Origin: Peptococcaceae bacterium BRH_c23
GTDB lineage: Bacteria; Bacillota_B; Desulfitobacteriia; Desulfitobacteriales; Desulfitobacteriaceae
Assembly: GCA_000961805.1 (NCBI GenBank)
Contig: LADV01000094.1
Coordinates: forward strand, 1-50,263
DNA: 50,263 nucleotides
Direction: 5' to 3'
The notes beneath the pieces were generated by a model, which saw only the letters and a program-made list of their open reading frames with translations, had not been told where the DNA came from and did not search any database. Each line of letters begins with the position of its first letter. The stretch's first letter is position 1. The translations under genes were made by a program, and so were the position numbers. This document shows positions 1 through 50,263 of the stretch, in pieces.

Positions 1-2
1 AA

Positions 3-263
3 AGCTCATCCGCCAAGGGCTACGAGAGGATGAAAACAAACTTCATTAATACATCGCTCAAAGTCAGGGCCAACCATATCGCCTTCCTCTGTGAAGACTT
101 GGATCAAACCATTAAGGAAGTGAAGCATAAGCTGCTCCAAATCGCCCCCCATGACAAGGAGACGTATATCATTTATAAGAATAAAGTTTACGATCTTTTG
201 AATGTGTGGCTTAAGGACGAGACGTGGAGCAGGCAAGCTCGCCCCGGCGGAGATGCGCAGTAA
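3..263 (+). CDS. C-terminal end of an unknown protein, cut by window edge
   Basis: The frame is open from the first bases through the ATG at 30 to a TGA-free run ending at the TAA at 261-263, so the gene probably begins upstream of the window. The visible 86 or so residues are hydrophilic and helical-looking, with many Lys/Glu/Asp, and end in a Gly/Arg-rich tail (RQARPGGDAQ). I do not recognise a family and no ribosome binding site precedes the ATG at 30. It sits in a stretch of gene debris, so it may be a relic rather than a working gene. Confidence 0.35.
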   Translation, partial: SSSAKGYERMKTNFINTSLKVRANHIAFLCEDLDQTIKEVKHKLLQIAPHDKETYIIYKNKVYDLLNVWLKDETWSRQARPGGDAQ

Positions 264-365
264 GGAATGGTGAGCATGAGCACATCCCCGAAGCTTCGGA
301 TACATCAGGCTGGGAAATCGCGGCGGACGCTGTCGTTGTTCCGGTAGCTGCCGATCTGTTTTTCA

Positions 366-515
366 TTAAATAACAATGCTTGGGTGACGCTCTTTGAAAG
401 CGCTTTTTTGCTCAATGGAAAGGCCTAGTGTTTTCAAAATTTCAGTTACGATGGTTTTTGACGGCAATTGCAAAGGCAAGCGCTGAAATCTTATGAATGG
501 TCGCAGAATGGTATA
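366..515 (-). pseudogene. Possible transposase C-terminal scrap
   Basis: On the minus strand this stretch reads as a plausible protein tail (key pieces FQRLPLQLPSKT, ILKTLGLS, FKERHPS) before a TAA. The phrasing resembles the C-terminal tails of DDE transposases of Desulfitobacterium-like genomes, but this is recollection, not a match. The reading frame runs into the large hairpin at 517-582 and has no start of its own. It is either a fragment or chance. Confidence 0.25.
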
Positions 516-516
516 T

Positions 517-582
517 TTAGTATATGACAGAAGGTATAACCACGGCTTTATAGCTGTGGTTATACCTTCTGTCATATACTAA
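517..582. repeat. Large near-perfect hairpin (29-bp arms)
   Basis: Arms 517-545 and 554-582 are complementary over 29 positions with a single G-T wobble, around an 8-base loop whose ends can also pair. The inner part (ATAACCACGGCT...AG.. GTGGTTAT) is nearly the same as the terminator hairpin after tex at 4537-4575. It may act as a bidirectional terminator or be a small palindromic mobile sequence. It separates the debris at the left edge from the truncated MATE gene. Confidence 0.7.
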
Positions 583-620
583 GGCTGTTTAAATAACGAG
601 ATTCTGGTATAATAACTTAG

Positions 621-1325
621 CACTATAAGAAGGAAAAGCTAAAGGAGATCACACTTAAATGGGTTATTGTTAAAGATATTGTGTCGATTGGAATTTCCCC
701 ATTTTCCATGCAGTTAGTGGGCAGTATCGTGACTATAATCTTAAATAAAACCTTGGTCAGCTACGGCGGGGATTTATCGATCGCTGCAATGGGGGTAATA
801 AACAGTATCGCAATGCTCATATTTATGCCGATTTTCGGATTAGGACAGGGAGCGCAGCCGATTCTAGGTTACAACTATGGTGCGAGAAACTTTGATCGAG
901 TAAAACAAACCTTAAAGTTATCTGTGATTAGTGCTATGGGCGTGATGATTTTAGGATTTCTAGTCGTGGAATTATTTCCGGTTGCCTTGATGACTCTTTT
1001 CAGCCAAGATCAGGAACTTATCCGTTTGGGGTCATTTGGACTAAGGATTTTTTTAATGATGCTGCCACTCATTGGTTTTCAAGTGATGGCGATAAATTAC
1101 TTTCAAGCTACGGGTAAGCCTAGAAAATCGTTGTTTTTAAGTTTATCCCGTCAACTGATTTTCTTAGTGCCTATGATTTTGATTTTACCTAAGTTTTGGG
1201 GATTGACGGGTGTTTGGTGTGCGGGACCCGTGGCGGATGTTGCCTCTGCTGCTCTTACAGTGGTATGGTTAAAGAAGGATCTTAAGCAGTTGGACCCGAC
1301 TAAAATTGAACCCTCTACTAGGTAA
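621..1325 (+). pseudogene. 5'-truncated MATE family efflux transporter
   Basis: About 225 residues match the C-terminal half of MATE (multi antimicrobial extrusion, MepA-like) transporters, which are normally about 440-460 residues with twelve membrane segments. The conserved block GLGQGAQPILGYNYGA is present near residue 70, followed by hydrophobic helices up to the end. Homology starts at about the sequence LKWVIVKDIVSIGISPF just before the GTG at 681; the open frame only reaches back to a TAG at 618-620, so the first six helices are missing. A TATAAT at 608-613 lies upstream. A half-transporter is unlikely to work. Confidence 0.75.
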
Positions 1326-1383
1326 TATGAAAAGTCTTTTCTGTCCAAGTCATTTGAGTGTGGTCTTATTTACTTCTTAGATG

Positions 1384-1409
1384 AGACAAACGGGTTTGTC
1401 TGCTATAAT
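1384..1409 (+). promoter_or_regulatory. Promoter with overlapping palindrome before the DUF2225 gene
   Basis: A TATAAT (1404-1409) is immediately preceded by the palindrome AGACAAA-CGGG-TTTGTCT (1384-1401), which would occupy the space between -35 and -10. This is a typical operator position, so regulation of the gene at 1535 by a dimeric repressor is plausible. No regulator can be assigned. Confidence 0.4.
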
Positions 1410-1534
1410 TAAGCAAGTGATGACATCTTGTTTAATAAGCTTAAAACGCTTTAATTACGTTGAATATCGTTTAGTCAGTATTCTATATGTAGGGAGTGGC
1501 CGCTTCGACCCGATTTTTAACTAGGAGGCAATGT

Positions 1535-2230
1535 ATGCACCCATTAGAAGCGTTTTATGAAAAAAAATTGATCTGTGTTTATTGTAGCAAGCCGTTTACT
1601 TCGCTGAGAGTGCGTTCTCGCTTTTCGATACCTTATCAGGTCGACAGTGATTTTTGCCCTCACTACAGAGCGGGGAATTACAATCCGCATTTTTATTATG
1701 TGAATGTTTGTCCAGAATGTGGCTTTGCTTTTTCAGAGGAGTTCTCAGATCAATTTTCTAAAGGTACGAAGGAAGTCATTGGTGTTCAGATTACGGGTCA
1801 GTGGGCTAAAAGAGACTTTGGTAAAGTTAGGGATATCCAGCAAGCCTTGGAATCCTATAAACTGGCAATCCTTGCAGGCTCACTCAAGCGCGAGAAAAAT
1901 GCTGTTCTAGCGGGACTTTGTCTGCGTTTAGCCTGGCTCTACCGGACTGAAAACAATACTGATCAAGAAACACGTTTTATGGGTTTAGCGCTCAAAGCCT
2001 ATGAAGAATCCTATCTACACTCTGATTTTACAGGGACATCTATGTCAGAAATAAACGTTTTATTTATGCTCGGTGAGCTGAGTCGGCGATTAGGGCAATA
2101 TAAGAAGGCTATCACTTATTTTGCTAAGGTCATTGAGCATAAAGAAGGCAAAGACGAACAAAAAATAATTACCAGAGCCAGAGAACAATGGAGAATCGCC
2201 GTTGAAGAAAATCGACAGGGAACTATGTAA
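1535..2230 (+). CDS. DUF2225 family zinc-ribbon/TPR-like protein
   Basis: 231 residues from the ATG at 1535, chosen because AGGAGG lies 6 bases before it; the frame is open 13 codons further upstream but without such a site. The N-terminus carries two cysteine pairs, ICVYC near residue 14 and VCPECGF near residue 58, as expected for a metal-binding ribbon of the DUF2225 family found in Clostridia and Bacilli. The C-terminal half is helical with TPR-like periodicity (LGELSRRLGQYKKAITYFAKVIE). Function is not known; in the family it is often a stand-alone gene, as here. A promoter with palindrome lies at 1384-1409. Confidence 0.75.
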   Translation: MHPLEAFYEKKLICVYCSKPFTSLRVRSRFSIPYQVDSDFCPHYRAGNYNPHFYYVNVCPECGFAFSEEFSDQFSKGTKEVIGVQITGQWAKRDFGKVRDIQQALESYKLAILAGSLKREKNAVLAGLCLRLAWLYRTENNTDQETRFMGLALKAYEESYLHSDFTGTSMSEINVLFMLGELSRRLGQYKKAITYFAKVIEHKEGKDEQKIITRAREQWRIAVEENRQGTM

Positions 2231-2248
2231 AAAGAAAAGCCAGTGATT

Positions 2249-2276
2249 TTGTTGATTTGGCTATAAATGGTATAAT
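2249..2276 (+). promoter_or_regulatory. Sigma-A type promoter of tex
   Basis: TTGTTG (2249-2254) and TATAAT (2271-2276) are spaced 16 bases, about 56 bases before the tex start. The -10 is perfect, the -35 fair. Confidence 0.5.
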
Positions 2277-2332
2277 GATTTAGGTGTAGAATAGTTATCA
2301 ACTAATGGATCTATCTAGGGAGGTAGCAACAG

Positions 2333-4501
2333 TTGGAGTTTAATCAAGTCATTGCCAAAGAATTGGGGCTAAAGATATCCCAAATAAACGAAGCCGTTAG
2401 CTTATTGGATGGGGGAAATACCATCCCTTTTATTGCCCGTTACCGCAAAGAAGTAACCGGGGAACTGGATGAAAATATGCTGCGCGATATCGTAGAACGG
2501 TTAGATTATTTACGACGTTTGGACCAGCGAAAGACTGAAGTAATTCGCCTTATTGGTGAACAGGGAAAGCTCACGGAAGAACTGTCTGCTCAAATCATGG
2601 CTGCGACTGTGCTTCAGGATGTCGAAGATCTCTATCGACCGTTTAAACAGAAACGCCGTACCCGGGCAACGATTGCTAAGGAAAAGGGCCTTGAGCCGTT
2701 GGCGGAATGGTTGATGGTACAGTATTTCAGAGGAGATCCTCAAGCAGAGGCAGAGAAGTATCTCAATGCAGAACTGGAGGTTAATACTCTGGAGGAAGCC
2801 TTGGCAGGTGCGATGGATATCATCGCGGAGACGATTGCTGATGACGCGGCTCTTCGCAAACGGATCAGACAAGAAACCTTTCGCCTTGCTGATGTAGTAG
2901 CTGCCTCTATCGCGAAGAAAGCGAAAGAGCGTTCCCCCTTTGAGATGTATTACAATTATCGAGAGCCTGTTCGAAAGATACCTCCACATCGTGTCTTAGC
3001 ACTTAATCGAGGGGAAAAGGAAGAGTTTCTCTCAGTCAAGATCGAAGCTCCTCCAGAAACCCTGCATAGACTGCTTGAACTTCGTTATGTCAAAACGGGG
3101 CCGTGTGCGCCTTGGGTTCAAAAAGCGGCACTTGATGCCTATAAACGATTGATCGAACCCTCCATTGAACGGGAAGTGCGTGCTGAACTTTCTGCTCAAG
3201 CGGAAGAGCAAGCTATTAAAGTATTTGCCGCAAATTTGCGTCAGTTGTTACTCCAACCCCCAGTCCGTGGAAAAATGGTGCTAGGACTTGATCCGGGATT
3301 TATTTCAGGTTGCAAATGGGCGGTCGTAGATGAAACGGGGAAGCTCCTAAAAGTTGGGGTTATCTATCCACATCCCCCACAGAAAAAACGACAAGAAGCT
3401 AAAGCGATATTACGCAAGGCAATAGCTGAGTTTGATGCTAATCTTATTGCCATTGGAAATGGTACCGCATCTAGAGAAACGGAAGAAGTCGTAGCAGAAA
3501 TGATTCGAGAGGATGGGATCTCTGCAGAATTCATTTTAGTAAGCGAAGCCGGGGCATCGGTCTATTCCGCTTCTAAACTAGCGGGTGATGAATTTCCGGA
3601 CTTTGATCTTTCCCTACGGAGTGCAGTGTCTATCGCTAGAAGGTTACAAGATCCTTTAGCTGAACTAGTGAAGATTGAACCGAAGGCTGTGGGAGTGGGC
3701 CAGTATCAGCATGATGTTCAGCCCAAACGCTTAGAGGAATCCCTGCATGGTGTGGTAGAATCCTGTGTGAATGTTGTGGGCGTTGATTTAAATACCGCCT
3801 CCGCTTCATTGCTCCAATATGTAGCTGGGTTAAAGCCGGCGGTAGCTAAAAATGTAGTGGCCTGGCGAGATGAACATGGTAAGTTCAGCCGTCGTGATCA
3901 ACTTAAAAAAATTCCACGCCTGGGAGCACAAACCTATATTCAATGTGCAGGGTTTATTCGCCTTCCAGACGGGGTTAATCCCTTGGAAAATACGCCTGTC
4001 CATCCCGAATCTTATGAGCTTGCCGAAAATATCTTGAAAAAAATTGGGCACACCTCCGGGGATTTGCGAGAGCGGCTCACCGAAGTGCGCAAGAAACTGG
4101 CCGTATTAGAAGCTCAAGAGTTGGCTCAGGAATTTGGTGCTGGGGTTCCGACAATTCGCGATATTTTAGACGCCTTGCAAAGACCTGGCAGAGATCCTCG
4201 AGAGGATTTACCACGACCGTTGCTGCGTCGGGATGTAACGCGTATGGAGGATCTTAGCGAAGAGATGGTCTTAGAAGGAACCGTTCGCAATGTTGTAGAT
4301 TTCGGAGCGTTTGTGGATATCGGCGTCAAGCACGACGGTTTGGTTCATATTTCCCAGTTGTGTGATAAATTCATTAAACACCCAATGGAAGTGGTCGCTG
4401 TAGGGGATATTGTCAAGGTGCGTGTGATCGGGATAGATAAGGCCAGAGAACGAGTGAGTCTCTCCATGCGGGATATTTCGGCCACGATTAAGCCTGTATA
4501 G
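2333..4501 (+). CDS. tex: Tex family RNA-binding protein (S1 domain)
   Basis: 722 residues, full length for Tex/YhgF. Start is TTG at 2333 with GGGAGGT at 2318-2324. The order of domains is visible: N-terminal helical region with PFIARYRKE near residue 32; a YqgF/RNase H-like fold with GLDPGF near 325; helix-hairpin-helix motifs near 500-560 (NVVAWRDEHGKF, GAQTYIQCAGFI); and a C-terminal S1 domain near 645-715 (VVDFGAFVDIGVKHDGLVHIS). Tex binds RNA and acts in transcription and ribosome-associated processes; the exact role is unsettled. Single gene unit with its own promoter and a terminator at 4537-4575. Confidence 0.95.
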   Translation: MEFNQVIAKELGLKISQINEAVSLLDGGNTIPFIARYRKEVTGELDENMLRDIVERLDYLRRLDQRKTEVIRLIGEQGKLTEELSAQIMAATVLQDVEDLYRPFKQKRRTRATIAKEKGLEPLAEWLMVQYFRGDPQAEAEKYLNAELEVNTLEEALAGAMDIIAETIADDAALRKRIRQETFRLADVVAASIAKKAKERSPFEMYYNYREPVRKIPPHRVLALNRGEKEEFLSVKIEAPPETLHRLLELRYVKTGPCAPWVQKAALDAYKRLIEPSIEREVRAELSAQAEEQAIKVFAANLRQLLLQPPVRGKMVLGLDPGFISGCKWAVVDETGKLLKVGVIYPHPPQKKRQEAKAILRKAIAEFDANLIAIGNGTASRETEEVVAEMIREDGISAEFILVSEAGASVYSASKLAGDEFPDFDLSLRSAVSIARRLQDPLAELVKIEPKAVGVGQYQHDVQPKRLEESLHGVVESCVNVVGVDLNTASASLLQYVAGLKPAVAKNVVAWRDEHGKFSRRDQLKKIPRLGAQTYIQCAGFIRLPDGVNPLENTPVHPESYELAENILKKIGHTSGDLRERLTEVRKKLAVLEAQELAQEFGAGVPTIRDILDALQRPGRDPREDLPRPLLRRDVTRMEDLSEEMVLEGTVRNVVDFGAFVDIGVKHDGLVHISQLCDKFIKHPMEVVAVGDIVKVRVIGIDKARERVSLSMRDISATIKPV

Positions 4502-4536
4502 CTGAACTTCTAGCCATCATGTTTCCAAATTCTTTA

Positions 4537-4575
4537 AAGAAATAACCACGGCTTGATTAGTCGTGGTTATTTCTT
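4537..4575. terminator. Bidirectional terminator between tex and HD-GYP gene
   Basis: A 14-bp stem (4537-4550 with 4562-4575), extended by three pairs into the loop, with A-rich left and T-rich right edges, so it can work on both strands between the converging genes. Its core is shared with the hairpin at 517-582. Confidence 0.8.
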
Positions 4576-4649
4576 GTTGGATCACTTTATAAAATAGTTT
4601 AGCTTAATGTCATTTCGGAGGTTCTTTATAATAAAAATGAGACAGACTA

Positions 4650-5324
4650 TTAATTATCCTCGAGTTTAGAATAGGCCTCTTTCTTTATCATCTCGATAAA
4701 CACTTGCCCTAGGTAAGGGTCGAACTGTCTCCCAAATTGTAACTGTATTTCTTCAAAAGGTGTCTGAAGGGTCATAGCTCTTCGATAAGGCCTACCTGAC
4801 GTCATGGCCTCGAAGGCATCAGCTAAGGAAACAATCCGTGCCGCGAGTGGGATCTTTTCTCCGCTAAGCCCTTGAGGATAACCTTGTCCATCGTAGTGTT
4901 CATGATGATGAAGGACAATGGGAATAATAAATTCTAACGCTTTGACTGGCTCTAAAACCTGAGCGCCAATCTCAGGATGTTTTTTGATCTGCTCATATTC
5001 ATCTTCCGTCAATGTACTGGGTTTAAGCAAAATATCATCTTTGATTCCGATTTTACCTATGTCGTGGAGCAAAGAACCCATACGAAGTTGTTTAATTTCT
5101 TCTCGAGAGAGCCCTAACTGAAGGCCCAACATGACAGCATATTTCGTCACTAGAACCGAGTGTTCCCAAGTTTCTATGTTTCTTGCGGCAAGTGCCATAG
5201 CTAGAGTCTGCAAAAATCCGCTGAGAGGTATCGCATTTGTACTTCCATGCGTAACACTATCAATTTCAGGAAAGGATTTTTGAATCTGGTACGAATCTAT
5301 TATGCTAATATTCCGTAAGCGCAT
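4650..5324 (-). CDS. HD-GYP domain phosphodiesterase
   Basis: 224 residues. The HD pair lies at residues 87-88 (LLHDIGKIGI) and the diagnostic HHExxDGxGYP signature at 140-150 (HHEHYDGQGYP), so the metal and GYP residues of a c-di-GMP phosphodiesterase are intact. The N-terminal 35 residues show no receiver or sensor domain. It follows the response regulator gene at 5351 by 26 bases on the same strand, so the two probably form one unit; in RpfG-type proteins the same two domains are fused. Start is ATG at 5324, preceded by GGAGGT-like sequence. Confidence 0.9.
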   Translation of the reverse strand: MRLRNISIIDSYQIQKSFPEIDSVTHGSTNAIPLSGFLQTLAMALAARNIETWEHSVLVTKYAVMLGLQLGLSREEIKQLRMGSLLHDIGKIGIKDDILLKPSTLTEDEYEQIKKHPEIGAQVLEPVKALEFIIPIVLHHHEHYDGQGYPQGLSGEKIPLAARIVSLADAFEAMTSGRPYRRAMTLQTPFEEIQLQFGRQFDPYLGQVFIEMIKKEAYSKLEDN

Positions 5325-5350
5325 TCGTCACCTCCAAAATGAGTTCAGGC

Positions 5351-5716
5351 TTATTTGTAAACCGTTCGCACTTTATCTATAAGTTCGTGAATATCAAATG
5401 GTTTCATCAACACACTTTGGGCCCCCTGCTTCTTAGCTTGTTCCTCTATCTCCTCTCCGCTAACCATAATCACCGGAATATCCTTTGCAAGCCCATCATT
5501 TTTTAGCAATTGTAATACGTCTAAGCCACAGATACCTGGCATGTTATTATCTAATAAAATAAGAGATGGTTTGTTTTCAGACAAAGCATACCCTAAACAT
5601 TCGTCACCGCTGCCCACTTGTTTTGACTCATAGCCTGCGTTAGCAAGTACCTCAGCAAACAACCTGCGAATGGGTAGCCTATCCTCTACCACTAATATGT
5701 ACTCGACCACGACCAT
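5351..5716 (-). CDS. Single-domain response regulator (CheY/Spo0F-like)
   Basis: 121 residues from the ATG at 5716, chosen because GGAGGAGGA precedes it; the frame extends 18 codons further without a site. Receiver landmarks are present: acidic pair in VVEDR near residue 10, phosphoacceptor Asp in LILLDNNMPG near 55, Ser in IMVSGEE and the conserved Lys in LMKPF near 105. There is no output domain. Its likely partner is the HD-GYP protein encoded immediately downstream; no kinase is nearby. It is divergent from the XRE gene at 5838. Confidence 0.88.
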   Translation of the reverse strand: MVVVEYILVVEDRLPIRRLFAEVLANAGYESKQVGSGDECLGYALSENKPSLILLDNNMPGICGLDVLQLLKNDGLAKDIPVIMVSGEEIEEQAKKQGAQSVLMKPFDIHELIDKVRTVYK

Positions 5717-5837
5717 CTTCCTCCTCCACACATTATACATTCTATGACTAATAGTATATATTTTCAACATATTTTATTAACCGTGAGTTTGTGAAAGAGT
5801 TGAATGCAGAGCTTTACAATGGTAGTGAGGTGATAAT

Positions 5838-6197
5838 ATGGAAAGTATCCGAAAAGTGGTAGGAAAAAACATACGGTTCTACCGTCTGTCTAAGGGTTTT
5901 ACACAGGAATTTCTAGCAGAAAAACTTGATGTAAGTAGTACCTATATCGGTTATCTGGAGAGAGGTCAAAAATCCCCTTCGTTGGATCTGATTTCTAGAA
6001 TATCAAAAGCACTTGAAATTGAGCCTGCTTTACTGCTAACCTCACCCGATAAGTGCGATGATGAAATGAAACGTTTAATGTCCCTACTATCAGACAAAGC
6101 ACCTTACTCTGTTGCCTTTGTCCATAATATTGCAACTGCTTACTTCAAATCCCTCGAAGACCATGACTACCAAAAGGATCAGTTACATCACCGATAA
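5838..6197 (+). CDS. XRE family HTH transcriptional regulator
   Basis: 119 residues, ATG at 5838 with GAGGTGATAAT before it. Residues 8-62 form a Cro/C1 helix-turn-helix (IRFYRLSKGFTQEFLAEKLDVSS, then YLERGQKSPSLDLISRISKAL; the first piece shown in two halves is one run broken here by the turn). The remainder is a short helical tail without a recognisable ligand domain. It diverges from the response regulator gene with 120 bases between the starts, so it may control that unit and itself. Confidence 0.85.
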   Translation: MESIRKVVGKNIRFYRLSKGFTQEFLAEKLDVSSTYIGYLERGQKSPSLDLISRISKALEIEPALLLTSPDKCDDEMKRLMSLLSDKAPYSVAFVHNIATAYFKSLEDHDYQKDQLHHR

Positions 6198-6661
6198 CCA
6201 GTAAATTTTGAAAGGATCTCTCTTAACGCTGACAATATTTTTGTCTTCAGTAGTGAACAAGAAACTTGTCCACGTAATGCTTCTTGGCCGTAAATGGCAC
6301 TATTTTTTACTCCCTAGCTGTGATAATAGCAATAGTCTGATATAATGATCAAATGGGCTCATCCTCGCTTTCGGAGATTGCGGGAAAGAGTGATCTTTGG
6401 CTTACTTACGCTACCTTTAACATTGTAGGGGAATTAGTATTAGCTAGTACCCCTTAGCGGCTATGTGCTTTAACTAATGAGTTTGTGCTATAGGGCTGCT
6501 TGTCATGAATGGAGACGTCATAAGTATTCCTTGGCAGAATGCTCAAACTTGGAAAATGTACTGAGTATTGAGAGGCACGGGGCTGATCAAGTGGCCATTC
6601 TCAAATAGGAAGTAAGTTTAGTTTTTAGGTTAATTTTTTTTATTAAACAGGAGGAGTAACG
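6198..6661 (+). other. 464-base gap with extended -10 promoter and structured leader
   Basis: No gene seen. An extended -10 (TGA-TATAAT, -10 at 6343-6348) would start a leader of about 300 bases before the amidohydrolase. Within it, AGGGG near 6427 pairs with CCCCT near 6450, and AATGG near 6354 can pair with CCATT near 6596. I could not match it to any riboswitch class or to 6S RNA. Confidence 0.35.
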
Positions 6662-7864
6662 GTGAATAAAGAAGTGAAGAAGCTTTTAATCAAGAACGGT
6701 CAGATTAAAACGATGGCCGGGCGAGAATTTAGGGGTTATATTCTGGTTGAGGGATCTAAAATTGTAGCCCTCGGAGAAACCTTGGACGGGGACATTCCGG
6801 CGGATGCTGTTGTAATCGATGCTATGGACTGTCTCGTCATGCCAGGGATGATTGACGCTCATTGTCATGTAGGAATTGGCGAAGAGATTTACCGGTGGGA
6901 AGGGGAAGACTTCAATGAAATGACCGATCCTGTGACTCCGGACATGCGAGCGATTGATGGAATTAACCCAGAAGATGAGGGTTTTCGCGATGCTCGACTA
7001 GGAGGAGTGACGGCGGTATTTACTGTTCCAGGAAGTGCCAATGTGATTGGAGGAACAGGGGTCGTCATGAAGACGGTTGGTAAAATCGTAGATAAGATGA
7101 TTGTGCGCGATCCTGCAGGTTTGAAAGTGGCATTTGGGGAAAATCCTAAAATGGTCTACGGTGAACAAAAGAAAATGCCCATGACCCGGATGGGGACTGC
7201 GGCACTTCTGCGTCAGGCCTTAGTGGATGCCCAGGTGTACCGAGATAAACTAATCGAAGGAAAAGAAGATTCGGATAAACTTCCGGAACGAGATTTAGGT
7301 CTGGAAACTCTTGTTAAAGTGATTAACCGCGAAATTCCTCTGCGGGCGCATGCTCATCGTGCGGATGATATTATGACAGCAATTCGTATTGCCCGAGAAT
7401 TCGGAGCCGATCTAGTGATTGAACATTGTACGGAAGGACACAAAATTGCCGAAGAACTTGCGGAGATGGGTTATCCGGCGGTGGTAGGTCCTCTGCTGAC
7501 GAATCGTGCCAAAGTGGAACTTAAGGATAAGTCCTTTAAAACCCCAGGTGTTTTAGCTAGAGCTGGGGTGAAAGTAGCAATTATGACGGATCACTCTGTC
7601 ACACCGATTGAACAGCTTCCGCTCTGTGCGGCCTTAGCCTGCAAAGCAGGGATGGACATCGAGGATGCTTTACGCGCCATTACGATTAATCCGGCTGAGA
7701 TTTTGGGTGTCTCCGATCGGATAGGGACCCTTGAGGTAGGAAAAGATGCTGATATAGTCATTTGGAGTGAGCACCCCTTGTTAATCACCGCCCGTCCACT
7801 CTATGTGATTATTGACGGTGAGATCGTGAGTCCCGAACCGAAGGAAGGCGGATTAAAGGAATGA
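6662..7864 (+). CDS. Amidohydrolase family protein (imidazolonepropionase-like)
   Basis: 400 residues, GTG start at 6662 after AGGAGGAG. Metal-dependent amidohydrolase landmarks: DAHCHVG at residues 65-71 (HxH), HAHR near 237, IEHC near 261 and TDHSVTP near 310 (catalytic Asp region), with the flanking composite beta-sandwich halves at both ends (GYILVEGSKIVALGE; TLEVGKDADIVIWSEHPL). Substrate is not evident; the family includes cyclic amide and imidazolone hydrolases and peptidase-like enzymes. The stop overlaps the start of the EamA transporter (ATGA), so import or export of the substrate by that protein is a reasonable guess. Confidence 0.9.
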   Translation: MNKEVKKLLIKNGQIKTMAGREFRGYILVEGSKIVALGETLDGDIPADAVVIDAMDCLVMPGMIDAHCHVGIGEEIYRWEGEDFNEMTDPVTPDMRAIDGINPEDEGFRDARLGGVTAVFTVPGSANVIGGTGVVMKTVGKIVDKMIVRDPAGLKVAFGENPKMVYGEQKKMPMTRMGTAALLRQALVDAQVYRDKLIEGKEDSDKLPERDLGLETLVKVINREIPLRAHAHRADDIMTAIRIAREFGADLVIEHCTEGHKIAEELAEMGYPAVVGPLLTNRAKVELKDKSFKTPGVLARAGVKVAIMTDHSVTPIEQLPLCAALACKAGMDIEDALRAITINPAEILGVSDRIGTLEVGKDADIVIWSEHPLLITARPLYVIIDGEIVSPEPKEGGLKE

Positions 7865-8796
7865 CTTCTAAATCACCTTCTGGACTCCCGATTGCTGCAG
7901 GCATCGGGATGTCTGTGATTTGGGGTTTCTCCTTTTTATTTACTAAGGAGACACTAGATCATACCTTTCCGCTCCAACTACTTGGCTTTCGCTTCGCAGC
8001 TGCTGCGCTAGTGCTGACTTTATTGAAAGCGACGGGCTTAATCAAGATTAATCTGAAAGGGAAACCGATCTCATCCTTACTTCTACTCGCTCTCTTTCAG
8101 CCGGGTCTTTACTTCATAGGGGAAACTTGGGGTGTTAAGTGGACCTCGGCCTCTGAGGCCGGCATGGTGATCGCTTTGGTTCCCGTAGCCATTGCAACCA
8201 TGGCCGCAATTTTCCTGAAGGAGAAACTCAATGCTAAGCAGGTACTTTCGATCGGGGCCTCTGTCGTCGGCGTGATGATCATCGTATCTGTTCAAGGGGG
8301 CCTTCAGTTTGGAGAACATCTCTGGGGAATTCTTGCTCTTCTCGTAGCGGTATTGGCTGCAGGCGCTTATAGTATTTTGTCAAGACATTCTTCACGGAGT
8401 TTCAATTCCCTGGAGATCACCTTTGTCATGATGTGGGCGGGAACCGTGATCTTTAATGTACTAGGTATCGGGCAAAGCGTAATTCAAGGGGAATTGATAT
8501 CTTATCTAAAACCGCTTCAATTGACGGGTGTGCTATGGGCAATTTTTTACCTGAGCGCTATTTCGTCTGTGCTGGCTTTTTTCCTTTCAAACTATATGTT
8601 TAGTGCCTTGCCCGTTTCTCAGACTGCACCGATTTTTAACCTTATCACGGTCGTAGCGGTTTTTTCAGGAGTGTTTTTTCGCGGAGAGCAGTTTGGCTGG
8701 ATTCATGCTATTGGAATCAGTCTGATTATTTTAGGAGTTTGGGGTACGAATATCTTTGGAAAGACTACCGCCACATCCCTTGCGGAGAGTGCATAG
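7861..8796 (+). CDS. EamA/DMT family transporter
   Basis: 311 residues, mostly hydrophobic, with about ten membrane helices in two EamA repeats (first ending near residue 140, second from about 155). Typical motifs are SVIWGFSFLFTKETL at the N-terminus and EKLNAKQVLSIGASVVGV at the end of repeat one. The ATG overlaps the stop of the amidohydrolase gene by four bases, indicating translational coupling. Drug/metabolite transporters export small metabolites such as amino acids; the substrate here is unknown. Confidence 0.9.
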   Translation: MTSKSPSGLPIAAGIGMSVIWGFSFLFTKETLDHTFPLQLLGFRFAAAALVLTLLKATGLIKINLKGKPISSLLLLALFQPGLYFIGETWGVKWTSASEAGMVIALVPVAIATMAAIFLKEKLNAKQVLSIGASVVGVMIIVSVQGGLQFGEHLWGILALLVAVLAAGAYSILSRHSSRSFNSLEITFVMMWAGTVIFNVLGIGQSVIQGELISYLKPLQLTGVLWAIFYLSAISSVLAFFLSNYMFSALPVSQTAPIFNLITVVAVFSGVFFRGEQFGWIHAIGISLIILGVWGTNIFGKTTATSLAESA

Positions 8797-8929
8797 CATT
8801 TCGAGTATTGAGGGGCGATGGATGAGGGGATTTAGCACCGGGGATTGGATACGTTCTGAAAAACTTATAATGACCTTGGATCTAGGTAACACTAAATTCG
8901 AGGCTCGATAGTTATGGTTTTAATAGATA

Positions 8930-8988
8930 AAAACTTGGAGAAGGAAAAAAGTCTTAGGAAAGGAAAAGGTTAGGTTTGTCCAAGTTTT
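8930..8988 (+). repeat. Inverted repeat just before tsaE
   Basis: AAAACTTGGA (8930-8939) is perfectly complementary to TCCAAGTTTT (8979-8988), 39 purine-rich bases apart, ending 8 bases before the tsaE ATG. As RNA it could close a structure over the tsaE start or act as a weak terminator. Confidence 0.4.
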
Positions 8989-8996
8989 CTTAATCA

Positions 8997-9488
8997 ATGA
9001 TTATGGATTACAGAGCAACGAGTGCAACAGTTGAGCAAACTCGGGAGTGGGGCAAACAGTTAGGAGCATGTTTGCGGGGTGGAGATGTCGTTGCCCTGAT
9101 CGGGGATCTCGGTGCTGGGAAAACGGCCTTCGCGCAAGGAGTTGGTAAGTCATTAGGGGTCACGAGTCATATGACTAGCCCAACCTTCACATTTCAACAA
9201 GAGTATAGCGGCCAACTTTCTGGAACGGGGACAGGAACCAAGGTCCGTTTGATTCATATGGATCTCTATCGGCTCCAGCGTCCAGAAGAAGTGGAAGTCA
9301 TCGGGGTTGAAGATGCCTTTGAAGAGGATGTTGTGTGTCTGATTGAATGGCCTAAAATTGCCGAGGACTATTTACCGGAAATTAGATTAGAAGTTGAAAT
9401 CCTTGGCAGTGGAGAATCCCTGCGCGAAATTATCTTTCGTCCCCGAGGACCTGAGTGGGAGCAACGCATAGTAGACCTGAATATTTGA
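8997..9488 (+). CDS. tsaE: tRNA t6A biosynthesis ATPase TsaE
   Basis: 163 residues with a Walker A GDLGAGKTAF near residue 37 and the family block TSPTFTFQQEY near 60, then HMDLYRL near 90 and LIEWPKI near 118. TsaE is the ATPase that drives the TsaB-TsaD complex in making N6-threonylcarbamoyladenosine at position 37 of ANN-decoding tRNAs. First gene of tsaE-tsaB-rimI-tsaD. No good ribosome binding site precedes ATG 8997 (or 9003); an inverted repeat lies directly upstream. Confidence 0.93.
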   Translation: MIMDYRATSATVEQTREWGKQLGACLRGGDVVALIGDLGAGKTAFAQGVGKSLGVTSHMTSPTFTFQQEYSGQLSGTGTGTKVRLIHMDLYRLQRPEEVEVIGVEDAFEEDVVCLIEWPKIAEDYLPEIRLEVEILGSGESLREIIFRPRGPEWEQRIVDLNI

Positions 9489-9508
9489 GGAGAGGTTCGG
9501 AGGAGCCG

Positions 9509-10234
9509 ATGAAATACTTAACGATTGATACGACAACAAAAGTGACCGCAGTAGCTTTAGCTGAAGATGGACGGCTGATCGGAGAAGGGTTTTTACATAC
9601 CACTAAGACGCACTCCGAGCGTATTATTCCAATGCTCGATCAATTGCTGACTGCCGCAGATTGGTCACTAGGGGATTTGGATATGGTTGGTGTGGTACGT
9701 GGCCCAGGTTCGTTTACTGGAATACGGATCGGAATCGCTACGGCACAGGGATTAGCACAGGTGTTAAAGCTTCCGCTGGTTGCTGTAGTTTCCCTCGATA
9801 CCCTTGCCTGGGCGGGTTTAGGTAGAACGGAAGACATTGTTCCCATCTTGGATGCGCGCAAGAATGAGTGGTATACGGCACGTTATCGTTGGACGCGAGG
9901 GAACGAGAAGGCGGAGTGTATAACACCCCCTCAAGCGTTACCCAAAGATCAATGGTTAGAACAATTGAGGGAATTGGAGCGTCCGATTTGCTTTGTTGGA
10001 GATGCTGTGGTCAAAGCTAAGGATCAGATTGAGGCTGTGATGGGGGAGCAAGCTTTAATTTTACCAGAGTATATTAATTTACCCCGGGGTGCTTATGCCG
10101 TTCAAGCGGTTTGGCAACGTTGGCAGGAAACGGGCAGGGGAGAACGAGTTGAACCTTACTACATTCGCTTTTCTGAAGCAGAGGTCAATTGGGCAAAGAA
10201 AGAGGAAGCGCGAAGGAGAGAGGGGCATGAATAA
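9509..10234 (+). CDS. tsaB: tRNA t6A biosynthesis protein TsaB
   Basis: 241 residues from ATG 9509, chosen for CGGAGGAG at 9499-9506; the frame runs 18 codons further up, overlapping tsaE. ASKHA-fold landmarks: LTIDTTTKVTAVAL at the start and GVVRGPGSFTGIRIG near 65, the TsaB signature. TsaB is the non-catalytic partner that forms a heterodimer with TsaD. Gene order with tsaE before and rimI overlapping after is the usual Firmicute arrangement. Confidence 0.93.
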   Translation: MKYLTIDTTTKVTAVALAEDGRLIGEGFLHTTKTHSERIIPMLDQLLTAADWSLGDLDMVGVVRGPGSFTGIRIGIATAQGLAQVLKLPLVAVVSLDTLAWAGLGRTEDIVPILDARKNEWYTARYRWTRGNEKAECITPPQALPKDQWLEQLRELERPICFVGDAVVKAKDQIEAVMGEQALILPEYINLPRGAYAVQAVWQRWQETGRGERVEPYYIRFSEAEVNWAKKEEARRREGHE

Positions 10235-10694
10235 TGGGATTGTACGTCCCATGACGATCAACGATCTCCCAGCCATCTTAGAAATCGAGCGTGATTCCTT
10301 TACCACCCCTTGGTCTATGCAGGCTTTTAAAGCTGAGCTCATCGATAATGAGTATGCGCGCTATTATTGTTTAGAGTTAGGCGGTCAAGTGATTGGGTAC
10401 ATGGGACTGTGGTATATCCTTGATGAGGGACATATTACGAATATTGCCATTACTCCTGGCTACCGGGGGCAACATGGGGGGGAGTTCCTAATGCGTTATG
10501 TGATGAAGAAAATGGTGGAGGAGGGTATGGAGCGAATGACTCTGGAAGTCCGCGCTTCGAACAGCTCTGCCCAATCATTATATAGTCGATTAGGCTTTAC
10601 CACGGCAGGAGTTCGTAAAGGGTATTATGCGGATACGGGAGAGGACGCTTTGATTATGTGGACGGAACTGAAAATGGAAGTGAATGTGACGTGA
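10227..10694 (+). CDS. rimI: Ribosomal protein N-alanyl acetyltransferase RimI
   Basis: 155 residues; start ATG 10227 lies 8 bases inside tsaB with GGAGAGAGGGG before it. GNAT fold: VRPMTINDLPAILEIERDSF at the N-terminus, acetyl-CoA loop region ITPGYRGQHGGEFLM near 75 (QxxGxG/A variant RGQHGG), and ASNSSAQSLYSRLGF near 110. RimI acetylates the N-terminus of ribosomal protein bS18 in E. coli; in Firmicutes it is routinely found inside the tsa operon. Confidence 0.9.
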   Translation: MNNGIVRPMTINDLPAILEIERDSFTTPWSMQAFKAELIDNEYARYYCLELGGQVIGYMGLWYILDEGHITNIAITPGYRGQHGGEFLMRYVMKKMVEEGMERMTLEVRASNSSAQSLYSRLGFTTAGVRKGYYADTGEDALIMWTELKMEVNVT

Positions 10695-11719
10695 CGATGA
10701 GTCTGAACAACGAGGTTATAATCTTAGGAATAGAAACGAGCTGCGATGAGACTTCTGCGGCTGTTTTAGTGAACGGGACGGAATTACGCAGTCATGTCAT
10801 ATCCTCCCAGATTACGACGCATCAAAAATATGGCGGAGTTGTACCGGAAATTGCCTCGCGGGAGCATAGCTTACATCTTCAACCCGTCGTACAGCAAGCT
10901 TTAGATGAGGCAAGGCTTACGTTTCAAGATTTGTCGGCCATCGCTGTGACCTATGGCCCTGGATTGGTCGGTTCCTTATTGGTCGGGGTTTCTGGTGCGA
11001 AGGCCATGGCCTATGCTGCGGGAATTCCACTGCTTGGCATTAATCATTTGGAAGCACATATCTATGCCAACTTTTTGCTCCATCAAGATATCGAATTCCC
11101 TTTCCTAGCCCTGCTAGTCTCGGGAGGGCATACTCATCTTATTTTCTTTGAAGCACATGGCCAGTATAAGGTTTTGGGGCATACACGAGACGATGCCGCA
11201 GGGGAAGCCTTAGATAAAGTGGCTAGAACCCTAGGCTTAGGTTATCCAGGAGGACCTCAGATTCAAAAAATCGCTCAAGAGGGGAATGCGCAAGCCTTTA
11301 AGTTTCCTCGGGCTATGTTAGAGCCGGGGAGCTTGGATTTTAGCTTCAGTGGTATGAAATCGGCGGTTTTAAATACCTTGAATTCTGCCCGCATGAAAGA
11401 AGAGACACTAAGCGTTCCAGACATTGCCGCTTCTTTTCAGCAGGCAGTGGTCGATGTCTTAGTCCGAAAAACCTTGCTGGCCATCGAGGAAACCGGAGTT
11501 AAGACGCTGCTTCTTGCAGGCGGAGTAGCAGCTAATAGCTTGCTGCGCGAAACACTGGGCGAGACGTTGGGCGAGCGGAGTGTAAGGCTGGTGTATCCAT
11601 CCCCCATTTTATGTACGGATAACGGAGCCATGATCGCGACGGCAGGGTATTATCATTATTTAGCTGGGGACTTCGCACCTTGGACACTAAACGCAGTTCC
11701 GGGACTGGGACTTGTGTAA
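10691..11719 (+). CDS. tsaD: tRNA t6A transferase TsaD
   Basis: Universal t6A threonylcarbamoyl transferase, about 342 residues. Landmarks: ILGIETSCDETSAAV at the N-terminus, metal ligands in the HLEAH block (about residue 115), SGGHTHL and the late GGVAANSLLR. GTG 10691 overlaps the rimI stop (GTGA) and is preferred for coupling; ATG 10697 is an alternative. Works with TsaB and TsaE, both encoded just upstream. A terminator follows at 11730, and the DnaA-box cluster lies 260 bases beyond. Confidence 0.95.
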   Translation: MTMSLNNEVIILGIETSCDETSAAVLVNGTELRSHVISSQITTHQKYGGVVPEIASREHSLHLQPVVQQALDEARLTFQDLSAIAVTYGPGLVGSLLVGVSGAKAMAYAAGIPLLGINHLEAHIYANFLLHQDIEFPFLALLVSGGHTHLIFFEAHGQYKVLGHTRDDAAGEALDKVARTLGLGYPGGPQIQKIAQEGNAQAFKFPRAMLEPGSLDFSFSGMKSAVLNTLNSARMKEETLSVPDIAASFQQAVVDVLVRKTLLAIEETGVKTLLLAGGVAANSLLRETLGETLGERSVRLVYPSPILCTDNGAMIATAGYYHYLAGDFAPWTLNAVPGLGLV

Positions 11720-11729
11720 TTAGTACAAA

Positions 11730-11753
11730 AAAATCCCCGCGTCCAGGGATTTT
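11730..11753 (+). terminator. Terminator of the tsa operon
   Basis: AAAATCCC (11730-11737) pairs with GGGATTTT (11746-11753), 10 bases after the tsaD stop. Confidence 0.7.
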
Positions 11754-11876
11754 CTTGCGCAATGTGTTTCGTGAATTGGCTCCTTCTATAAGGTAATACG
11801 CATCGCGAGTTGCGAGATGAGGGTCTGGAAAAATTCTACAGTACTAGTTTAGGAAAAACAATGAAAACAAATAAAC

Positions 11877-11926
11877 GAAAAATGCCGGTTACTAGGGGAA
11901 AAAAACCTTGTGTCCGGCGTTTTTTA
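11877..11926 (+). terminator. Second terminator with no gene in front of it
   Basis: ATGCCGG (11882-11888) pairs with CCGGCGT (11914-11920), flanked by A and T runs, with a 25-base loop holding AGGGG/CCTT. It lies 120 bases beyond the tsa terminator. It may be a back-up, a terminator for a small RNA, or for transcripts coming from the right strand. Confidence 0.6.
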
Positions 11927-11982
11927 TTACCCTTACAGTATGTGCAAAAATAGTTCAAGACGAAAAAGGGAAGCATATGTTC

Positions 11983-12156
11983 TGTGGATAAGGTAGACCT
12001 GTGGATAATGTGGATAAGTCTGTAGATAAGTCAGTGGTGCGGCTTTGCAGTTTTACCTATATTTCGTCCGTTTAGGATAACATTACCCACAGGTCCTGTG
12101 GATAATGTGGATAAGTCTGAGACAAGGCGGAAATACAAGTTTTGAAATGTGGATAA
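11983..12156 (+). other. DnaA-box cluster
   Basis: Six perfect TGTGGATAA boxes, all in one orientation, at 11983-11991, 12000-12008, 12009-12017, 12097-12105, 12106-12114 and 12148-12156. A one-mismatch box TGTAGATAA is at 12021-12029 and an opposite-strand one-mismatch box TTACCCACA at 12083-12091. Two pairs of boxes abut exactly, inside a repeated unit that recurs 97 bases later (11998-12022 and 12095-12119). An AT-rich stretch follows at about 12298-12372. There is no dnaA/dnaN nearby, so this is more likely a DnaA-binding regulatory locus than the origin. Confidence 0.85.
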
Positions 12157-12400
12157 TGTTGTGGGTTGAACTACGCCTGATTTAGCAATAAGCTTAAATC
12201 GCCTAGACGGTATGTTTGGAAAAGACTAGACTTCTGATCCAGCAACAGAAACCTCGAATTTTCGGGTTAAGACCTTATTGCGTCTTATAATCAGAGAAAT
12301 TACAAAATATTTAATTTATCTGATATTTGCAGAAGGAATTTACCTTTATTAATCGAATAATTCTTAATGCACGAGATTTTACCGAAAGGGAAGCTCTAAC

Positions 12401-13000
12401 ATGAATGAGGAAAAACAGTATTCCAAGCATGAAGTACGCAAATCGTGTTTAAAACAGCGGGCCGCTATGGGAGAGAAGGAGAGAAAAAGTAATAGTTTGC
12501 TGATTCAGCAAAAAGTTGAGGATTTACCGGAATTCCAAAAAGCTCAAGCAGTGATGTTATTTCTTAACTTCCGCGATGAAGTAGAAACAACTGCCTTGGC
12601 GGAGGCCACGATTGCGTATAAGAAAAAGCTAATCTTACCTCGTTGTGCACCCCATGGGATACTTCTTCCACTTGAAGTACGCGATCTAGCTGTGGATCTT
12701 GAACCGGGAGCTTGGGGAATTCGCGAACCTAAGCTTTCAAATCAAGAAGTAGAACCTTCAGTAATCGATTTAATCATCGTGCCTGGGGCAGGTTTTGACC
12801 TACAAGGGAATCGTTTGGGGTATGGGGGCGGTTTTTACGATCGCTTCTTTATGTTGTTAAATCCCTTAACACCTAAGGTCGCTCTTAGTTTCGAATGTCA
12901 GGTTATTTCACAAGTACCCGTTGACCAACACGACATCAAAATGACCATGTTGATCACAGAAAGAACAATCTATAATTTTAGTACTATAGGAATTCAATAG
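12401..13000 (+). CDS. fthC: 5-formyltetrahydrofolate cyclo-ligase
   Basis: 199 residues, ATG 12401 after AAAGGGAAG. Signature near the C-terminus: VPGAGFDLQGNRLGYGGGFYDRF (two runs of the family's ATP/folate-binding loop), and the N-terminal KHEVRKSCLKQR. It converts 5-formyl-THF to 5,10-methenyl-THF with ATP. Only 11 bases separate it from the NuoE-like formate dehydrogenase subunit, so folate one-carbon and formate genes are co-transcribed, which fits one-carbon metabolism of the Wood-Ljungdahl type. Confidence 0.93.
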   Translation: MNEEKQYSKHEVRKSCLKQRAAMGEKERKSNSLLIQQKVEDLPEFQKAQAVMLFLNFRDEVETTALAEATIAYKKKLILPRCAPHGILLPLEVRDLAVDLEPGAWGIREPKLSNQEVEPSVIDLIIVPGAGFDLQGNRLGYGGGFYDRFFMLLNPLTPKVALSFECQVISQVPVDQHDIKMTMLITERTIYNFSTIGIQ

Positions 13001-13011
13001 GGGGGATTTAT

Positions 13012-13494
13012 TTGAGCACCGCGTGTGAGGAGTTAGTAGACCCAAAGGAAATAAAGTTGGATGAAATCATCAAAAAGTATCGACATGAGAATGGGCCTCT
13101 GATCCCAATTTTACAAGGGGCCCAAGAGGTTTATGGTTATTTGCCTGCCCATGTGATAAAGCACATTAGTAAAGGGACTCGTATCCCGTTGGCGAGAATT
13201 TATGGTGTGGTCACATTCTATGCTCAGTTCCGTCTTACGCCTGTGGGACGAAATCTAATCAATGTCTGTTTGGGAACGGCTTGCCATGTTCGTGGAGGAG
13301 CTAAGGTACTAGATACTATAGAAAAAGAACTAAAGATTAAAGACGGAGCTACGACGGACGATGGGCGGTTTACTTTAGAAATCGTGGCCTGTATTGGAGC
13401 CTGTGGTCTTGCACCGGTTATATCTATTAATAATGAGGTTCATGGACGATTAGTACCGGAGAGCATTGCCGGGATATTTGCTAAATACGAGTAG
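13012..13494 (+). CDS. NuoE-like [2Fe-2S] subunit of formate dehydrogenase
   Basis: 160 residues; TTG start at 13012 after GGGGGGA. Four cysteines in the thioredoxin-like [2Fe-2S] pattern: CLGTAC near 85-90 and CIGAC near 126-130. Homologous to the 24-kDa subunit of NADH dehydrogenase and to subunits of NAD-linked hydrogenases and formate dehydrogenases. With the NuoF-like and FdhA genes that follow it forms a soluble NAD(P)-linked complex, possibly with ferredoxin as second electron carrier. Confidence 0.92.
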   Translation: MSTACEELVDPKEIKLDEIIKKYRHENGPLIPILQGAQEVYGYLPAHVIKHISKGTRIPLARIYGVVTFYAQFRLTPVGRNLINVCLGTACHVRGGAKVLDTIEKELKIKDGATTDDGRFTLEIVACIGACGLAPVISINNEVHGRLVPESIAGIFAKYE

Positions 13495-13506
13495 GGGGAT
13501 AAAGGG

Positions 13507-15303
13507 ATGGCTGAGAACCAACGGATTCTAGTTTGTGCAGGGACGGGATGTGCCTCTTCGGGAGCACTGCCGATCATCGAAATCTTGAAAGAGGAAATCA
13601 AGCGGCAAGGACTTGAAGATACCGTAAGCGTTGTTGGTACCGGGTGTCAAGGCTTTTGTGAAAAAGGACCAACGCTCGTTATTGAACCCCATAATACGTT
13701 ATATACCCGGGTCACTGCGGATGATGTGGCAGAGATCGTAGCCCAAGATATTGTGAAAGGGGAGCGAGTTGAACGTCTTCTTCTAATAGACCAAACAACT
13801 CAAAAACCAGTAAGTTCACTCTCCGAAATTAAATTTTTCGCCAAGCAACATCGAATAGTACTTAGTAATTGCGGTGTGATTGATCCTAAGAAAATTGAAG
13901 AATACACGGCACGGGAAGGCTATAAAGGCATCCAAAAAGCGCTTAAAGAAATGTCTCCCGAAGAGGTCATGGAAGAAGTTAAGAAGTCAGGGCTTCGTGG
14001 TCGTGGTGGTGCTGGTTTCCCTGCAGGCGTAAAGTGGGGTTTCTGCCGTCAAACGCCAAGTGATAAAAAATATATTATTTGTAACGCTGACGAAGGAGAT
14101 CCTGGAGCATTCATGGACCGCAGTGTGCTGGAGGGGGATCCACATTCCGTTATTGAGGGAATGCTGATCGGGGCTTATGCCATCGGAGCAGACGAAGGAT
14201 ACGTTTACTGTCGTGCAGAATATCCATTAGCTATCAAGCACTTGGAAATTGCGATTAAGCAAGCTCAGGAGGCTGGCTATTTAGGAGATAATATTCTGGG
14301 CTCAGGCTTTAATTTCCGTCTCAATGTGTTCGCTGGAGCTGGAGCTTTTGTCTGCGGAGAAGAAACTGCCTTAATGGCTTCTATTGAAGGTAAGCGCGGT
14401 ATGCCGAGAGTTCGCCCACCATTTCCGGCAGTAAGCGGGCTATGGGGAAAACCAACCAATATCAATAACGTTGAAACCTGGTCCAATGTTCCGCACATTT
14501 TACGCAACGGGGCAGAGTGGTATGGCCAATTTGGTACTGAAAAAAGTAAAGGAACGAAGATCTTTGCTTTGACGGGTAAGGTTAACAATACTGGTTTGGT
14601 GGAAGTTCCAATGGGCACAACCCTACGGGAGATTATCTTTGACATTGGGGATGGAATTCAAGGCGGTAAGAAGTTCAAAGCAGTGCAAATTGGAGGCCCA
14701 TCGGGTGGATGTTTGCCTGAAGACATGCTTGATCTCGCCGTGGATTATGATACTTTGACGCAAGCAGGAGCAATGGTTGGCTCCGGAGGACTAGTCATTA
14801 TGGATGAGACCACTTGTATGGTGGATATTGCCCGTTATTTCTTAAACTTTTCCAAGAAAGAATCTTGTGGTAAATGTACCCCCTGTCGAGAGGGAACCAC
14901 GCGGATGTACGAGATTCTGGATAGAATCACCAAAGGAGAAGGAAAAGAGGAAGATCTTGATACGTTAGAGACCCTTGCCCTAACGATTAAAGAGACATCC
15001 CTGTGTGGATTGGGTCAGTTTGCACCCAGCCCCATTCTGGCAACCTTAAAATACTTTAGACATGAGTATGAAGCCCATATTCGTGACCATAAATGTCCCG
15101 CTCATAACTGCACAGCCTTGCTGAGTTATACCATTGATGTGGAGAAATGCAAAATGTGTAGTCTCTGTGCTAAAAACTGTCCGACTAATTGTATTACAGG
15201 GGATAAAAAGACTCAGACTCCGTATGTCATTAATGAAGAGAATTGCATCAAATGCGGAACCTGTATGGAAAAATGCAAGTTTGGTGCAGTTAGTCGAGCC
15301 TAA
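13507..15303 (+). CDS. NuoF-like flavoprotein subunit of formate dehydrogenase
   Basis: 598 residues, ATG 13507 after AGGGGGATAAAGGG. Order of domains: N-terminal thioredoxin-like [2Fe-2S] (VCAGTGCASSG, GTGCQGFCEKG); NADH/FMN core (GLRGRGGAGFPAG near 163, EGDPGAFMDRS near 197); SLBB; the 4Fe-4S motif SCGKCTPCREG near 456; and two C-terminal ferredoxin clusters (CKMCSLCAKNCP, CIKCGTCMEKC). This layout is that of HydB/HylB-type subunits of bifurcating hydrogenases and formate dehydrogenases. It is the NAD(P) site of the complex with FdhA. Confidence 0.93.
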   Translation: MAENQRILVCAGTGCASSGALPIIEILKEEIKRQGLEDTVSVVGTGCQGFCEKGPTLVIEPHNTLYTRVTADDVAEIVAQDIVKGERVERLLLIDQTTQKPVSSLSEIKFFAKQHRIVLSNCGVIDPKKIEEYTAREGYKGIQKALKEMSPEEVMEEVKKSGLRGRGGAGFPAGVKWGFCRQTPSDKKYIICNADEGDPGAFMDRSVLEGDPHSVIEGMLIGAYAIGADEGYVYCRAEYPLAIKHLEIAIKQAQEAGYLGDNILGSGFNFRLNVFAGAGAFVCGEETALMASIEGKRGMPRVRPPFPAVSGLWGKPTNINNVETWSNVPHILRNGAEWYGQFGTEKSKGTKIFALTGKVNNTGLVEVPMGTTLREIIFDIGDGIQGGKKFKAVQIGGPSGGCLPEDMLDLAVDYDTLTQAGAMVGSGGLVIMDETTCMVDIARYFLNFSKKESCGKCTPCREGTTRMYEILDRITKGEGKEEDLDTLETLALTIKETSLCGLGQFAPSPILATLKYFRHEYEAHIRDHKCPAHNCTALLSYTIDVEKCKMCSLCAKNCPTNCITGDKKTQTPYVINEENCIKCGTCMEKCKFGAVSRA

Positions 15304-15353
15304 TCTAAGGGTCCGGACGGACCCGAATGGACAAACTGAGAGGAGTGAATCAC

Positions 15354-18035
15354 TTGGAGTGGCTTACATTAACAATTGATGGACGTGAAGTCAGCGTACC
15401 GAAAGGGACGACCGTTCTTGACGCCTGTCGTACGAATAATATTCCGATTCCTACATTGTGTCATGCCCCGGAGCTTACCTCTGCGGGTGCCTGCCGTTTA
15501 TGTGTTGTTCAAATCGAGGGGATGCGCAATCTTCCCCCGGCTTGCGTCACACAAGCAGCACAGGGCATGAAAGTAGAAACTCAAAACAAAAAAGTGCGCA
15601 CTGCACGCAAAACGATCTTAGAGTTAATAGTAGCAAACCACCCCTTAGACTGTATGACCTGCCAGAAAATGGGGGACTGTTCTTTAGCAGAGTATGCTTA
15701 TGAATATGGGGTAACTGGTGAAGTTTACCATGGGGAAAAACGTAACCTTCCGATTGATGATGGAAATCCTTTCATCTTGCGGGATCCCAATAAATGTATC
15801 CTCTGTGGAAAATGTATCAAGGCTTGCACTGAGATCCAAGGAAAAAGCATTTTAGACTTTTCATTTCGCGGATTTGATACCCAGGTGGGTCCGGCCTTCA
15901 ATTTACCCTATAACGAGTCGGATTGTGATTTCTGTGGATCCTGTGTCTCGGTCTGTCCAGTAGGGGCACTGGTAGAGAAGCAAATGGTCGGTAAGGGACG
16001 TCCTTGGGAAGTCTCTAAAGTCCAAACGACCTGCCCGTTCTGTGGCGTAGGATGTAACTTTGACCTGAATGTCAAAGACGGAAAAGTGATCGGGGTGACC
16101 TCGAATCCGGATGCGCCAGTTAATGGCAAGGCTTTATGTGTCAAAGGTCGCTTTGGGATGGACATGATTTATAGTGAAAATCGTGTAACTACTCCTCTGA
16201 TTAGAAAAGATGGGGTATTAGTCCCTGCAGAATGGGATGAGGCCTTAGATTTAATCGCTACGAAGTTAGGTGAGATCAAGAAGACTTATGGACCTAACTC
16301 TATTGCTGCCTTAAGTTCGGCTCATTGTACGAACGAGGAAAATTATCTCATGCAAAAATTCATGCGCGCGGTCATCGGTACGAATAATATCGATCACTGC
16401 GCAAGGACCTGACACGCTCCCACTGTGGCCGGTCTGGCCACTTCATTTGGATCCGGAGCGATGACTAACTCTATTAATGAGATTCCGAACACCAAAGTCA
16501 TGTTTGTAATTGGTTCAAACGCGACAGAGGCTCATCCTGTAATTGGGACAAAAATGAAGCAAGCCCTCGCCAAGGGAGCCAAGCTGATCGTGGTCGATCC
16601 TCGACAAATTGATCTGGCTGACCATTCCGATGTTTGGTTAAGGCTTCGTCCGGGAACAGATATTGCTCTGATCAACGGAATTATGAACATTATTCTTGCC
16701 AACGGGTGGGAAGATAAAGCATTTATTGAAGAACGTACCGAAGGCTTTGAAAAAGTCCGGGAAGCCGTTCAAAAATATACTCCCGAGGTCGTAAGTCAAA
16801 TAACGGGAGTTCCGGTAGAACAGCTGGAAGAAGCTGCAAGAATTTACGCGACTGCCGAACGGGCTCAGATTTTTTACACCTTAGGGATTACAGAGCATAC
16901 CTGTGGTACGGATAACGTCATGAGTCTGGCGAACTTAGCCATGCTTACAGGTAATCTTGGTAAAGAGAGTTCGGGTGTTAACCCAATGCGTGGGCAAAAT
17001 AATGTTCAGGGCGCCTGCGATATGGGGGCACTGCCTAACGTTTATCCTGGTTACCAACAAGTCATAAACCCTGAAGTACGGGCCAAATTCGAAGCTGCTT
17101 GGGGAGTTCCTCTCGACCTTAATCCTGGCTTTATGATTCCTGACATGTTTGATGCAGCGGTTAGTAAAAATCTGCGGGCATTGTATGTTTTGGGCGAAGA
17201 TCCAGTCATTACAGATGCTGATGCGAACCATGTTCGCAAAGGCCTTAAGGCTCTTGACTTCCTGGTAGTCCAAGAAATCTTCTTGTCAGAAACTGCAAAA
17301 TTGGCGGATGTCGTCTTACCTGGGGCTAGTTATGCTGAGAAGACAGGTACCTTCTCCAATACTGAGCGGCGAGTGCAAATGGTCAATCAAGCAATTAAAC
17401 CGATCGGTAACGCTAAGACAGATGGAGAGATCATTTGTGCCTTAGCAACTCGAATGGGTTACCCCTTCGAGTATCAATCTTCGGAAGAAGTCATGCAGGA
17501 AATTGCCAAACTTACTCCTCAATTTGCAGGGATTACCCATGAGCGTTTAGGAACGCAAGGCTTGCAATGGCCGGTGCCGCATGCGGAACATCCCGGAACC
17601 AAGTTCTTGCATGAAGGGAAATTCAACCGTGGCAAAGGGCTCTTTGTGGCGATTGATAATCAGCTGCCTGCGGAATTACCGGATGAGGAGTATCCATTCT
17701 TACTCAATACCGGGCGTAAACTTTCCCATTATAACGTTTTCACTCAACACTCTCCATCTCTGGAAACCTATTCGCCTGAAGAGTTAGCAGAGATTAATCC
17801 CTCAGATGCCAAACGGCTCAAACTGGAAGAGGGCGAAGTCGTCCAAATCTCTTCCCGTCGTGGTGAATTAAAAACCAAAATCATAATCACGGAACGGGTG
17901 CCAGTGGGTATGGTCTTTATGACCCTTCACTACTTTGATTCTCCAACCAACGTACTCACCAATGGTGCGTATGATAAAGTCACTAAAACCTACGAGTATA
18001 AAGTGTGTGGCGTACAAATTTCAAAAATTAGCTAA
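15354..18035 (+). CDS. fdhA: Selenocysteine formate dehydrogenase alpha subunit
   Basis: 893 residues when the in-frame TGA at 16410-16412 is read as selenocysteine (residue 353, in HCART-U-HAPTVAGL). Start chosen at TTG 15354 because AGGAG lies at 15341-15345; ATG 15327 has no such site. Domains: N-terminal [2Fe-2S] ferredoxin (CHAPELTSAGACRLC), the His/Cys cluster HPLDCMTCQKMGDC, two [4Fe-4S] clusters (CILCGKCIKAC, CDFCGSCVSVCP), then the molybdopterin oxidoreductase with its own cluster CPFCGVGC. Length and layout match Moorella-type FdhA. It oxidises formate or reduces CO2 at a Mo/W bis-MGD site; fdhD, mobA and moa genes for that cofactor lie at 45-49.5 kb. Confidence 0.95.
16410..16449 (+). 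promoter_or_regulatory. SECIS element of fdhA
   Basis: Twelve bases after the TGA, GTGGCC (16425-16430) pairs with GGCCAC (16436-16441) around the loop GGTCT. The same GGUCU apical loop is the SelB-recognised part of the E. coli fdhF SECIS. It supports selenocysteine insertion rather than a frame break. Confidence 0.92.
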
Positions 18036-18041
18036 GTTCTT

Positions 18042-18067
18042 AAAGGGACCCTTAAAGGGGTCCCTTT
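18042..18067 (+). terminator. Terminator of the fthC-fdh operon
   Basis: AAAGGGACCC (18042-18051) pairs fully with GGGTCCCTTT (18058-18067), six bases after the fdhA stop. Confidence 0.85.
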
Positions 18068-18081
18068 TACTATGGGCACGC

Positions 18082-18120
18082 GTGTTGGGGGCGTGTTAAA
18101 AGGACCGTCCCCCCCAACAC
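18082..18120. repeat. Hairpin repeat with ACCGTCCCC core
   Basis: GTGTTGGGGG (18082-18091) pairs with CCCCCAACAC (18111-18120). The inside carries GTGTTAAAAGGACCGTCCCC, a phrase of the kind scattered between genes in these genomes as a REP-like repeat. A relative lies at 44908-44935. Confidence 0.55.
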
Positions 18121-18145
18121 ATCCCCCTAAAACCGTACGGAAAAT

Positions 18146-18176
18146 GGGCCTTCAATAATGAAGGCCCTTGTTTTTT
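18146..18176 (+). terminator. Intrinsic terminator hairpin
   Basis: GGGCCTTC (18146-18153) and GAAGGCCC (18160-18167), loop AATAAT, then TTGTTTTTT. Could also serve thiC from the other strand. Confidence 0.7.
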
Positions 18177-18180
18177 AGAG

Positions 18181-18201
18181 CTTGGCGCCAGCCAAGTTTT
18201 T
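18181..18201 (+). terminator. Short terminator hairpin
   Basis: CTTGGC (18181-18186) pairs with GCCAAG (18191-18196), followed by TTTTT. Third hairpin in a row in this 250-base gap between the converging fdh and thi operons. Confidence 0.5.
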
Positions 18202-18288
18202 CTTATGTGTCGGATACTTAGTTGGGGACATTCCTGTCCCGAAGAACAGCTTTTACTTCAGCAGGTGTGTCCCCTTTCCGCAAATAAC

Positions 18289-19566
18289 CTATTTGTCCAT
18301 GATACGGTTCATAAGGCGCATTGAACACATTTCCCCACACATCGTGCAGCTATCCTGATGCTCAGGAGAGGACTCTTGGCGATAGCGCTCGGGCTTTTCA
18401 CGATCCAAGGCTAAACCAAACATTACTTCCCAATTCAAATCTTGTCTGGCTTGGCTCATCTTCCTGTCCCACTCAGCGGCTCCAGGTATCCCTTTAGCGA
18501 TATCCCCGGCATGAGCTGCGATCTTGACTGCAACGATTCCTTCGCGTACGTCATCTAAAGTGGGCAAACGAAGGTGTTCGGCCGGCGTCACATAGCAGAG
18601 AAAATCTGCTCCTGCTGAGGCGGCTAAAGCTCCGCCGATCGCACTGGTGATGTGATCGTAACCAGGAGCAACGTCCGTGACTAACGGCCCTAAAATGTAG
18701 AAGGGTGCTCCGTGGCAAAGCTTTTTTGCCAACTGAACATTAGCCACAACTTCATGCAAGGGAACGTGGCCGGGTCCTTCAATCATGACTTGAACATTGC
18801 GTTTCCAAGCCCTTCGAGTTAATTCTCCCATCACGATCAATTCGGAAATTTGAGCTCCGTCTGTGGCATCGGCAATGCTTCCCGGTCGGCAGGCATCCCC
18901 TAGGCTCAAGGTCACATCGTATTCCGCACAGATATCCAGAAGATCATCAAAATACTCGTAAAAAGGGTTTTCCTGCCCGGTCAATTCCATCCAGGCGTAT
19001 AGTAAAGATCCTCCCCGAGAAACGATGTTGGTAACTCGGGAGGTTTGACGGAAATGCTGAGCAGTTTCCCTGTTGATGCCAGCGTGGATGGTAACAAAAT
19101 CAACGCCGTCTCGGGCGTGCTGTTCCACCACAGCTAAGAATTCCTGGGGTGTAATGTCTTCCAATTTTTTATCTAAATAGCCAAGGGCATCATACATAGG
19201 AACAGAGCCGATCATAGCAGAGGACATTTCGATGAGCCGGTGGCGGAATTCGATAGTTTTACCGTAGTTGCTAAGGTCCATAATTGCTTCCGCTTTCATG
19301 TCTAGAGCCATGCGTACTTTGGCCAGCTCACTGTCGAGGTTGGCACACTCCGGAGAGATACCTAAATTGACATTAATCTTCGTCTTAAGTCCAAGACCAA
19401 CGCCCTCCGGACTCAAAGATGTGTGATTGATGTTAGCGGGGATGGCAATGCTGCCCGCTGCCACCCGGAGCCTAATTTCTTCAACAGTAAGCCCCTCTTT
19501 GTCAGCAACCGTTCGCATTGCCGCCGTGATTACTCCATTTTTAGCCTGTTCCATTTGTGTACTCAT
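18289..19566 (-). CDS. thiC: Phosphomethylpyrimidine synthase ThiC
   Basis: 425 residues, the short bacterial form lacking the N-terminal extension of E. coli ThiC. Landmarks: NLGISPEC near 70, [16 protein letters not shown] block ([11 protein letters not shown] near 265), DVAPGYDHI near 305, and the C-terminal radical SAM motif CTMCGEMC (CxxCxxxxC type) near 407. It rearranges aminoimidazole ribotide to HMP-P using SAM and a [4Fe-4S] cluster. Last gene of thiSGHEC; AAGGA precedes the ATG. Confidence 0.96.
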
Positions 19567-19593
19567 CTAATCACATTCCTTCTTAAACTTTTC

Positions 19594-20271
19594 TTATAGT
19601 TGGGTATTGTGTTCCATAATGAACTGTAAACGCTTAATCTTGCTCATAATATCCGGATTTCCTACAATCTCGGTGACTAAGGCGACAGTCCGGGCCCCCG
19701 CCTGGATCACTTCAGCCAGATTGTGCTCTTTGATTCCGCCGATCGCGACAAAGGGGATATCTAAATTCTTGACGACGTAATCTAAATAGTCCAGTCCCAC
19801 TGGATCGCACACATCGATTTTTGTCTTGGTGGCAAACAACGGTCCTACTCCGATGTAATCTGCGCCACCGCTTACCGCGGCCAATGCTTGGGCCGGCGAA
19901 TGGGTAGAAACCCCAATCAGGAGATCGTGGCCAACTAACTCGCGCACCTTCGACAACGGCAAATCGTCTTGTCCGATATGTACGCCATCGGCGCCCACTG
20001 CTAGAGCCAGATCTAAGTGGTCGTTGATAATAAACAAGGCACCGTATTGTTGGGTCATGGCTCGCAACACCAGACACTCTTCATACATTTCCCTAACCTT
20101 CTTGGACTTCTCCCGGTACTGAAGGATCGGTACGCCGCTGGCTACGATCTCACTGGCCACCTCGATATTGCTCCGGCCTTGAGAGTGAAGCTCAGAGGTA
20201 AGGGCATAAATGCCTACGGGAAGGGTATGCCTATTTGAAAGTCCATTCAGTCCAGTCATTAAATGGTTCAT
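19594..20271 (-). CDS. thiE: Thiamine phosphate synthase ThiE
   Basis: 225 residues with the TIM-barrel motifs QYREK near 51, INDHLDLAL near 83, GVHIGQDDLP near 95, GVGPLFATKTK near 142 and AIGGI near 176. It joins HMP-PP and thiazole phosphate to thiamine phosphate. ATG 20271 overlaps the thiH stop; ATG at codon 5 is possible. Part of the riboswitch-controlled thiamine operon. Confidence 0.94.
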   Translation of the reverse strand: MNHLMTGLNGLSNRHTLPVGIYALTSELHSQGRSNIEVASEIVASGVPILQYREKSKKVREMYEECLVLRAMTQQYGALFIINDHLDLALAVGADGVHIGQDDLPLSKVRELVGHDLLIGVSTHSPAQALAAVSGGADYIGVGPLFATKTKIDVCDPVGLDYLDYVVKNLDIPFVAIGGIKEHNLAEVIQAGARTVALVTEIVGNPDIMSKIKRLQFIMEHNTQL

Positions 20272-21398
20272 TGTGCTACAGCATTCCTTTCCCGCATATT
20301 CACCCAGTCACAAAAAGCTGGTAGATAGCCTTTGGCCCGGATCATTTGTACTACTTCCGGAACGGATCGTTCGTCAGCAATTTCAAATTGGGCACTGCCT
20401 ACGTTGTCTGTCTCACTATAACCACCAACGGAAGTGAGAGCGCCGGCCGAGATTCGTGTAATTCCGAGGGGAAGCAAATTTTCCCGCATTTGCGGACTTT
20501 CTCGTGTGGACAAGGTAAGCCCAGCCCGAGGTAGAAACAATCGGTAAGCCAGAATAATTTGAACTAAAGCGGCATCCGTTACGGGAGTCGCAAATGAGCT
20601 AAAACTGCCGGCATAGGGCCTAAGGCGTGGTACTGAAATAGCTACTTCGACCCCGGGGTACTTTCTTTGCAAGTAGTCGGCATGGAGTGCTGAATAAAAG
20701 GCATCCCGCCGCCAGTCCGAGATACCTAAGAGCGCTCCGATGTTTATGGAGGAGATTCCAGCAGAACAGGCTCGCTCCGGTGCCTCCAAGCGGTAGTGAT
20801 AATCCCGCTTTGGTCCGGAAGGGTGTACCAGAGCATAGGTGCTTTCCTGGTAGGTTTCTTGAAAAAGAGTGACAGAATCAACCCCCGCCTCGTACAAACG
20901 TCGGTATTCCTCAGTGGATAGGGGATACACTTCAAGTCCCAGTGAGGCAAACATTGGTCGTAAAGCACGGACGCATTGCTCGATGTAAGCGGGTCCGCTT
21001 TGTGAGCGGGATTCTCCCGTCAAGAGCAGCAAATGTTGCAGCCCAGTCGATGAGATGGCTTCACCTTCCTTTATAGCCTGTTCGACGCTTAGCTTGCACC
21101 GTACAATTTCGTTTCCAGCGTGGAAACTACAATACAGGCAGCTATTGCTACAAAAATTAGCAAGATATAAGGGAGTGAACAAACCGATCGTGCGGCCGAA
21201 ATGGCGGATAGTTAAAGCTTGAGCCTTTTTGGCCATTGGCTCTAGGTATGGTTGGGCAGCTGGGGAAAGCAAGATCGCCAAATCTTCTGGGAGAACAGTT
21301 TCACGGGCTAACACCCGCTCTACGTCTACTCTGCTATAACTCGTCCAGATCGATTCTGGGAGCCTTTGTTGCCATTCAGTCTTTTGCTCGTAGAACAT
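20268..21398 (-). CDS. thiH: 2-iminoacetate synthase ThiH
   Basis: 376 residues, with the radical SAM motif CSNSCLYC (CxxxCxxC) near 88 and the N-terminal region typical of ThiH. ThiH cleaves tyrosine to give dehydroglycine for thiazole synthesis, the anaerobic alternative to ThiO, as expected in a strict anaerobe. GGAGGG precedes the ATG; it overlaps thiE by four bases and follows thiG by three. Confidence 0.95.
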   Translation of the reverse strand: MFYEQKTEWQQRLPESIWTSYSRVDVERVLARETVLPEDLAILLSPAAQPYLEPMAKKAQALTIRHFGRTIGLFTPLYLANFCSNSCLYCSFHAGNEIVRCKLSVEQAIKEGEAISSTGLQHLLLLTGESRSQSGPAYIEQCVRALRPMFASLGLEVYPLSTEEYRRLYEAGVDSVTLFQETYQESTYALVHPSGPKRDYHYRLEAPERACSAGISSINIGALLGISDWRRDAFYSALHADYLQRKYPGVEVAISVPRLRPYAGSFSSFATPVTDAALVQIILAYRLFLPRAGLTLSTRESPQMRENLLPLGITRISAGALTSVGGYSETDNVGSAQFEIADERSVPEVVQMIRAKGYLPAFCDWVNMRERNAVAQ

Positions 21399-21401
21399 AC
21401 G

Positions 21402-22205
21402 TTAACCCTCCTGCAAAAAACCAGTCAAGGGGGAAGACGCCTCGGCTGTTACTCGTCGTTCTCCCGGTCCAGCTAAATAGCCCAGCCGTCCTGCGGCTAC
21501 GGCCAAGCGGAAGGCTTGGGCCATGAACACCGGATCTCCTGCTGTCGCAATTGCCGTATTTACAAGTACGGCAGCCGCTCCCATTTCCATGGCCTCTGCT
21601 GCCTCGGATGGTCGTCCGATGCCAGCATCGACAACAATCGGTAGGGAAATTTCCTCGATCAAAATCCGAATAAGTTCTTTGGTTTGTAAGCCACGGTTGC
21701 TTCCAATTGGTGACCCTAAGGGCATAATTGCTGCCGCGCCGGCATCCTGCAGACGCCTGGCTGCCCCCAAATCCGGGCTCATATAAGGAAGTACCACAAA
21801 TCCATCGTTCGCGAGTTGTTCTGTGGCCCGAATCGTCTCCCAATTATCCGGCAAAAGGTAGCGTTGATCCTGTACAACCTCGATTTTAACCCAGTTCCCG
21901 CAGCCGGCAGCCTGAGCCAAGCGGGCGATTCGCACGGCTTCCTCAGCAGTGCGTGCACCGGAGGTATTCGGCAATAAAATGGTGTTCTGAGGTAAGTAAT
22001 TTAGAATATTCTCCTGAGGGTTTTTCCAATCTACTCGGCGTAAAGCCATTGTTACCACCTGGGAGCCGCTAGCTTCCAGTACTCGGGGCACAATTTCATG
22101 AGACGAAAATTTACCGGTTCCTACGAACAGACGACTGAGTAAATTGACTCCTCCGATGAGTAAACTGTCATCCGATGGATTTATACCCTGTATGATATCG
22201 TTCAC
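21402..22205 (-). CDS. thiG: Thiazole synthase ThiG
   Basis: 267 residues. Start GTG 22205 is preferred over GTG 22217 because GGGAGGT lies ten bases before it, whereas the longer start would overlap that site. Motifs: LFVGTGKF near 29, the Schiff-base Lys region WVKIEVV near 105, PLGSPIGSN near 163, VDAGIG near 188 and NTAIA. It builds the thiazole ring with ThiS-thiocarboxylate, dehydroglycine from ThiH and DXP. The ribosome binding site is formed by the codons for the terminal glycines of ThiS. Confidence 0.93.
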
Positions 22206-22209
22206 GGTA

Positions 22210-22410
22210 TCAGCCACCTCCCATAAAAATTAAGATTTCCAAACTATCGCCATCACTTATTGCAGTACTTTGCCAGAGCTCTTGTTTTAGAATTTTCCCA
22301 TTGAGCTCCACGACCCCAGCTTTTAGGGTCACAGCTTTGTTTTCGAGCAACTGGAATACGGTACATTCTGGGGTAAGCTCCTGCGCTTCACCGTTTAGAA
22401 TAATCTGCAA
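22210..22410 (-). CDS. thiS: Sulfur carrier protein ThiS
   Basis: 66 residues, a ubiquitin-like fold ending in MGGG, whose last Gly-Gly is the thiocarboxylate site. TTG start at 22410 after AAGGAGGA. First gene of the operon, directly behind the TPP riboswitch. No thiF is present in the window, so activation of ThiS must use a gene elsewhere. Confidence 0.92.
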
Positions 22411-22496
22411 CAGACCATCCTCCTTTCATCTGTTCTTCATACCTTTTTGCTAAGGATTCCCGTCTCACTACCAAGGAACCAGGGAGGGTATAAACT

Positions 22497-22531
22497 AAAA
22501 AAAAATGAGAACTGCGGTAAGCAGTTCTCAT
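22497..22531 (-). terminator. Terminator controlled by the TPP riboswitch
   Basis: On the minus strand ATGAGAACTGC pairs with GCAGTTCTCAT (22531-22521 with 22515-22505), loop TTACC, followed by at least eight Ts. It lies between aptamer and thiS, the usual place for the expression platform. Confidence 0.88.
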
Positions 22532-22556
22532 TTATACTTCTATAAGCATAACGATT

Positions 22557-22638
22557 AGCTTCCCTCCGCTGGTATTAACCAGATCAGGTTCAAAGGGATC
22601 GAGTTTCCTCATCTCAGCCCCGAAGGGCGCCCCTAGCA
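22557..22638 (-). ncRNA. TPP (THI element) riboswitch aptamer
   Basis: Minus-strand sequence has the conserved pieces GGGGCGCCC, CTGAGATGAGG, CCCTTTGAACCTGATCTGG and TTAATACCAGCGGAGGGA in the right order. It precedes thiSGHEC and is followed by a terminator, so TPP binding should stop transcription. Confidence 0.96.
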
Positions 22639-22698
22639 AAAAGACGTATTTAGTTGTGAGTGGGCATTATTTGCCTGCGTTAGTATTACATCTATGCC

Positions 22699-22728
22699 AT
22701 TATATAACTAAAAGAGTTAAGGTGTAAA
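22699..22728 (-). promoter_or_regulatory. Promoter of the thi operon
   Basis: Minus strand TTTACA (22728-22723), 18-base spacer, TATAAT (22704-22699), starting transcription about 50 bases before the TPP aptamer. Confidence 0.6.
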
Positions 22729-22849
22729 TATTGAATAAAGTATATTGAAAAATTTGAGTTTTTCTCTCGGGGAAATTGATTAGCTATGGTGTCAGGATTT
22801 CTAACGTGACAGTAAGAGTTTGATGAGTTATCCTTACAGCCCTTGGTGG

Positions 22850-23158
22850 CTAAGTTAAGAATAGATCATCTCCGCTTTTTCCGCTCAAACCGGGGTGACT
22901 ATCAAATCGTACTGTACCCACTGGAATTTTCTGTTCTACAGCTTCAACGATCTTTGCCGTCCCAATGTTACCAAATCCTCCGCATAATTCCAACACCTGA
23001 ACTCCTTCAGTAACCAGTTGTTGTGCAAGAATAACAGCTTCCTGATAATTTTGGACTCCCCGAATGAGTAGAGTAACCTGTGGAGTTTGAATATCTGCCT
23101 GATGTAGTGAAGGGTCGGCTTGAGGTGCAAGGAAAATAAAGGCGGCTTTTAATGACAA
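22850..23158 (-). CDS. DUF6506 family small protein
   Basis: 102 residues, TTG start at 23158 behind GGAGAGGATGTG. The motifs ELCGGFG near 58 and GTVRFDSHPG near 82, and the KAAFIFLAP start, fit the small DUF6506 family of unknown function. It lies between the thi operon and the sigma-54 island; a sigma-54-like promoter at 23249-23267 points towards it, so it may belong to that regulon. Confidence 0.7.
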   Translation of the reverse strand: MSLKAAFIFLAPQADPSLHQADIQTPQVTLLIRGVQNYQEAVILAQQLVTEGVQVLELCGGFGNIGTAKIVEAVEQKIPVGTVRFDSHPGLSGKSGDDLFLT

Positions 23159-23248
23159 TTAAATCACATCCTCTCCATACTAATTTATTTTTGGATTCAC
23201 AGAGTAGAACGGAAAAACAAGTGCATACCTGTGATGACTATAATAAAC

Positions 23249-23267
23249 ATGCAATTCATATGCCAAG
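23249..23267 (-). promoter_or_regulatory. Sigma-54-like -24/-12 element towards the DUF6506 gene
   Basis: Minus strand CTTGGCATATGAATTGCAT keeps GG and GC ten bases apart as in TTGGCAY-N5-TTGCA. It is also the left arm of the 19-bp inverted repeat bounding the 23249-23589 element. Confidence 0.5.
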
Positions 23268-23570
23268 AAGTTTCATCCAATCGTGAGACTCCCACTTCTT
23301 GTAAGTGGGAGTGGTACCCCGTACTCTGCTTCGGTGACGAAAGCCTCCTTTCCCAATAGGACCGCTTGGCGGCGAAGGAAGTAGACTCCATCCTACGGCG
23401 CGATAGTATTCGTTAGTGGATCTGCGCCTTCGGCATAAGTCTATCCTACGCCGATAGGTATGCTTTTCGGGTTTGCGGCTACGGCGATACTCTCCACTGG
23501 ATACTATCGTACTGGAGACTTACGTCACCGAAGTCTCGATGTTCAACTTTTGTTGAACGAGTTCACTAGG

Positions 23571-23589
23571 CTTGGCATATGAATTGCAT
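23571..23589 (+). promoter_or_regulatory. Sigma-54-like -24/-12 element towards the first lipoate ligase
   Basis: CTTGGCATATGAATTGCAT has GG (23574-23575) and GC (23586-23587) ten bases apart, as sigma-54 promoters require. It lies 182 bases before the gene at 23771 and is the right arm of the inverted repeat. Confidence 0.55.
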
Positions 23590-23705
23590 ATTGATATTAA
23601 GAAAAGATATAAGGATGAAAATAAAGAAGAATACCCGAAGGCTAAAATTGGCTGAATTACTAACGTGCATTAATAAAAGGAGGCACTATTTATTGTTCGA
23701 TTTTC

Positions 23706-23734
23706 GTCCACTGTTCGAAAACCGAACAGTGGAC
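23706..23734. promoter_or_regulatory. Palindromic activator site TGTTCG-N5-CGAACA
   Basis: GTCCACTGTTCG (23706-23717) and CGAACAGTGGAC (23723-23734) form a perfect palindrome with core TGTTCG-AAAAC-CGAACA. The same core recurs at 31701-31717 and, with one change, at 29107-29123. Probably the binding site of the AcoR-like activator at 27102. Confidence 0.75.
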
Positions 23735-23770
23735 ATGATCGACAAACTACTATATTAAAGGAGGACTCTA

Positions 23771-24832
23771 GTGGTGATAAATTGGCGACTACTTGACAAT
23801 AATCCATTAATTTCAGCTGACCACATGGCTTTAGACGAGGTCCTGCTTGCTTCCCGAAGCGCAGGGAAATGCCCGAATACATTGCGCTTTCTCCAATTTT
23901 CTCCCCGTTGTGCTCTATTGGGTTTGCATCAAGCGGTAGAGTTAGAAATTGATGAAGAATATTGTCGGAGAGAAAGTATTGAAATCAACCGTCGTATCAC
24001 AGGAGGGGGAGCGATTTTTTGGGGACCGTCCGAACTAGGATGGGAAATTTATGCGGGTAAGGATTGGCTGGCGGGAAGAAATCTCGATGAGGTTTATAAG
24101 CTGTTGTGTGAAGTTATGGTCAAAGCATTGGCCGATCTTGGAGTAAAGGCAATGTTCCGGCCCCGTAACGATATTCAAGTTGGTAATCGTAAGATTTGCG
24201 GTACAGGGGGGGCAGAATTAGACAAAGCCTTTGTCTTCCAATGCTCTTTACTTGTTGATTTTGACGTTAAGAGCATGGTCAAGGTACTGAAAATTCCAAT
24301 GGAAAAAATAAGTGATAAAAATATTAGCGCGGTAGAGGACCGGGTAACGTGGCTTAAAAGAGAGCTCGGTCAGGTTCCGGATATGTCCAAGATTAAAGAA
24401 GTCATTTGTGCGGCATTCACATCTGTTATGGATATGCAATTTATTAGGGACGAACTTAATTCATGGGAAGAGGCATTATTTCGAGAGAAAAGAATGTATT
24501 TTCATTCGCCTGAATGGATTTATAAAGTTCATTTATCAACTGAGGCGGGAGAAATAAAGGAAGCTTGCCTTAAAACACCAGGCGGATTAATCCGGGTGGT
24601 TGTCAAGACGGAGTTAATGGCACGAGTTTTGAAAAGCGTATTAATTAGCGGGGATTTCTTTACACATAATCCGTCGGTTATCTTTGAGCTTGAGGCCCGT
24701 TTAAAAGATTGTCCCTTGGAAGGGGACAAAATTGAGGAGATAATCAGGTCCTTTTTCAAGGCTTACCCAGATCAAATTCCCGGTGTGAGCGCTCAGGATG
24801 TGGAGTCATGTGTGCGCAGTGCCTTAAGATGA
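23771..24832 (+). CDS. Lipoate-protein ligase family protein (sLpl(AB)-like)
   Basis: 353 residues, GTG start at 23771 (23774 also possible) after AAAGGAGGA. The ligase core shows RRITGGGAIFWGP near 75 (lipoyl-AMP binding) and the Lys motif KICGTGGAELDK near 142. A C-terminal accessory domain (GGLIRVVVK, SGDFF, LEARLKDCPL) is fused, as in LplA with its LplB-like part. It should attach lipoate or octanoate to carrier proteins. It overlaps the next flavoprotein gene by 25 bases. A sigma-54-like element and the activator palindrome precede it. Confidence 0.85.
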   Translation: MVINWRLLDNNPLISADHMALDEVLLASRSAGKCPNTLRFLQFSPRCALLGLHQAVELEIDEEYCRRESIEINRRITGGGAIFWGPSELGWEIYAGKDWLAGRNLDEVYKLLCEVMVKALADLGVKAMFRPRNDIQVGNRKICGTGGAELDKAFVFQCSLLVDFDVKSMVKVLKIPMEKISDKNISAVEDRVTWLKRELGQVPDMSKIKEVICAAFTSVMDMQFIRDELNSWEEALFREKRMYFHSPEWIYKVHLSTEAGEIKEACLKTPGGLIRVVVKTELMARVLKSVLISGDFFTHNPSVIFELEARLKDCPLEGDKIEEIIRSFFKAYPDQIPGVSAQDVESCVRSALR

Positions 24833-25920
24833 ACGCTGAGTTTGAAATTGACGAGCCTCCTATTTTGGCTAAATCTGATGTTGTAGTAATCGGAGCTGGC
24901 CCAGCGGGTAGCTCCGCTGCCGCTACAGCGGCTGCCGGTGGGGTTTCGGTTTTGATGTTGGACAAGAAAGAGCATATAGGTTTACCAGTTCAATGTGCAG
25001 AGTATGTACCGTTGAGTTTAGCTGCAGAAGTACCTGTTCCGGCTGCTTGTATAGCTCAAAGGGTGGAAGGTTTCATTACCTATATTCATCGAGAACAAGT
25101 GGCTCAAACACGGGCACCAGGTTACATACTTAACCGGGATGTCTTTGATCGTTATTTAGCTGAGAGAGCAGTTCAATCTGGGGTTAAGTTATTCACTAAA
25201 GCACAGGCAGTAGCAGTTAAGGATCAGGGCGTTTTAATTAATAAACAGGGAAGATTATCCATGGTTAAAGCGGGAATTGTTATAGGTTCGGAAGGACCTA
25301 AATCCGTGGTAGCCCAGGCGATACACTGCCCGCCTCAGGTTTTGGCCTATGCTAAGCAAATCACGGTCAAGTTGAGGAAAAGGTTGCAATGGGCTCAAAT
25401 TTACTTTAGTCCATCCAGCCCCGGCGGATATGCCTGGCTCTTTCCTAAAAATAATCTGGCAAATGTCGGGGTTAGCATTGATTTGAGTTTAGGCGGAAAT
25501 ATAGCAACAGCTTTAGCGGAATTTCAGCAATATTTAATCAAAGAAGGGGTAATTAGTGAAGAAGTGATACGAACGACTGGAGGAGCGATTCCTATCGGAG
25601 GACCCCGATTAAGGATGCAACAGAAAAACCTAATGTTAGTTGGGGATGCGGCAGGACATACTCATCCTATCAGTGGAGAGGGGATTTTTCCGGCAATAGT
25701 GGCTGGAAAAATCGCGGGTTCTTTAGCAGTTGACAGTATTCGATCGGGTGACATTAACTTATTAGCACAGTATCCCTGGCAGTGTTTTACAAGATTTGGG
25801 GAATTTATAAAAAGGGGTTTTGAAAGGAAAGTAGAATATAATAGAAATTGGGAAAAGACGGATTTTTCCGTCTTGGTACGGAAAACTTGGTTCGCATTCC
25901 CAGAGTACTTTGAATGTTAG
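24808..25920 (+). CDS. Geranylgeranyl-reductase-like FAD oxidoreductase (LipT candidate)
   Basis: 370 residues, ATG 24808 with TGGAG close before it (ATG 24829 is an alternative). FAD-binding GAGPAGSSAA near 32, the second motif LVGDAAGHTHPISGEGI near 278, and LNRDVFDRYLAERA near 108 place it in the geranylgeranyl reductase/FixC superfamily. From memory, a flavoprotein of this type (LipT) is encoded beside sLpl, LipS1 and LipS2 in lipoate assembly clusters. The overlap with a lipoate ligase here fits that role, but the substrate is unproven. Confidence 0.75.
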   Translation: MCAQCLKMNAEFEIDEPPILAKSDVVVIGAGPAGSSAAATAAAGGVSVLMLDKKEHIGLPVQCAEYVPLSLAAEVPVPAACIAQRVEGFITYIHREQVAQTRAPGYILNRDVFDRYLAERAVQSGVKLFTKAQAVAVKDQGVLINKQGRLSMVKAGIVIGSEGPKSVVAQAIHCPPQVLAYAKQITVKLRKRLQWAQIYFSPSSPGGYAWLFPKNNLANVGVSIDLSLGGNIATALAEFQQYLIKEGVISEEVIRTTGGAIPIGGPRLRMQQKNLMLVGDAAGHTHPISGEGIFPAIVAGKIAGSLAVDSIRSGDINLLAQYPWQCFTRFGEFIKRGFERKVEYNRNWEKTDFSVLVRKTWFAFPEYFEC

Positions 25921-25953
25921 ATCGGCAGTTTAACTGTCATACTAAAGGGCTCA

Positions 25954-26997
25954 TCACGTTTCCACAGCGTTTTTTCCGCTAAGAGTATGGGCTAGAATTT
26001 CTGCATTTAAGGGGTTTAAGGCATGTGCTTCCGAACAGGCCTCATTTAATGTATTAAAATCCATCTTTTTTCCTTGGAGGCAGTATTCCAACCGTCGTAA
26101 AAGTAAGGGAGGGATTAAGCGATTGGAGTCACTCAAGGCTATTTTGGTAATTCGCTGACCAGCGAGGACTAAACGGCAGGTCAGGTCAGTAATATCAAGA
26201 GAGACCTGGTATTCTCTGATATAACAGTTTTCAGCTACTTTAATCTCCCGATAGAGGAGGCGACGCCCGGCTTCCATGAGCCATTCCTTGGATTGAAACA
26301 TAGGGGAGAGTTTGCGGATTTCTTCAAGGACCCGGTTATCTGGTTGGGCTGAAGTAAGCGAGAAGGCTCTGGCGAAGTTGATTTTAAGCCTTTCGATTAC
26401 TTCCTCTCGACTTACAGCTCTCCCCATTTCCGACTGCAATGTCGTGAGGTTTGCTTGCATTTGATATAAATACTCTTGGCGGAAATCCTCTGATGGGACA
26501 CGGATAATAGAAGACATAACCTCAAAATTGAAATCCATTAGAATATTCCCAACTAAGACATTACACTCTCCAATTTGACCTGCGCCGTTGCCAGAAATCT
26601 TTTTGGAGTTAACAATTAAGTCACAAGGCGAGCGTAACTCCACCGCTAAGTTGAAATCCCGAAGAGTTTGCACTACAGGTTCAAGGAGCTTTCTGTAAAA
26701 AAGCTCCCGGTTGGTGGGAATGATTGGATTGTTTCGATGTAGGACAACTTGGAAAAAAACTTGCCGATGATCCAGAAATACTAATCCGCCTCCAACTTCG
26801 CGACGAAATAGGGGGAACCCGAGTTCTTTACAAGCTTTTAAATCGACTTCACTGGGTATATCTTGATGGAACCCTGCACAAACATAAGGGGTTGCCGGGG
26901 TACAGAGTATTAACGCCTCCCGGTTTAGGTGGGCTAAGGCGTGATATATAACCTGTGATTCAAACCAAGGAACGGTGCCAAGATTGTAAAATTCCAT
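25954..26997 (-). CDS. lplA: Second lipoate-protein ligase A
   Basis: 347 residues from ATG 26997, chosen for TAGGAG before it; the frame extends 7 codons to a TTG without a site. Catalytic landmarks: RREVGGGLVF near 67, KKISGNGAGQ near 131 (catalytic Lys). A C-terminal accessory domain is present (ALSDSNRLIPPLLLRRLEYC). It differs strongly from the ligase at 23771. It is transcribed leftwards from a near-consensus sigma-54 promoter at 27044-27061 and converges on the LipT-like gene. Confidence 0.88.
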   Translation of the reverse strand: MEFYNLGTVPWFESQVIYHALAHLNREALILCTPATPYVCAGFHQDIPSEVDLKACKELGFPLFRREVGGGLVFLDHRQVFFQVVLHRNNPIIPTNRELFYRKLLEPVVQTLRDFNLAVELRSPCDLIVNSKKISGNGAGQIGECNVLVGNILMDFNFEVMSSIIRVPSEDFRQEYLYQMQANLTTLQSEMGRAVSREEVIERLKINFARAFSLTSAQPDNRVLEEIRKLSPMFQSKEWLMEAGRRLLYREIKVAENCYIREYQVSLDITDLTCRLVLAGQRITKIALSDSNRLIPPLLLRRLEYCLQGKKMDFNTLNEACSEAHALNPLNAEILAHTLSGKNAVET

Positions 26998-27043
26998 ACT
27001 GAGAACTCCTAACTTCAAAGAGTTAAACCTTTATTTTTATTTG

Positions 27044-27061
27044 ATGCAAATCCTGTGCCAA
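27044..27061 (-). promoter_or_regulatory. Sigma-54 promoter of the second lipoate ligase
   Basis: Minus strand TTGGCAC-AGGAT-TTGCAT, a full match to the -24/-12 consensus, 47 bases before ATG 26997. No TGTTCG-N5-CGAACA site was found close upstream. Confidence 0.85.
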
Positions 27062-27101
27062 AAATGATCTCGTGTTAAACTTTAAAGCTTTGGAGGTGCT
27101 T

Positions 27102-29075
27102 ATGATGTACACCCAATCCCTGAAATATGTAAAAGATCCGCTTCGGGCGTGGGAAAATTTTGTCAAGAGGGGTATCACTGATGTAGTGGTTACACGTCCA
27201 GAGATCCTGGAATCTTGGCAGCGCTGTCGGGCACTTGGCGTAGATCCTTATGATGGCATAGGTAAAGATAGATCGGATCACAACGAATTACAACAACTTT
27301 TCATTTCTAACTCTCAATTAGTAGAGGTAGCCAAACCCTTCATGCATACCGTCTACCAAAGTGTAAAGGGTTCGGGATTCATGGTCGTGATTACAGACAA
27401 GGAAGGGCGGATTTTGCACACTTGCGGAGATTCAGGGATTCTGGATAAAGCTGCAAGTACAATTCGATTTATAAAGGGTACTAACTGGTCGGAACAGGCT
27501 GTGGGGACCAACGCCATCGGGACAGCGTTGGCCATGAATAAAGCCATTCAAATTTCTGGGCCCGAACACTTTTGCCAATCGCATCATTACTGGACATGTT
27601 CTGGAGCCCCGATTCATAATTCTCTCGGGAAAATTATCGGATGCTTTGATATCTCCGGCCCCGCCGAATATGTGTATTTGCATACATATGGTATGGTTGT
27701 CACGGCAGTAGAAGCCATAGAAAATCAATTGCGGAAGGAAGAAATCCAGGAGGAAAAGAAACGAGCATATGAACTATTGAGTGCAGCAACGGAGAGTGTG
27801 ACTGAAGGATTGCTGGCTGTTGATAATGAAGGGCGGATTATTCATATTAATCCGGTTGCCCAAAAAATATTTGGCCTGGGCGATAAAGTTGAGACAGGCC
27901 AACTTCTGAAATCGATCCTTGGCCCTAACGAGAAGTTCAGTGAAATGGCTAACCAGCTTCTCTGGAAAACGGATGTAGAAATTGTGCACGATCAAGGACG
28001 GGGCCGAATTCATTGTATATGTTCCGCCCGTCCATTTTATAAGAAGGATGGCATAATTGCCGGTGTGATGTTTACCTTGCGGGAAATAAATAAGGTTCGC
28101 AGTTTGGTAAACAAGATGGTAGGAGCTACTGCCCGATTTTATTGTAAGGATATTATCGGGGAATCTAAAGTGATGAAAAATGCCTTGAAATTAATTTCTG
28201 TCGCCGCGAATTCCCGTTCAAACGTTCTTTTGACAGGAGAAAGCGGTACTGGGAAGGAATTGTTTGCCCAAGCGATTCATAATCATAGCGGTCGCTCGGA
28301 GGGTCCTTTTGTCGCAGTTAACTGTGCAGCTTTGCCACGAGAACTCATCCAAAGTGAACTTTTTGGTTATAATGAGGGAGCCTTTACCGGGGCTAAGCGG
28401 AGAGGAAATCCTGGCAAGTTCGAACTTGCCAATGAGGGGACCATCTTTCTGGATGAAATCGGGGATATGCCCATGGAACTCCAGGTTAACCTTTTGCGGG
28501 TATTACAAGAACGAAAAGTGACCAGGGTTGGAGGAGACAAAGAAATTCCGGTTGATGTGCGCATCATAGCTGCTACCAACAAGAATTTGCTCAAGGATAT
28601 TGATGAGGGACGCTTTCGCCAGGATTTATTCTACCGTTTGAATGTATTTAGCATTCATATCCCTCCTTTAAGAGAAAGGGAAGAAGATATCGAACTCCTG
28701 ACCATGTATTTGATCAGAGTTTTTTCGGAGAGCCTGGGCAAACACATCAAAGGAGCAGAAACGGAATTTTTACAGGCAATCAGAAATTACTCTTGGCCTG
28801 GGAATGTAAGAGAATTACAAAACGCGGTGGAATATGCCATGAATGTGGCTGAGGGGGAATATCTCAGCGTTACGGATTTACCCCGCAACATACACCGGCA
28901 ACCGGACTTTTTGAAAGAAGTGGGGAAAGTCATCTCATTAACAGAAATAGAGCGGATTACTGTTGAGTCAACATTAAACCGGTTTAATGGCAATATTACT
29001 AAAACGGCAAAAGCTTTAGGAATTGGACGCAATACGTTATATGACAAGTTGAGAAAATTGGGGGTTAGAGCATAG
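27102..29075 (+). CDS. acoR: Sigma-54-dependent transcriptional activator (AcoR-like)
   Basis: 657 residues from ATG 27102 (GGAGGT six bases before). Order: AcoR-type N-terminus (LESWQRCRALGVDPYDG), GAF domain (to about 200), PAS domain (AVDNEGRIIHINPVAQKIF near 240-350), AAA+ domain with Walker A GESGTGKE, the sigma-54 contact loop GAFTGA and Walker B FLDEIGD, and a C-terminal Fis-type HTH (TKTAKALGIGRNTLYDKL). AcoR relatives switch on acetoin catabolism. It sits amid sigma-54 promoters and lies divergent from the lplA gene, so it is the likely controller of the whole island. Ends in a strong terminator. Confidence 0.95.
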   Translation: MMYTQSLKYVKDPLRAWENFVKRGITDVVVTRPEILESWQRCRALGVDPYDGIGKDRSDHNELQQLFISNSQLVEVAKPFMHTVYQSVKGSGFMVVITDKEGRILHTCGDSGILDKAASTIRFIKGTNWSEQAVGTNAIGTALAMNKAIQISGPEHFCQSHHYWTCSGAPIHNSLGKIIGCFDISGPAEYVYLHTYGMVVTAVEAIENQLRKEEIQEEKKRAYELLSAATESVTEGLLAVDNEGRIIHINPVAQKIFGLGDKVETGQLLKSILGPNEKFSEMANQLLWKTDVEIVHDQGRGRIHCICSARPFYKKDGIIAGVMFTLREINKVRSLVNKMVGATARFYCKDIIGESKVMKNALKLISVAANSRSNVLLTGESGTGKELFAQAIHNHSGRSEGPFVAVNCAALPRELIQSELFGYNEGAFTGAKRRGNPGKFELANEGTIFLDEIGDMPMELQVNLLRVLQERKVTRVGGDKEIPVDVRIIAATNKNLLKDIDEGRFRQDLFYRLNVFSIHIPPLREREEDIELLTMYLIRVFSESLGKHIKGAETEFLQAIRNYSWPGNVRELQNAVEYAMNVAEGEYLSVTDLPRNIHRQPDFLKEVGKVISLTEIERITVESTLNRFNGNITKTAKALGIGRNTLYDKLRKLGVRA

Positions 29076-29100
29076 ACTGGATTTGACACAATTGACGTGA

Positions 29101-29154
29101 AAGAAGTGCTCGGGAAGCGAACATACTGTTCAGTTCCCGAGCACTTCTTTTTAG
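29101..29154 (+). terminator. Terminator of the activator gene
   Basis: 16-bp perfect stem, 29101-29116 with 29134-29149, then TTTTT. The loop holds CGAACA-TAC-TGTTCA and the left arm overlaps the activator-site variant at 29107-29123. Confidence 0.85.
29107..29123 (+). promoter_or_regulatory. Variant activator site TGCTCG-N5-CGAACA
   Basis: TGCTCG-GGAAG-CGAACA differs by one base from the palindrome at 23712 and 31701. It is 116 bases upstream of the sigma-54 promoter at 29239, a normal enhancer distance. Confidence 0.6.
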
Positions 29155-29238
29155 AGATCGTATATAAAAAGCTGAACATTCCTTGCTTAAGATAGTACTG
29201 TCTAGAGGGTTTCTTTAAAGATAGATAACATTGAAACG

Positions 29239-29256
29239 TTGGCATAATAGTTGCAA
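29239..29256 (+). promoter_or_regulatory. Sigma-54 promoter of the membrane protein-butanediol dehydrogenase unit
   Basis: TTGGCAT-AATAG-TTGCAA with GG at 29241 and GC at 29253, ten bases apart, 140 bases before ATG 29395. Confidence 0.8.
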
Positions 29257-29394
29257 TATATTGAAAATTGGCTGGCCAAATTAATAATTAGGAGGTATTT
29301 CGAGAGTAAACATTAACCATGGGAGATTTTGTTTTGGAAGAATTGTAAATGGAGAATTGGAAAAAAAGGCAATTTAATTGGGAGGTGTAAGGGT

Positions 29395-30540
29395 ATGGAT
29401 GCTTCTACTAATGCAGCAGAGAAGGGTGGTGAGATTATTAGCACCAAGAAACAATTTGGTTTATCTGTTAACCCGATTACCTTTGCAATGGCACACCTAA
29501 CAATAATTCTGGTGGTTAGTCTTGTGGTTTGGAATGTGTTTGCGGATCCAAAGCAAGGTATATGGAAACTGTACCCACAGCCCTTTGATGCTGTCATGTT
29601 CTGGTTCATTTTAGAGGTCGTATTCCTGGCATTTAATGGTGAGCTATGGCCCTTTCATCGGCTAAAGCAACCTTTATCAGGATTGCTTACATTTATCACC
29701 GGCGCAGTTTTAGCTTTTCTAACAGTGGGAATACTCGTTTTCGGCATCGGAAGTTTTGAACCGGCTTTTAATCCAAGCGGAGCAGGTTGGACGGCAACCG
29801 GCATGATTGTCCTAATGGGTTTTTATTTTTTCGGTATCTTAGCAACAAATATGGGGCATTGGCCATGGGTGGATTTAGGGCTAAAGCAGCCATGGGTCGG
29901 GATTATTGAGTTCTTTGAAGGCTTTTTCCTGGCGTTTTTGGGTTATCTGGTCTTAATTTATCCGAGCGTAGCCAGTTGGTCACAGAGCGGAAAAGTGATT
30001 CTTCCCTTGGTCACAGCGGTTGGTTGGTTCTATTCAGTTATTGTCTCTTGGCTTACGACAGCTAATGCCTTAGATAACTGGCCGTGGAGCCGATTGGGTT
30101 CAAGAGCCAAAACTGCTCTGGCATCACTCTTTGGCAATTTTGTCATCGGTACAGGAATTTATTTCTTGTTCTTGGCTATGCTTAAGAATTTTCTGATTCC
30201 CGTTGAGGCGCAAAAATCTCTTGGAGTAGCCATTACAATGTGGCCGGCTCAATTAGGGGTTTGTATCTTGTTCTGGGTCCTAACGTGGTCGACAGTGTTT
30301 GACAATCAACCTCTAAATACTGTCTCGAAAAAGGTTATTAGAGTAGTAATTACGTACGGCCTGGGGGTGATAACATTTTTGGTTTATACCCGGTGGTTTG
30401 CGATTTCGATACTGCATGAAGCTGAGATCAGCAAAGGGTTCGGTGGAGATCCATTAACGTGGATAGATTTAATGATTTTAGTCATGTTGATTTATGCCGT
30501 ATATTTTGGTTCTTATGGCTTAATTAAAAAGAACAAATAA
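29395..30540 (+). CDS. Four-fold repeated integral membrane protein of unknown function
   Basis: 381 residues from ATG 29395 (GGGAGGTGTAAGGGT before it). About ten membrane helices. A motif recurs four times before a helix: GELWPFHRLKQP, GHWPWVDLGLKQP, DNWPWSRLGSR and DNQPLNTVSKK, spaced roughly 70-110 residues, suggesting internal duplication. I recognise no named family. It lies behind a sigma-54 promoter and 26 bases before butanediol dehydrogenase, so uptake of butanediol/acetoin, or a membrane partner of the redox system, are guesses. Confidence 0.8.
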   Translation: MDASTNAAEKGGEIISTKKQFGLSVNPITFAMAHLTIILVVSLVVWNVFADPKQGIWKLYPQPFDAVMFWFILEVVFLAFNGELWPFHRLKQPLSGLLTFITGAVLAFLTVGILVFGIGSFEPAFNPSGAGWTATGMIVLMGFYFFGILATNMGHWPWVDLGLKQPWVGIIEFFEGFFLAFLGYLVLIYPSVASWSQSGKVILPLVTAVGWFYSVIVSWLTTANALDNWPWSRLGSRAKTALASLFGNFVIGTGIYFLFLAMLKNFLIPVEAQKSLGVAITMWPAQLGVCILFWVLTWSTVFDNQPLNTVSKKVIRVVITYGLGVITFLVYTRWFAISILHEAEISKGFGGDPLTWIDLMILVMLIYAVYFGSYGLIKKNK

Positions 30541-30566
30541 GGTTTGGAATAAAGGAGAGATGATTA

Positions 30567-31625
30567 ATGAAAGCAGCAGTGTGGTATGGAAGAAAAGATG
30601 TTCGCGTTGTAGATGTACCAGAGCCACCATCACCGGGTGAAGGGTGGGTAAAGGTTAAGGTGGAGTGGTGCGGGATCTGTGGTTCCGACCTCCATGAATA
30701 CTTGGCAGGTCCGATTTTCATTCCGGTCGCTGAACCAGATGCCCTCACGGGAAGTAAAGCACCAATTATTCTTGGACATGAATTTTCCGGAGAAGTGGTT
30801 GAAATTGGTCCAGGAGTTAAGAATGTTCAGGTGGGAGATCGGGTTGCACCAGATGCCTGCCAAGTGTGTTGGGAATGTTATCATTGTAAACGCATGAATT
30901 ATAGTATGTGTGAAAAGTTAGCGTTTACTGGGTTGATGACCGATGGTGCCTTTGCAGAATATGTCAATGTCCCAGCCTATACTATGTATAAAATTCCAGA
31001 TGATATGTCCTACGAAGTAGCAGCTGTCATCGAGCCGATAGCAGTTGGAATCCATGCTGTTCGACAGGCACCAGTTATTGAAGGAGACAAAGTTGTTGTC
31101 CTAGGGGCTGGAACAATTGGGCTCGCGACTTTACAGGCTGCCAAGGCAGCTGGAGCAAGTAGAGTCTATGTGATTGAAATGGCTAAGGCTAGAAAAGAAT
31201 ATGCTCTAAATATGGGGGCTACGGCAGTCTTCGATCCGAGAGAAGTGGACGTTGTGGCCAAGATTAAGGAACTTACCAATGGATTAGGAGCAGATATTAC
31301 TTTCGAATGTGTCGGGAATGAGAAGACAGCACCACTGGCCATACAATTGGCACGAAAAAGCGGTAAAGTTATCATGGTGGGTATCTTTGAACGTGAAAGT
31401 TCGTTTAACTTTTTTGAGGTAACCGCTAATGAAAAACACATTATAGGATCCTTGGCCTATAATGGAGAGTTTGCTACAGCGATTGATTTGTTGAATGATG
31501 GGCGGCTTTCTGCAGAACCCATGATTACAGGAAAAATTAAACTCGAAGATATTATTGAAAGGGGATTTGAAGAGCTGGTAAACCGGAAAGAGGCAAATAT
31601 TAAAATACTGGTTTCTCCGCGCTAA
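30567..31625 (+). CDS. Zinc-dependent alcohol dehydrogenase, probable (R,R)-butanediol dehydrogenase
   Basis: 352 residues, AAAGGAGAGATGATTA before the ATG. MDR family: catalytic zinc Cys in CGICGSDLHEY near 37, GHEFSGEV near 71, structural zinc cysteines CQVCWECYHC...C near 99-115, and the nucleotide loop VLGAGTIGLATLQAAKAAGA near 178. The extended region DLHEYLAGPIFIP is typical of butanediol dehydrogenases. It would oxidise 2,3-butanediol to acetoin, the substrate of the E1/E2 enzymes encoded downstream. Confidence 0.85.
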   Translation: MKAAVWYGRKDVRVVDVPEPPSPGEGWVKVKVEWCGICGSDLHEYLAGPIFIPVAEPDALTGSKAPIILGHEFSGEVVEIGPGVKNVQVGDRVAPDACQVCWECYHCKRMNYSMCEKLAFTGLMTDGAFAEYVNVPAYTMYKIPDDMSYEVAAVIEPIAVGIHAVRQAPVIEGDKVVVLGAGTIGLATLQAAKAAGASRVYVIEMAKARKEYALNMGATAVFDPREVDVVAKIKELTNGLGADITFECVGNEKTAPLAIQLARKSGKVIMVGIFERESSFNFFEVTANEKHIIGSLAYNGEFATAIDLLNDGRLSAEPMITGKIKLEDIIERGFEELVNRKEANIKILVSPR

Positions 31626-31645
31626 GTAATACAATTTGTCTGAAA

Positions 31646-31675
31646 AAACGCCTGGAATATCTAGGCGTTTCAATT
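31646..31675 (+). terminator. Terminator after butanediol dehydrogenase
   Basis: AAACGCCT (31646-31653) pairs with AGGCGTTT (31663-31670), followed by a T-rich stretch. Confidence 0.75.
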
Positions 31676-31700
31676 TTAATAGTTATAGATTGTTGTTTGT

Positions 31701-31717
31701 TGTTCGAAGATCGAACA
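31701..31717. promoter_or_regulatory. Activator palindrome upstream of the aco operon
   Basis: TGTTCG-AAGAT-CGAACA, same arms and spacing as at 23712-23728, 136 bases before the sigma-54 promoter at 31853. Confidence 0.8.
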
Positions 31718-31852
31718 GGTGTTCAATTCGCGACCAACAGAAGGATACCGGCAAAATCAAATATACAACTTTGATATCTTTAAATGAATTGTAAACATTG
31801 TTCCTTCAAGGAATTTTCGTATTATTCATAGTATTTTCTATACAAGTTTAGG

Positions 31853-31870
31853 CTGGCACAGGGTTTGCTT
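31853..31870 (+). promoter_or_regulatory. Sigma-54 promoter of the aco operon
   Basis: CTGGCAC-AGGGT-TTGCTT, a full -24/-12 match (GG 31855, GC 31867). Confidence 0.88.
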
Positions 31871-31956
31871 ATATATCATTCAAGACGGGCATTCCAAGGA
31901 AAGGGATTTGTATGAATCTACATCCGTTCGGTAGAAAAGATATCAAGGAAGGGGGG

Positions 31957-32088
31957 ATGGAAGTAGAGGTGATGTTAGCGCCGGGATTAGGCGATGGCGT
32001 TGATAGCATCCAAGTTGTTAAGGTTTGTCTGACAGTCTATGTGGATTTGGACTGGAATCAAAGCTTATTCGGAAGAGGAGTGATTTAA
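31957..32088 (+). CDS. 43-residue ORF resembling half a lipoyl domain
   Basis: ATG 31957 directly behind AAGGAAGGGGGG; stop at 32086-32088, one base before the E1 alpha GTG. The start MEVEVMLAPGLGDGVDSIQV and the following VVKV look like the first strands of an E2 lipoyl domain (pattern PxLGxGVxxxxVVKW), but the lysine hairpin is missing and the tail (VDLDWNQSLFGRGVI) resembles a degraded VxxDQPLF. It is a relic of a lipoyl domain or a short leader peptide whose translation is coupled to acoA. Confidence 0.5.
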   Translation: MEVEVMLAPGLGDGVDSIQVVKVCLTVYVDLDWNQSLFGRGVI

Positions 32089-32089
32089 A

Positions 32090-33052
32090 GTGGCGCTTAA
32101 TAAAGAACAAATGCTTGACTTATATCGTCAAATGCGTACGATTCGTGAATTTGAAGAGACCGTGGCTAAATTTTTTTCACAAGGTCAAATTCCTGGTTTT
32201 GTTCACCTGTATATCGGTGAAGAGGCTGTGGCAACCGGAGTCTGTGCGAACTTAGAAAAACAGGATTATATCGCAAGTACTCATCGGGGGCATGGGCATG
32301 GAATTGCCCGCGGAGCATCGATTAACAAAATGATGGCTGAGATTTTTGGCAAGATCGACGGAGAATGTAAAGGAAAAGGCGGTTCCATGCATATTGCCGA
32401 TGTGGAATTGGGATTTCTTGGCGCGAATGGGATTGTGGGTGCAGGTATGCCCTTAGCAACCGGGGCGGCTTTTGCCGCTAAATATATGAAGACCAATGGA
32501 GTCGCGATCTGCTTTTTCGGGGACGCAGCATCAAACCGGGGGACGTTCCATGAGTCGTTGAACATGGCGAGTATTCAGAAGTTGCCAGTGATTTTCGTCA
32601 ACGAGAATAATATGTATGGTATTTCGATGAGCCAGGAAAGGCATCAGAACATTACAGACATTGCAGACCGTGCAGGGTCCTATGGAATGCCGAGTATGGT
32701 CGTTGATGGCAACGACGTTATGGCTGTCTATGAAGCAGCAGAAGAAGCTGTGAAGCGTGCTCGTGCCGGTGGAGGCCCCGTTTTGATTGAATGTAAAACT
32801 TATCGGCATCACGGCCATTTTGAAGGGGATCCCTGCGTATACCGATCCGATGAAGAAGTGAACGCCTGGAAAGCGAAGGATCCTTTGCCACGGTTCACGA
32901 ACCGATTGCAAGAAATGAATATGGCTACAGAGGCGGAAATTAATCAAATCGATACTGAGGTTAAAAAAGTTATTGCTGATGCGGTTGAATTTGCTCAGAA
33001 TAGTCCTGTGCCCACTCTGGATGAACTAACGAGCGATGTATACTGCGCCTAA
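32090..33052 (+). CDS. acoA: Acetoin dehydrogenase E1 alpha (TPP-dependent)
   Basis: 320 residues, GTG 32090 with GAAGAGGAG before it. E1 alpha landmarks: MRTIREFEE at the start, GHGHGIARGA near 70, and the TPP motif GDAASNRGTFHESLNMA near 145 ending in NNMYGIS. It decarboxylates acetoin (or a 2-oxo acid) and passes the acyl group to lipoyl-E2. Assignment to acetoin rather than pyruvate rests on AcoX, AcoR and butanediol dehydrogenase nearby. Confidence 0.88.
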   Translation: MALNKEQMLDLYRQMRTIREFEETVAKFFSQGQIPGFVHLYIGEEAVATGVCANLEKQDYIASTHRGHGHGIARGASINKMMAEIFGKIDGECKGKGGSMHIADVELGFLGANGIVGAGMPLATGAAFAAKYMKTNGVAICFFGDAASNRGTFHESLNMASIQKLPVIFVNENNMYGISMSQERHQNITDIADRAGSYGMPSMVVDGNDVMAVYEAAEEAVKRARAGGGPVLIECKTYRHHGHFEGDPCVYRSDEEVNAWKAKDPLPRFTNRLQEMNMATEAEINQIDTEVKKVIADAVEFAQNSPVPTLDELTSDVYCA

Positions 33053-33076
33053 GGAATTTGAAGGGGTGAGATTACT

Positions 33077-34048
33077 ATGGCAGAAATGACCTATTCCCAA
33101 GCGATTAATGAGGCACTCGAGGAAGAAATGCATAGGGATGAGAAAGTATATATCTTAGGAGAAGATGTTGGGGCATTTGGTGGGTGTTTTGGAGTAACGA
33201 CAGGGCTTCTTGAAAAATTTGGCGGCGAAAGAGTGTTGGATGCACCGATCTCGGAGACCGCTATTATGGGTTCAGCGGTAGGGGCTGCAGTCGCTGGCTT
33301 ACGCCCAGTTCCAGAAATCATGTTTGCCGACTTTGTAGGGGTCTGTCTAGATGAGCTGATAAACCAAGCAGCAAAGATGCACTATATGTTTGGTGGAAAG
33401 GCTAAGGTACCGCTGACGTTAAGGATGGCCTGCGGGGCCGGATTGGGTGCAGCGGCTCAACACTCTCAAAGCCTAGAGGCAATGATGTGTCATGTTCCAG
33501 GGCTTAAAGTAGTTATGCCGGCGACGGCAGCAGATGCTAAAGGTTTGTTGAAATCGGCCATCCGTGATGATAATCCGGTCGTATTCTTAGAGCATAAAGC
33601 CCTCTATGGGGTAATCGGGGAAGTCCCCGATGGGGAGTATATGATCCCACTTGGAAAGGCAGATATCAAGCGGGAAGGAAAAGATGTCACGATCTTAGCT
33701 TATTCTATGATGCTTCATAAAGCGCTAGGGTCGGCGGAAACCTTAGCTCTAGATGGAATCGAAGCAGAAGTGATTGATCCACGTACCCTTGTACCGTTTG
33801 ACAAGGAAACGTTGTATAAATCCATAGAAAAAACCGGGCGACTGGTTATTGTGCATGAAGCCGTCAAACAGGGAGGATTTGGGGGGGAAATCGCGGCAAT
33901 GGTCGCGGAAGAATGCTTTGATTTTCTCGATGCTCCCATTAAAAGGGTTGCGGCACCCTTTACTCCTATTCCTTTTGCAGCTAACTTGGAAGCGGCATAC
34001 ATTCCAGATGAGGCAAAAATTATCGCAGCGGTGAAATCCTTTTTCTAA
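33077..34048 (+). CDS. acoB: Acetoin dehydrogenase E1 beta
   Basis: 323 residues, AAGGGGTGAGATTACT before the ATG. Transketolase-like beta subunit: MTYSQAINEALEEEM, LGEDVGAFGGCFGVT near 27, ETAIMGSAVGAA near 60 and the C-terminal transketolase domain VIDPRTLVPFD near 236. It pairs with the E1 alpha 24 bases upstream. Confidence 0.9.
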   Translation: MAEMTYSQAINEALEEEMHRDEKVYILGEDVGAFGGCFGVTTGLLEKFGGERVLDAPISETAIMGSAVGAAVAGLRPVPEIMFADFVGVCLDELINQAAKMHYMFGGKAKVPLTLRMACGAGLGAAAQHSQSLEAMMCHVPGLKVVMPATAADAKGLLKSAIRDDNPVVFLEHKALYGVIGEVPDGEYMIPLGKADIKREGKDVTILAYSMMLHKALGSAETLALDGIEAEVIDPRTLVPFDKETLYKSIEKTGRLVIVHEAVKQGGFGGEIAAMVAEECFDFLDAPIKRVAAPFTPIPFAANLEAAYIPDEAKIIAAVKSFF

Positions 34049-34130
34049 ATAGTCCGTAGGGTTAAATCGTTCTCCGAGAAGGGCGGCCGATCGTTCGGTT
34101 GCCCTTAGCTCTTGGGTAGGAGGGGAAGAA

Positions 34131-35156
34131 ATGATTGCAGGAATTATTGCAAATCCCGCTTCAGGAAAAGATATCCGACGTTTGGTGGCTCACGCTACTG
34201 TCTTCGATAATCAGGAAAAAGTGAATTTGATCCGGAGAATCTTGCTTGGGCTTCAAGCGGCAAGGGTTAAAAGGGTCTGGTTTATGCCCGACTATTTTGG
34301 TTTTTTCGAGCGGGCTTTAGATGTCTTCTGCGGTGAGAATCAATTAACCATGGAGACAAAGCTCTTACCCATGCAGTGGAAGGCGAATCAAGAGGATTCG
34401 CAGTTGGCAGCAGCCAAAATGGTAGAATTAGGCGCTAGCTGCTTGATCACTCTGGGTGGTGACGGAACGAACCGGGTTGTAGCTAAAGGAGTCGGGGAGG
34501 TTCCGATCATGCCTGTTTCCACAGGAACCAATAATGTTTTCTCTGTTATGGTGGAAGGAACAATAGCGGGATTGGCAGCTGGTTTAGTTGCCACAGGTGT
34601 GGTTGAACAAGAGTTTTCTCTGATTCGGACCAAAAAGCTAATTATCTATATCAACGGTAAAGCGGTGGATATAGCCTTAATAGATGCTGTTGTGCTAGCT
34701 GAGCAGTTCATCGGTTCGCGGGCCATTTGGGACATGGGTAAGATCCGGCAGATTGTGGCTACCTGCGGCGAGCCCTTTCATATTGGTATTGCGGCAATCG
34801 TCGGGGCGCTGCATCCCATTAATAAGCGGGAAGCCAAGGGGATCAACTTAATCATCGCAGAAAGTAGCGAGCAAACGCGAGATCCAACTCAAGGCTCCTC
34901 AATCCAGGTAAAAGCCGCAGTAGGACCTGGCCTGATTCGATCGGTTCCAGTTCGTTCATACGAATTAATGAGCCCCGGACAGAAAGTAGTAGTACGCCAT
35001 GTCCCTTGTGTTATAGCGGTTGATGGAGAAAGGGAGATTTTGGTCGGCCCAAAAGATTGTGCCGAAGTAGAACTAGTGGCAACAGGACCGTATGTGGTCG
35101 ATGTCAAAAGCACCTTAAAACGTGCTGCAGAAAAAGGTTTATTCATAAATAGTTAA
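34131..35156 (+). CDS. acoX: AcoX, ATP-NAD kinase-like protein
   Basis: 341 residues, TAGGAGGGGAAGAA before ATG. NAD kinase fold with ITLGGDGTNR near 104 and PVSTGTNNVF near 125. AcoX proteins are found in acetoin clusters of Bacillus-type and proteobacterial genomes, and their biochemical role is still unclear. Its place between acoB and the E2 gene is strong support for the acetoin assignment. Confidence 0.88.
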   Translation: MIAGIIANPASGKDIRRLVAHATVFDNQEKVNLIRRILLGLQAARVKRVWFMPDYFGFFERALDVFCGENQLTMETKLLPMQWKANQEDSQLAAAKMVELGASCLITLGGDGTNRVVAKGVGEVPIMPVSTGTNNVFSVMVEGTIAGLAAGLVATGVVEQEFSLIRTKKLIIYINGKAVDIALIDAVVLAEQFIGSRAIWDMGKIRQIVATCGEPFHIGIAAIVGALHPINKREAKGINLIIAESSEQTRDPTQGSSIQVKAAVGPGLIRSVPVRSYELMSPGQKVVVRHVPCVIAVDGEREILVGPKDCAEVELVATGPYVVDVKSTLKRAAEKGLFINS

Positions 35157-35208
35157 ATTAGCTTAAAGAGTAGAACTTATAAGTCAAAAATTAGGAGGTA
35201 AAGGAAAA

Positions 35209-36801
35209 ATGGCACATATTATGTTAATGCCAAAATTGGGCTTAACTATGAAAAAAGGAAAAATAGTTAGCTGGCTAAAAAACGAAGGGGAGACGGTTGC
35301 CCTGGGAGAAGCACTCTTAGAAGTGATGACGGAAAAAGTAAACATTAAAGTTGATTCACCTTATAGTGGAGTACTTTATAAGATTATTGGTGCTCCAGGT
35401 TCGAGTTACCCGATCTCCGTTCCGCTAGCTGTTTTGGCGGAAGAAGGGGAAGATTCCGCCTCTTTAGAAGGCTCTCTGGCTGAAGCTCTAAGTGTTTTGC
35501 AAGCGGCATTAGCCGGCGGGAGCGGTGACGCGGAGAAGAAAAAAGAGACAAAACCTATTAAACCCTTTGTGGTTTTTGCCGGTGCTGGCAAGGCATCCCC
35601 TCGTGCTGCCAAACTCGCTGATAAGGAAGGCGTTGATCTTGGATTAATTATTGGCAGCGGGGCAAATGGCAAGGTTGTTGAAGAGGATGTCTTAAATTAT
35701 ATAGCTCAAGTTAAAGGAGATAGAACCTCTGAACTGCGTCCAATTGATGCCCTGAGCATGCGGGGTGTCATTGCGGAGCGGATGTCTAAGAGTCGGAGAG
35801 AGGCTACCCATGTCACACTCATGGAAGAAATAGATTTGACCGCTCTGAAAGATGTGCGTGAGCAATTAAATGAGTCGGGTGGTGGGAAACGAGTCAAATT
35901 CTCCTATACGGATTTCTTAGTTAAGTTTACCGGACAGGCGTTATCAGAATTTCCGCTTGTGAACTCTTGGAGTACCGAGCAGGAAATCGAATTACCAAAA
36001 GCGGTCAATGTTGGGGTGGCCGTTGCTTTAGAAGAAGGACTTGTCGTTCCCAATCTAAAAAATGTTCCAATGCTTACCCTGGAACAGATTTCGGCTAAAA
36101 TTAAAGATCTAGCCACGCGAGCACGCAATTCTGAACTCAATCCGGAGGAGATCGAACAAGGGACCTTCACGATTACCAATCTGGGAGCATACGGAGTGGA
36201 AGGGTTTACACCCATTATTAATCGGCCAGAAACCGCAATTCTCGGGGTTGGGGCAATCAAACAGAAACCCATTATGGTCGAGGGACGTTTAGAAAACCGC
36301 CATTTGATGACGTTGAGCCTTTCCTTAGATCATCGAATCATCGATGGTTCACTTGCCGCAGAGTTTTTGGGTCGTCTTAAAGAAATGTTGGAAAATCCCT
36401 ATCCCTGGTTCCAGTTACAACCCCAAGTTATGGAAGACCTTGTCATTCAAACAGGTGGGAAAGAATCTCCACATGATCTATTGGAAGCGTTTTCTGGTGG
36501 GTTGGCCGAATTGAAAGAAGAAGCTCCGGAATTGGCGATTGGTTTCGAAAGCCTTATGGCGCCGGTCTTTTGCGAAGGTGAATTGGGGATCATGGAAAAA
36601 GAGTTAATGGCGGTGGCCATCGCCATTTATGGCAAATGTGAGTACTGTATTGCCGCTCATGTTTATAATGCTATGAATGCCGGAGCATCTGGTGATCAAG
36701 TGCTGGAGGCAGCTGGGGTCGCTGTTGCTTTTGGAGGCGGCCCGGCAATGGCATATACCGTAACAAAAGTTCGTGAATGCATCAAAGCTTTTGGCGGTTA
36801 A
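35209..36801 (+). CDS. acoC: E2 dihydrolipoamide acetyltransferase fused to an AhpD-like domain
   Basis: 530 residues, AGGAGGTAAAGGAAAA before ATG. Residues 1-78: lipoyl domain, lysine in MTEKVNI near 45. About 125-165: peripheral subunit-binding domain (ASPRAAKLADKEGVDLG). About 180-405: catalytic domain with DHRIIDG near 366. Then an extra about 110-residue carboxymuconolactone decarboxylase/AhpD-like domain with C477-E-Y-C480 and H484 (KCEYCIAAH), the CxxC...H pattern of AhpD, which in mycobacteria takes electrons from lipoyl-E2. Fused in cis it could oxidise dihydrolipoyl groups. No E3 gene lies in the window. Confidence 0.92.
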   Translation: MAHIMLMPKLGLTMKKGKIVSWLKNEGETVALGEALLEVMTEKVNIKVDSPYSGVLYKIIGAPGSSYPISVPLAVLAEEGEDSASLEGSLAEALSVLQAALAGGSGDAEKKKETKPIKPFVVFAGAGKASPRAAKLADKEGVDLGLIIGSGANGKVVEEDVLNYIAQVKGDRTSELRPIDALSMRGVIAERMSKSRREATHVTLMEEIDLTALKDVREQLNESGGGKRVKFSYTDFLVKFTGQALSEFPLVNSWSTEQEIELPKAVNVGVAVALEEGLVVPNLKNVPMLTLEQISAKIKDLATRARNSELNPEEIEQGTFTITNLGAYGVEGFTPIINRPETAILGVGAIKQKPIMVEGRLENRHLMTLSLSLDHRIIDGSLAAEFLGRLKEMLENPYPWFQLQPQVMEDLVIQTGGKESPHDLLEAFSGGLAELKEEAPELAIGFESLMAPVFCEGELGIMEKELMAVAIAIYGKCEYCIAAHVYNAMNAGASGDQVLEAAGVAVAFGGGPAMAYTVTKVRECIKAFGG

Positions 36802-36819
36802 AGAAAGCGGGGATAACCG

Positions 36820-38361
36820 ATGGTTGGGTCTTTTCACCCCACGTATCTTCTTGACCTCGGGAAAGCGGACTATAAACCGGTTTGGCAACTTCAGAAGAAT
36901 TTACAAAATCTCAGGATTGAAGGTCAGGTTGCGGATAGCTTTATCTTGGTTGAACACCCTCCCACAATCACGTTGGGGAAAGATAGTCTCAGTGAACATA
37001 TCTTGGTTGGTGAAGAATGGCTAGCTGCTCATGAATTCCAGGTTTTCCAGATTGAAAGGGGTGGAGATGTTACTTACCACGGTCCGGGCCAACTTGTAGG
37101 CTATCCGATCCTAGATCTCAATGCATACAATAAAGACGTCCATTTGTTGGTTTATAAATTAGAAGAAATGCTGATAAAAACGCTTTCTGCATTTGGAATC
37201 CAAGGGTCGCGACGTGTTGGGTTACCTGGAGTGTGGGTTGGGAAGAAGAAAATTGCCAGTATCGGATTAGGGGTAAATCATTGGGTGACAATTCACGGTT
37301 TTGCTCTTAATGTCAACCCGGATTTGTCTCAATTTAAGACCATCGTCCCTTGTGGTCTGCCTGGTGTGCAAATGACCTCGCTTGCCGAAGAACTGAAACG
37401 CTCGATTAGTATTTCCGAGGTCAAAAATAGGGTCATTGAAGAAATGTGTGCGCTTTTTCAATGGGAAATTCGTTCGCTATCCCGAAATGTGGAAATATTG
37501 TTGACTGCTGACGGCCTGGAAGCAAAGGCTTTTCGACCAAGTTGGTTAACGGTTCAGGCTCCTCCGGCGGGTGTGATGGAAGAAATGGAAGGGGTTTTGG
37601 CAAAAGGGCGCTTGCATACGGTCTGTGAGGGAGCATGTTGTCCTAATGCGGGTGAATGCTTTGCTTTAGGTACAGCCACGTTTATGATTCTTGGTGACGT
37701 ATGCACCAGGGGATGCCGTTTCTGCGCCGTGAGCAAAGGAATCCCCTGTCCTCCCGATTCGGCAGAAGCGGAAGCGGTGGCGGAAACCGTAAAAACCCTT
37801 AACCTTAAACACGCAGTCATCACATCAGTGACTCGGGATGACTTACCAGACGGTGGAGCAGGGGAGTTTGTACGAGTTGTTAGAGCTTTGCAAAAAAAGA
37901 CCCCAAAAACAAGTATTGAACTGTTGATCCCTGATTTTGCGGGATCAGAACAAGCGCTGGCAACGATTGTTGCCGTTAAGCCAGAGGTCATCGGTCACAA
38001 TATCGAAACGGTACCCGATCTTTATCCTCACGTACAGCCAGGGGCAAATTATGAGCGCTCGTTGAAGGTCCTGGCAGATGTTAAAAGACTGGATCCTGCG
38101 ATCAAAACTAAAAGTGGTTTGATGGTTGGCCTTGGAGAGAAAACACAGGAAGTTTGTCGTGTTATGGAGGACTTGCGCAAGGCAGGGTGTGATTACCTGA
38201 CCATCGGCCAATACTTACAGCCCACGCCGAAGCACCTGCCAATAATGGGATACATTTCTCCGAATATGTTTGCTTGGTACAGGGAACAGGCCCTGGAGCG
38301 TGGCTTTGAAAAAGTGGAATGTGGCCCATTAGTCCGCAGTTCCTATCATGCGCAACCATAA
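36820..38361 (+). CDS. LipB-LipA fusion: octanoyltransferase plus lipoyl synthase
   Basis: 513 residues. Residues 1-225 are LipB: RGGDVTYHGPGQLVGYP near 78, GSRRVGLPGVWVG near 129, and the catalytic Cys178 in IVPCGLPG with Lys in KKIAS. Residues 235-513 are LipA: auxiliary cluster C269/C274/C280 (CEGACCPNAGEC), radical SAM C295/C299/C302 (CTRGCRFC), and the final RSSYHA supplying the conserved Ser. These are normally two proteins. The fusion should make protein-bound lipoate de novo from octanoyl-ACP. Located between E2 and the first GcvH-like gene. Confidence 0.95.
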   Translation: MVGSFHPTYLLDLGKADYKPVWQLQKNLQNLRIEGQVADSFILVEHPPTITLGKDSLSEHILVGEEWLAAHEFQVFQIERGGDVTYHGPGQLVGYPILDLNAYNKDVHLLVYKLEEMLIKTLSAFGIQGSRRVGLPGVWVGKKKIASIGLGVNHWVTIHGFALNVNPDLSQFKTIVPCGLPGVQMTSLAEELKRSISISEVKNRVIEEMCALFQWEIRSLSRNVEILLTADGLEAKAFRPSWLTVQAPPAGVMEEMEGVLAKGRLHTVCEGACCPNAGECFALGTATFMILGDVCTRGCRFCAVSKGIPCPPDSAEAEAVAETVKTLNLKHAVITSVTRDDLPDGGAGEFVRVVRALQKKTPKTSIELLIPDFAGSEQALATIVAVKPEVIGHNIETVPDLYPHVQPGANYERSLKVLADVKRLDPAIKTKSGLMVGLGEKTQEVCRVMEDLRKAGCDYLTIGQYLQPTPKHLPIMGYISPNMFAWYREQALERGFEKVECGPLVRSSYHAQP

Positions 38362-38375
38362 TGGAGGTGGAAAGT

Positions 38376-38810
38376 ATGGCAATTATTGAAGGATATAATT
38401 TACCGGATGACCTCTACTATACGGAAGACCATGCCTGGGTGAAAGTGGAAGGAAATTTAGTCAGAGTAGGAATGAATGATTTTGCCCAGAAATTGGCGGG
38501 AGATATCTCGTTTGTTAAACTACCCAAAGTCGGAAAAGACGTAACAATAGGTAAACTTCTCAGCTCTATGCAGTCTGGAAAGTGGGCGGGACGTATCGAG
38601 GTACCTGTAACAGGTAAGATCGTGGAGGTCAATAAAGAGTTATTGTATGAACCGCAAAAGATGAACCAGGATTGTTATGGAAATGGTTGGATTGCGTTGA
38701 TTGAGCCTAACAATTTCCAGGAGGACTTGGGCAAACTCATGGATGGTGCGAAAGCCGCGGAGTGGCTTAAGGGAGAAATTACCCGGAATGTTCCGGGTAA
38801 GGAGGGGTAG
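38376..38810 (+). CDS. GcvH-like lipoyl carrier protein 1
   Basis: 144 residues from ATG 38376 (GGAGGTGGAAAGT before it). GcvH fold with YYTEDHAWVKVEGN near 14 and the lipoylation loop MQSGKWAGR, Lys69 aligning with the Lys of the ESVKA loop of glycine cleavage H proteins. The SGKWxGR context is not the usual H-protein sequence. There are no gcvP or gcvT genes here; the neighbours are lipBA and an FAD oxidoreductase three bases downstream. Probably a dedicated redox carrier, comparable to LbpA, rather than a glycine cleavage protein. Confidence 0.88.
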   Translation: MAIIEGYNLPDDLYYTEDHAWVKVEGNLVRVGMNDFAQKLAGDISFVKLPKVGKDVTIGKLLSSMQSGKWAGRIEVPVTGKIVEVNKELLYEPQKMNQDCYGNGWIALIEPNNFQEDLGKLMDGAKAAEWLKGEITRNVPGKEG

Positions 38811-38812
38811 TC

Positions 38813-40321
38813 ATGGAACAAGCTTTGCAAAAAATATGTGGGAAAAGGGTCACAACCGACCCTTTTGAATGTGCCCCATATGCTAAAGATGTAGCCTATA
38901 TCCCCGGTATTCTTGTCCATTTACTGACAAATCCCGTACCGAAAGCCGTGGTTCAGCCCATCTCGGCAGAAGAAATCTCTAGTTTGATCAAGTGGGCAAA
39001 ACAAGGCAAAATACCAGTTACCGTCCGGGGTGGAGGCTCTACCGCCTATTTCAATTCCGTTCCGATGCGAAGTGGTTTAGTGATTGATACGAATCGCCTC
39101 CAAGGGTTTTCCAAAATTGAGCTAAGCCAGGGGAGCAATAGAAAAATGGTCTGGGTCAAAGCAGGGATGACTTGGAAAGACCTGGATGACGGATTGCGAC
39201 AGCAGGGGTGTGCGGTTTGCTCTAGCCCTAGCAGTGCCCCCTCCGCTACTATCGGAGGATGGGTTTCCATGGGGGGGTTAGGTATCGGCTCTGTCCCTTA
39301 TGGTCCAGTTCACGATCAAGTTATGGCCATTCGGGGGGTGACGGCCGCTGGGGAAATAGTGGAACTCTCACGACCTGACAAAGGTCCTGTAAAGATACAG
39401 GGATCTAAGGAATTAGGCTTACAATTTAATGATATGATGGGCACTGAAGGAACCCGGGGAATTATTACGGAGATTAAGTTGTTGGTGCGTGACGTTCCAG
39501 AAAAAGAGGAACACCTGCTAGCAGTATTTAATAGCGAAACCGATACTGGCTCGATGATGTCCTGGCTAGGCGGAGAAAATTTTATTTCTCTGTACAATGT
39601 TCATTTTAGTAGTCCAGAATTGATCATGACGCTCCAGGAAGCTGGATACGCTCATGAGATTTCTCAGGGAAAGTACAGCCTGGAAATTGATCTTGAGGGC
39701 AAGCGTAACGAAGTGGATAAAGCGGTTGCTCGCATTAGAAACCATGTGCAAGTCCTAGGCGGGACTTTATTGCCTGATGAGGTAGGAGAAGAGGAATGGG
39801 CCGATCGGTTTAAATCCCTTCGGCTTAAACAAACACTTCCTTCCTTACAAGCGGCTGAAATTACACTCCCTGTCAGTAATTTTGCGGCCTTTTATGAGGG
39901 GCTAAGTAAATTGGGCCAAAAGAGTAAGACCCTGTGCGTTACTTATGCCCATCTCGTGTCTTCTGAAATGGCCTTAGTCATGGTTCTTTATCCCTCAGAT
40001 GAACTTAACACGATCCGTTATATTGCCGATCTTAGTTTTATCAGCCAGATTTACAAGTTGGGACAAAGTTTTGGTGGTAAACCTTACGTCATTGGGCTTT
40101 GGAATACTCCCTATTTGGGAAAAGTATATGACCGTGGTGAGAGAGAACGTCGGCGTCAGCGCAAACAAGCGCTAGATCCCCAAGCGCTACTCAATCCCGG
40201 AAAGGGTTACAATCCCCCGTCCATTATTCTGAACAGCTATGTCTTTGGGTTTGGTATGATCATGATTGGTTTCTTTCGACCTTTGGTCCTTAAAATCCTC
40301 AAAGGAGGAAAAGGACGATGA
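38813..40321 (+). CDS. FAD-linked oxidoreductase (GlcD-like) with C-terminal membrane tail
   Basis: 502 residues, AAGGAGGGGTAGTC before ATG. FAD-binding-4 (PCMH) domain: VRGGGSTAYFNS near 74 and SSPSSAPSATIGGWVSMGGLGIGS near 140 (two adjacent pieces of the FAD loop), then an FAD-oxidase C-terminal domain with DPQALLNPGKG near 460. Unusually it ends in a hydrophobic stretch (about residues 469-494) followed by KGGKGR, suggesting a membrane anchor. Stop overlaps the Fe-S gene start. The pair resembles GlcD/GlcF or LldEF-like flavin/Fe-S units; the donor could be a GcvH-like carrier. Confidence 0.85.
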   Translation: MEQALQKICGKRVTTDPFECAPYAKDVAYIPGILVHLLTNPVPKAVVQPISAEEISSLIKWAKQGKIPVTVRGGGSTAYFNSVPMRSGLVIDTNRLQGFSKIELSQGSNRKMVWVKAGMTWKDLDDGLRQQGCAVCSSPSSAPSATIGGWVSMGGLGIGSVPYGPVHDQVMAIRGVTAAGEIVELSRPDKGPVKIQGSKELGLQFNDMMGTEGTRGIITEIKLLVRDVPEKEEHLLAVFNSETDTGSMMSWLGGENFISLYNVHFSSPELIMTLQEAGYAHEISQGKYSLEIDLEGKRNEVDKAVARIRNHVQVLGGTLLPDEVGEEEWADRFKSLRLKQTLPSLQAAEITLPVSNFAAFYEGLSKLGQKSKTLCVTYAHLVSSEMALVMVLYPSDELNTIRYIADLSFISQIYKLGQSFGGKPYVIGLWNTPYLGKVYDRGERERRRQRKQALDPQALLNPGKGYNPPSIILNSYVFGFGMIMIGFFRPLVLKILKGGKGR

Positions 40322-41487
40322 AAACTATTGAAGAACTTCGGGAGCAAATAGCCAAAACCAGTTATATCTGTGGAAGCTGCGGCAGTTGTCGAAGTGTCTG
40401 TCCTGTTTACCGAGAAATTGGTTGGGAATCCTCGGCACCCCGCAGAAAACTTGCTTTGGCCAAAGAGGTATTTCTAAAGAAAAAAGAGCAACAAGTCACG
40501 GACCAATATGCCCAGCGTTTGCAGGAGTGTACGCTGTGTGGTAAATGTGCCGAAATATGTGCAGCTGGGATTAAAACACGTGAGATCTGGTTGAATCTGC
40601 GTGAAGAATTAAGGGCTCGGGGAATGGAGCATCCCAACTTAACCCAGATGGTTCTGCAAATTAAATCGACGCACAATATTAGTACGTTCTCTAATGAAGC
40701 CCGCCTTGACTGGGTGGAAGATTTAGATGAAGTTGAAGTAGAAGTCTCAAAAGCCGGAAGTGAGGTCGCCTACTTTGTAGGATGCGTGTCTTCCTTCTAT
40801 CCGATGTCGGTTGGCATCTCCCAAAGCATTGTAAGCCTATTGGACCGAGCAAACGTTAATTATACCGTTCTGGGAAGTGAGGAATGGTGCTGTGGATTCC
40901 CCCTCATCGCTTCGGGAAACACTCAACAAGTCACTGAATTAGCAAAACACAATGTGAAAAAGGTACGCGCTCTTGGGGTCAAAACCTTAATAACGGGCTG
41001 TGCCTCCTGTTATCATACCTGGACACACGAATATCCGACGATCCTTAAGGGGAATCTTGGCTTTGAGGTACTTCATGCTACACAGTATCTGGCTGGATTA
41101 ATCCGTAAAAGACAATTAGTGCCTGGCAATTTAGATGTAACCGTCACTTATCATGACCCCTGCGATTTGGGTCGTAACAGCGGGATCTATGACGAGCCCC
41201 GAGAACTTCTACAGGCCATGGAGGGGCTTAACTTTGTAGAAATGCCTCATCACCGGGAAATGGCCGACTGTTGCGGTGGTGGAGGGAATCTAGCTGCCGT
41301 AGATAAAGATTTAAGTCAAGCTATTGCTGTGAAACGAGTACGTGAGGCTGTGGCAACCGGGGCAACTATTTTAACCTCTGCGTGCCAGCAATGTGTACAG
41401 ACTTTGCAAATGGCGGCAAGACAGGAAAAATTACCGCTTGAGGTCTTAGACGTAACTGAATTGCTGTGGCGATCCTTGGAAGAATAG
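40318..41487 (+). CDS. Fe-S protein with two CCG domains (GlpC/HdrD-like)
   Basis: 389 residues, ATG 40318 overlapping the previous stop, AAAGGAGG before it. Two [4Fe-4S] ferredoxin motifs at the start (CGSCGSCRSVCP near 20; CTLCGKCAEIC near 72) and two cysteine-rich CCG domains: C...EWCCGFPL near 190 and C...ADCCGGGGNL near 318. CCG domains bind the noncubane clusters of heterodisulfide reductase, which cleaves disulfides. Encoded with a flavoprotein and flanked by two lipoyl carriers, a role in lipoamide dithiol/disulfide exchange is plausible but inferred. Confidence 0.88.
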   Translation: MKTIEELREQIAKTSYICGSCGSCRSVCPVYREIGWESSAPRRKLALAKEVFLKKKEQQVTDQYAQRLQECTLCGKCAEICAAGIKTREIWLNLREELRARGMEHPNLTQMVLQIKSTHNISTFSNEARLDWVEDLDEVEVEVSKAGSEVAYFVGCVSSFYPMSVGISQSIVSLLDRANVNYTVLGSEEWCCGFPLIASGNTQQVTELAKHNVKKVRALGVKTLITGCASCYHTWTHEYPTILKGNLGFEVLHATQYLAGLIRKRQLVPGNLDVTVTYHDPCDLGRNSGIYDEPRELLQAMEGLNFVEMPHHREMADCCGGGGNLAAVDKDLSQAIAVKRVREAVATGATILTSACQQCVQTLQMAARQEKLPLEVLDVTELLWRSLEE

Positions 41488-41563
41488 TCTATTCACGTTC
41501 TTGAAATAGAAGAGGATCTTGGTTATTTGCACGAGAGCGATAACAATAAAGGAGGGTGAGGGT

Positions 41564-41986
41564 ATGAAGGTCGGAGAGTGGCATTTCCCAGAAGAACTAC
41601 TCTATGATGAACACCATCAGTGGCTCAAAAGAGAAGGAAACGATATAACCATAGGCTTAACCGATTACGGGCAATACATCAGGGGAGATATTTTGTTCTT
41701 GAGTTTGCCGGTATCCGGTACTCAGGTGAAGGCAGGAGAGGCCGTAGGTTCTCTGGAAACGGGAAAATGGGTCGGGCGTTTTTATGCTCCCCAGGCAGGG
41801 GAAATCTGTGCCGTGAACAAGGAGGTTCTGGGAAACACACGCTTGATTAATCAAGATCCCTATGGGCACGGTTGGCTCTTTAAAATAAAAACTCATTCCT
41901 CTGAAGGGCAAATGCTTATGACCGTAGAGCAACTCAAGGAATGGTTAGACCTGGAGTTAGAGAGGGAGAAGGCCTGTGATGTCTAA
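41564..41986 (+). CDS. GcvH-like lipoyl carrier protein 2
   Basis: 140 residues from ATG 41564 (GGAGGGTGAGGGT before it). Same family as the gene at 38376 but clearly diverged: LLYDEHHQWLKREGN near 12 and the loop LETGKWVGR with Lys68. Both copies share the GKWxGR context. It overlaps the radical SAM gene downstream by eight bases, linking carrier and modifying enzymes. Possibly the substrate for LipS-type sulfur insertion, or a second carrier in an electron relay. Confidence 0.87.
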   Translation: MKVGEWHFPEELLYDEHHQWLKREGNDITIGLTDYGQYIRGDILFLSLPVSGTQVKAGEAVGSLETGKWVGRFYAPQAGEICAVNKEVLGNTRLINQDPYGHGWLFKIKTHSSEGQMLMTVEQLKEWLDLELEREKACDV

Positions 41987-43085
41987 CACTCACGCTTATC
42001 GTTCCCAGGGTGAACTTACCCAGGAGATCGAGGATATGGGTTTAGAAAGTCCGGATGTTATCCAAACGAGTCTTGCGGCCGCGATGACACTCGGTTTAAA
42101 GGGCGGTATTTTTTATCGCAATGCCCGGCTCACCTGCTTAAACTTGCTCCTGACTTATCAAGAGGGCTGTCAGGGACGCTGCGGTTATTGTGGTTTGGAA
42201 CAAAAACGTTCAGAAAAAACCAAAGGGACAACGTTCATCCGAGTTGCTTGGCCCACCTACTCCTTTGATCTCATTCTCGAACGGGCGAAACAATATCAAA
42301 ACTCTTTGAAACGAATTTGCCTATCCATGATTACCCATAAGAGAGCCTTTGAGGATTCGTTAAAGCTTGTATCCCGTTTACACAGTGAAGTCAATTTGCC
42401 GATTAGTATTCTTTGTGCCCCGACGCTGATCCACAAGACGGAAGACCTGCAAAAACTCAAAGAGGCTGGTGCCGATCAACTTGGGGTGTCGATTGACACA
42501 GCTACCGCAGAAATCTTCCAAAAATACCGAGGAAAAGGTGTACGGGGACCTCATCGCTGGGATCATTACTGGGAGATTTTAAGAAAGGGGGTTGATGTTT
42601 TTGGACAAGGCCAGGTCAGTGTTCATCTTATTGTCGGCCTGGGAGAAAGCGAACAAGAGATGGTCATGGCTTTTCAGCAAGTACACGATTTAGGCGCGGT
42701 GGGTCATCTGTTTTCGTTCTATCCCGAACCGGGGAGTGCTCTGGCTGAGAAAGCGGCACCCTCCATTGGTCAATACCGCCGTATGCAATTAGCCCGCTAT
42801 GTAATTATGAATGATTTTGCGAGTGCCAAAACTATGTGCTTTAATAGTTCTAAACAAGTTTATGATTTTGGGATGGATGTCGAACCTTTTGTCGCTTCCG
42901 GCCAACCTTTTCGTACGTCCGGCTGTCCCGGGCATGATGGAGAAACTGCCTGTAATCGACCCTATGGCAATGAACGCCCCGGTATTACCCTGGCCAATTA
43001 TCCTTTTGTTCCTAATATAGGAGATGTGGAGCAGATAAGGGGTGAACTTTACGCCGGGCTCATGGAGGGTGTTGAACAATTGTGA
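41979..43085 (+). CDS. Radical SAM protein (LipS1-like candidate)
   Basis: 368 residues from ATG 41979 (GTG 41976 also in frame). Radical SAM cysteines C64, C68, C71 (CQGRCGYC), a biotin-synthase-like core, and a C-terminal block with further cysteines (TSGCPGHDGETACNRPYGN) that could hold an auxiliary cluster, as sulfur-inserting enzymes need. With the next gene it forms an overlapping pair between a GcvH-like protein and a methyltransferase. From memory, LipS1/LipS2 pairs of radical SAM enzymes make lipoyl groups in archaea and sHdr organisms; assignment is by context. Confidence 0.7.
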   Translation: MSNTHAYRSQGELTQEIEDMGLESPDVIQTSLAAAMTLGLKGGIFYRNARLTCLNLLLTYQEGCQGRCGYCGLEQKRSEKTKGTTFIRVAWPTYSFDLILERAKQYQNSLKRICLSMITHKRAFEDSLKLVSRLHSEVNLPISILCAPTLIHKTEDLQKLKEAGADQLGVSIDTATAEIFQKYRGKGVRGPHRWDHYWEILRKGVDVFGQGQVSVHLIVGLGESEQEMVMAFQQVHDLGAVGHLFSFYPEPGSALAEKAAPSIGQYRRMQLARYVIMNDFASAKTMCFNSSKQVYDFGMDVEPFVASGQPFRTSGCPGHDGETACNRPYGNERPGITLANYPFVPNIGDVEQIRGELYAGLMEGVEQL

Positions 43086-44107
43086 ATTCACTAAAGTGCT
43101 CCGAACTTCGCCAAAAGAATGAAGAGAAGATGATCGGGAAGACAATTATTGAAGGTTGGACGGAATTTGATCAAAGTGCAAATTTACCTAATCTGCTAAA
43201 AGAAGCCTGGAACCTGCGCCGGAAAACCTTCCCTGATTTCATCCACTTTGCAGTTCCCGGCGGAAGGCACTATGACGGTAAGAACTTTAGCAATTCAGGA
43301 CGATTCCTCAATGTAAGCATCACGGGAGCCTCCTGTGCTCTTCAATGTGACCATTGTCAGGGAAAAATGCTGAAGGGAATGATTCCAGCTCCAACACCGG
43401 AAAAACTACAGGAACTGGGAACCAACCTGCGGAAAAAAGGAGTTACAGGGCTTCTTATAACTGGAGGATGTAATCATAAGGGCCAGGTCCCCCTTAAGCC
43501 TTTTTTGTCGGCTTTAACTTATCTAAAATCCCTGAACTTCACGATTCATGTGCATACCGGCTTAGCAGATAAGGAAACAGCTGTTGGGTTGAAACAGGCT
43601 GGAGTTGATAAAGTTTTTCTGGATATGATCGCTGATGCCGCTACAATTCGTAAGGTTTATCATCTTGACCGTAAGCCTAGTGCCTTTAGAGATGCTTTAG
43701 AAATTCTGCTAGCTGAGGATTTAGATGTCGTCCCGCATGTGGTTCTCGGCTTAAACTACGGGAAAATCATGGGAGAAGAAAACCTTATTCAAACGTTGAG
43801 TGATTATCTCTTGGAAACGTTGGTGTTGGTTGCTTTACGAGCTGTGCCTGGTACTCTGATGGGCGGAGTTATTGGACCGGATCCGGCTGAGATCATCAGG
43901 ATAACCGCTCAAACTCGTCTCTTGAATCCCTTGCTTAAAATTAGTTTTGGTTGTGCTCGACCCTATACTCAAAAGGCTTGGTTGGAGAGAGGGCTCATAG
44001 CGGCGGGAGTTAATACGTTGGCCTTTCCACTTGATGAAACCATAGACTTCGCTTTAACGAATGGTTTGAAACCTGTCATGAGTGAGATGTGTTGTGGTGG
44101 GCTGTAG
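43082..44107 (+). CDS. Radical SAM protein (LipS2-like candidate)
   Basis: 341 residues, GTG 43082 overlapping the previous stop with GGAGGGT upstream (ATG 43130 is an alternative). Radical SAM cysteines C85, C89, C92 (CALQCDHC), TIM-barrel pieces LLITGGCNHKGQ near 120 and HVVLGLNYGK near 219, CARP near 298, and a cysteine pair at the end (SEMCCGGL). Two overlapping radical SAM genes in a lipoyl-carrier cluster suggest split lipoyl synthase, each inserting one sulfur. Another carrier modification is possible, since a LipA domain is present in the same operon. Confidence 0.7.
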   Translation: MNSLKCSELRQKNEEKMIGKTIIEGWTEFDQSANLPNLLKEAWNLRRKTFPDFIHFAVPGGRHYDGKNFSNSGRFLNVSITGASCALQCDHCQGKMLKGMIPAPTPEKLQELGTNLRKKGVTGLLITGGCNHKGQVPLKPFLSALTYLKSLNFTIHVHTGLADKETAVGLKQAGVDKVFLDMIADAATIRKVYHLDRKPSAFRDALEILLAEDLDVVPHVVLGLNYGKIMGEENLIQTLSDYLLETLVLVALRAVPGTLMGGVIGPDPAEIIRITAQTRLLNPLLKISFGCARPYTQKAWLERGLIAAGVNTLAFPLDETIDFALTNGLKPVMSEMCCGGL

Positions 44108-44144
44108 GGGAAAAGCGGAAAGAACTAAAGGGGGAGTAATTATA

Positions 44145-44819
44145 ATGCCGATTGAACTATTTGATCAGATAGCTGAAGATTATGACAATTGGTACGAAAC
44201 AGACATAGGACGAGTAGCCGATCAAGTAGAGCGGGACCTGGCCGTTCAGTTCTTTCAACCATCAGGTCCCATGTTATTAGAAATTGGGTGTGGAACCGGA
44301 CAATACACCACTAAGCTAGCGGAACAGGGGTATAATATTACGGCTGTTGATATATCTGAAAAAATGATGGCACGAGCGCGAGAAAAAATTGTGAACTTAG
44401 GATATCAGGTTAAGTGGCTCAATGCGGATATCACTCAAATTATAGATCAACTTGAGCAATATCATAGTATTCTTTCGATGAGTGCTTTCGAGTTTATTCC
44501 AAATCCGGAGGAAATTTTAGCTAGATTATTTGAGCATATAGAGCCCAAAGGATGTCTGGTGATTGGAGTGATTGCGGGAGAATCTCCCTGGAGCGAGTTC
44601 TATGGTAGGAAAGCTAATACGAAACCTGAATCCGTTTTTGCCCATGCACGGTTTTACACGGAATCCGAAATTCGTCAATGGAAGGTAGGCGGACGGCTTA
44701 AAATTGGCAAAGCACTTTATTTTCCGCCTGAGGTGTCTTCGGTAGAACGAGCTTTAACAATGGAAAAGCAAAAAAATACGAACCCTAGTTTTATGGTCGC
44801 CAAGTGGGTAAAAGAATGA
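44145..44819 (+). CDS. Class I SAM-dependent methyltransferase
   Basis: 224 residues from ATG 44145 (GGGGGAGTAATTATA before it). SAM-binding motif LEIGCGTGQYTTKL near 45 and the acidic end of strand two in ITAVDISEKMMARA near 68. UbiE/small-molecule methyltransferase class. Last gene of the long operon starting at the aco promoter, 37 bases after the second radical SAM gene; a terminator follows. Substrate unknown. Confidence 0.85.
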   Translation: MPIELFDQIAEDYDNWYETDIGRVADQVERDLAVQFFQPSGPMLLEIGCGTGQYTTKLAEQGYNITAVDISEKMMARAREKIVNLGYQVKWLNADITQIIDQLEQYHSILSMSAFEFIPNPEEILARLFEHIEPKGCLVIGVIAGESPWSEFYGRKANTKPESVFAHARFYTESEIRQWKVGGRLKIGKALYFPPEVSSVERALTMEKQKNTNPSFMVAKWVKE

Positions 44820-44839
44820 TCGTTGGATATCTGAAAAAT

Positions 44840-44880
44840 GAGAGACGCAAATATTATTTTGTGGCTCTCTTTTATTTATT
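44840..44880 (+). terminator. Terminator of the aco-lip operon
   Basis: GAGAG..CGCAAA (44840-44851) pairs with TTTTGTG.CTCTC (44858-44869), then TTTTATTTATT. Confidence 0.65.
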
Positions 44881-44907
44881 GATCATTGCCATAAGGAAAA
44901 GGAAGCA

Positions 44908-44935
44908 TGAGAACCGTCCCCTTTGCTCCTACGTG
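44908..44935. repeat. REP-like intergenic repeat piece
   Basis: The phrase GCATGAGAACCGTCCCCTTT with a following ACGTGAC belongs to the same ACCGTCCCC-type intergenic sequence as 18082-18120. No gene function seen. Confidence 0.4.
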
Positions 44936-44994
44936 ACAGGAAAAGTTAGTTGTGGTACATTTAAGCAAGAACCGATGATTGAGGAGTGGTATTA

Positions 44995-45231
44995 ATGAAT
45001 CAAGAAGTGATTATGTATACGGTACCTCTTTGACCCCACTGTTTTCGCGCTAAGCGATTCCTTTCGGGTAAAGGGATTTTGTTTACAGAGAAAAATATTC
45101 TAGTTCCTAAGCACTTAAAAGAAATGAGAAAGGTGACCGATGCTATCGGAGTTCCCGTAACCATTGTGGGGGAACGGACTCTGACCCGCTTCTCGTCTGC
45201 TGAATACGAGGAGGTCTTCAAAAATTACTAA
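44995..45231 (+). CDS. Selenocysteine-containing glutaredoxin-like protein
   Basis: ATG 44995 with GAGGAG eight bases before; 78 residues to the TAA at 45229-45231 if the TGA at 45031-45033 is read as selenocysteine. The active site then reads VPLUPHC, that is U13-x-x-C16 at exactly the glutaredoxin CPxC position, followed by FRAKRFLSGKGI, the cis-Pro loop GVPVTIVG near 53 and a closing helix. A stem-loop meeting bacterial SECIS rules lies 23 bases after the TGA. The genome must decode UGA, as fdhA does. The gene ends four bases before mobA. A decayed glutaredoxin with a nonsense change is the alternative. Confidence 0.8.
45031..45077 (+). promoter_or_regulatory. Candidate SECIS of the glutaredoxin gene
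   Basis: TGA 45031-45033, then ATTCCTTT (45057-45064) pairs with AAAGGGAT (45070-45077, one G-T) around loop CGGGT, which has G among its first two bases. The loop is 31 bases after the TGA, within the usual range. Confidence 0.65.
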
Positions 45232-45235
45232 GCCA

Positions 45236-45844
45236 ATGCAGGACTTTGGAAACCAACTTCCCAAATTGCAAGCGACCGGGATTTTATTAGCCGGTGGGAA
45301 AAGCTCACGAATGAAAAAAAACAAGGCCTTCCTGGAACTGGAAGGAAAGCCTTTAGTAGAGCGGAGTCTAACTGTCTTACAAACAGTGTTTACTGAAGTT
45401 TTAATTAGCAGCAACAAGCCTGAATTGTATGCAGGCTATGGAGTACCCGTCTTTCAAGACGAGATTCTTGAGCGAGGCCCTTTAGAAGGGCTCTATCAAG
45501 GTTTGAAATCGGCAACCAATGAGTGGGTTTTTTTTGTGGCTTGTGATATGCCCTTTTTGAGAGCGGAGATGATCCGTTTTCTGTTTACTCGGATTTCAAA
45601 GTATGACGCCGTTGTCCCAAAGCTACAATCCGGCCTTCACCCTCTGCATGCCTATTATCATCAACGTTGCCTTCCGTCTATCAAAAAAAATCTTGAGGCA
45701 GATCGCCTCAAGATCATAGATTTTTACTCGTCTTGTGCCGTACGGTATGTGGAAGAAACGGAACTTGAGGGGTTTTCTGATTTGAGCAGAGTCTTTTGTA
45801 ACGTGAATACACCAGACGATTGGTCGGCGATTCTTAATTACTAA
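45236..45844 (+). CDS. mobA: Molybdenum cofactor guanylyltransferase MobA
   Basis: 202 residues, ATG 45236. Nucleotidyltransferase signature ILLAGGKSSRMKKNKAFLEL near 16, DEILERGPLEGL near 75 and VACDMPFL near 100. MobA adds GMP to molybdopterin; the bis-MGD form is what FdhA needs. No clear ribosome binding site is directly before the ATG, so coupling to the glutaredoxin gene four bases upstream is likely. It converges with fdhD, overlapping 11 bases at the 3' ends. Confidence 0.92.
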   Translation: MQDFGNQLPKLQATGILLAGGKSSRMKKNKAFLELEGKPLVERSLTVLQTVFTEVLISSNKPELYAGYGVPVFQDEILERGPLEGLYQGLKSATNEWVFFVACDMPFLRAEMIRFLFTRISKYDAVVPKLQSGLHPLHAYYHQRCLPSIKKNLEADRLKIIDFYSSCAVRYVEETELEGFSDLSRVFCNVNTPDDWSAILNY

Positions 45845-46619
45845 TCCGATCATGACAAGTATAAATATTTAGGCGGCGATCCCTTGCAAACCCCACGACA
45901 GTGATGTTCAAAGCGTTCGCCTGAGAAAGGGCCATATCCGTCGGCGCACCACGAGCGATCAGGATGGGCACTTTCATTTTGGCAACCTTAAGCAGGATTT
46001 CCGAGGAGACTCGGCCACTGAAGAAAATGACATGGTTTTCAAGACTAATACGAGAGCGAAAGGCACTTCCACTGAGTTTATCAAAGACATTATGTCTACC
46101 GATATCGTAGCTTGTCAGGACAATCTCACCTTGATTCCCAACTCCGCCGCTATGGATACCACCCGTCTCTTGAAAGAGTGGAAGATAAGATTCCAAGTAC
46201 TTTGCATATTCATACGCTTCTTGGAGTAAGATGCTATAGGTTGACGTGATCGGTTTAACCATAAGTGCATCATTGGCATAACAGAATGAAGCTCTACTTT
46301 TACCGCAACAAGCGGAAACAAATCGTTTACTCATGAGTTCTTTTTGCAAAAGACAAGGTTTTCCTTCCACCCAAACCAAGTGGTCAACCGGATCGTGGCG
46401 AATTTCATAGACATCCTCAGGAACCTGTATAAAGCCTTCATTGATCAGAAAGCCAAAAGTAAGTTCTTCAGTTTGAGAGGGGGAGCATAAAAGGGTAGCG
46501 ATCTCCTCACGGTTATAATGGATGGTTAAAGGGACTTCTCGGACCACAGTGTCCTGCAACCACTCAAGCTTTGGCCCATGGGCTTTAAGAATGGAATGGG
46601 TAACCGTTTCGTTCGACAT
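45834..46619 (-). CDS. fdhD: Formate dehydrogenase accessory sulfurtransferase FdhD
   Basis: 261 residues from ATG 46619 (AAGGAGGT before it; ATG 46637 is an alternative). Motifs: REVPLTIHYN near 28, EELTFGFLINEG near 52, the cysteine loop SACCGKSR near 103, GGIHSGG near 152 and YDIGRHNVFDKL near 171. FdhD carries sulfur from a cysteine desulfurase to the Mo/W-bis-MGD of FdhA, so it serves the enzyme at 15.3-18.0 kb. It diverges from the moa leader. Confidence 0.93.
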   Translation of the reverse strand: MSNETVTHSILKAHGPKLEWLQDTVVREVPLTIHYNREEIATLLCSPSQTEELTFGFLINEGFIQVPEDVYEIRHDPVDHLVWVEGKPCLLQKELMSKRFVSACCGKSRASFCYANDALMVKPITSTYSILLQEAYEYAKYLESYLPLFQETGGIHSGGVGNQGEIVLTSYDIGRHNVFDKLSGSAFRSRISLENHVIFFSGRVSSEILLKVAKMKVPILIARGAPTDMALSQANALNITVVGFARDRRLNIYTCHDRISN

Positions 46620-46684
46620 GATACCTCCTTGAAGCATTTCTTTCCTCTAGTGTACAATAATTTAAGGTAAACCTGAATCATTTT

Positions 46685-46714
46685 TTGAAAAATAAGAAAA
46701 AATAAACGTATAAT
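46685..46714 (+). promoter_or_regulatory. Promoter of the moa operon
   Basis: TTGAAA (46685-46690), 18-base spacer, TATAAT (46709-46714), starting about 60 bases before the structured leader. Confidence 0.65.
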
Positions 46715-46777
46715 AATTGATGTGAAAAAAAAGGAATTCAACTATTAATCACGAACTTATCTCTATAAGGTTAAATT

Positions 46778-46915
46778 GAATCGTCTCGCTCCGAAGCTGG
46801 ATCCCCTAAAGCTTAGGCTATGGTGACCAGACTAGTGTCGAAAGACACTCGGGTATTATGGGAAACTGTAATATCTCCTGCTGGAAAGGAGTCTGTCGAC
46901 AGGTGGATTAGATTC
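46778..46915 (+). ncRNA. Moco-type riboswitch leader of moaA
   Basis: A closing stem GAATC/GATTC (46778-46782, 46911-46915) encloses a folded region with the GNRA hairpin GTGTC-GAAA-GACAC, the stem CTCC...GGAG near 46875-46892 and CTGTCGACAG. Place, size and folding fit the Moco (or tungsten cofactor) RNA motif found before moaA genes. I could not align it to a model. Confidence 0.7.
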
Positions 46916-46946
46916 CCCGGTTGTTTACAGACCGCGGGTTTTTTTG
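46915..46946 (+). terminator. Terminator between the Moco-like aptamer and moaA
   Basis: CCC-CGGT (46915-46921) pairs with ACCG-c-GGG (46931-46938, one bulge), followed by TTTTTTT. Likely the switch of the riboswitch. Confidence 0.75.
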
Positions 46947-46981
46947 TTTACCCAAATTTAGTCTTGAAAAGAGGAGTGGCA

Positions 46982-47953
46982 ATGCAGGATCAATTTCTTA
47001 GGAAAATTGACTATCTTAGAATTTCTGTAACGGATCGATGCAATCTGCGCTGTAAATACTGTATGCCCGCAGATGGAGTTCAATGGATGCCTCATGAGTT
47101 GATTCTTTCTTTCGAAGAAATACTAAGGCTCATGAAGATAAGCACGCAATTAGGATTCCGTCGATTCCGTATCACAGGAGGAGAACCCTTAGTTCGCAAG
47201 GAGATCTTAGAATTTCTACGGGAAGCAGCTCAACTTCCAGGGGTTGAGGATCTTATGCTGACAACTAATGGTATGTTACTCCCAGAAATGGCCTTTGACC
47301 TAAAAGCGGCGGGTGTTCAACGCGTTAATATTAGTTTGGATACCATGGATCCGAAGCGCTTTTCTGAAAATACTCGAGGTGGAGATGTTTCGAAAGTGAT
47401 TCAAGGCATTTTCCGATCACTCGAAGCAGGTCTGAATCCGGTGAAAATCAATGTCGTGGTTGTCAGAGATTTTAATACGGAAGAGTTGCCTAATTTCCTG
47501 ACCTTAGCTAAGCAATACCCGTTGCATATCCGATTCATTGAACTCATGCCGATTGGAGTCAGTTCAGACCATCGGACGGAGTTCGTCCCCATATCGGAAA
47601 TGAAAGAACGTTTAGGGATCCATCATGAGGTTCCTACCCAAGAGATACTTGGGGGCGGGCCGGCAGAGTATTTTCGACCGAAAGGATATAAAGGGAGTGT
47701 CGGATTTATCAGTGCTCTAAGCCGTCATTTTTGCGATTCGTGCAATCGGGTGCGTTTAACAGCGGATGGGAAACTACGTCCGTGTTTGCATAGTAAACAT
47801 GAAGTTGATTTGCGTGAGCCTTTGCGAAAGAATAGTTCGGACTCGGATATTATGAAGCTGTTTGCGCAAGCAGTTTGGCATAAACCCGCAGAACATCATA
47901 TGAATAACGAAGCGTGGCAAGATACGCGTGTCATGTCTCAGATCGGAGGGTAA
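46982..47953 (+). CDS. moaA: GTP 3',8-cyclase MoaA
   Basis: 323 residues from ATG 46982 (AAGAGGAGTGGCA before it); the frame is open far upstream, through the leader, without meaning. Radical SAM motif CNLRCKYC near 22, TGGEPLVRK near 70 and the C-terminal second cluster CDSCNRVRLTADGKLRPCL near 262. First step of molybdopterin synthesis. Heads moaA-moaC, MOSC, MogA/MoaB. Confidence 0.96.
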   Translation: MQDQFLRKIDYLRISVTDRCNLRCKYCMPADGVQWMPHELILSFEEILRLMKISTQLGFRRFRITGGEPLVRKEILEFLREAAQLPGVEDLMLTTNGMLLPEMAFDLKAAGVQRVNISLDTMDPKRFSENTRGGDVSKVIQGIFRSLEAGLNPVKINVVVVRDFNTEELPNFLTLAKQYPLHIRFIELMPIGVSSDHRTEFVPISEMKERLGIHHEVPTQEILGGGPAEYFRPKGYKGSVGFISALSRHFCDSCNRVRLTADGKLRPCLHSKHEVDLREPLRKNSSDSDIMKLFAQAVWHKPAEHHMNNEAWQDTRVMSQIGG

Positions 47954-47956
47954 GCA

Positions 47957-48460
47957 GTGGATTTAACACATTTTGATGAAGAAGGACGCGCCCGGATGGT
48001 GGATGTAAGTGACAAAGCAGAAACAGCGAGGGTTGCGGTTGCTCAGGGTAAAGTACTAATGAAGCCAGAGACACTGGAACGCATTCGTTCAGGCCTTATC
48101 GCCAAAGGAGATGTTTTGGCAGTCGCGCAAGTGGCGGGAATTATGGCAGCAAAACAAACCTCCCAATTGATTCCTATGTGCCATCCGTTAGCGATCACTG
48201 GGGCAAAACTTAATTTTAAATTAGTAGAACCGGGTGAAATTGATATCGAAGCTAGTGTCAAGGTCCATGGGAAGACTGGGGTAGAAATGGAGGCCCTCAC
48301 AGCGGTTAGTGTTGCCGCCTTAACCATTTATGATATGTGTAAAGCCATTGATAAAACAATGACGATTGGAGATATTTATCTGGTTGAGAAGCTTGGGGGA
48401 AAGAGCGGACATTATCGAAGTTCGAGGTTCGAGGCTCGAGGTTCGAAGGTTGAAGAATGA
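47957..48460 (+). CDS. moaC: Cyclic pyranopterin monophosphate synthase MoaC
   Basis: 167 residues, GTG 47957 after GGAGGGTAAGCA. Motifs: [15 protein letters not shown] near 5, [11 protein letters not shown] near 73 and [21 protein letters not shown] near 103 (two overlapping conserved blocks), KSGHYR at the end of the normal fold. The last dozen residues ([13 protein letters not shown]) are encoded by a 7-bp tandem repeat and are not part of the usual protein. It acts right after MoaA. Confidence 0.94.
48421..48455 (+). repeat. 7-bp tandem repeat in the 3' end of moaC
   Basis: Five units: TTCGAGG, TTCGAGG, CTCGAGG, TTCGAAG, GTTGAAG. Simple-sequence repeat of the kind seen between genes here, grown into the moaC reading frame. 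Confidence 0.7.
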
Positions 48461-48469
48461 CCAAAAGGC

Positions 48470-48515
48470 TTAGCGCCGTGCCCCTGGCTTTAGCCATGGG
48501 TAGATTCAGTGGGGG
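48470..48515. mobile_element. IS200/IS605-type end hairpin remnant
   Basis: CCCcTGGC-TTTA-GCCAtGGG (48481-48500) followed by TAGATTCAGTGGGG resembles the right-end hairpin of IS200/IS605 elements. Nothing else of the element is visible in this 100-base gap. Confidence 0.4.
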
Positions 48516-48563
48516 GAGTAAGCTTTTCCAAATATTGAATGAGATGAAAGTGAGGCATATTAG

Positions 48564-48998
48564 ATGGGGAAAATAGTCGCTGTTTGTACGAGCGAGAAAA
48601 AAGGAATGCGCAAGAAGAACGTAGGAGAAGGGATCTTAAAAGTCAATTTTGGTCTTGAAGGGGATGCGCATGGTGGAGATTGGCATCGGATGGTGAGCTT
48701 ACTCTCCATGGAGAGCATCAAGAAGATGACGGACAAAGGGTTGGACGTTGGTCCAGGGGACTTTGCAGAAAATTTGACGACTGAAGGCTTGGAATTATTT
48801 ACTCTTCCGATTGGAACTAAGCTTAAAATCGGAGAAACTAGTATTGGCGAGGTGACACAAATCGGTAAAGAATGTCACACGAAGTGTGCGATCTTCTATC
48901 AGGCTGGGGACTGTGTTATGCCGAAAGAAGGGATTTTTATCCGGTTGTTGGAAGGCGGAACGGTTCGCGTAGGAGACGATATTGAGGTGATGTCTTGA
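48564..48998 (+). CDS. MOSC domain protein
   Basis: 144 residues, ATG 48564. MOSC (Moco sulfurase C-terminal) fold with GLEGDAHGGDWHRMVSLL near 30, GDFAENLTTEGL near 64 and the conserved cysteine region GKECHTKC near 98. MOSC proteins handle sulfur transfer to or binding of the molybdenum cofactor. The stop overlaps the following gene (TGATG). Confidence 0.88.
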   Translation: MGKIVAVCTSEKKGMRKKNVGEGILKVNFGLEGDAHGGDWHRMVSLLSMESIKKMTDKGLDVGPGDFAENLTTEGLELFTLPIGTKLKIGETSIGEVTQIGKECHTKCAIFYQAGDCVMPKEGIFIRLLEGGTVRVGDDIEVMS

Positions 48999-49501
48999 TG
49001 ATGCAAGTGGGGGTAATTACTGCAAGTGACAAAGGATCGCGAGGAGAAAGGGAGGATCTATCTGGTCCCACCCTCGCCAAGCTTGTTCAAGAGATCGGTG
49101 GACAGGTGGTGGAGTATGTGGTGCTCCCGGACGAGCAAGAGTTACTAGAGGAAACGATGCGTCTGTGGGCCGATGAACGTAGCTTGGACTTGATTTTGAC
49201 GACGGGTGGAACTGGGTTTTCGATGCGGGATGTGACACCTGAGGCAACACTAGCTGTAGCAGATCGTATGGTTCCAGGCATTGCTGAAGTAATGCGGATG
49301 GAAAGCCTTAAAGTGACGCCTAAAGCAATGCTGAGCAGAGCGATTGCTGTCCTTAGAAAGCGAACCCTGATCATAAATATGCCGGGCAGTCCTAAAGCGG
49401 TGCGTGAATGCTTTGCAGCAATTGCCCCTGCGATTCCTCATGGAATTCAAATTCTCAAAGGGGAAGCTAGTGAATGTGCGGCAAATTTCAAACACAAGTA
49501 A
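48998..49501 (+). CDS. MogA/MoaB family molybdopterin adenylyltransferase
   Basis: 167 residues from ATG 48998, overlapping the MOSC stop, GAGGTGA before it (TTG 48995 and ATG 49001 also possible). Motifs: VGVITASDKGSRGEREDLSG near 3, TTGGTGFSMRDVTPEA near 68 and INMPGSPKAVRE near 126. It adenylates molybdopterin before metal insertion. Last gene of the moa operon; terminator at 49523. Confidence 0.92.
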   Translation: MMQVGVITASDKGSRGEREDLSGPTLAKLVQEIGGQVVEYVVLPDEQELLEETMRLWADERSLDLILTTGGTGFSMRDVTPEATLAVADRMVPGIAEVMRMESLKVTPKAMLSRAIAVLRKRTLIINMPGSPKAVRECFAAIAPAIPHGIQILKGEASECAANFKHK

Positions 49502-49522
49502 CTCTTAAATTTTAGTTTTAAA

Positions 49523-49560
49523 TGCAAAAGAGATTGGCATAATCGCCAGTCTCTTTTGCA
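49523..49560. terminator. Hairpin after the moa operon
   Basis: TGCAAAAGAGATTGG (49523-49537) pairs with CCAGTCTCTTTTGCA (49546-49560), one G-T wobble. The T run is inside the stem, so it may end transcripts on both strands. Confidence 0.7.
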
Positions 49561-49697
49561 TCTGAAGTTTCGCACCCATAAAACAGGTCAAAATCCAGCC
49601 CAAAAAGAGACGAAAAAACAATGAAAATCCGCATGAACACTCGGTTTTTGGTATAATAAAGATGCTAAACCAAATCAACCAAAAATGAGGTGTTATC

Positions 49698-50263
49698 ATG
49701 CGGAAATCTGTCAAAGAAATTGAAAACGTGCTCCAAAACCATGGTTATTCGATTAACAATATTATATGTGAAGTTATGAAGACCTTCAAGCTTAAAACAC
49801 TGTGCATCCAAGTTGGCTTTCAAAAACAGGCGGGCTACAGTACCACGGAAATCCTCACGCTTATGTTGATGTTCCCCCTGATGTTACTGAAAAAAGTATC
49901 TCTACAAAGGGGATTCTCTCGATGCCAATCAATTACAAAAGCTTCTTAAAAGCGAGGGGCAAGAAAAACGCTGTCGGAAGCGAAATACCCGTTACTTCGA
50001 AGCCGTTGTTAACTATGAAGGAATCGGGCTAGTCAAACTGTATTTTTGCCGTTTTCCCTATCAAGGGATTTCGATGCTCAAATCGCCCATATAACAACCT
50101 GTTATATTCTCTATACTTTTCTGGCTTATTTTCGCCGAGTGAATGCCTATGACTCCTTGGATGGGTTGTTTGCTGAGATCAAAGATGACCTTATTGAGAA
50201 GAATGTAGCGGAACGACTCTGGGAATTATTTGACGATTTGCTACAAGTAGTGATCACAAGCAT
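49698..50263 (+). pseudogene. Broken IS4-type transposase
   Basis: ATG 49698 behind TATAAT and GAGGTGTTATC. The first frame reads MRKSVKEIENVLQNHGYSIN and on to QAGYSTTEILTL, the N-terminus of IS4-type transposases common in Desulfitobacterium relatives. The frame is then lost and homologous pieces continue in others: RCRKRNTRYFEAVVNYEG (about 49970) and, near the window end, YFRRVNAYDSLDGLFAEIKD. The catalytic DDE middle is absent, so at least two deletions or shifts have occurred. It may run on past the window. Confidence 0.8.

What the first reader, a model, noticed from the sequence alone, without database searches (positions are those of the whole stretch)
35209..44107. Candidate lipoyl-carrier redox system: E2-AhpD, LipBA, two GcvH-like proteins, FAD and CCG Fe-S enzymes, two radical SAM enzymes
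Eight tightly spaced or overlapping genes combine an acyltransferase carrying an extra dithiol domain, lipoate synthesis, two lipoyl carriers without any glycine decarboxylase, and a flavin/Fe-S pair with disulfide-reductase-type CCG clusters. I infer that electrons from acetoin-derived dihydrolipoyl groups are handed to GcvH-like carriers and then to a membrane-tailed FAD/Fe-S unit, rather than (or besides) E3 and NAD. It resembles the sHdr-LbpA idea but with different redox enzymes.
Basis: partly seen in the sequence, partly recalled or inferred. Interest (0 to 1): 0.92.

Follow-up and report, generated by a model that had tools for sequence, protein, structure and literature searches.

The report
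Lipoyl electron carriers for acetoin oxidation
A Desulfosporosinus-like bacterium carries an acetoin-burning operon with two small lipoic-acid proteins, their own lipoic-acid-making enzymes and a flavin/iron-sulfur pair, which together look like an electron-transfer route previously known in a related form only from sulfur-oxidizing microbes.

Summary
All eight genes are there, in one operon with E1 and AcoX genes. Corrections: the two radical SAM enzymes resemble LipS2 and LipS1, together a lipoyl synthase. The two GcvH-like proteins fall on the K-W (LbpA) side of the H-protein tree but lack the cysteine pair of sulfur-oxidation LbpA; 22 relatives show no close sHdrB1 homologue. Upstream LplAB, LipT-like and LplA genes share exact sigma-54 promoters with the operon (5 found, 0.09 expected). 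K-W H proteins have a CCG iron-sulfur gene within 4 kb in 26 of 39 cases, other H proteins in 1 of 52. The FAD subunit has the D-lactate dehydrogenase fold without its metal/substrate residues; the CCG protein is EtfD/HdrB-like with both CCG sites intact. Best reading: dihydrolipoyl electrons pass from E2 (perhaps via AhpD) to H, CCG, FAD and the membrane. Partnership is well supported; lipoylation, direction and acceptor are inferred. E3 lies elsewhere in 20 of 22 relatives, so replacement of E3 is unproven.

The parts
22850..23158 (-). DUF6506 small protein behind its own sigma-54 site (associated, role unknown)
   Evidence: PF20116 121.5 bits; site 23251-23265 (-)
23573..23587 (+). exact sigma-54 (-24/-12) site before LplAB-LipT
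23771..24832 (+). LplAB-like lipoate-protein ligase
   Evidence: NF053751 158.3 bits, cut-off 550; PF21948 and weak PF10437
24808..25920 (+). LipT-like FAD oxidoreductase (geranylgeranyl reductase superfamily)
   Evidence: TIGR02032 over cut-off; homologues lie beside LipS2-LipS1 in L001, L117, L118; name LipT from PMC10332631
25954..27018 (-). second LplA-type ligase (LplA2)
   Evidence: PF21948 104 bits; homologues near H in L010, L012, L020, L028, L120, L122, L127, L191
27046..27060 (-). exact sigma-54 site before LplA2
   Evidence: also before LplA2 in L185
27072..29075 (+). AcoR/DhaR-type sigma-54 activator
   Evidence: NF008485 410.6 bits, cut-off 551
29329..30540 (+). membrane protein of unknown family behind sigma-54 site 29240-29254
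   Evidence: no Pfam or NCBIfam match; site
30567..31625 (+). zinc-type 2,3-butanediol dehydrogenase-like
   Evidence: PF08240, PF00107; substrate inferred from context
31854..31868 (+). exact sigma-54 site 222 bp before E1alpha
   Evidence: site before E1a in L185-L188, and about 460 bp before it, at a small ORF, in L183 and L184
32090..33052 (+). E1 alpha of an acetoin/pyruvate-type dehydrogenase
   Evidence: TIGR03182 (named pyruvate dehydrogenase) 398.4 bits, cut-off 393.85
33077..34048 (+). E1 beta
   Evidence: NF006667 405.3 bits over cut-off
34131..35156 (+). AcoX-like (NAD-kinase-like)
   Evidence: PF01513
35209..36801 (+). E2 acyltransferase with lipoyl, E3-binding, catalytic and C-terminal AhpD domains
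   Evidence: AhpD-type E-x11-C-x2-C-x3-H present
36820..38361 (+). LipB-LipA fusion
38376..38810 (+). H1, K-W type (LbpA-side) lipoyl carrier, SGKWAGR
38813..40321 (+). FAD protein, D-LDH/GlcD fold without its metal/substrate residues, C-terminal hydrophobic helix
40318..41487 (+). CCG iron-sulfur protein, EtfD/HdrB-like, two CCG sites and two CxxCxxCxxxC motifs
41564..41986 (+). H2, K-W type lipoyl carrier, TGKWVGR
41976..43085 (+). LipS2-like radical SAM
   Evidence: NF053743 229.6 bits, cut-off 270; CQGRCGYC
43082..44107 (+). LipS1-like radical SAM
   Evidence: NF053742 206.8 bits, cut-off 230; CALQCDHC
44082..44819 (+). SAM methyltransferase, occasional neighbour of FAD-CCG
   Evidence: homologue follows CCG in L189, L190 and LipBA in L284, L285

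Best explanation
An AcoR/sigma-54-controlled acetoin and 2,3-butanediol oxidation operon in a Desulfosporosinus-like bacterium, extended by a dedicated lipoyl redox module. H1 and H2 are small lipoyl carriers of the LbpA (K-W) side, not glycine-cleavage H proteins. They are most likely lipoylated by their own LplAB-LipT-LipS2-LipS1 route, while LipB-LipA may serve E2. E2 becomes dihydrolipoyl when acetoin is cleaved. Electrons pass, perhaps through the AhpD dithiol, to the lipoyl group of H. H docks on the CCG protein, whose CCG-type [4Fe-4S] sites handle dithiol/disulfide chemistry, and the FAD subunit, no longer a hydroxyacid dehydrogenase, hands electrons to the membrane, probably menaquinone. 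Shown by sequence: genes, order, promoter sites, family placement, lost and kept residues, recurrent H-CCG linkage. Inferred: substrate, lipoylation, docking, direction, acceptor. My odds: H is a redox partner of the CCG protein 0.75; direction towards FAD/quinone 0.5.
For: Linkage: in 80 loci from one scan, K-W H proteins have a CCG gene within 4 kb in 26 of 39, other H proteins in 1 of 52 (Fisher p 4e-12, not corrected for kinship); 8 of the 26 are LbpA pairs of L022, L027, L046, L073 beside large CCG genes. In Desulfobacterota 22 of the 30 best loci have CCG/HdrB within about 1.5 kb. In 398 genomes of one phylum, the 13 best stand-alone FAD genes (E below 1e-70) all have CCG next; H lies beside 11 in 4.4 kb, in a twelfth 2.6 kb away, in the thirteenth 14 kb away with AhpD and LipS genes. 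Order kept in 6 of 6 close relatives. E1/E2 link: L001 (E2 only in view), L117-L120, L122, L191 and Desulfobacterota L004, L232. In G395 HdrABC takes the place of FAD-CCG: E1a-E1b-AcoX-E2-AhpD-H-HdrC-HdrB-HdrA. GcvH separation: one branch, SH-aLRT 96, and 90 without the motif columns (quick search, no bootstrap); 22 of 22 genomes with the FAD gene have a separate GcvP with its own H gene within 200 bp. CCG: 17 of 18 Cys invariant in 33 of 33, the last in 32; nearest folds EtfD, LutA, HdrB. FAD: HxGDGN 0 of 102 and EHGxG 0 of 102 in P0121-P0222, against 16 of 16 and 15 of 16 in P0225-P0240. Sigma-54 sites. AhpD residues in 18 of 18 copies found.
Against: No biochemistry. NCBIfam names E1alpha and E1beta pyruvate dehydrogenase (over cut-off) and scores the acetoin E2 model at only 76 bits of 307; 'acetoin' rests on AcoX, the AcoR-type regulator and the butanediol-dehydrogenase-like gene. 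E3 exists in trans in 20 of 22 genomes. E2 keeps its E3-binding domain. L004 holds both Lpd and H-CCG; in L123 and L124 an Lpd-like flavoprotein (28-29%) directly precedes FAD. G405 has FAD-CCG but no K-W H was found in it. G348 and G184, nearest to the window and G416 in the AcoX tree, keep E2-AhpD-LipBA without H or FAD in view and without a FAD match at 1e-30 in the genome, so the module is dispensable. FAD-CCG pairs or fusions of the wider family often lack H nearby: 0 of 16 fused loci in 3.7-4.4 kb; L128, L129, L192, L193. LipS1, LipS2 and LplAB are below NCBIfam cut-offs. 13 of 39 K-W H proteins had no CCG within 4 kb, some at contig ends.
Confidence: 0.58

Rival explanations
1. H1 and H2 are octanoyl/lipoyl relay proteins for lipoate assembly (as Bacillus subtilis GcvH is for E2), and FAD-CCG supplies electrons to LipS1/LipS2.
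For: H genes lie near LplAB, LplA2, LipT, LipS1 and LipS2 in many loci; the cluster holds two lipoyl routes.
Against: H-CCG pairs occur without LipS or LipA in view (L003 in 20 kb, L189 in 7 kb; L241-L243, L247-L249 in 2.1-3.4 kb), and LipS1/S2 occur without the GlcD-like FAD gene in view (L016, L049, L080). LipT is already the proposed reductant (PMC10332631).
Confidence: 0.15
2. Reverse flow: FAD-CCG feeds electrons from a reduced substrate or quinol into lipoyl-H, and a trans-encoded E3 passes them to NAD, as proposed for LbpA in sulfur oxidation and for LarG in Pelobacter.
For: E3 present in 20 of 22 genomes; that direction is the published proposal for LbpA (PMC6067878) and LarG (PMC3543383); H beside lactate racemase in L021 and L245, and in L021 an FAD/CCG fusion that keeps GHAGDGNLH and EHGIG.
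Against: The window FAD subunit has lost the hydroxyacid site, so no organic donor is apparent; quinol to lipoamide is uphill (lipoamide -0.29 V, menaquinone recalled).
Confidence: 0.2
3. The carriers bind sulfur, as in sHdr-LbpA, and the system oxidizes sulfane sulfur.
For: K-W family placement; 7 of 71 carriers of the window motif type have a C-terminal cysteine, and the window H2 ends in KACDV.
Against: The N-terminal Cys is absent in 71 of 71 and a C-terminal Cys in 64 of 71 of this motif type; no sHdrB1 match above 51 bits in 22 genomes; no rhodanese, TusA or DsrE gene noticed by eye in the window ORFs (FdhD at 45834 is a formate-dehydrogenase sulfurtransferase).
Confidence: 0.05

Closest known systems
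sHdr-LbpA sulfur oxidation with sLpl(AB)-LipT-LipS1/S2 (PMC6067878, PMC10332631)
   Same: K-W lipoyl carriers, LplAB-LipT-LipS1-LipS2-like genes, CCG protein as neighbour
   Different: No close sHdrB1 homologue in 22 relatives, no LbpA cysteine pair; GlcD-fold FAD plus EtfD-like CCG; tied to an acetoin-type dehydrogenase
Group III Hdr-like/LbpA/EtfBA clusters of Actinobacteria and Firmicutes (PMC6067878)
   Same: Several lipoyl carriers beside CCG proteins
   Different: EtfBA and Hdr-like genes instead of a GlcD-fold FAD protein; most such carriers here keep the cysteines
LarG of Pelobacter carbinolicus (PMC3543383, 2012)
   Same: Published idea of a GcvH-like lipoyl carrier as a cytoplasmic disulfide electron carrier
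   Different: Proposed beside an Act complex and E3; the P. carbinolicus aco genes include acoL (E3)
GlcDF / D-lactate dehydrogenase and TfrAB-type FAD-CCG enzymes
   Same: FAD plus CCG architecture; TfrB is the top NCBIfam match of the CCG protein (186.9 bits, cut-off 385)
   Different: FAD active-site His/Glu lost; lipoyl carriers added
EtfD
   Same: Closest solved fold of the CCG protein (9ojn, TM 0.84 by query)
   Different: First CCG of 9ojn reads ETCTG against EEWCCG here; no EtfAB noticed by eye in the window

Membership tests
sHdr-LbpA system | sHdr genes in the genome | tested here: not met
   sHdrB1 of L049: best 50.6 bits in 22 related genomes, controls 1163 and 446 bits; only sHdrB1 was searched; the window's own genome is not held
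sHdr-LbpA system | two conserved Cys in LbpA (N- and C-terminal) | tested here: not met
   window-type motif: N-Cys 0 of 71, C-Cys 7 of 71; GKWxGP/A type: 15 and 14 of 21; definition from PMC6067878, which excepts some archaeal LbpA
sHdr-LbpA system | carriers on the LbpA side of the H tree | tested here: met
   one branch, SH-aLRT 96; 90 without the motif columns
LipS1/LipS2 lipoyl synthase | NCBIfam curated cut-offs | tested here: not met
   206.8 of 230 (LipS1) and 229.6 of 270 bits (LipS2)
LipS1/LipS2 lipoyl synthase | radical SAM CxxxCxxC and linkage to LplAB/LipT genes | tested here: met
Glycine cleavage H protein (GcvH) | ES[VT]K lipoyl motif and GcvP/T neighbours | tested here: not met
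   SGKWAG and TGKWVG; a separate H gene beside GcvP in 22 of 22 related genomes
Glycine cleavage H protein (GcvH) | TIGR00527 cut-off 115.85 bits | tested here: not met
   105.7 and 103.0 bits; the broader NF002270 subfamily model is met, 130.3 and 119.7 against 117
GlcD / D-lactate dehydrogenase | HxGDGNxH and EHGxG site | tested here: not met
GlcD / D-lactate dehydrogenase | VAO/D-LDH fold | tested here: met
   8jde TM 0.79 by query, probability 1.00
HdrB-type CCG protein | two complete C-x31-39-CC-x35-36-CxxC sites (spacing recalled) | tested here: met
   156/191/192/228/231 and 282/318/319/356/359; HdrB alignment
Acetoin dehydrogenase (aco) cluster | E1a, E1b, E2, AcoX, AcoR-type regulator side by side | tested here: met
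Acetoin dehydrogenase (aco) cluster | acetoin-specific rather than pyruvate-specific E1/E2 | tested here: inconclusive
   NCBIfam pyruvate dehydrogenase E1 models are met; acetoin E2 model NF011457 76.2 of 307 bits; substrate needs an assay
Acetoin dehydrogenase (aco) cluster | own E3 (AcoL) | tested here: not met
   no match of the L004 Lpd in the window by tblastn
Any lipoyl carrier | lysine lipoylated in vivo | not testable with these tools
   lysine invariant in 24 of 24; modification needs mass spectrometry

The most novel reading that the evidence does not exclude
K-W lipoyl carriers without the sulfur-binding cysteines are a general class of diffusible dithiol electron carriers for CCG/HdrB-type enzymes in anaerobic bacteria and archaea, working outside sulfur oxidation. 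In acetoin dehydrogenase they stand in for E3, with interchangeable outlets (FAD-CCG, HdrABC, multihaem cytochrome plus CCG), so that electrons can leave at the quinone or ferredoxin level instead of NADH.
Probability: 0.45. Interest if true: 0.88.

Novelty: new variant of a known kind. Interest (0 to 1): 0.77.

Why it matters
Lipoic acid is known mainly as an arm inside large dehydrogenase complexes and, since 2018, in sulfur-oxidation LbpA. A widespread Cys-poor branch of LbpA-type carriers tied to CCG enzymes would make lipoyl proteins a general electron currency in anaerobes. It could help explain why LipS1/S2 occur outside sulfur oxidizers (58% of LipS1/S2 bacteria lack sHdr, computed from the 42% given in PMC10332631), and would offer a route by which 2-oxoacid-type complexes bypass NAD.

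Tried and rejected
Rejected: glycine cleavage (separate GcvP with its own H gene in 22 of 22 genomes); a hydroxyacid dehydrogenase role for the window FAD subunit; membership in sHdr; the idea that these genomes lack E3 altogether (20 of 22 have it).

Tested and left as suggestive: E3 and H modules exclude each other within aco clusters. Of 32 AcoX matches in 398 genomes I dropped 5 without E1/E2 (G374, G213, G332, G310, G164) and 3 on short contigs (G144, G174, G053; G144 goes on 1.8 kb past E2 with neither). In the 24 left, H with FAD-CCG or HdrBC: E3 0 of 8; no H: E3 10 of 16 (Fisher p 0.004 one-sided, 0.006 two-sided). G115 counts as H although its AcoX and its E2-FAD-CCG lie on two contigs. 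Corrected for kinship only 3 independent pairs remain and the test has no power (median p 0.5). L004 is a counter-example.

Led nowhere: plasmid tblastn with the FAD protein gave at most 26.4% identity in the 20 rows listed of 360; paper searches for this combination listed none beyond the sHdr and Pelobacter papers that I recognised. (LarG) matched the word 'large' and was useless.

Full report
Observation. The eight genes are real and tightly packed. The operon starts upstream of the reported range with E1alpha, E1beta and AcoX. The closest named relatives listed are Desulfosporosinus: FAD protein 95% to D. burensis, H1 92% to D. orientis. The window's own genome is not held.

What the genes are. 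The two radical SAM proteins are LipS2- and LipS1-like (best matches, below curated cut-offs), each with CxxxCxxC. Upstream lie an LplAB-like ligase, a geranylgeranyl-reductase-like FAD protein and a second LplA. I call the FAD protein LipT-like because its homologues sit directly before LipS2-LipS1 in L001, L117 and L118; Tanabe et al. (PMC10332631; [quoted passage not shown] They also note canonical genes linked to lipS1/S2 in several Sporomusa. So two lipoyl routes appear to be encoded here, LipB-LipA and LplAB-LipT-LipS1/S2. The dehydrogenase is called acetoin-type from its company (AcoX, AcoR-type regulator, butanediol-dehydrogenase-like gene); NCBIfam names its E1 subunits pyruvate dehydrogenase.

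One regulon. The sigma-54 pattern TGGCAYRNNNNTTGC (recalled, not taken from a call) occurs five times exactly in 50 kb, 0.09 expected, none of 100 shuffles reaching five. The sites precede a DUF6506 gene, LplAB-LipT, LplA2, the 29329 membrane protein and E1alpha. Such sites precede E1alpha in L185-L188 and lie about 460 bp before it in L183 and L184; one precedes LplA2 in L185. None was found in L001 and L117-L119, so this control is not general. An AcoR/DhaR-type activator lies at 27072.

The carriers. Around the lipoyl lysine they read SGKWAGR and TGKWVGR; K, W and the G two residues on are invariant in 24 aligned proteins. Classing all H proteins of 80 scanned loci by these residues gave 39 K-W and 52 others; three of the 52 are odd frames of L037 without an aligned lysine. 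In a tree of 109 sequences (69 K-W, 40 of 77 GcvH sampled) the two are separated by one branch, SH-aLRT 96, and 90 when the motif columns are removed (quick search). A cluster that reads by eye as genuine sHdr (L049: rhodanese, DsrE-like, Hdr-like subunits, LbpA, LipS1-LplAB-LipT-LipS2) falls on the K-W side. Its LbpA has the N- and C-terminal cysteines that PMC6067878 gives as hallmark (section 6 read); the window branch lacks the N-terminal one in 71 of 71 and a C-terminal one in 64 of 71. H1 and H2 are separate lineages, not a recent copy.

The partners. CCG protein: 18 cysteines, 17 invariant in 33 of 33 and the last in 32 of 33, forming two ferredoxin-type motifs and two CCG sites. The AlphaFold model (pLDDT 93) is nearest to EtfD, then LutA and HdrB. 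The first CCG of EtfD (9ojn) reads ETCTG, here EEWCCG. FAD protein: model pLDDT 88, D-lactate dehydrogenase fold. Against a D-LDH, AHAGDGNLH becomes AHLVSSEMA, and the Glu-His of GEHGVG becomes Pro-Tyr. Of the 120 listed homologues, 102 (P0121-P0222, including fragments such as P0142 and P0219 that miss the region) have neither motif; P0223 has only the second, P0224 neither; P0225-P0240 have them in 16 of 16 and 15 of 16. A conserved G[LF]WN takes the place in the nearest relatives. The last helix (475-497) is hydrophobic (19-residue mean 1.8 in close relatives), weaker in most distant ones. The C-terminal domain of E2 has the E-C-C-H arrangement of AhpD (recalled from M. tuberculosis AhpD), present in 18 of 18 copies found; AhpD is fused to E2 in some lineages and a separate gene beside E2 or H in others.

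Conservation of the neighbourhood. In the family of G391, 21 of 45 genomes have some FAD match at 1e-40, six of them at 82-93% identity. These six keep BDH-E1a-E1b-AcoX-E2AhpD-LipBA-H1-FAD-CCG-H2-LipS2, with a small ORF between BDH and E1a in L183-L186 (LipS1 is seen in L185 and L188, outside the fetched stretch in the others). Genomes at about 40% identity keep it too: L117 and L118 hold E1a to LipS1, L001 AcoX to LipS1. Cassettes without acetoin genes exist: L125 and L126, FAD-CCG-H-LplAB-LipT-LipS2-LipS1. In G395 HdrABC replaces FAD-CCG beside E1-AcoX-E2 and AhpD. In Desulfobacterota H lies within about 1.5 kb of CCG or HdrB in 22 of the 30 best loci, with a multihaem cytochrome homologue in 9 (one of them at 22% only). 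In L232 an E1beta gene lies directly before H; L004 reads E1a-E1b-E2-LipB-BDH-like-Lpd-LipA-cytochrome-H-CCG (the cytochrome by position and by eye). Thorarchaeal loci L002 and L009 have K-W H near FAD and CCG.

Mechanism. K-W lipoyl carriers track CCG proteins, the enzymes that elsewhere handle disulfides and dithiols, across unlike electron outlets. This supports dithiol/disulfide exchange between H and CCG. In the window the flavin subunit has no hydroxyacid site, so the electrons most simply enter from dihydrolipoyl-H and leave at the membrane. AhpD-type dithiols may bridge E2 and H. E3 was not found in the window but is present elsewhere in 20 of 22 genomes with the FAD gene; G050 has none over the cut-off and G159 only a contig-edge fragment. 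I therefore read the module as an outlet besides or instead of E3, not a proven replacement. The aco-cluster contrast points the same way (0 of 8 against 10 of 16), but kinship leaves only three independent pairs, and L004 holds both.

Results against. G348 and G184, nearest to the window and G416 in the AcoX tree, keep E2-AhpD and LipBA without H or FAD in view (a CCG-like ORF of 30% lies at the edge of L284) and are not among the 56 of 398 genomes with a FAD match at 1e-30. G405 has FAD-CCG-methyltransferase but no K-W H among its three PF01597 matches. The 16 fused FAD-CCG loci show no H in 3.7-4.4 kb, and the Desulfitobacterium-type FAD-CCG pairs none in 16-19.5 kb, so only part of this FAD-CCG family is tied to H. 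In L123 and L124 an Lpd-like flavoprotein of 28-29% lies directly before FAD. LipS1, LipS2 and LplAB matches are below curated cut-offs.

Prior art. LbpA in sulfur oxidation (PMC6067878: section 6, section 13 part 1 and passages read), the LipS1/S2 pathway (PMC10332631), and the LarG proposal for Pelobacter carbinolicus (PMC3543383: section 9 and passages read), which already imagined a GcvH-like lipoyl carrier as a cytoplasmic electron carrier. Searches in the held open-access library listed no paper that I recognised, from titles and abstract beginnings, as describing this gene combination; most subscription papers are not held.

Noticed in passing
window 15327-18035: Formate dehydrogenase alpha reads as two ORFs split by an in-frame TGA at 16410-16412; the following HAPTVAGL is typical of a selenocysteine site (recalled), so probably a selenoprotein.
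   Followed up: partly
window 22544-22644 (-) and 46777-46907 (+): TPP riboswitch (82.7 bits) ahead of thiamin genes read by eye at 18289-22217, and a Mo/W cofactor riboswitch at the start of the MoaA-like ORF. Thiamin genes also sit in the P. carbinolicus aco cluster (PMC3543383).
   Followed up: partly
window 22850-23158 (-); L285, L292: DUF6506 small protein behind an exact sigma-54 site; proteins that look alike by eye lie in other aco clusters. Function unknown.
   Followed up: partly
L117 4896-6494: LplAB ligase with an added DUF116 domain; ligases of similar length in L118, L125, L126 and L292.
   Followed up: partly
L021, L245, L012: K-W H protein near lactate racemase LarA (Pfam in L021; by similarity in L245, by eye in L012); in L021 also an FAD/CCG fusion that keeps both D-LDH motifs: a possible lactate branch of the same carrier idea.
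   Followed up: partly
L121 4767-6254: H protein apparently fused in frame to LplAB; not checked for a missed stop or assembly fault.
   Followed up: no
L128, L129, L192, L193: FAD-CCG pair of the same family in Desulfitobacterium-type genomes beside a distant LipS2-like radical SAM and genes that look by eye like a DsrE-like protein and a carbamate kinase, with no H.
   Followed up: no
window 44082-44819; L189, L190, L284, L285: A methyltransferase recurs next to FAD-CCG or LipBA; role unknown.
   Followed up: no
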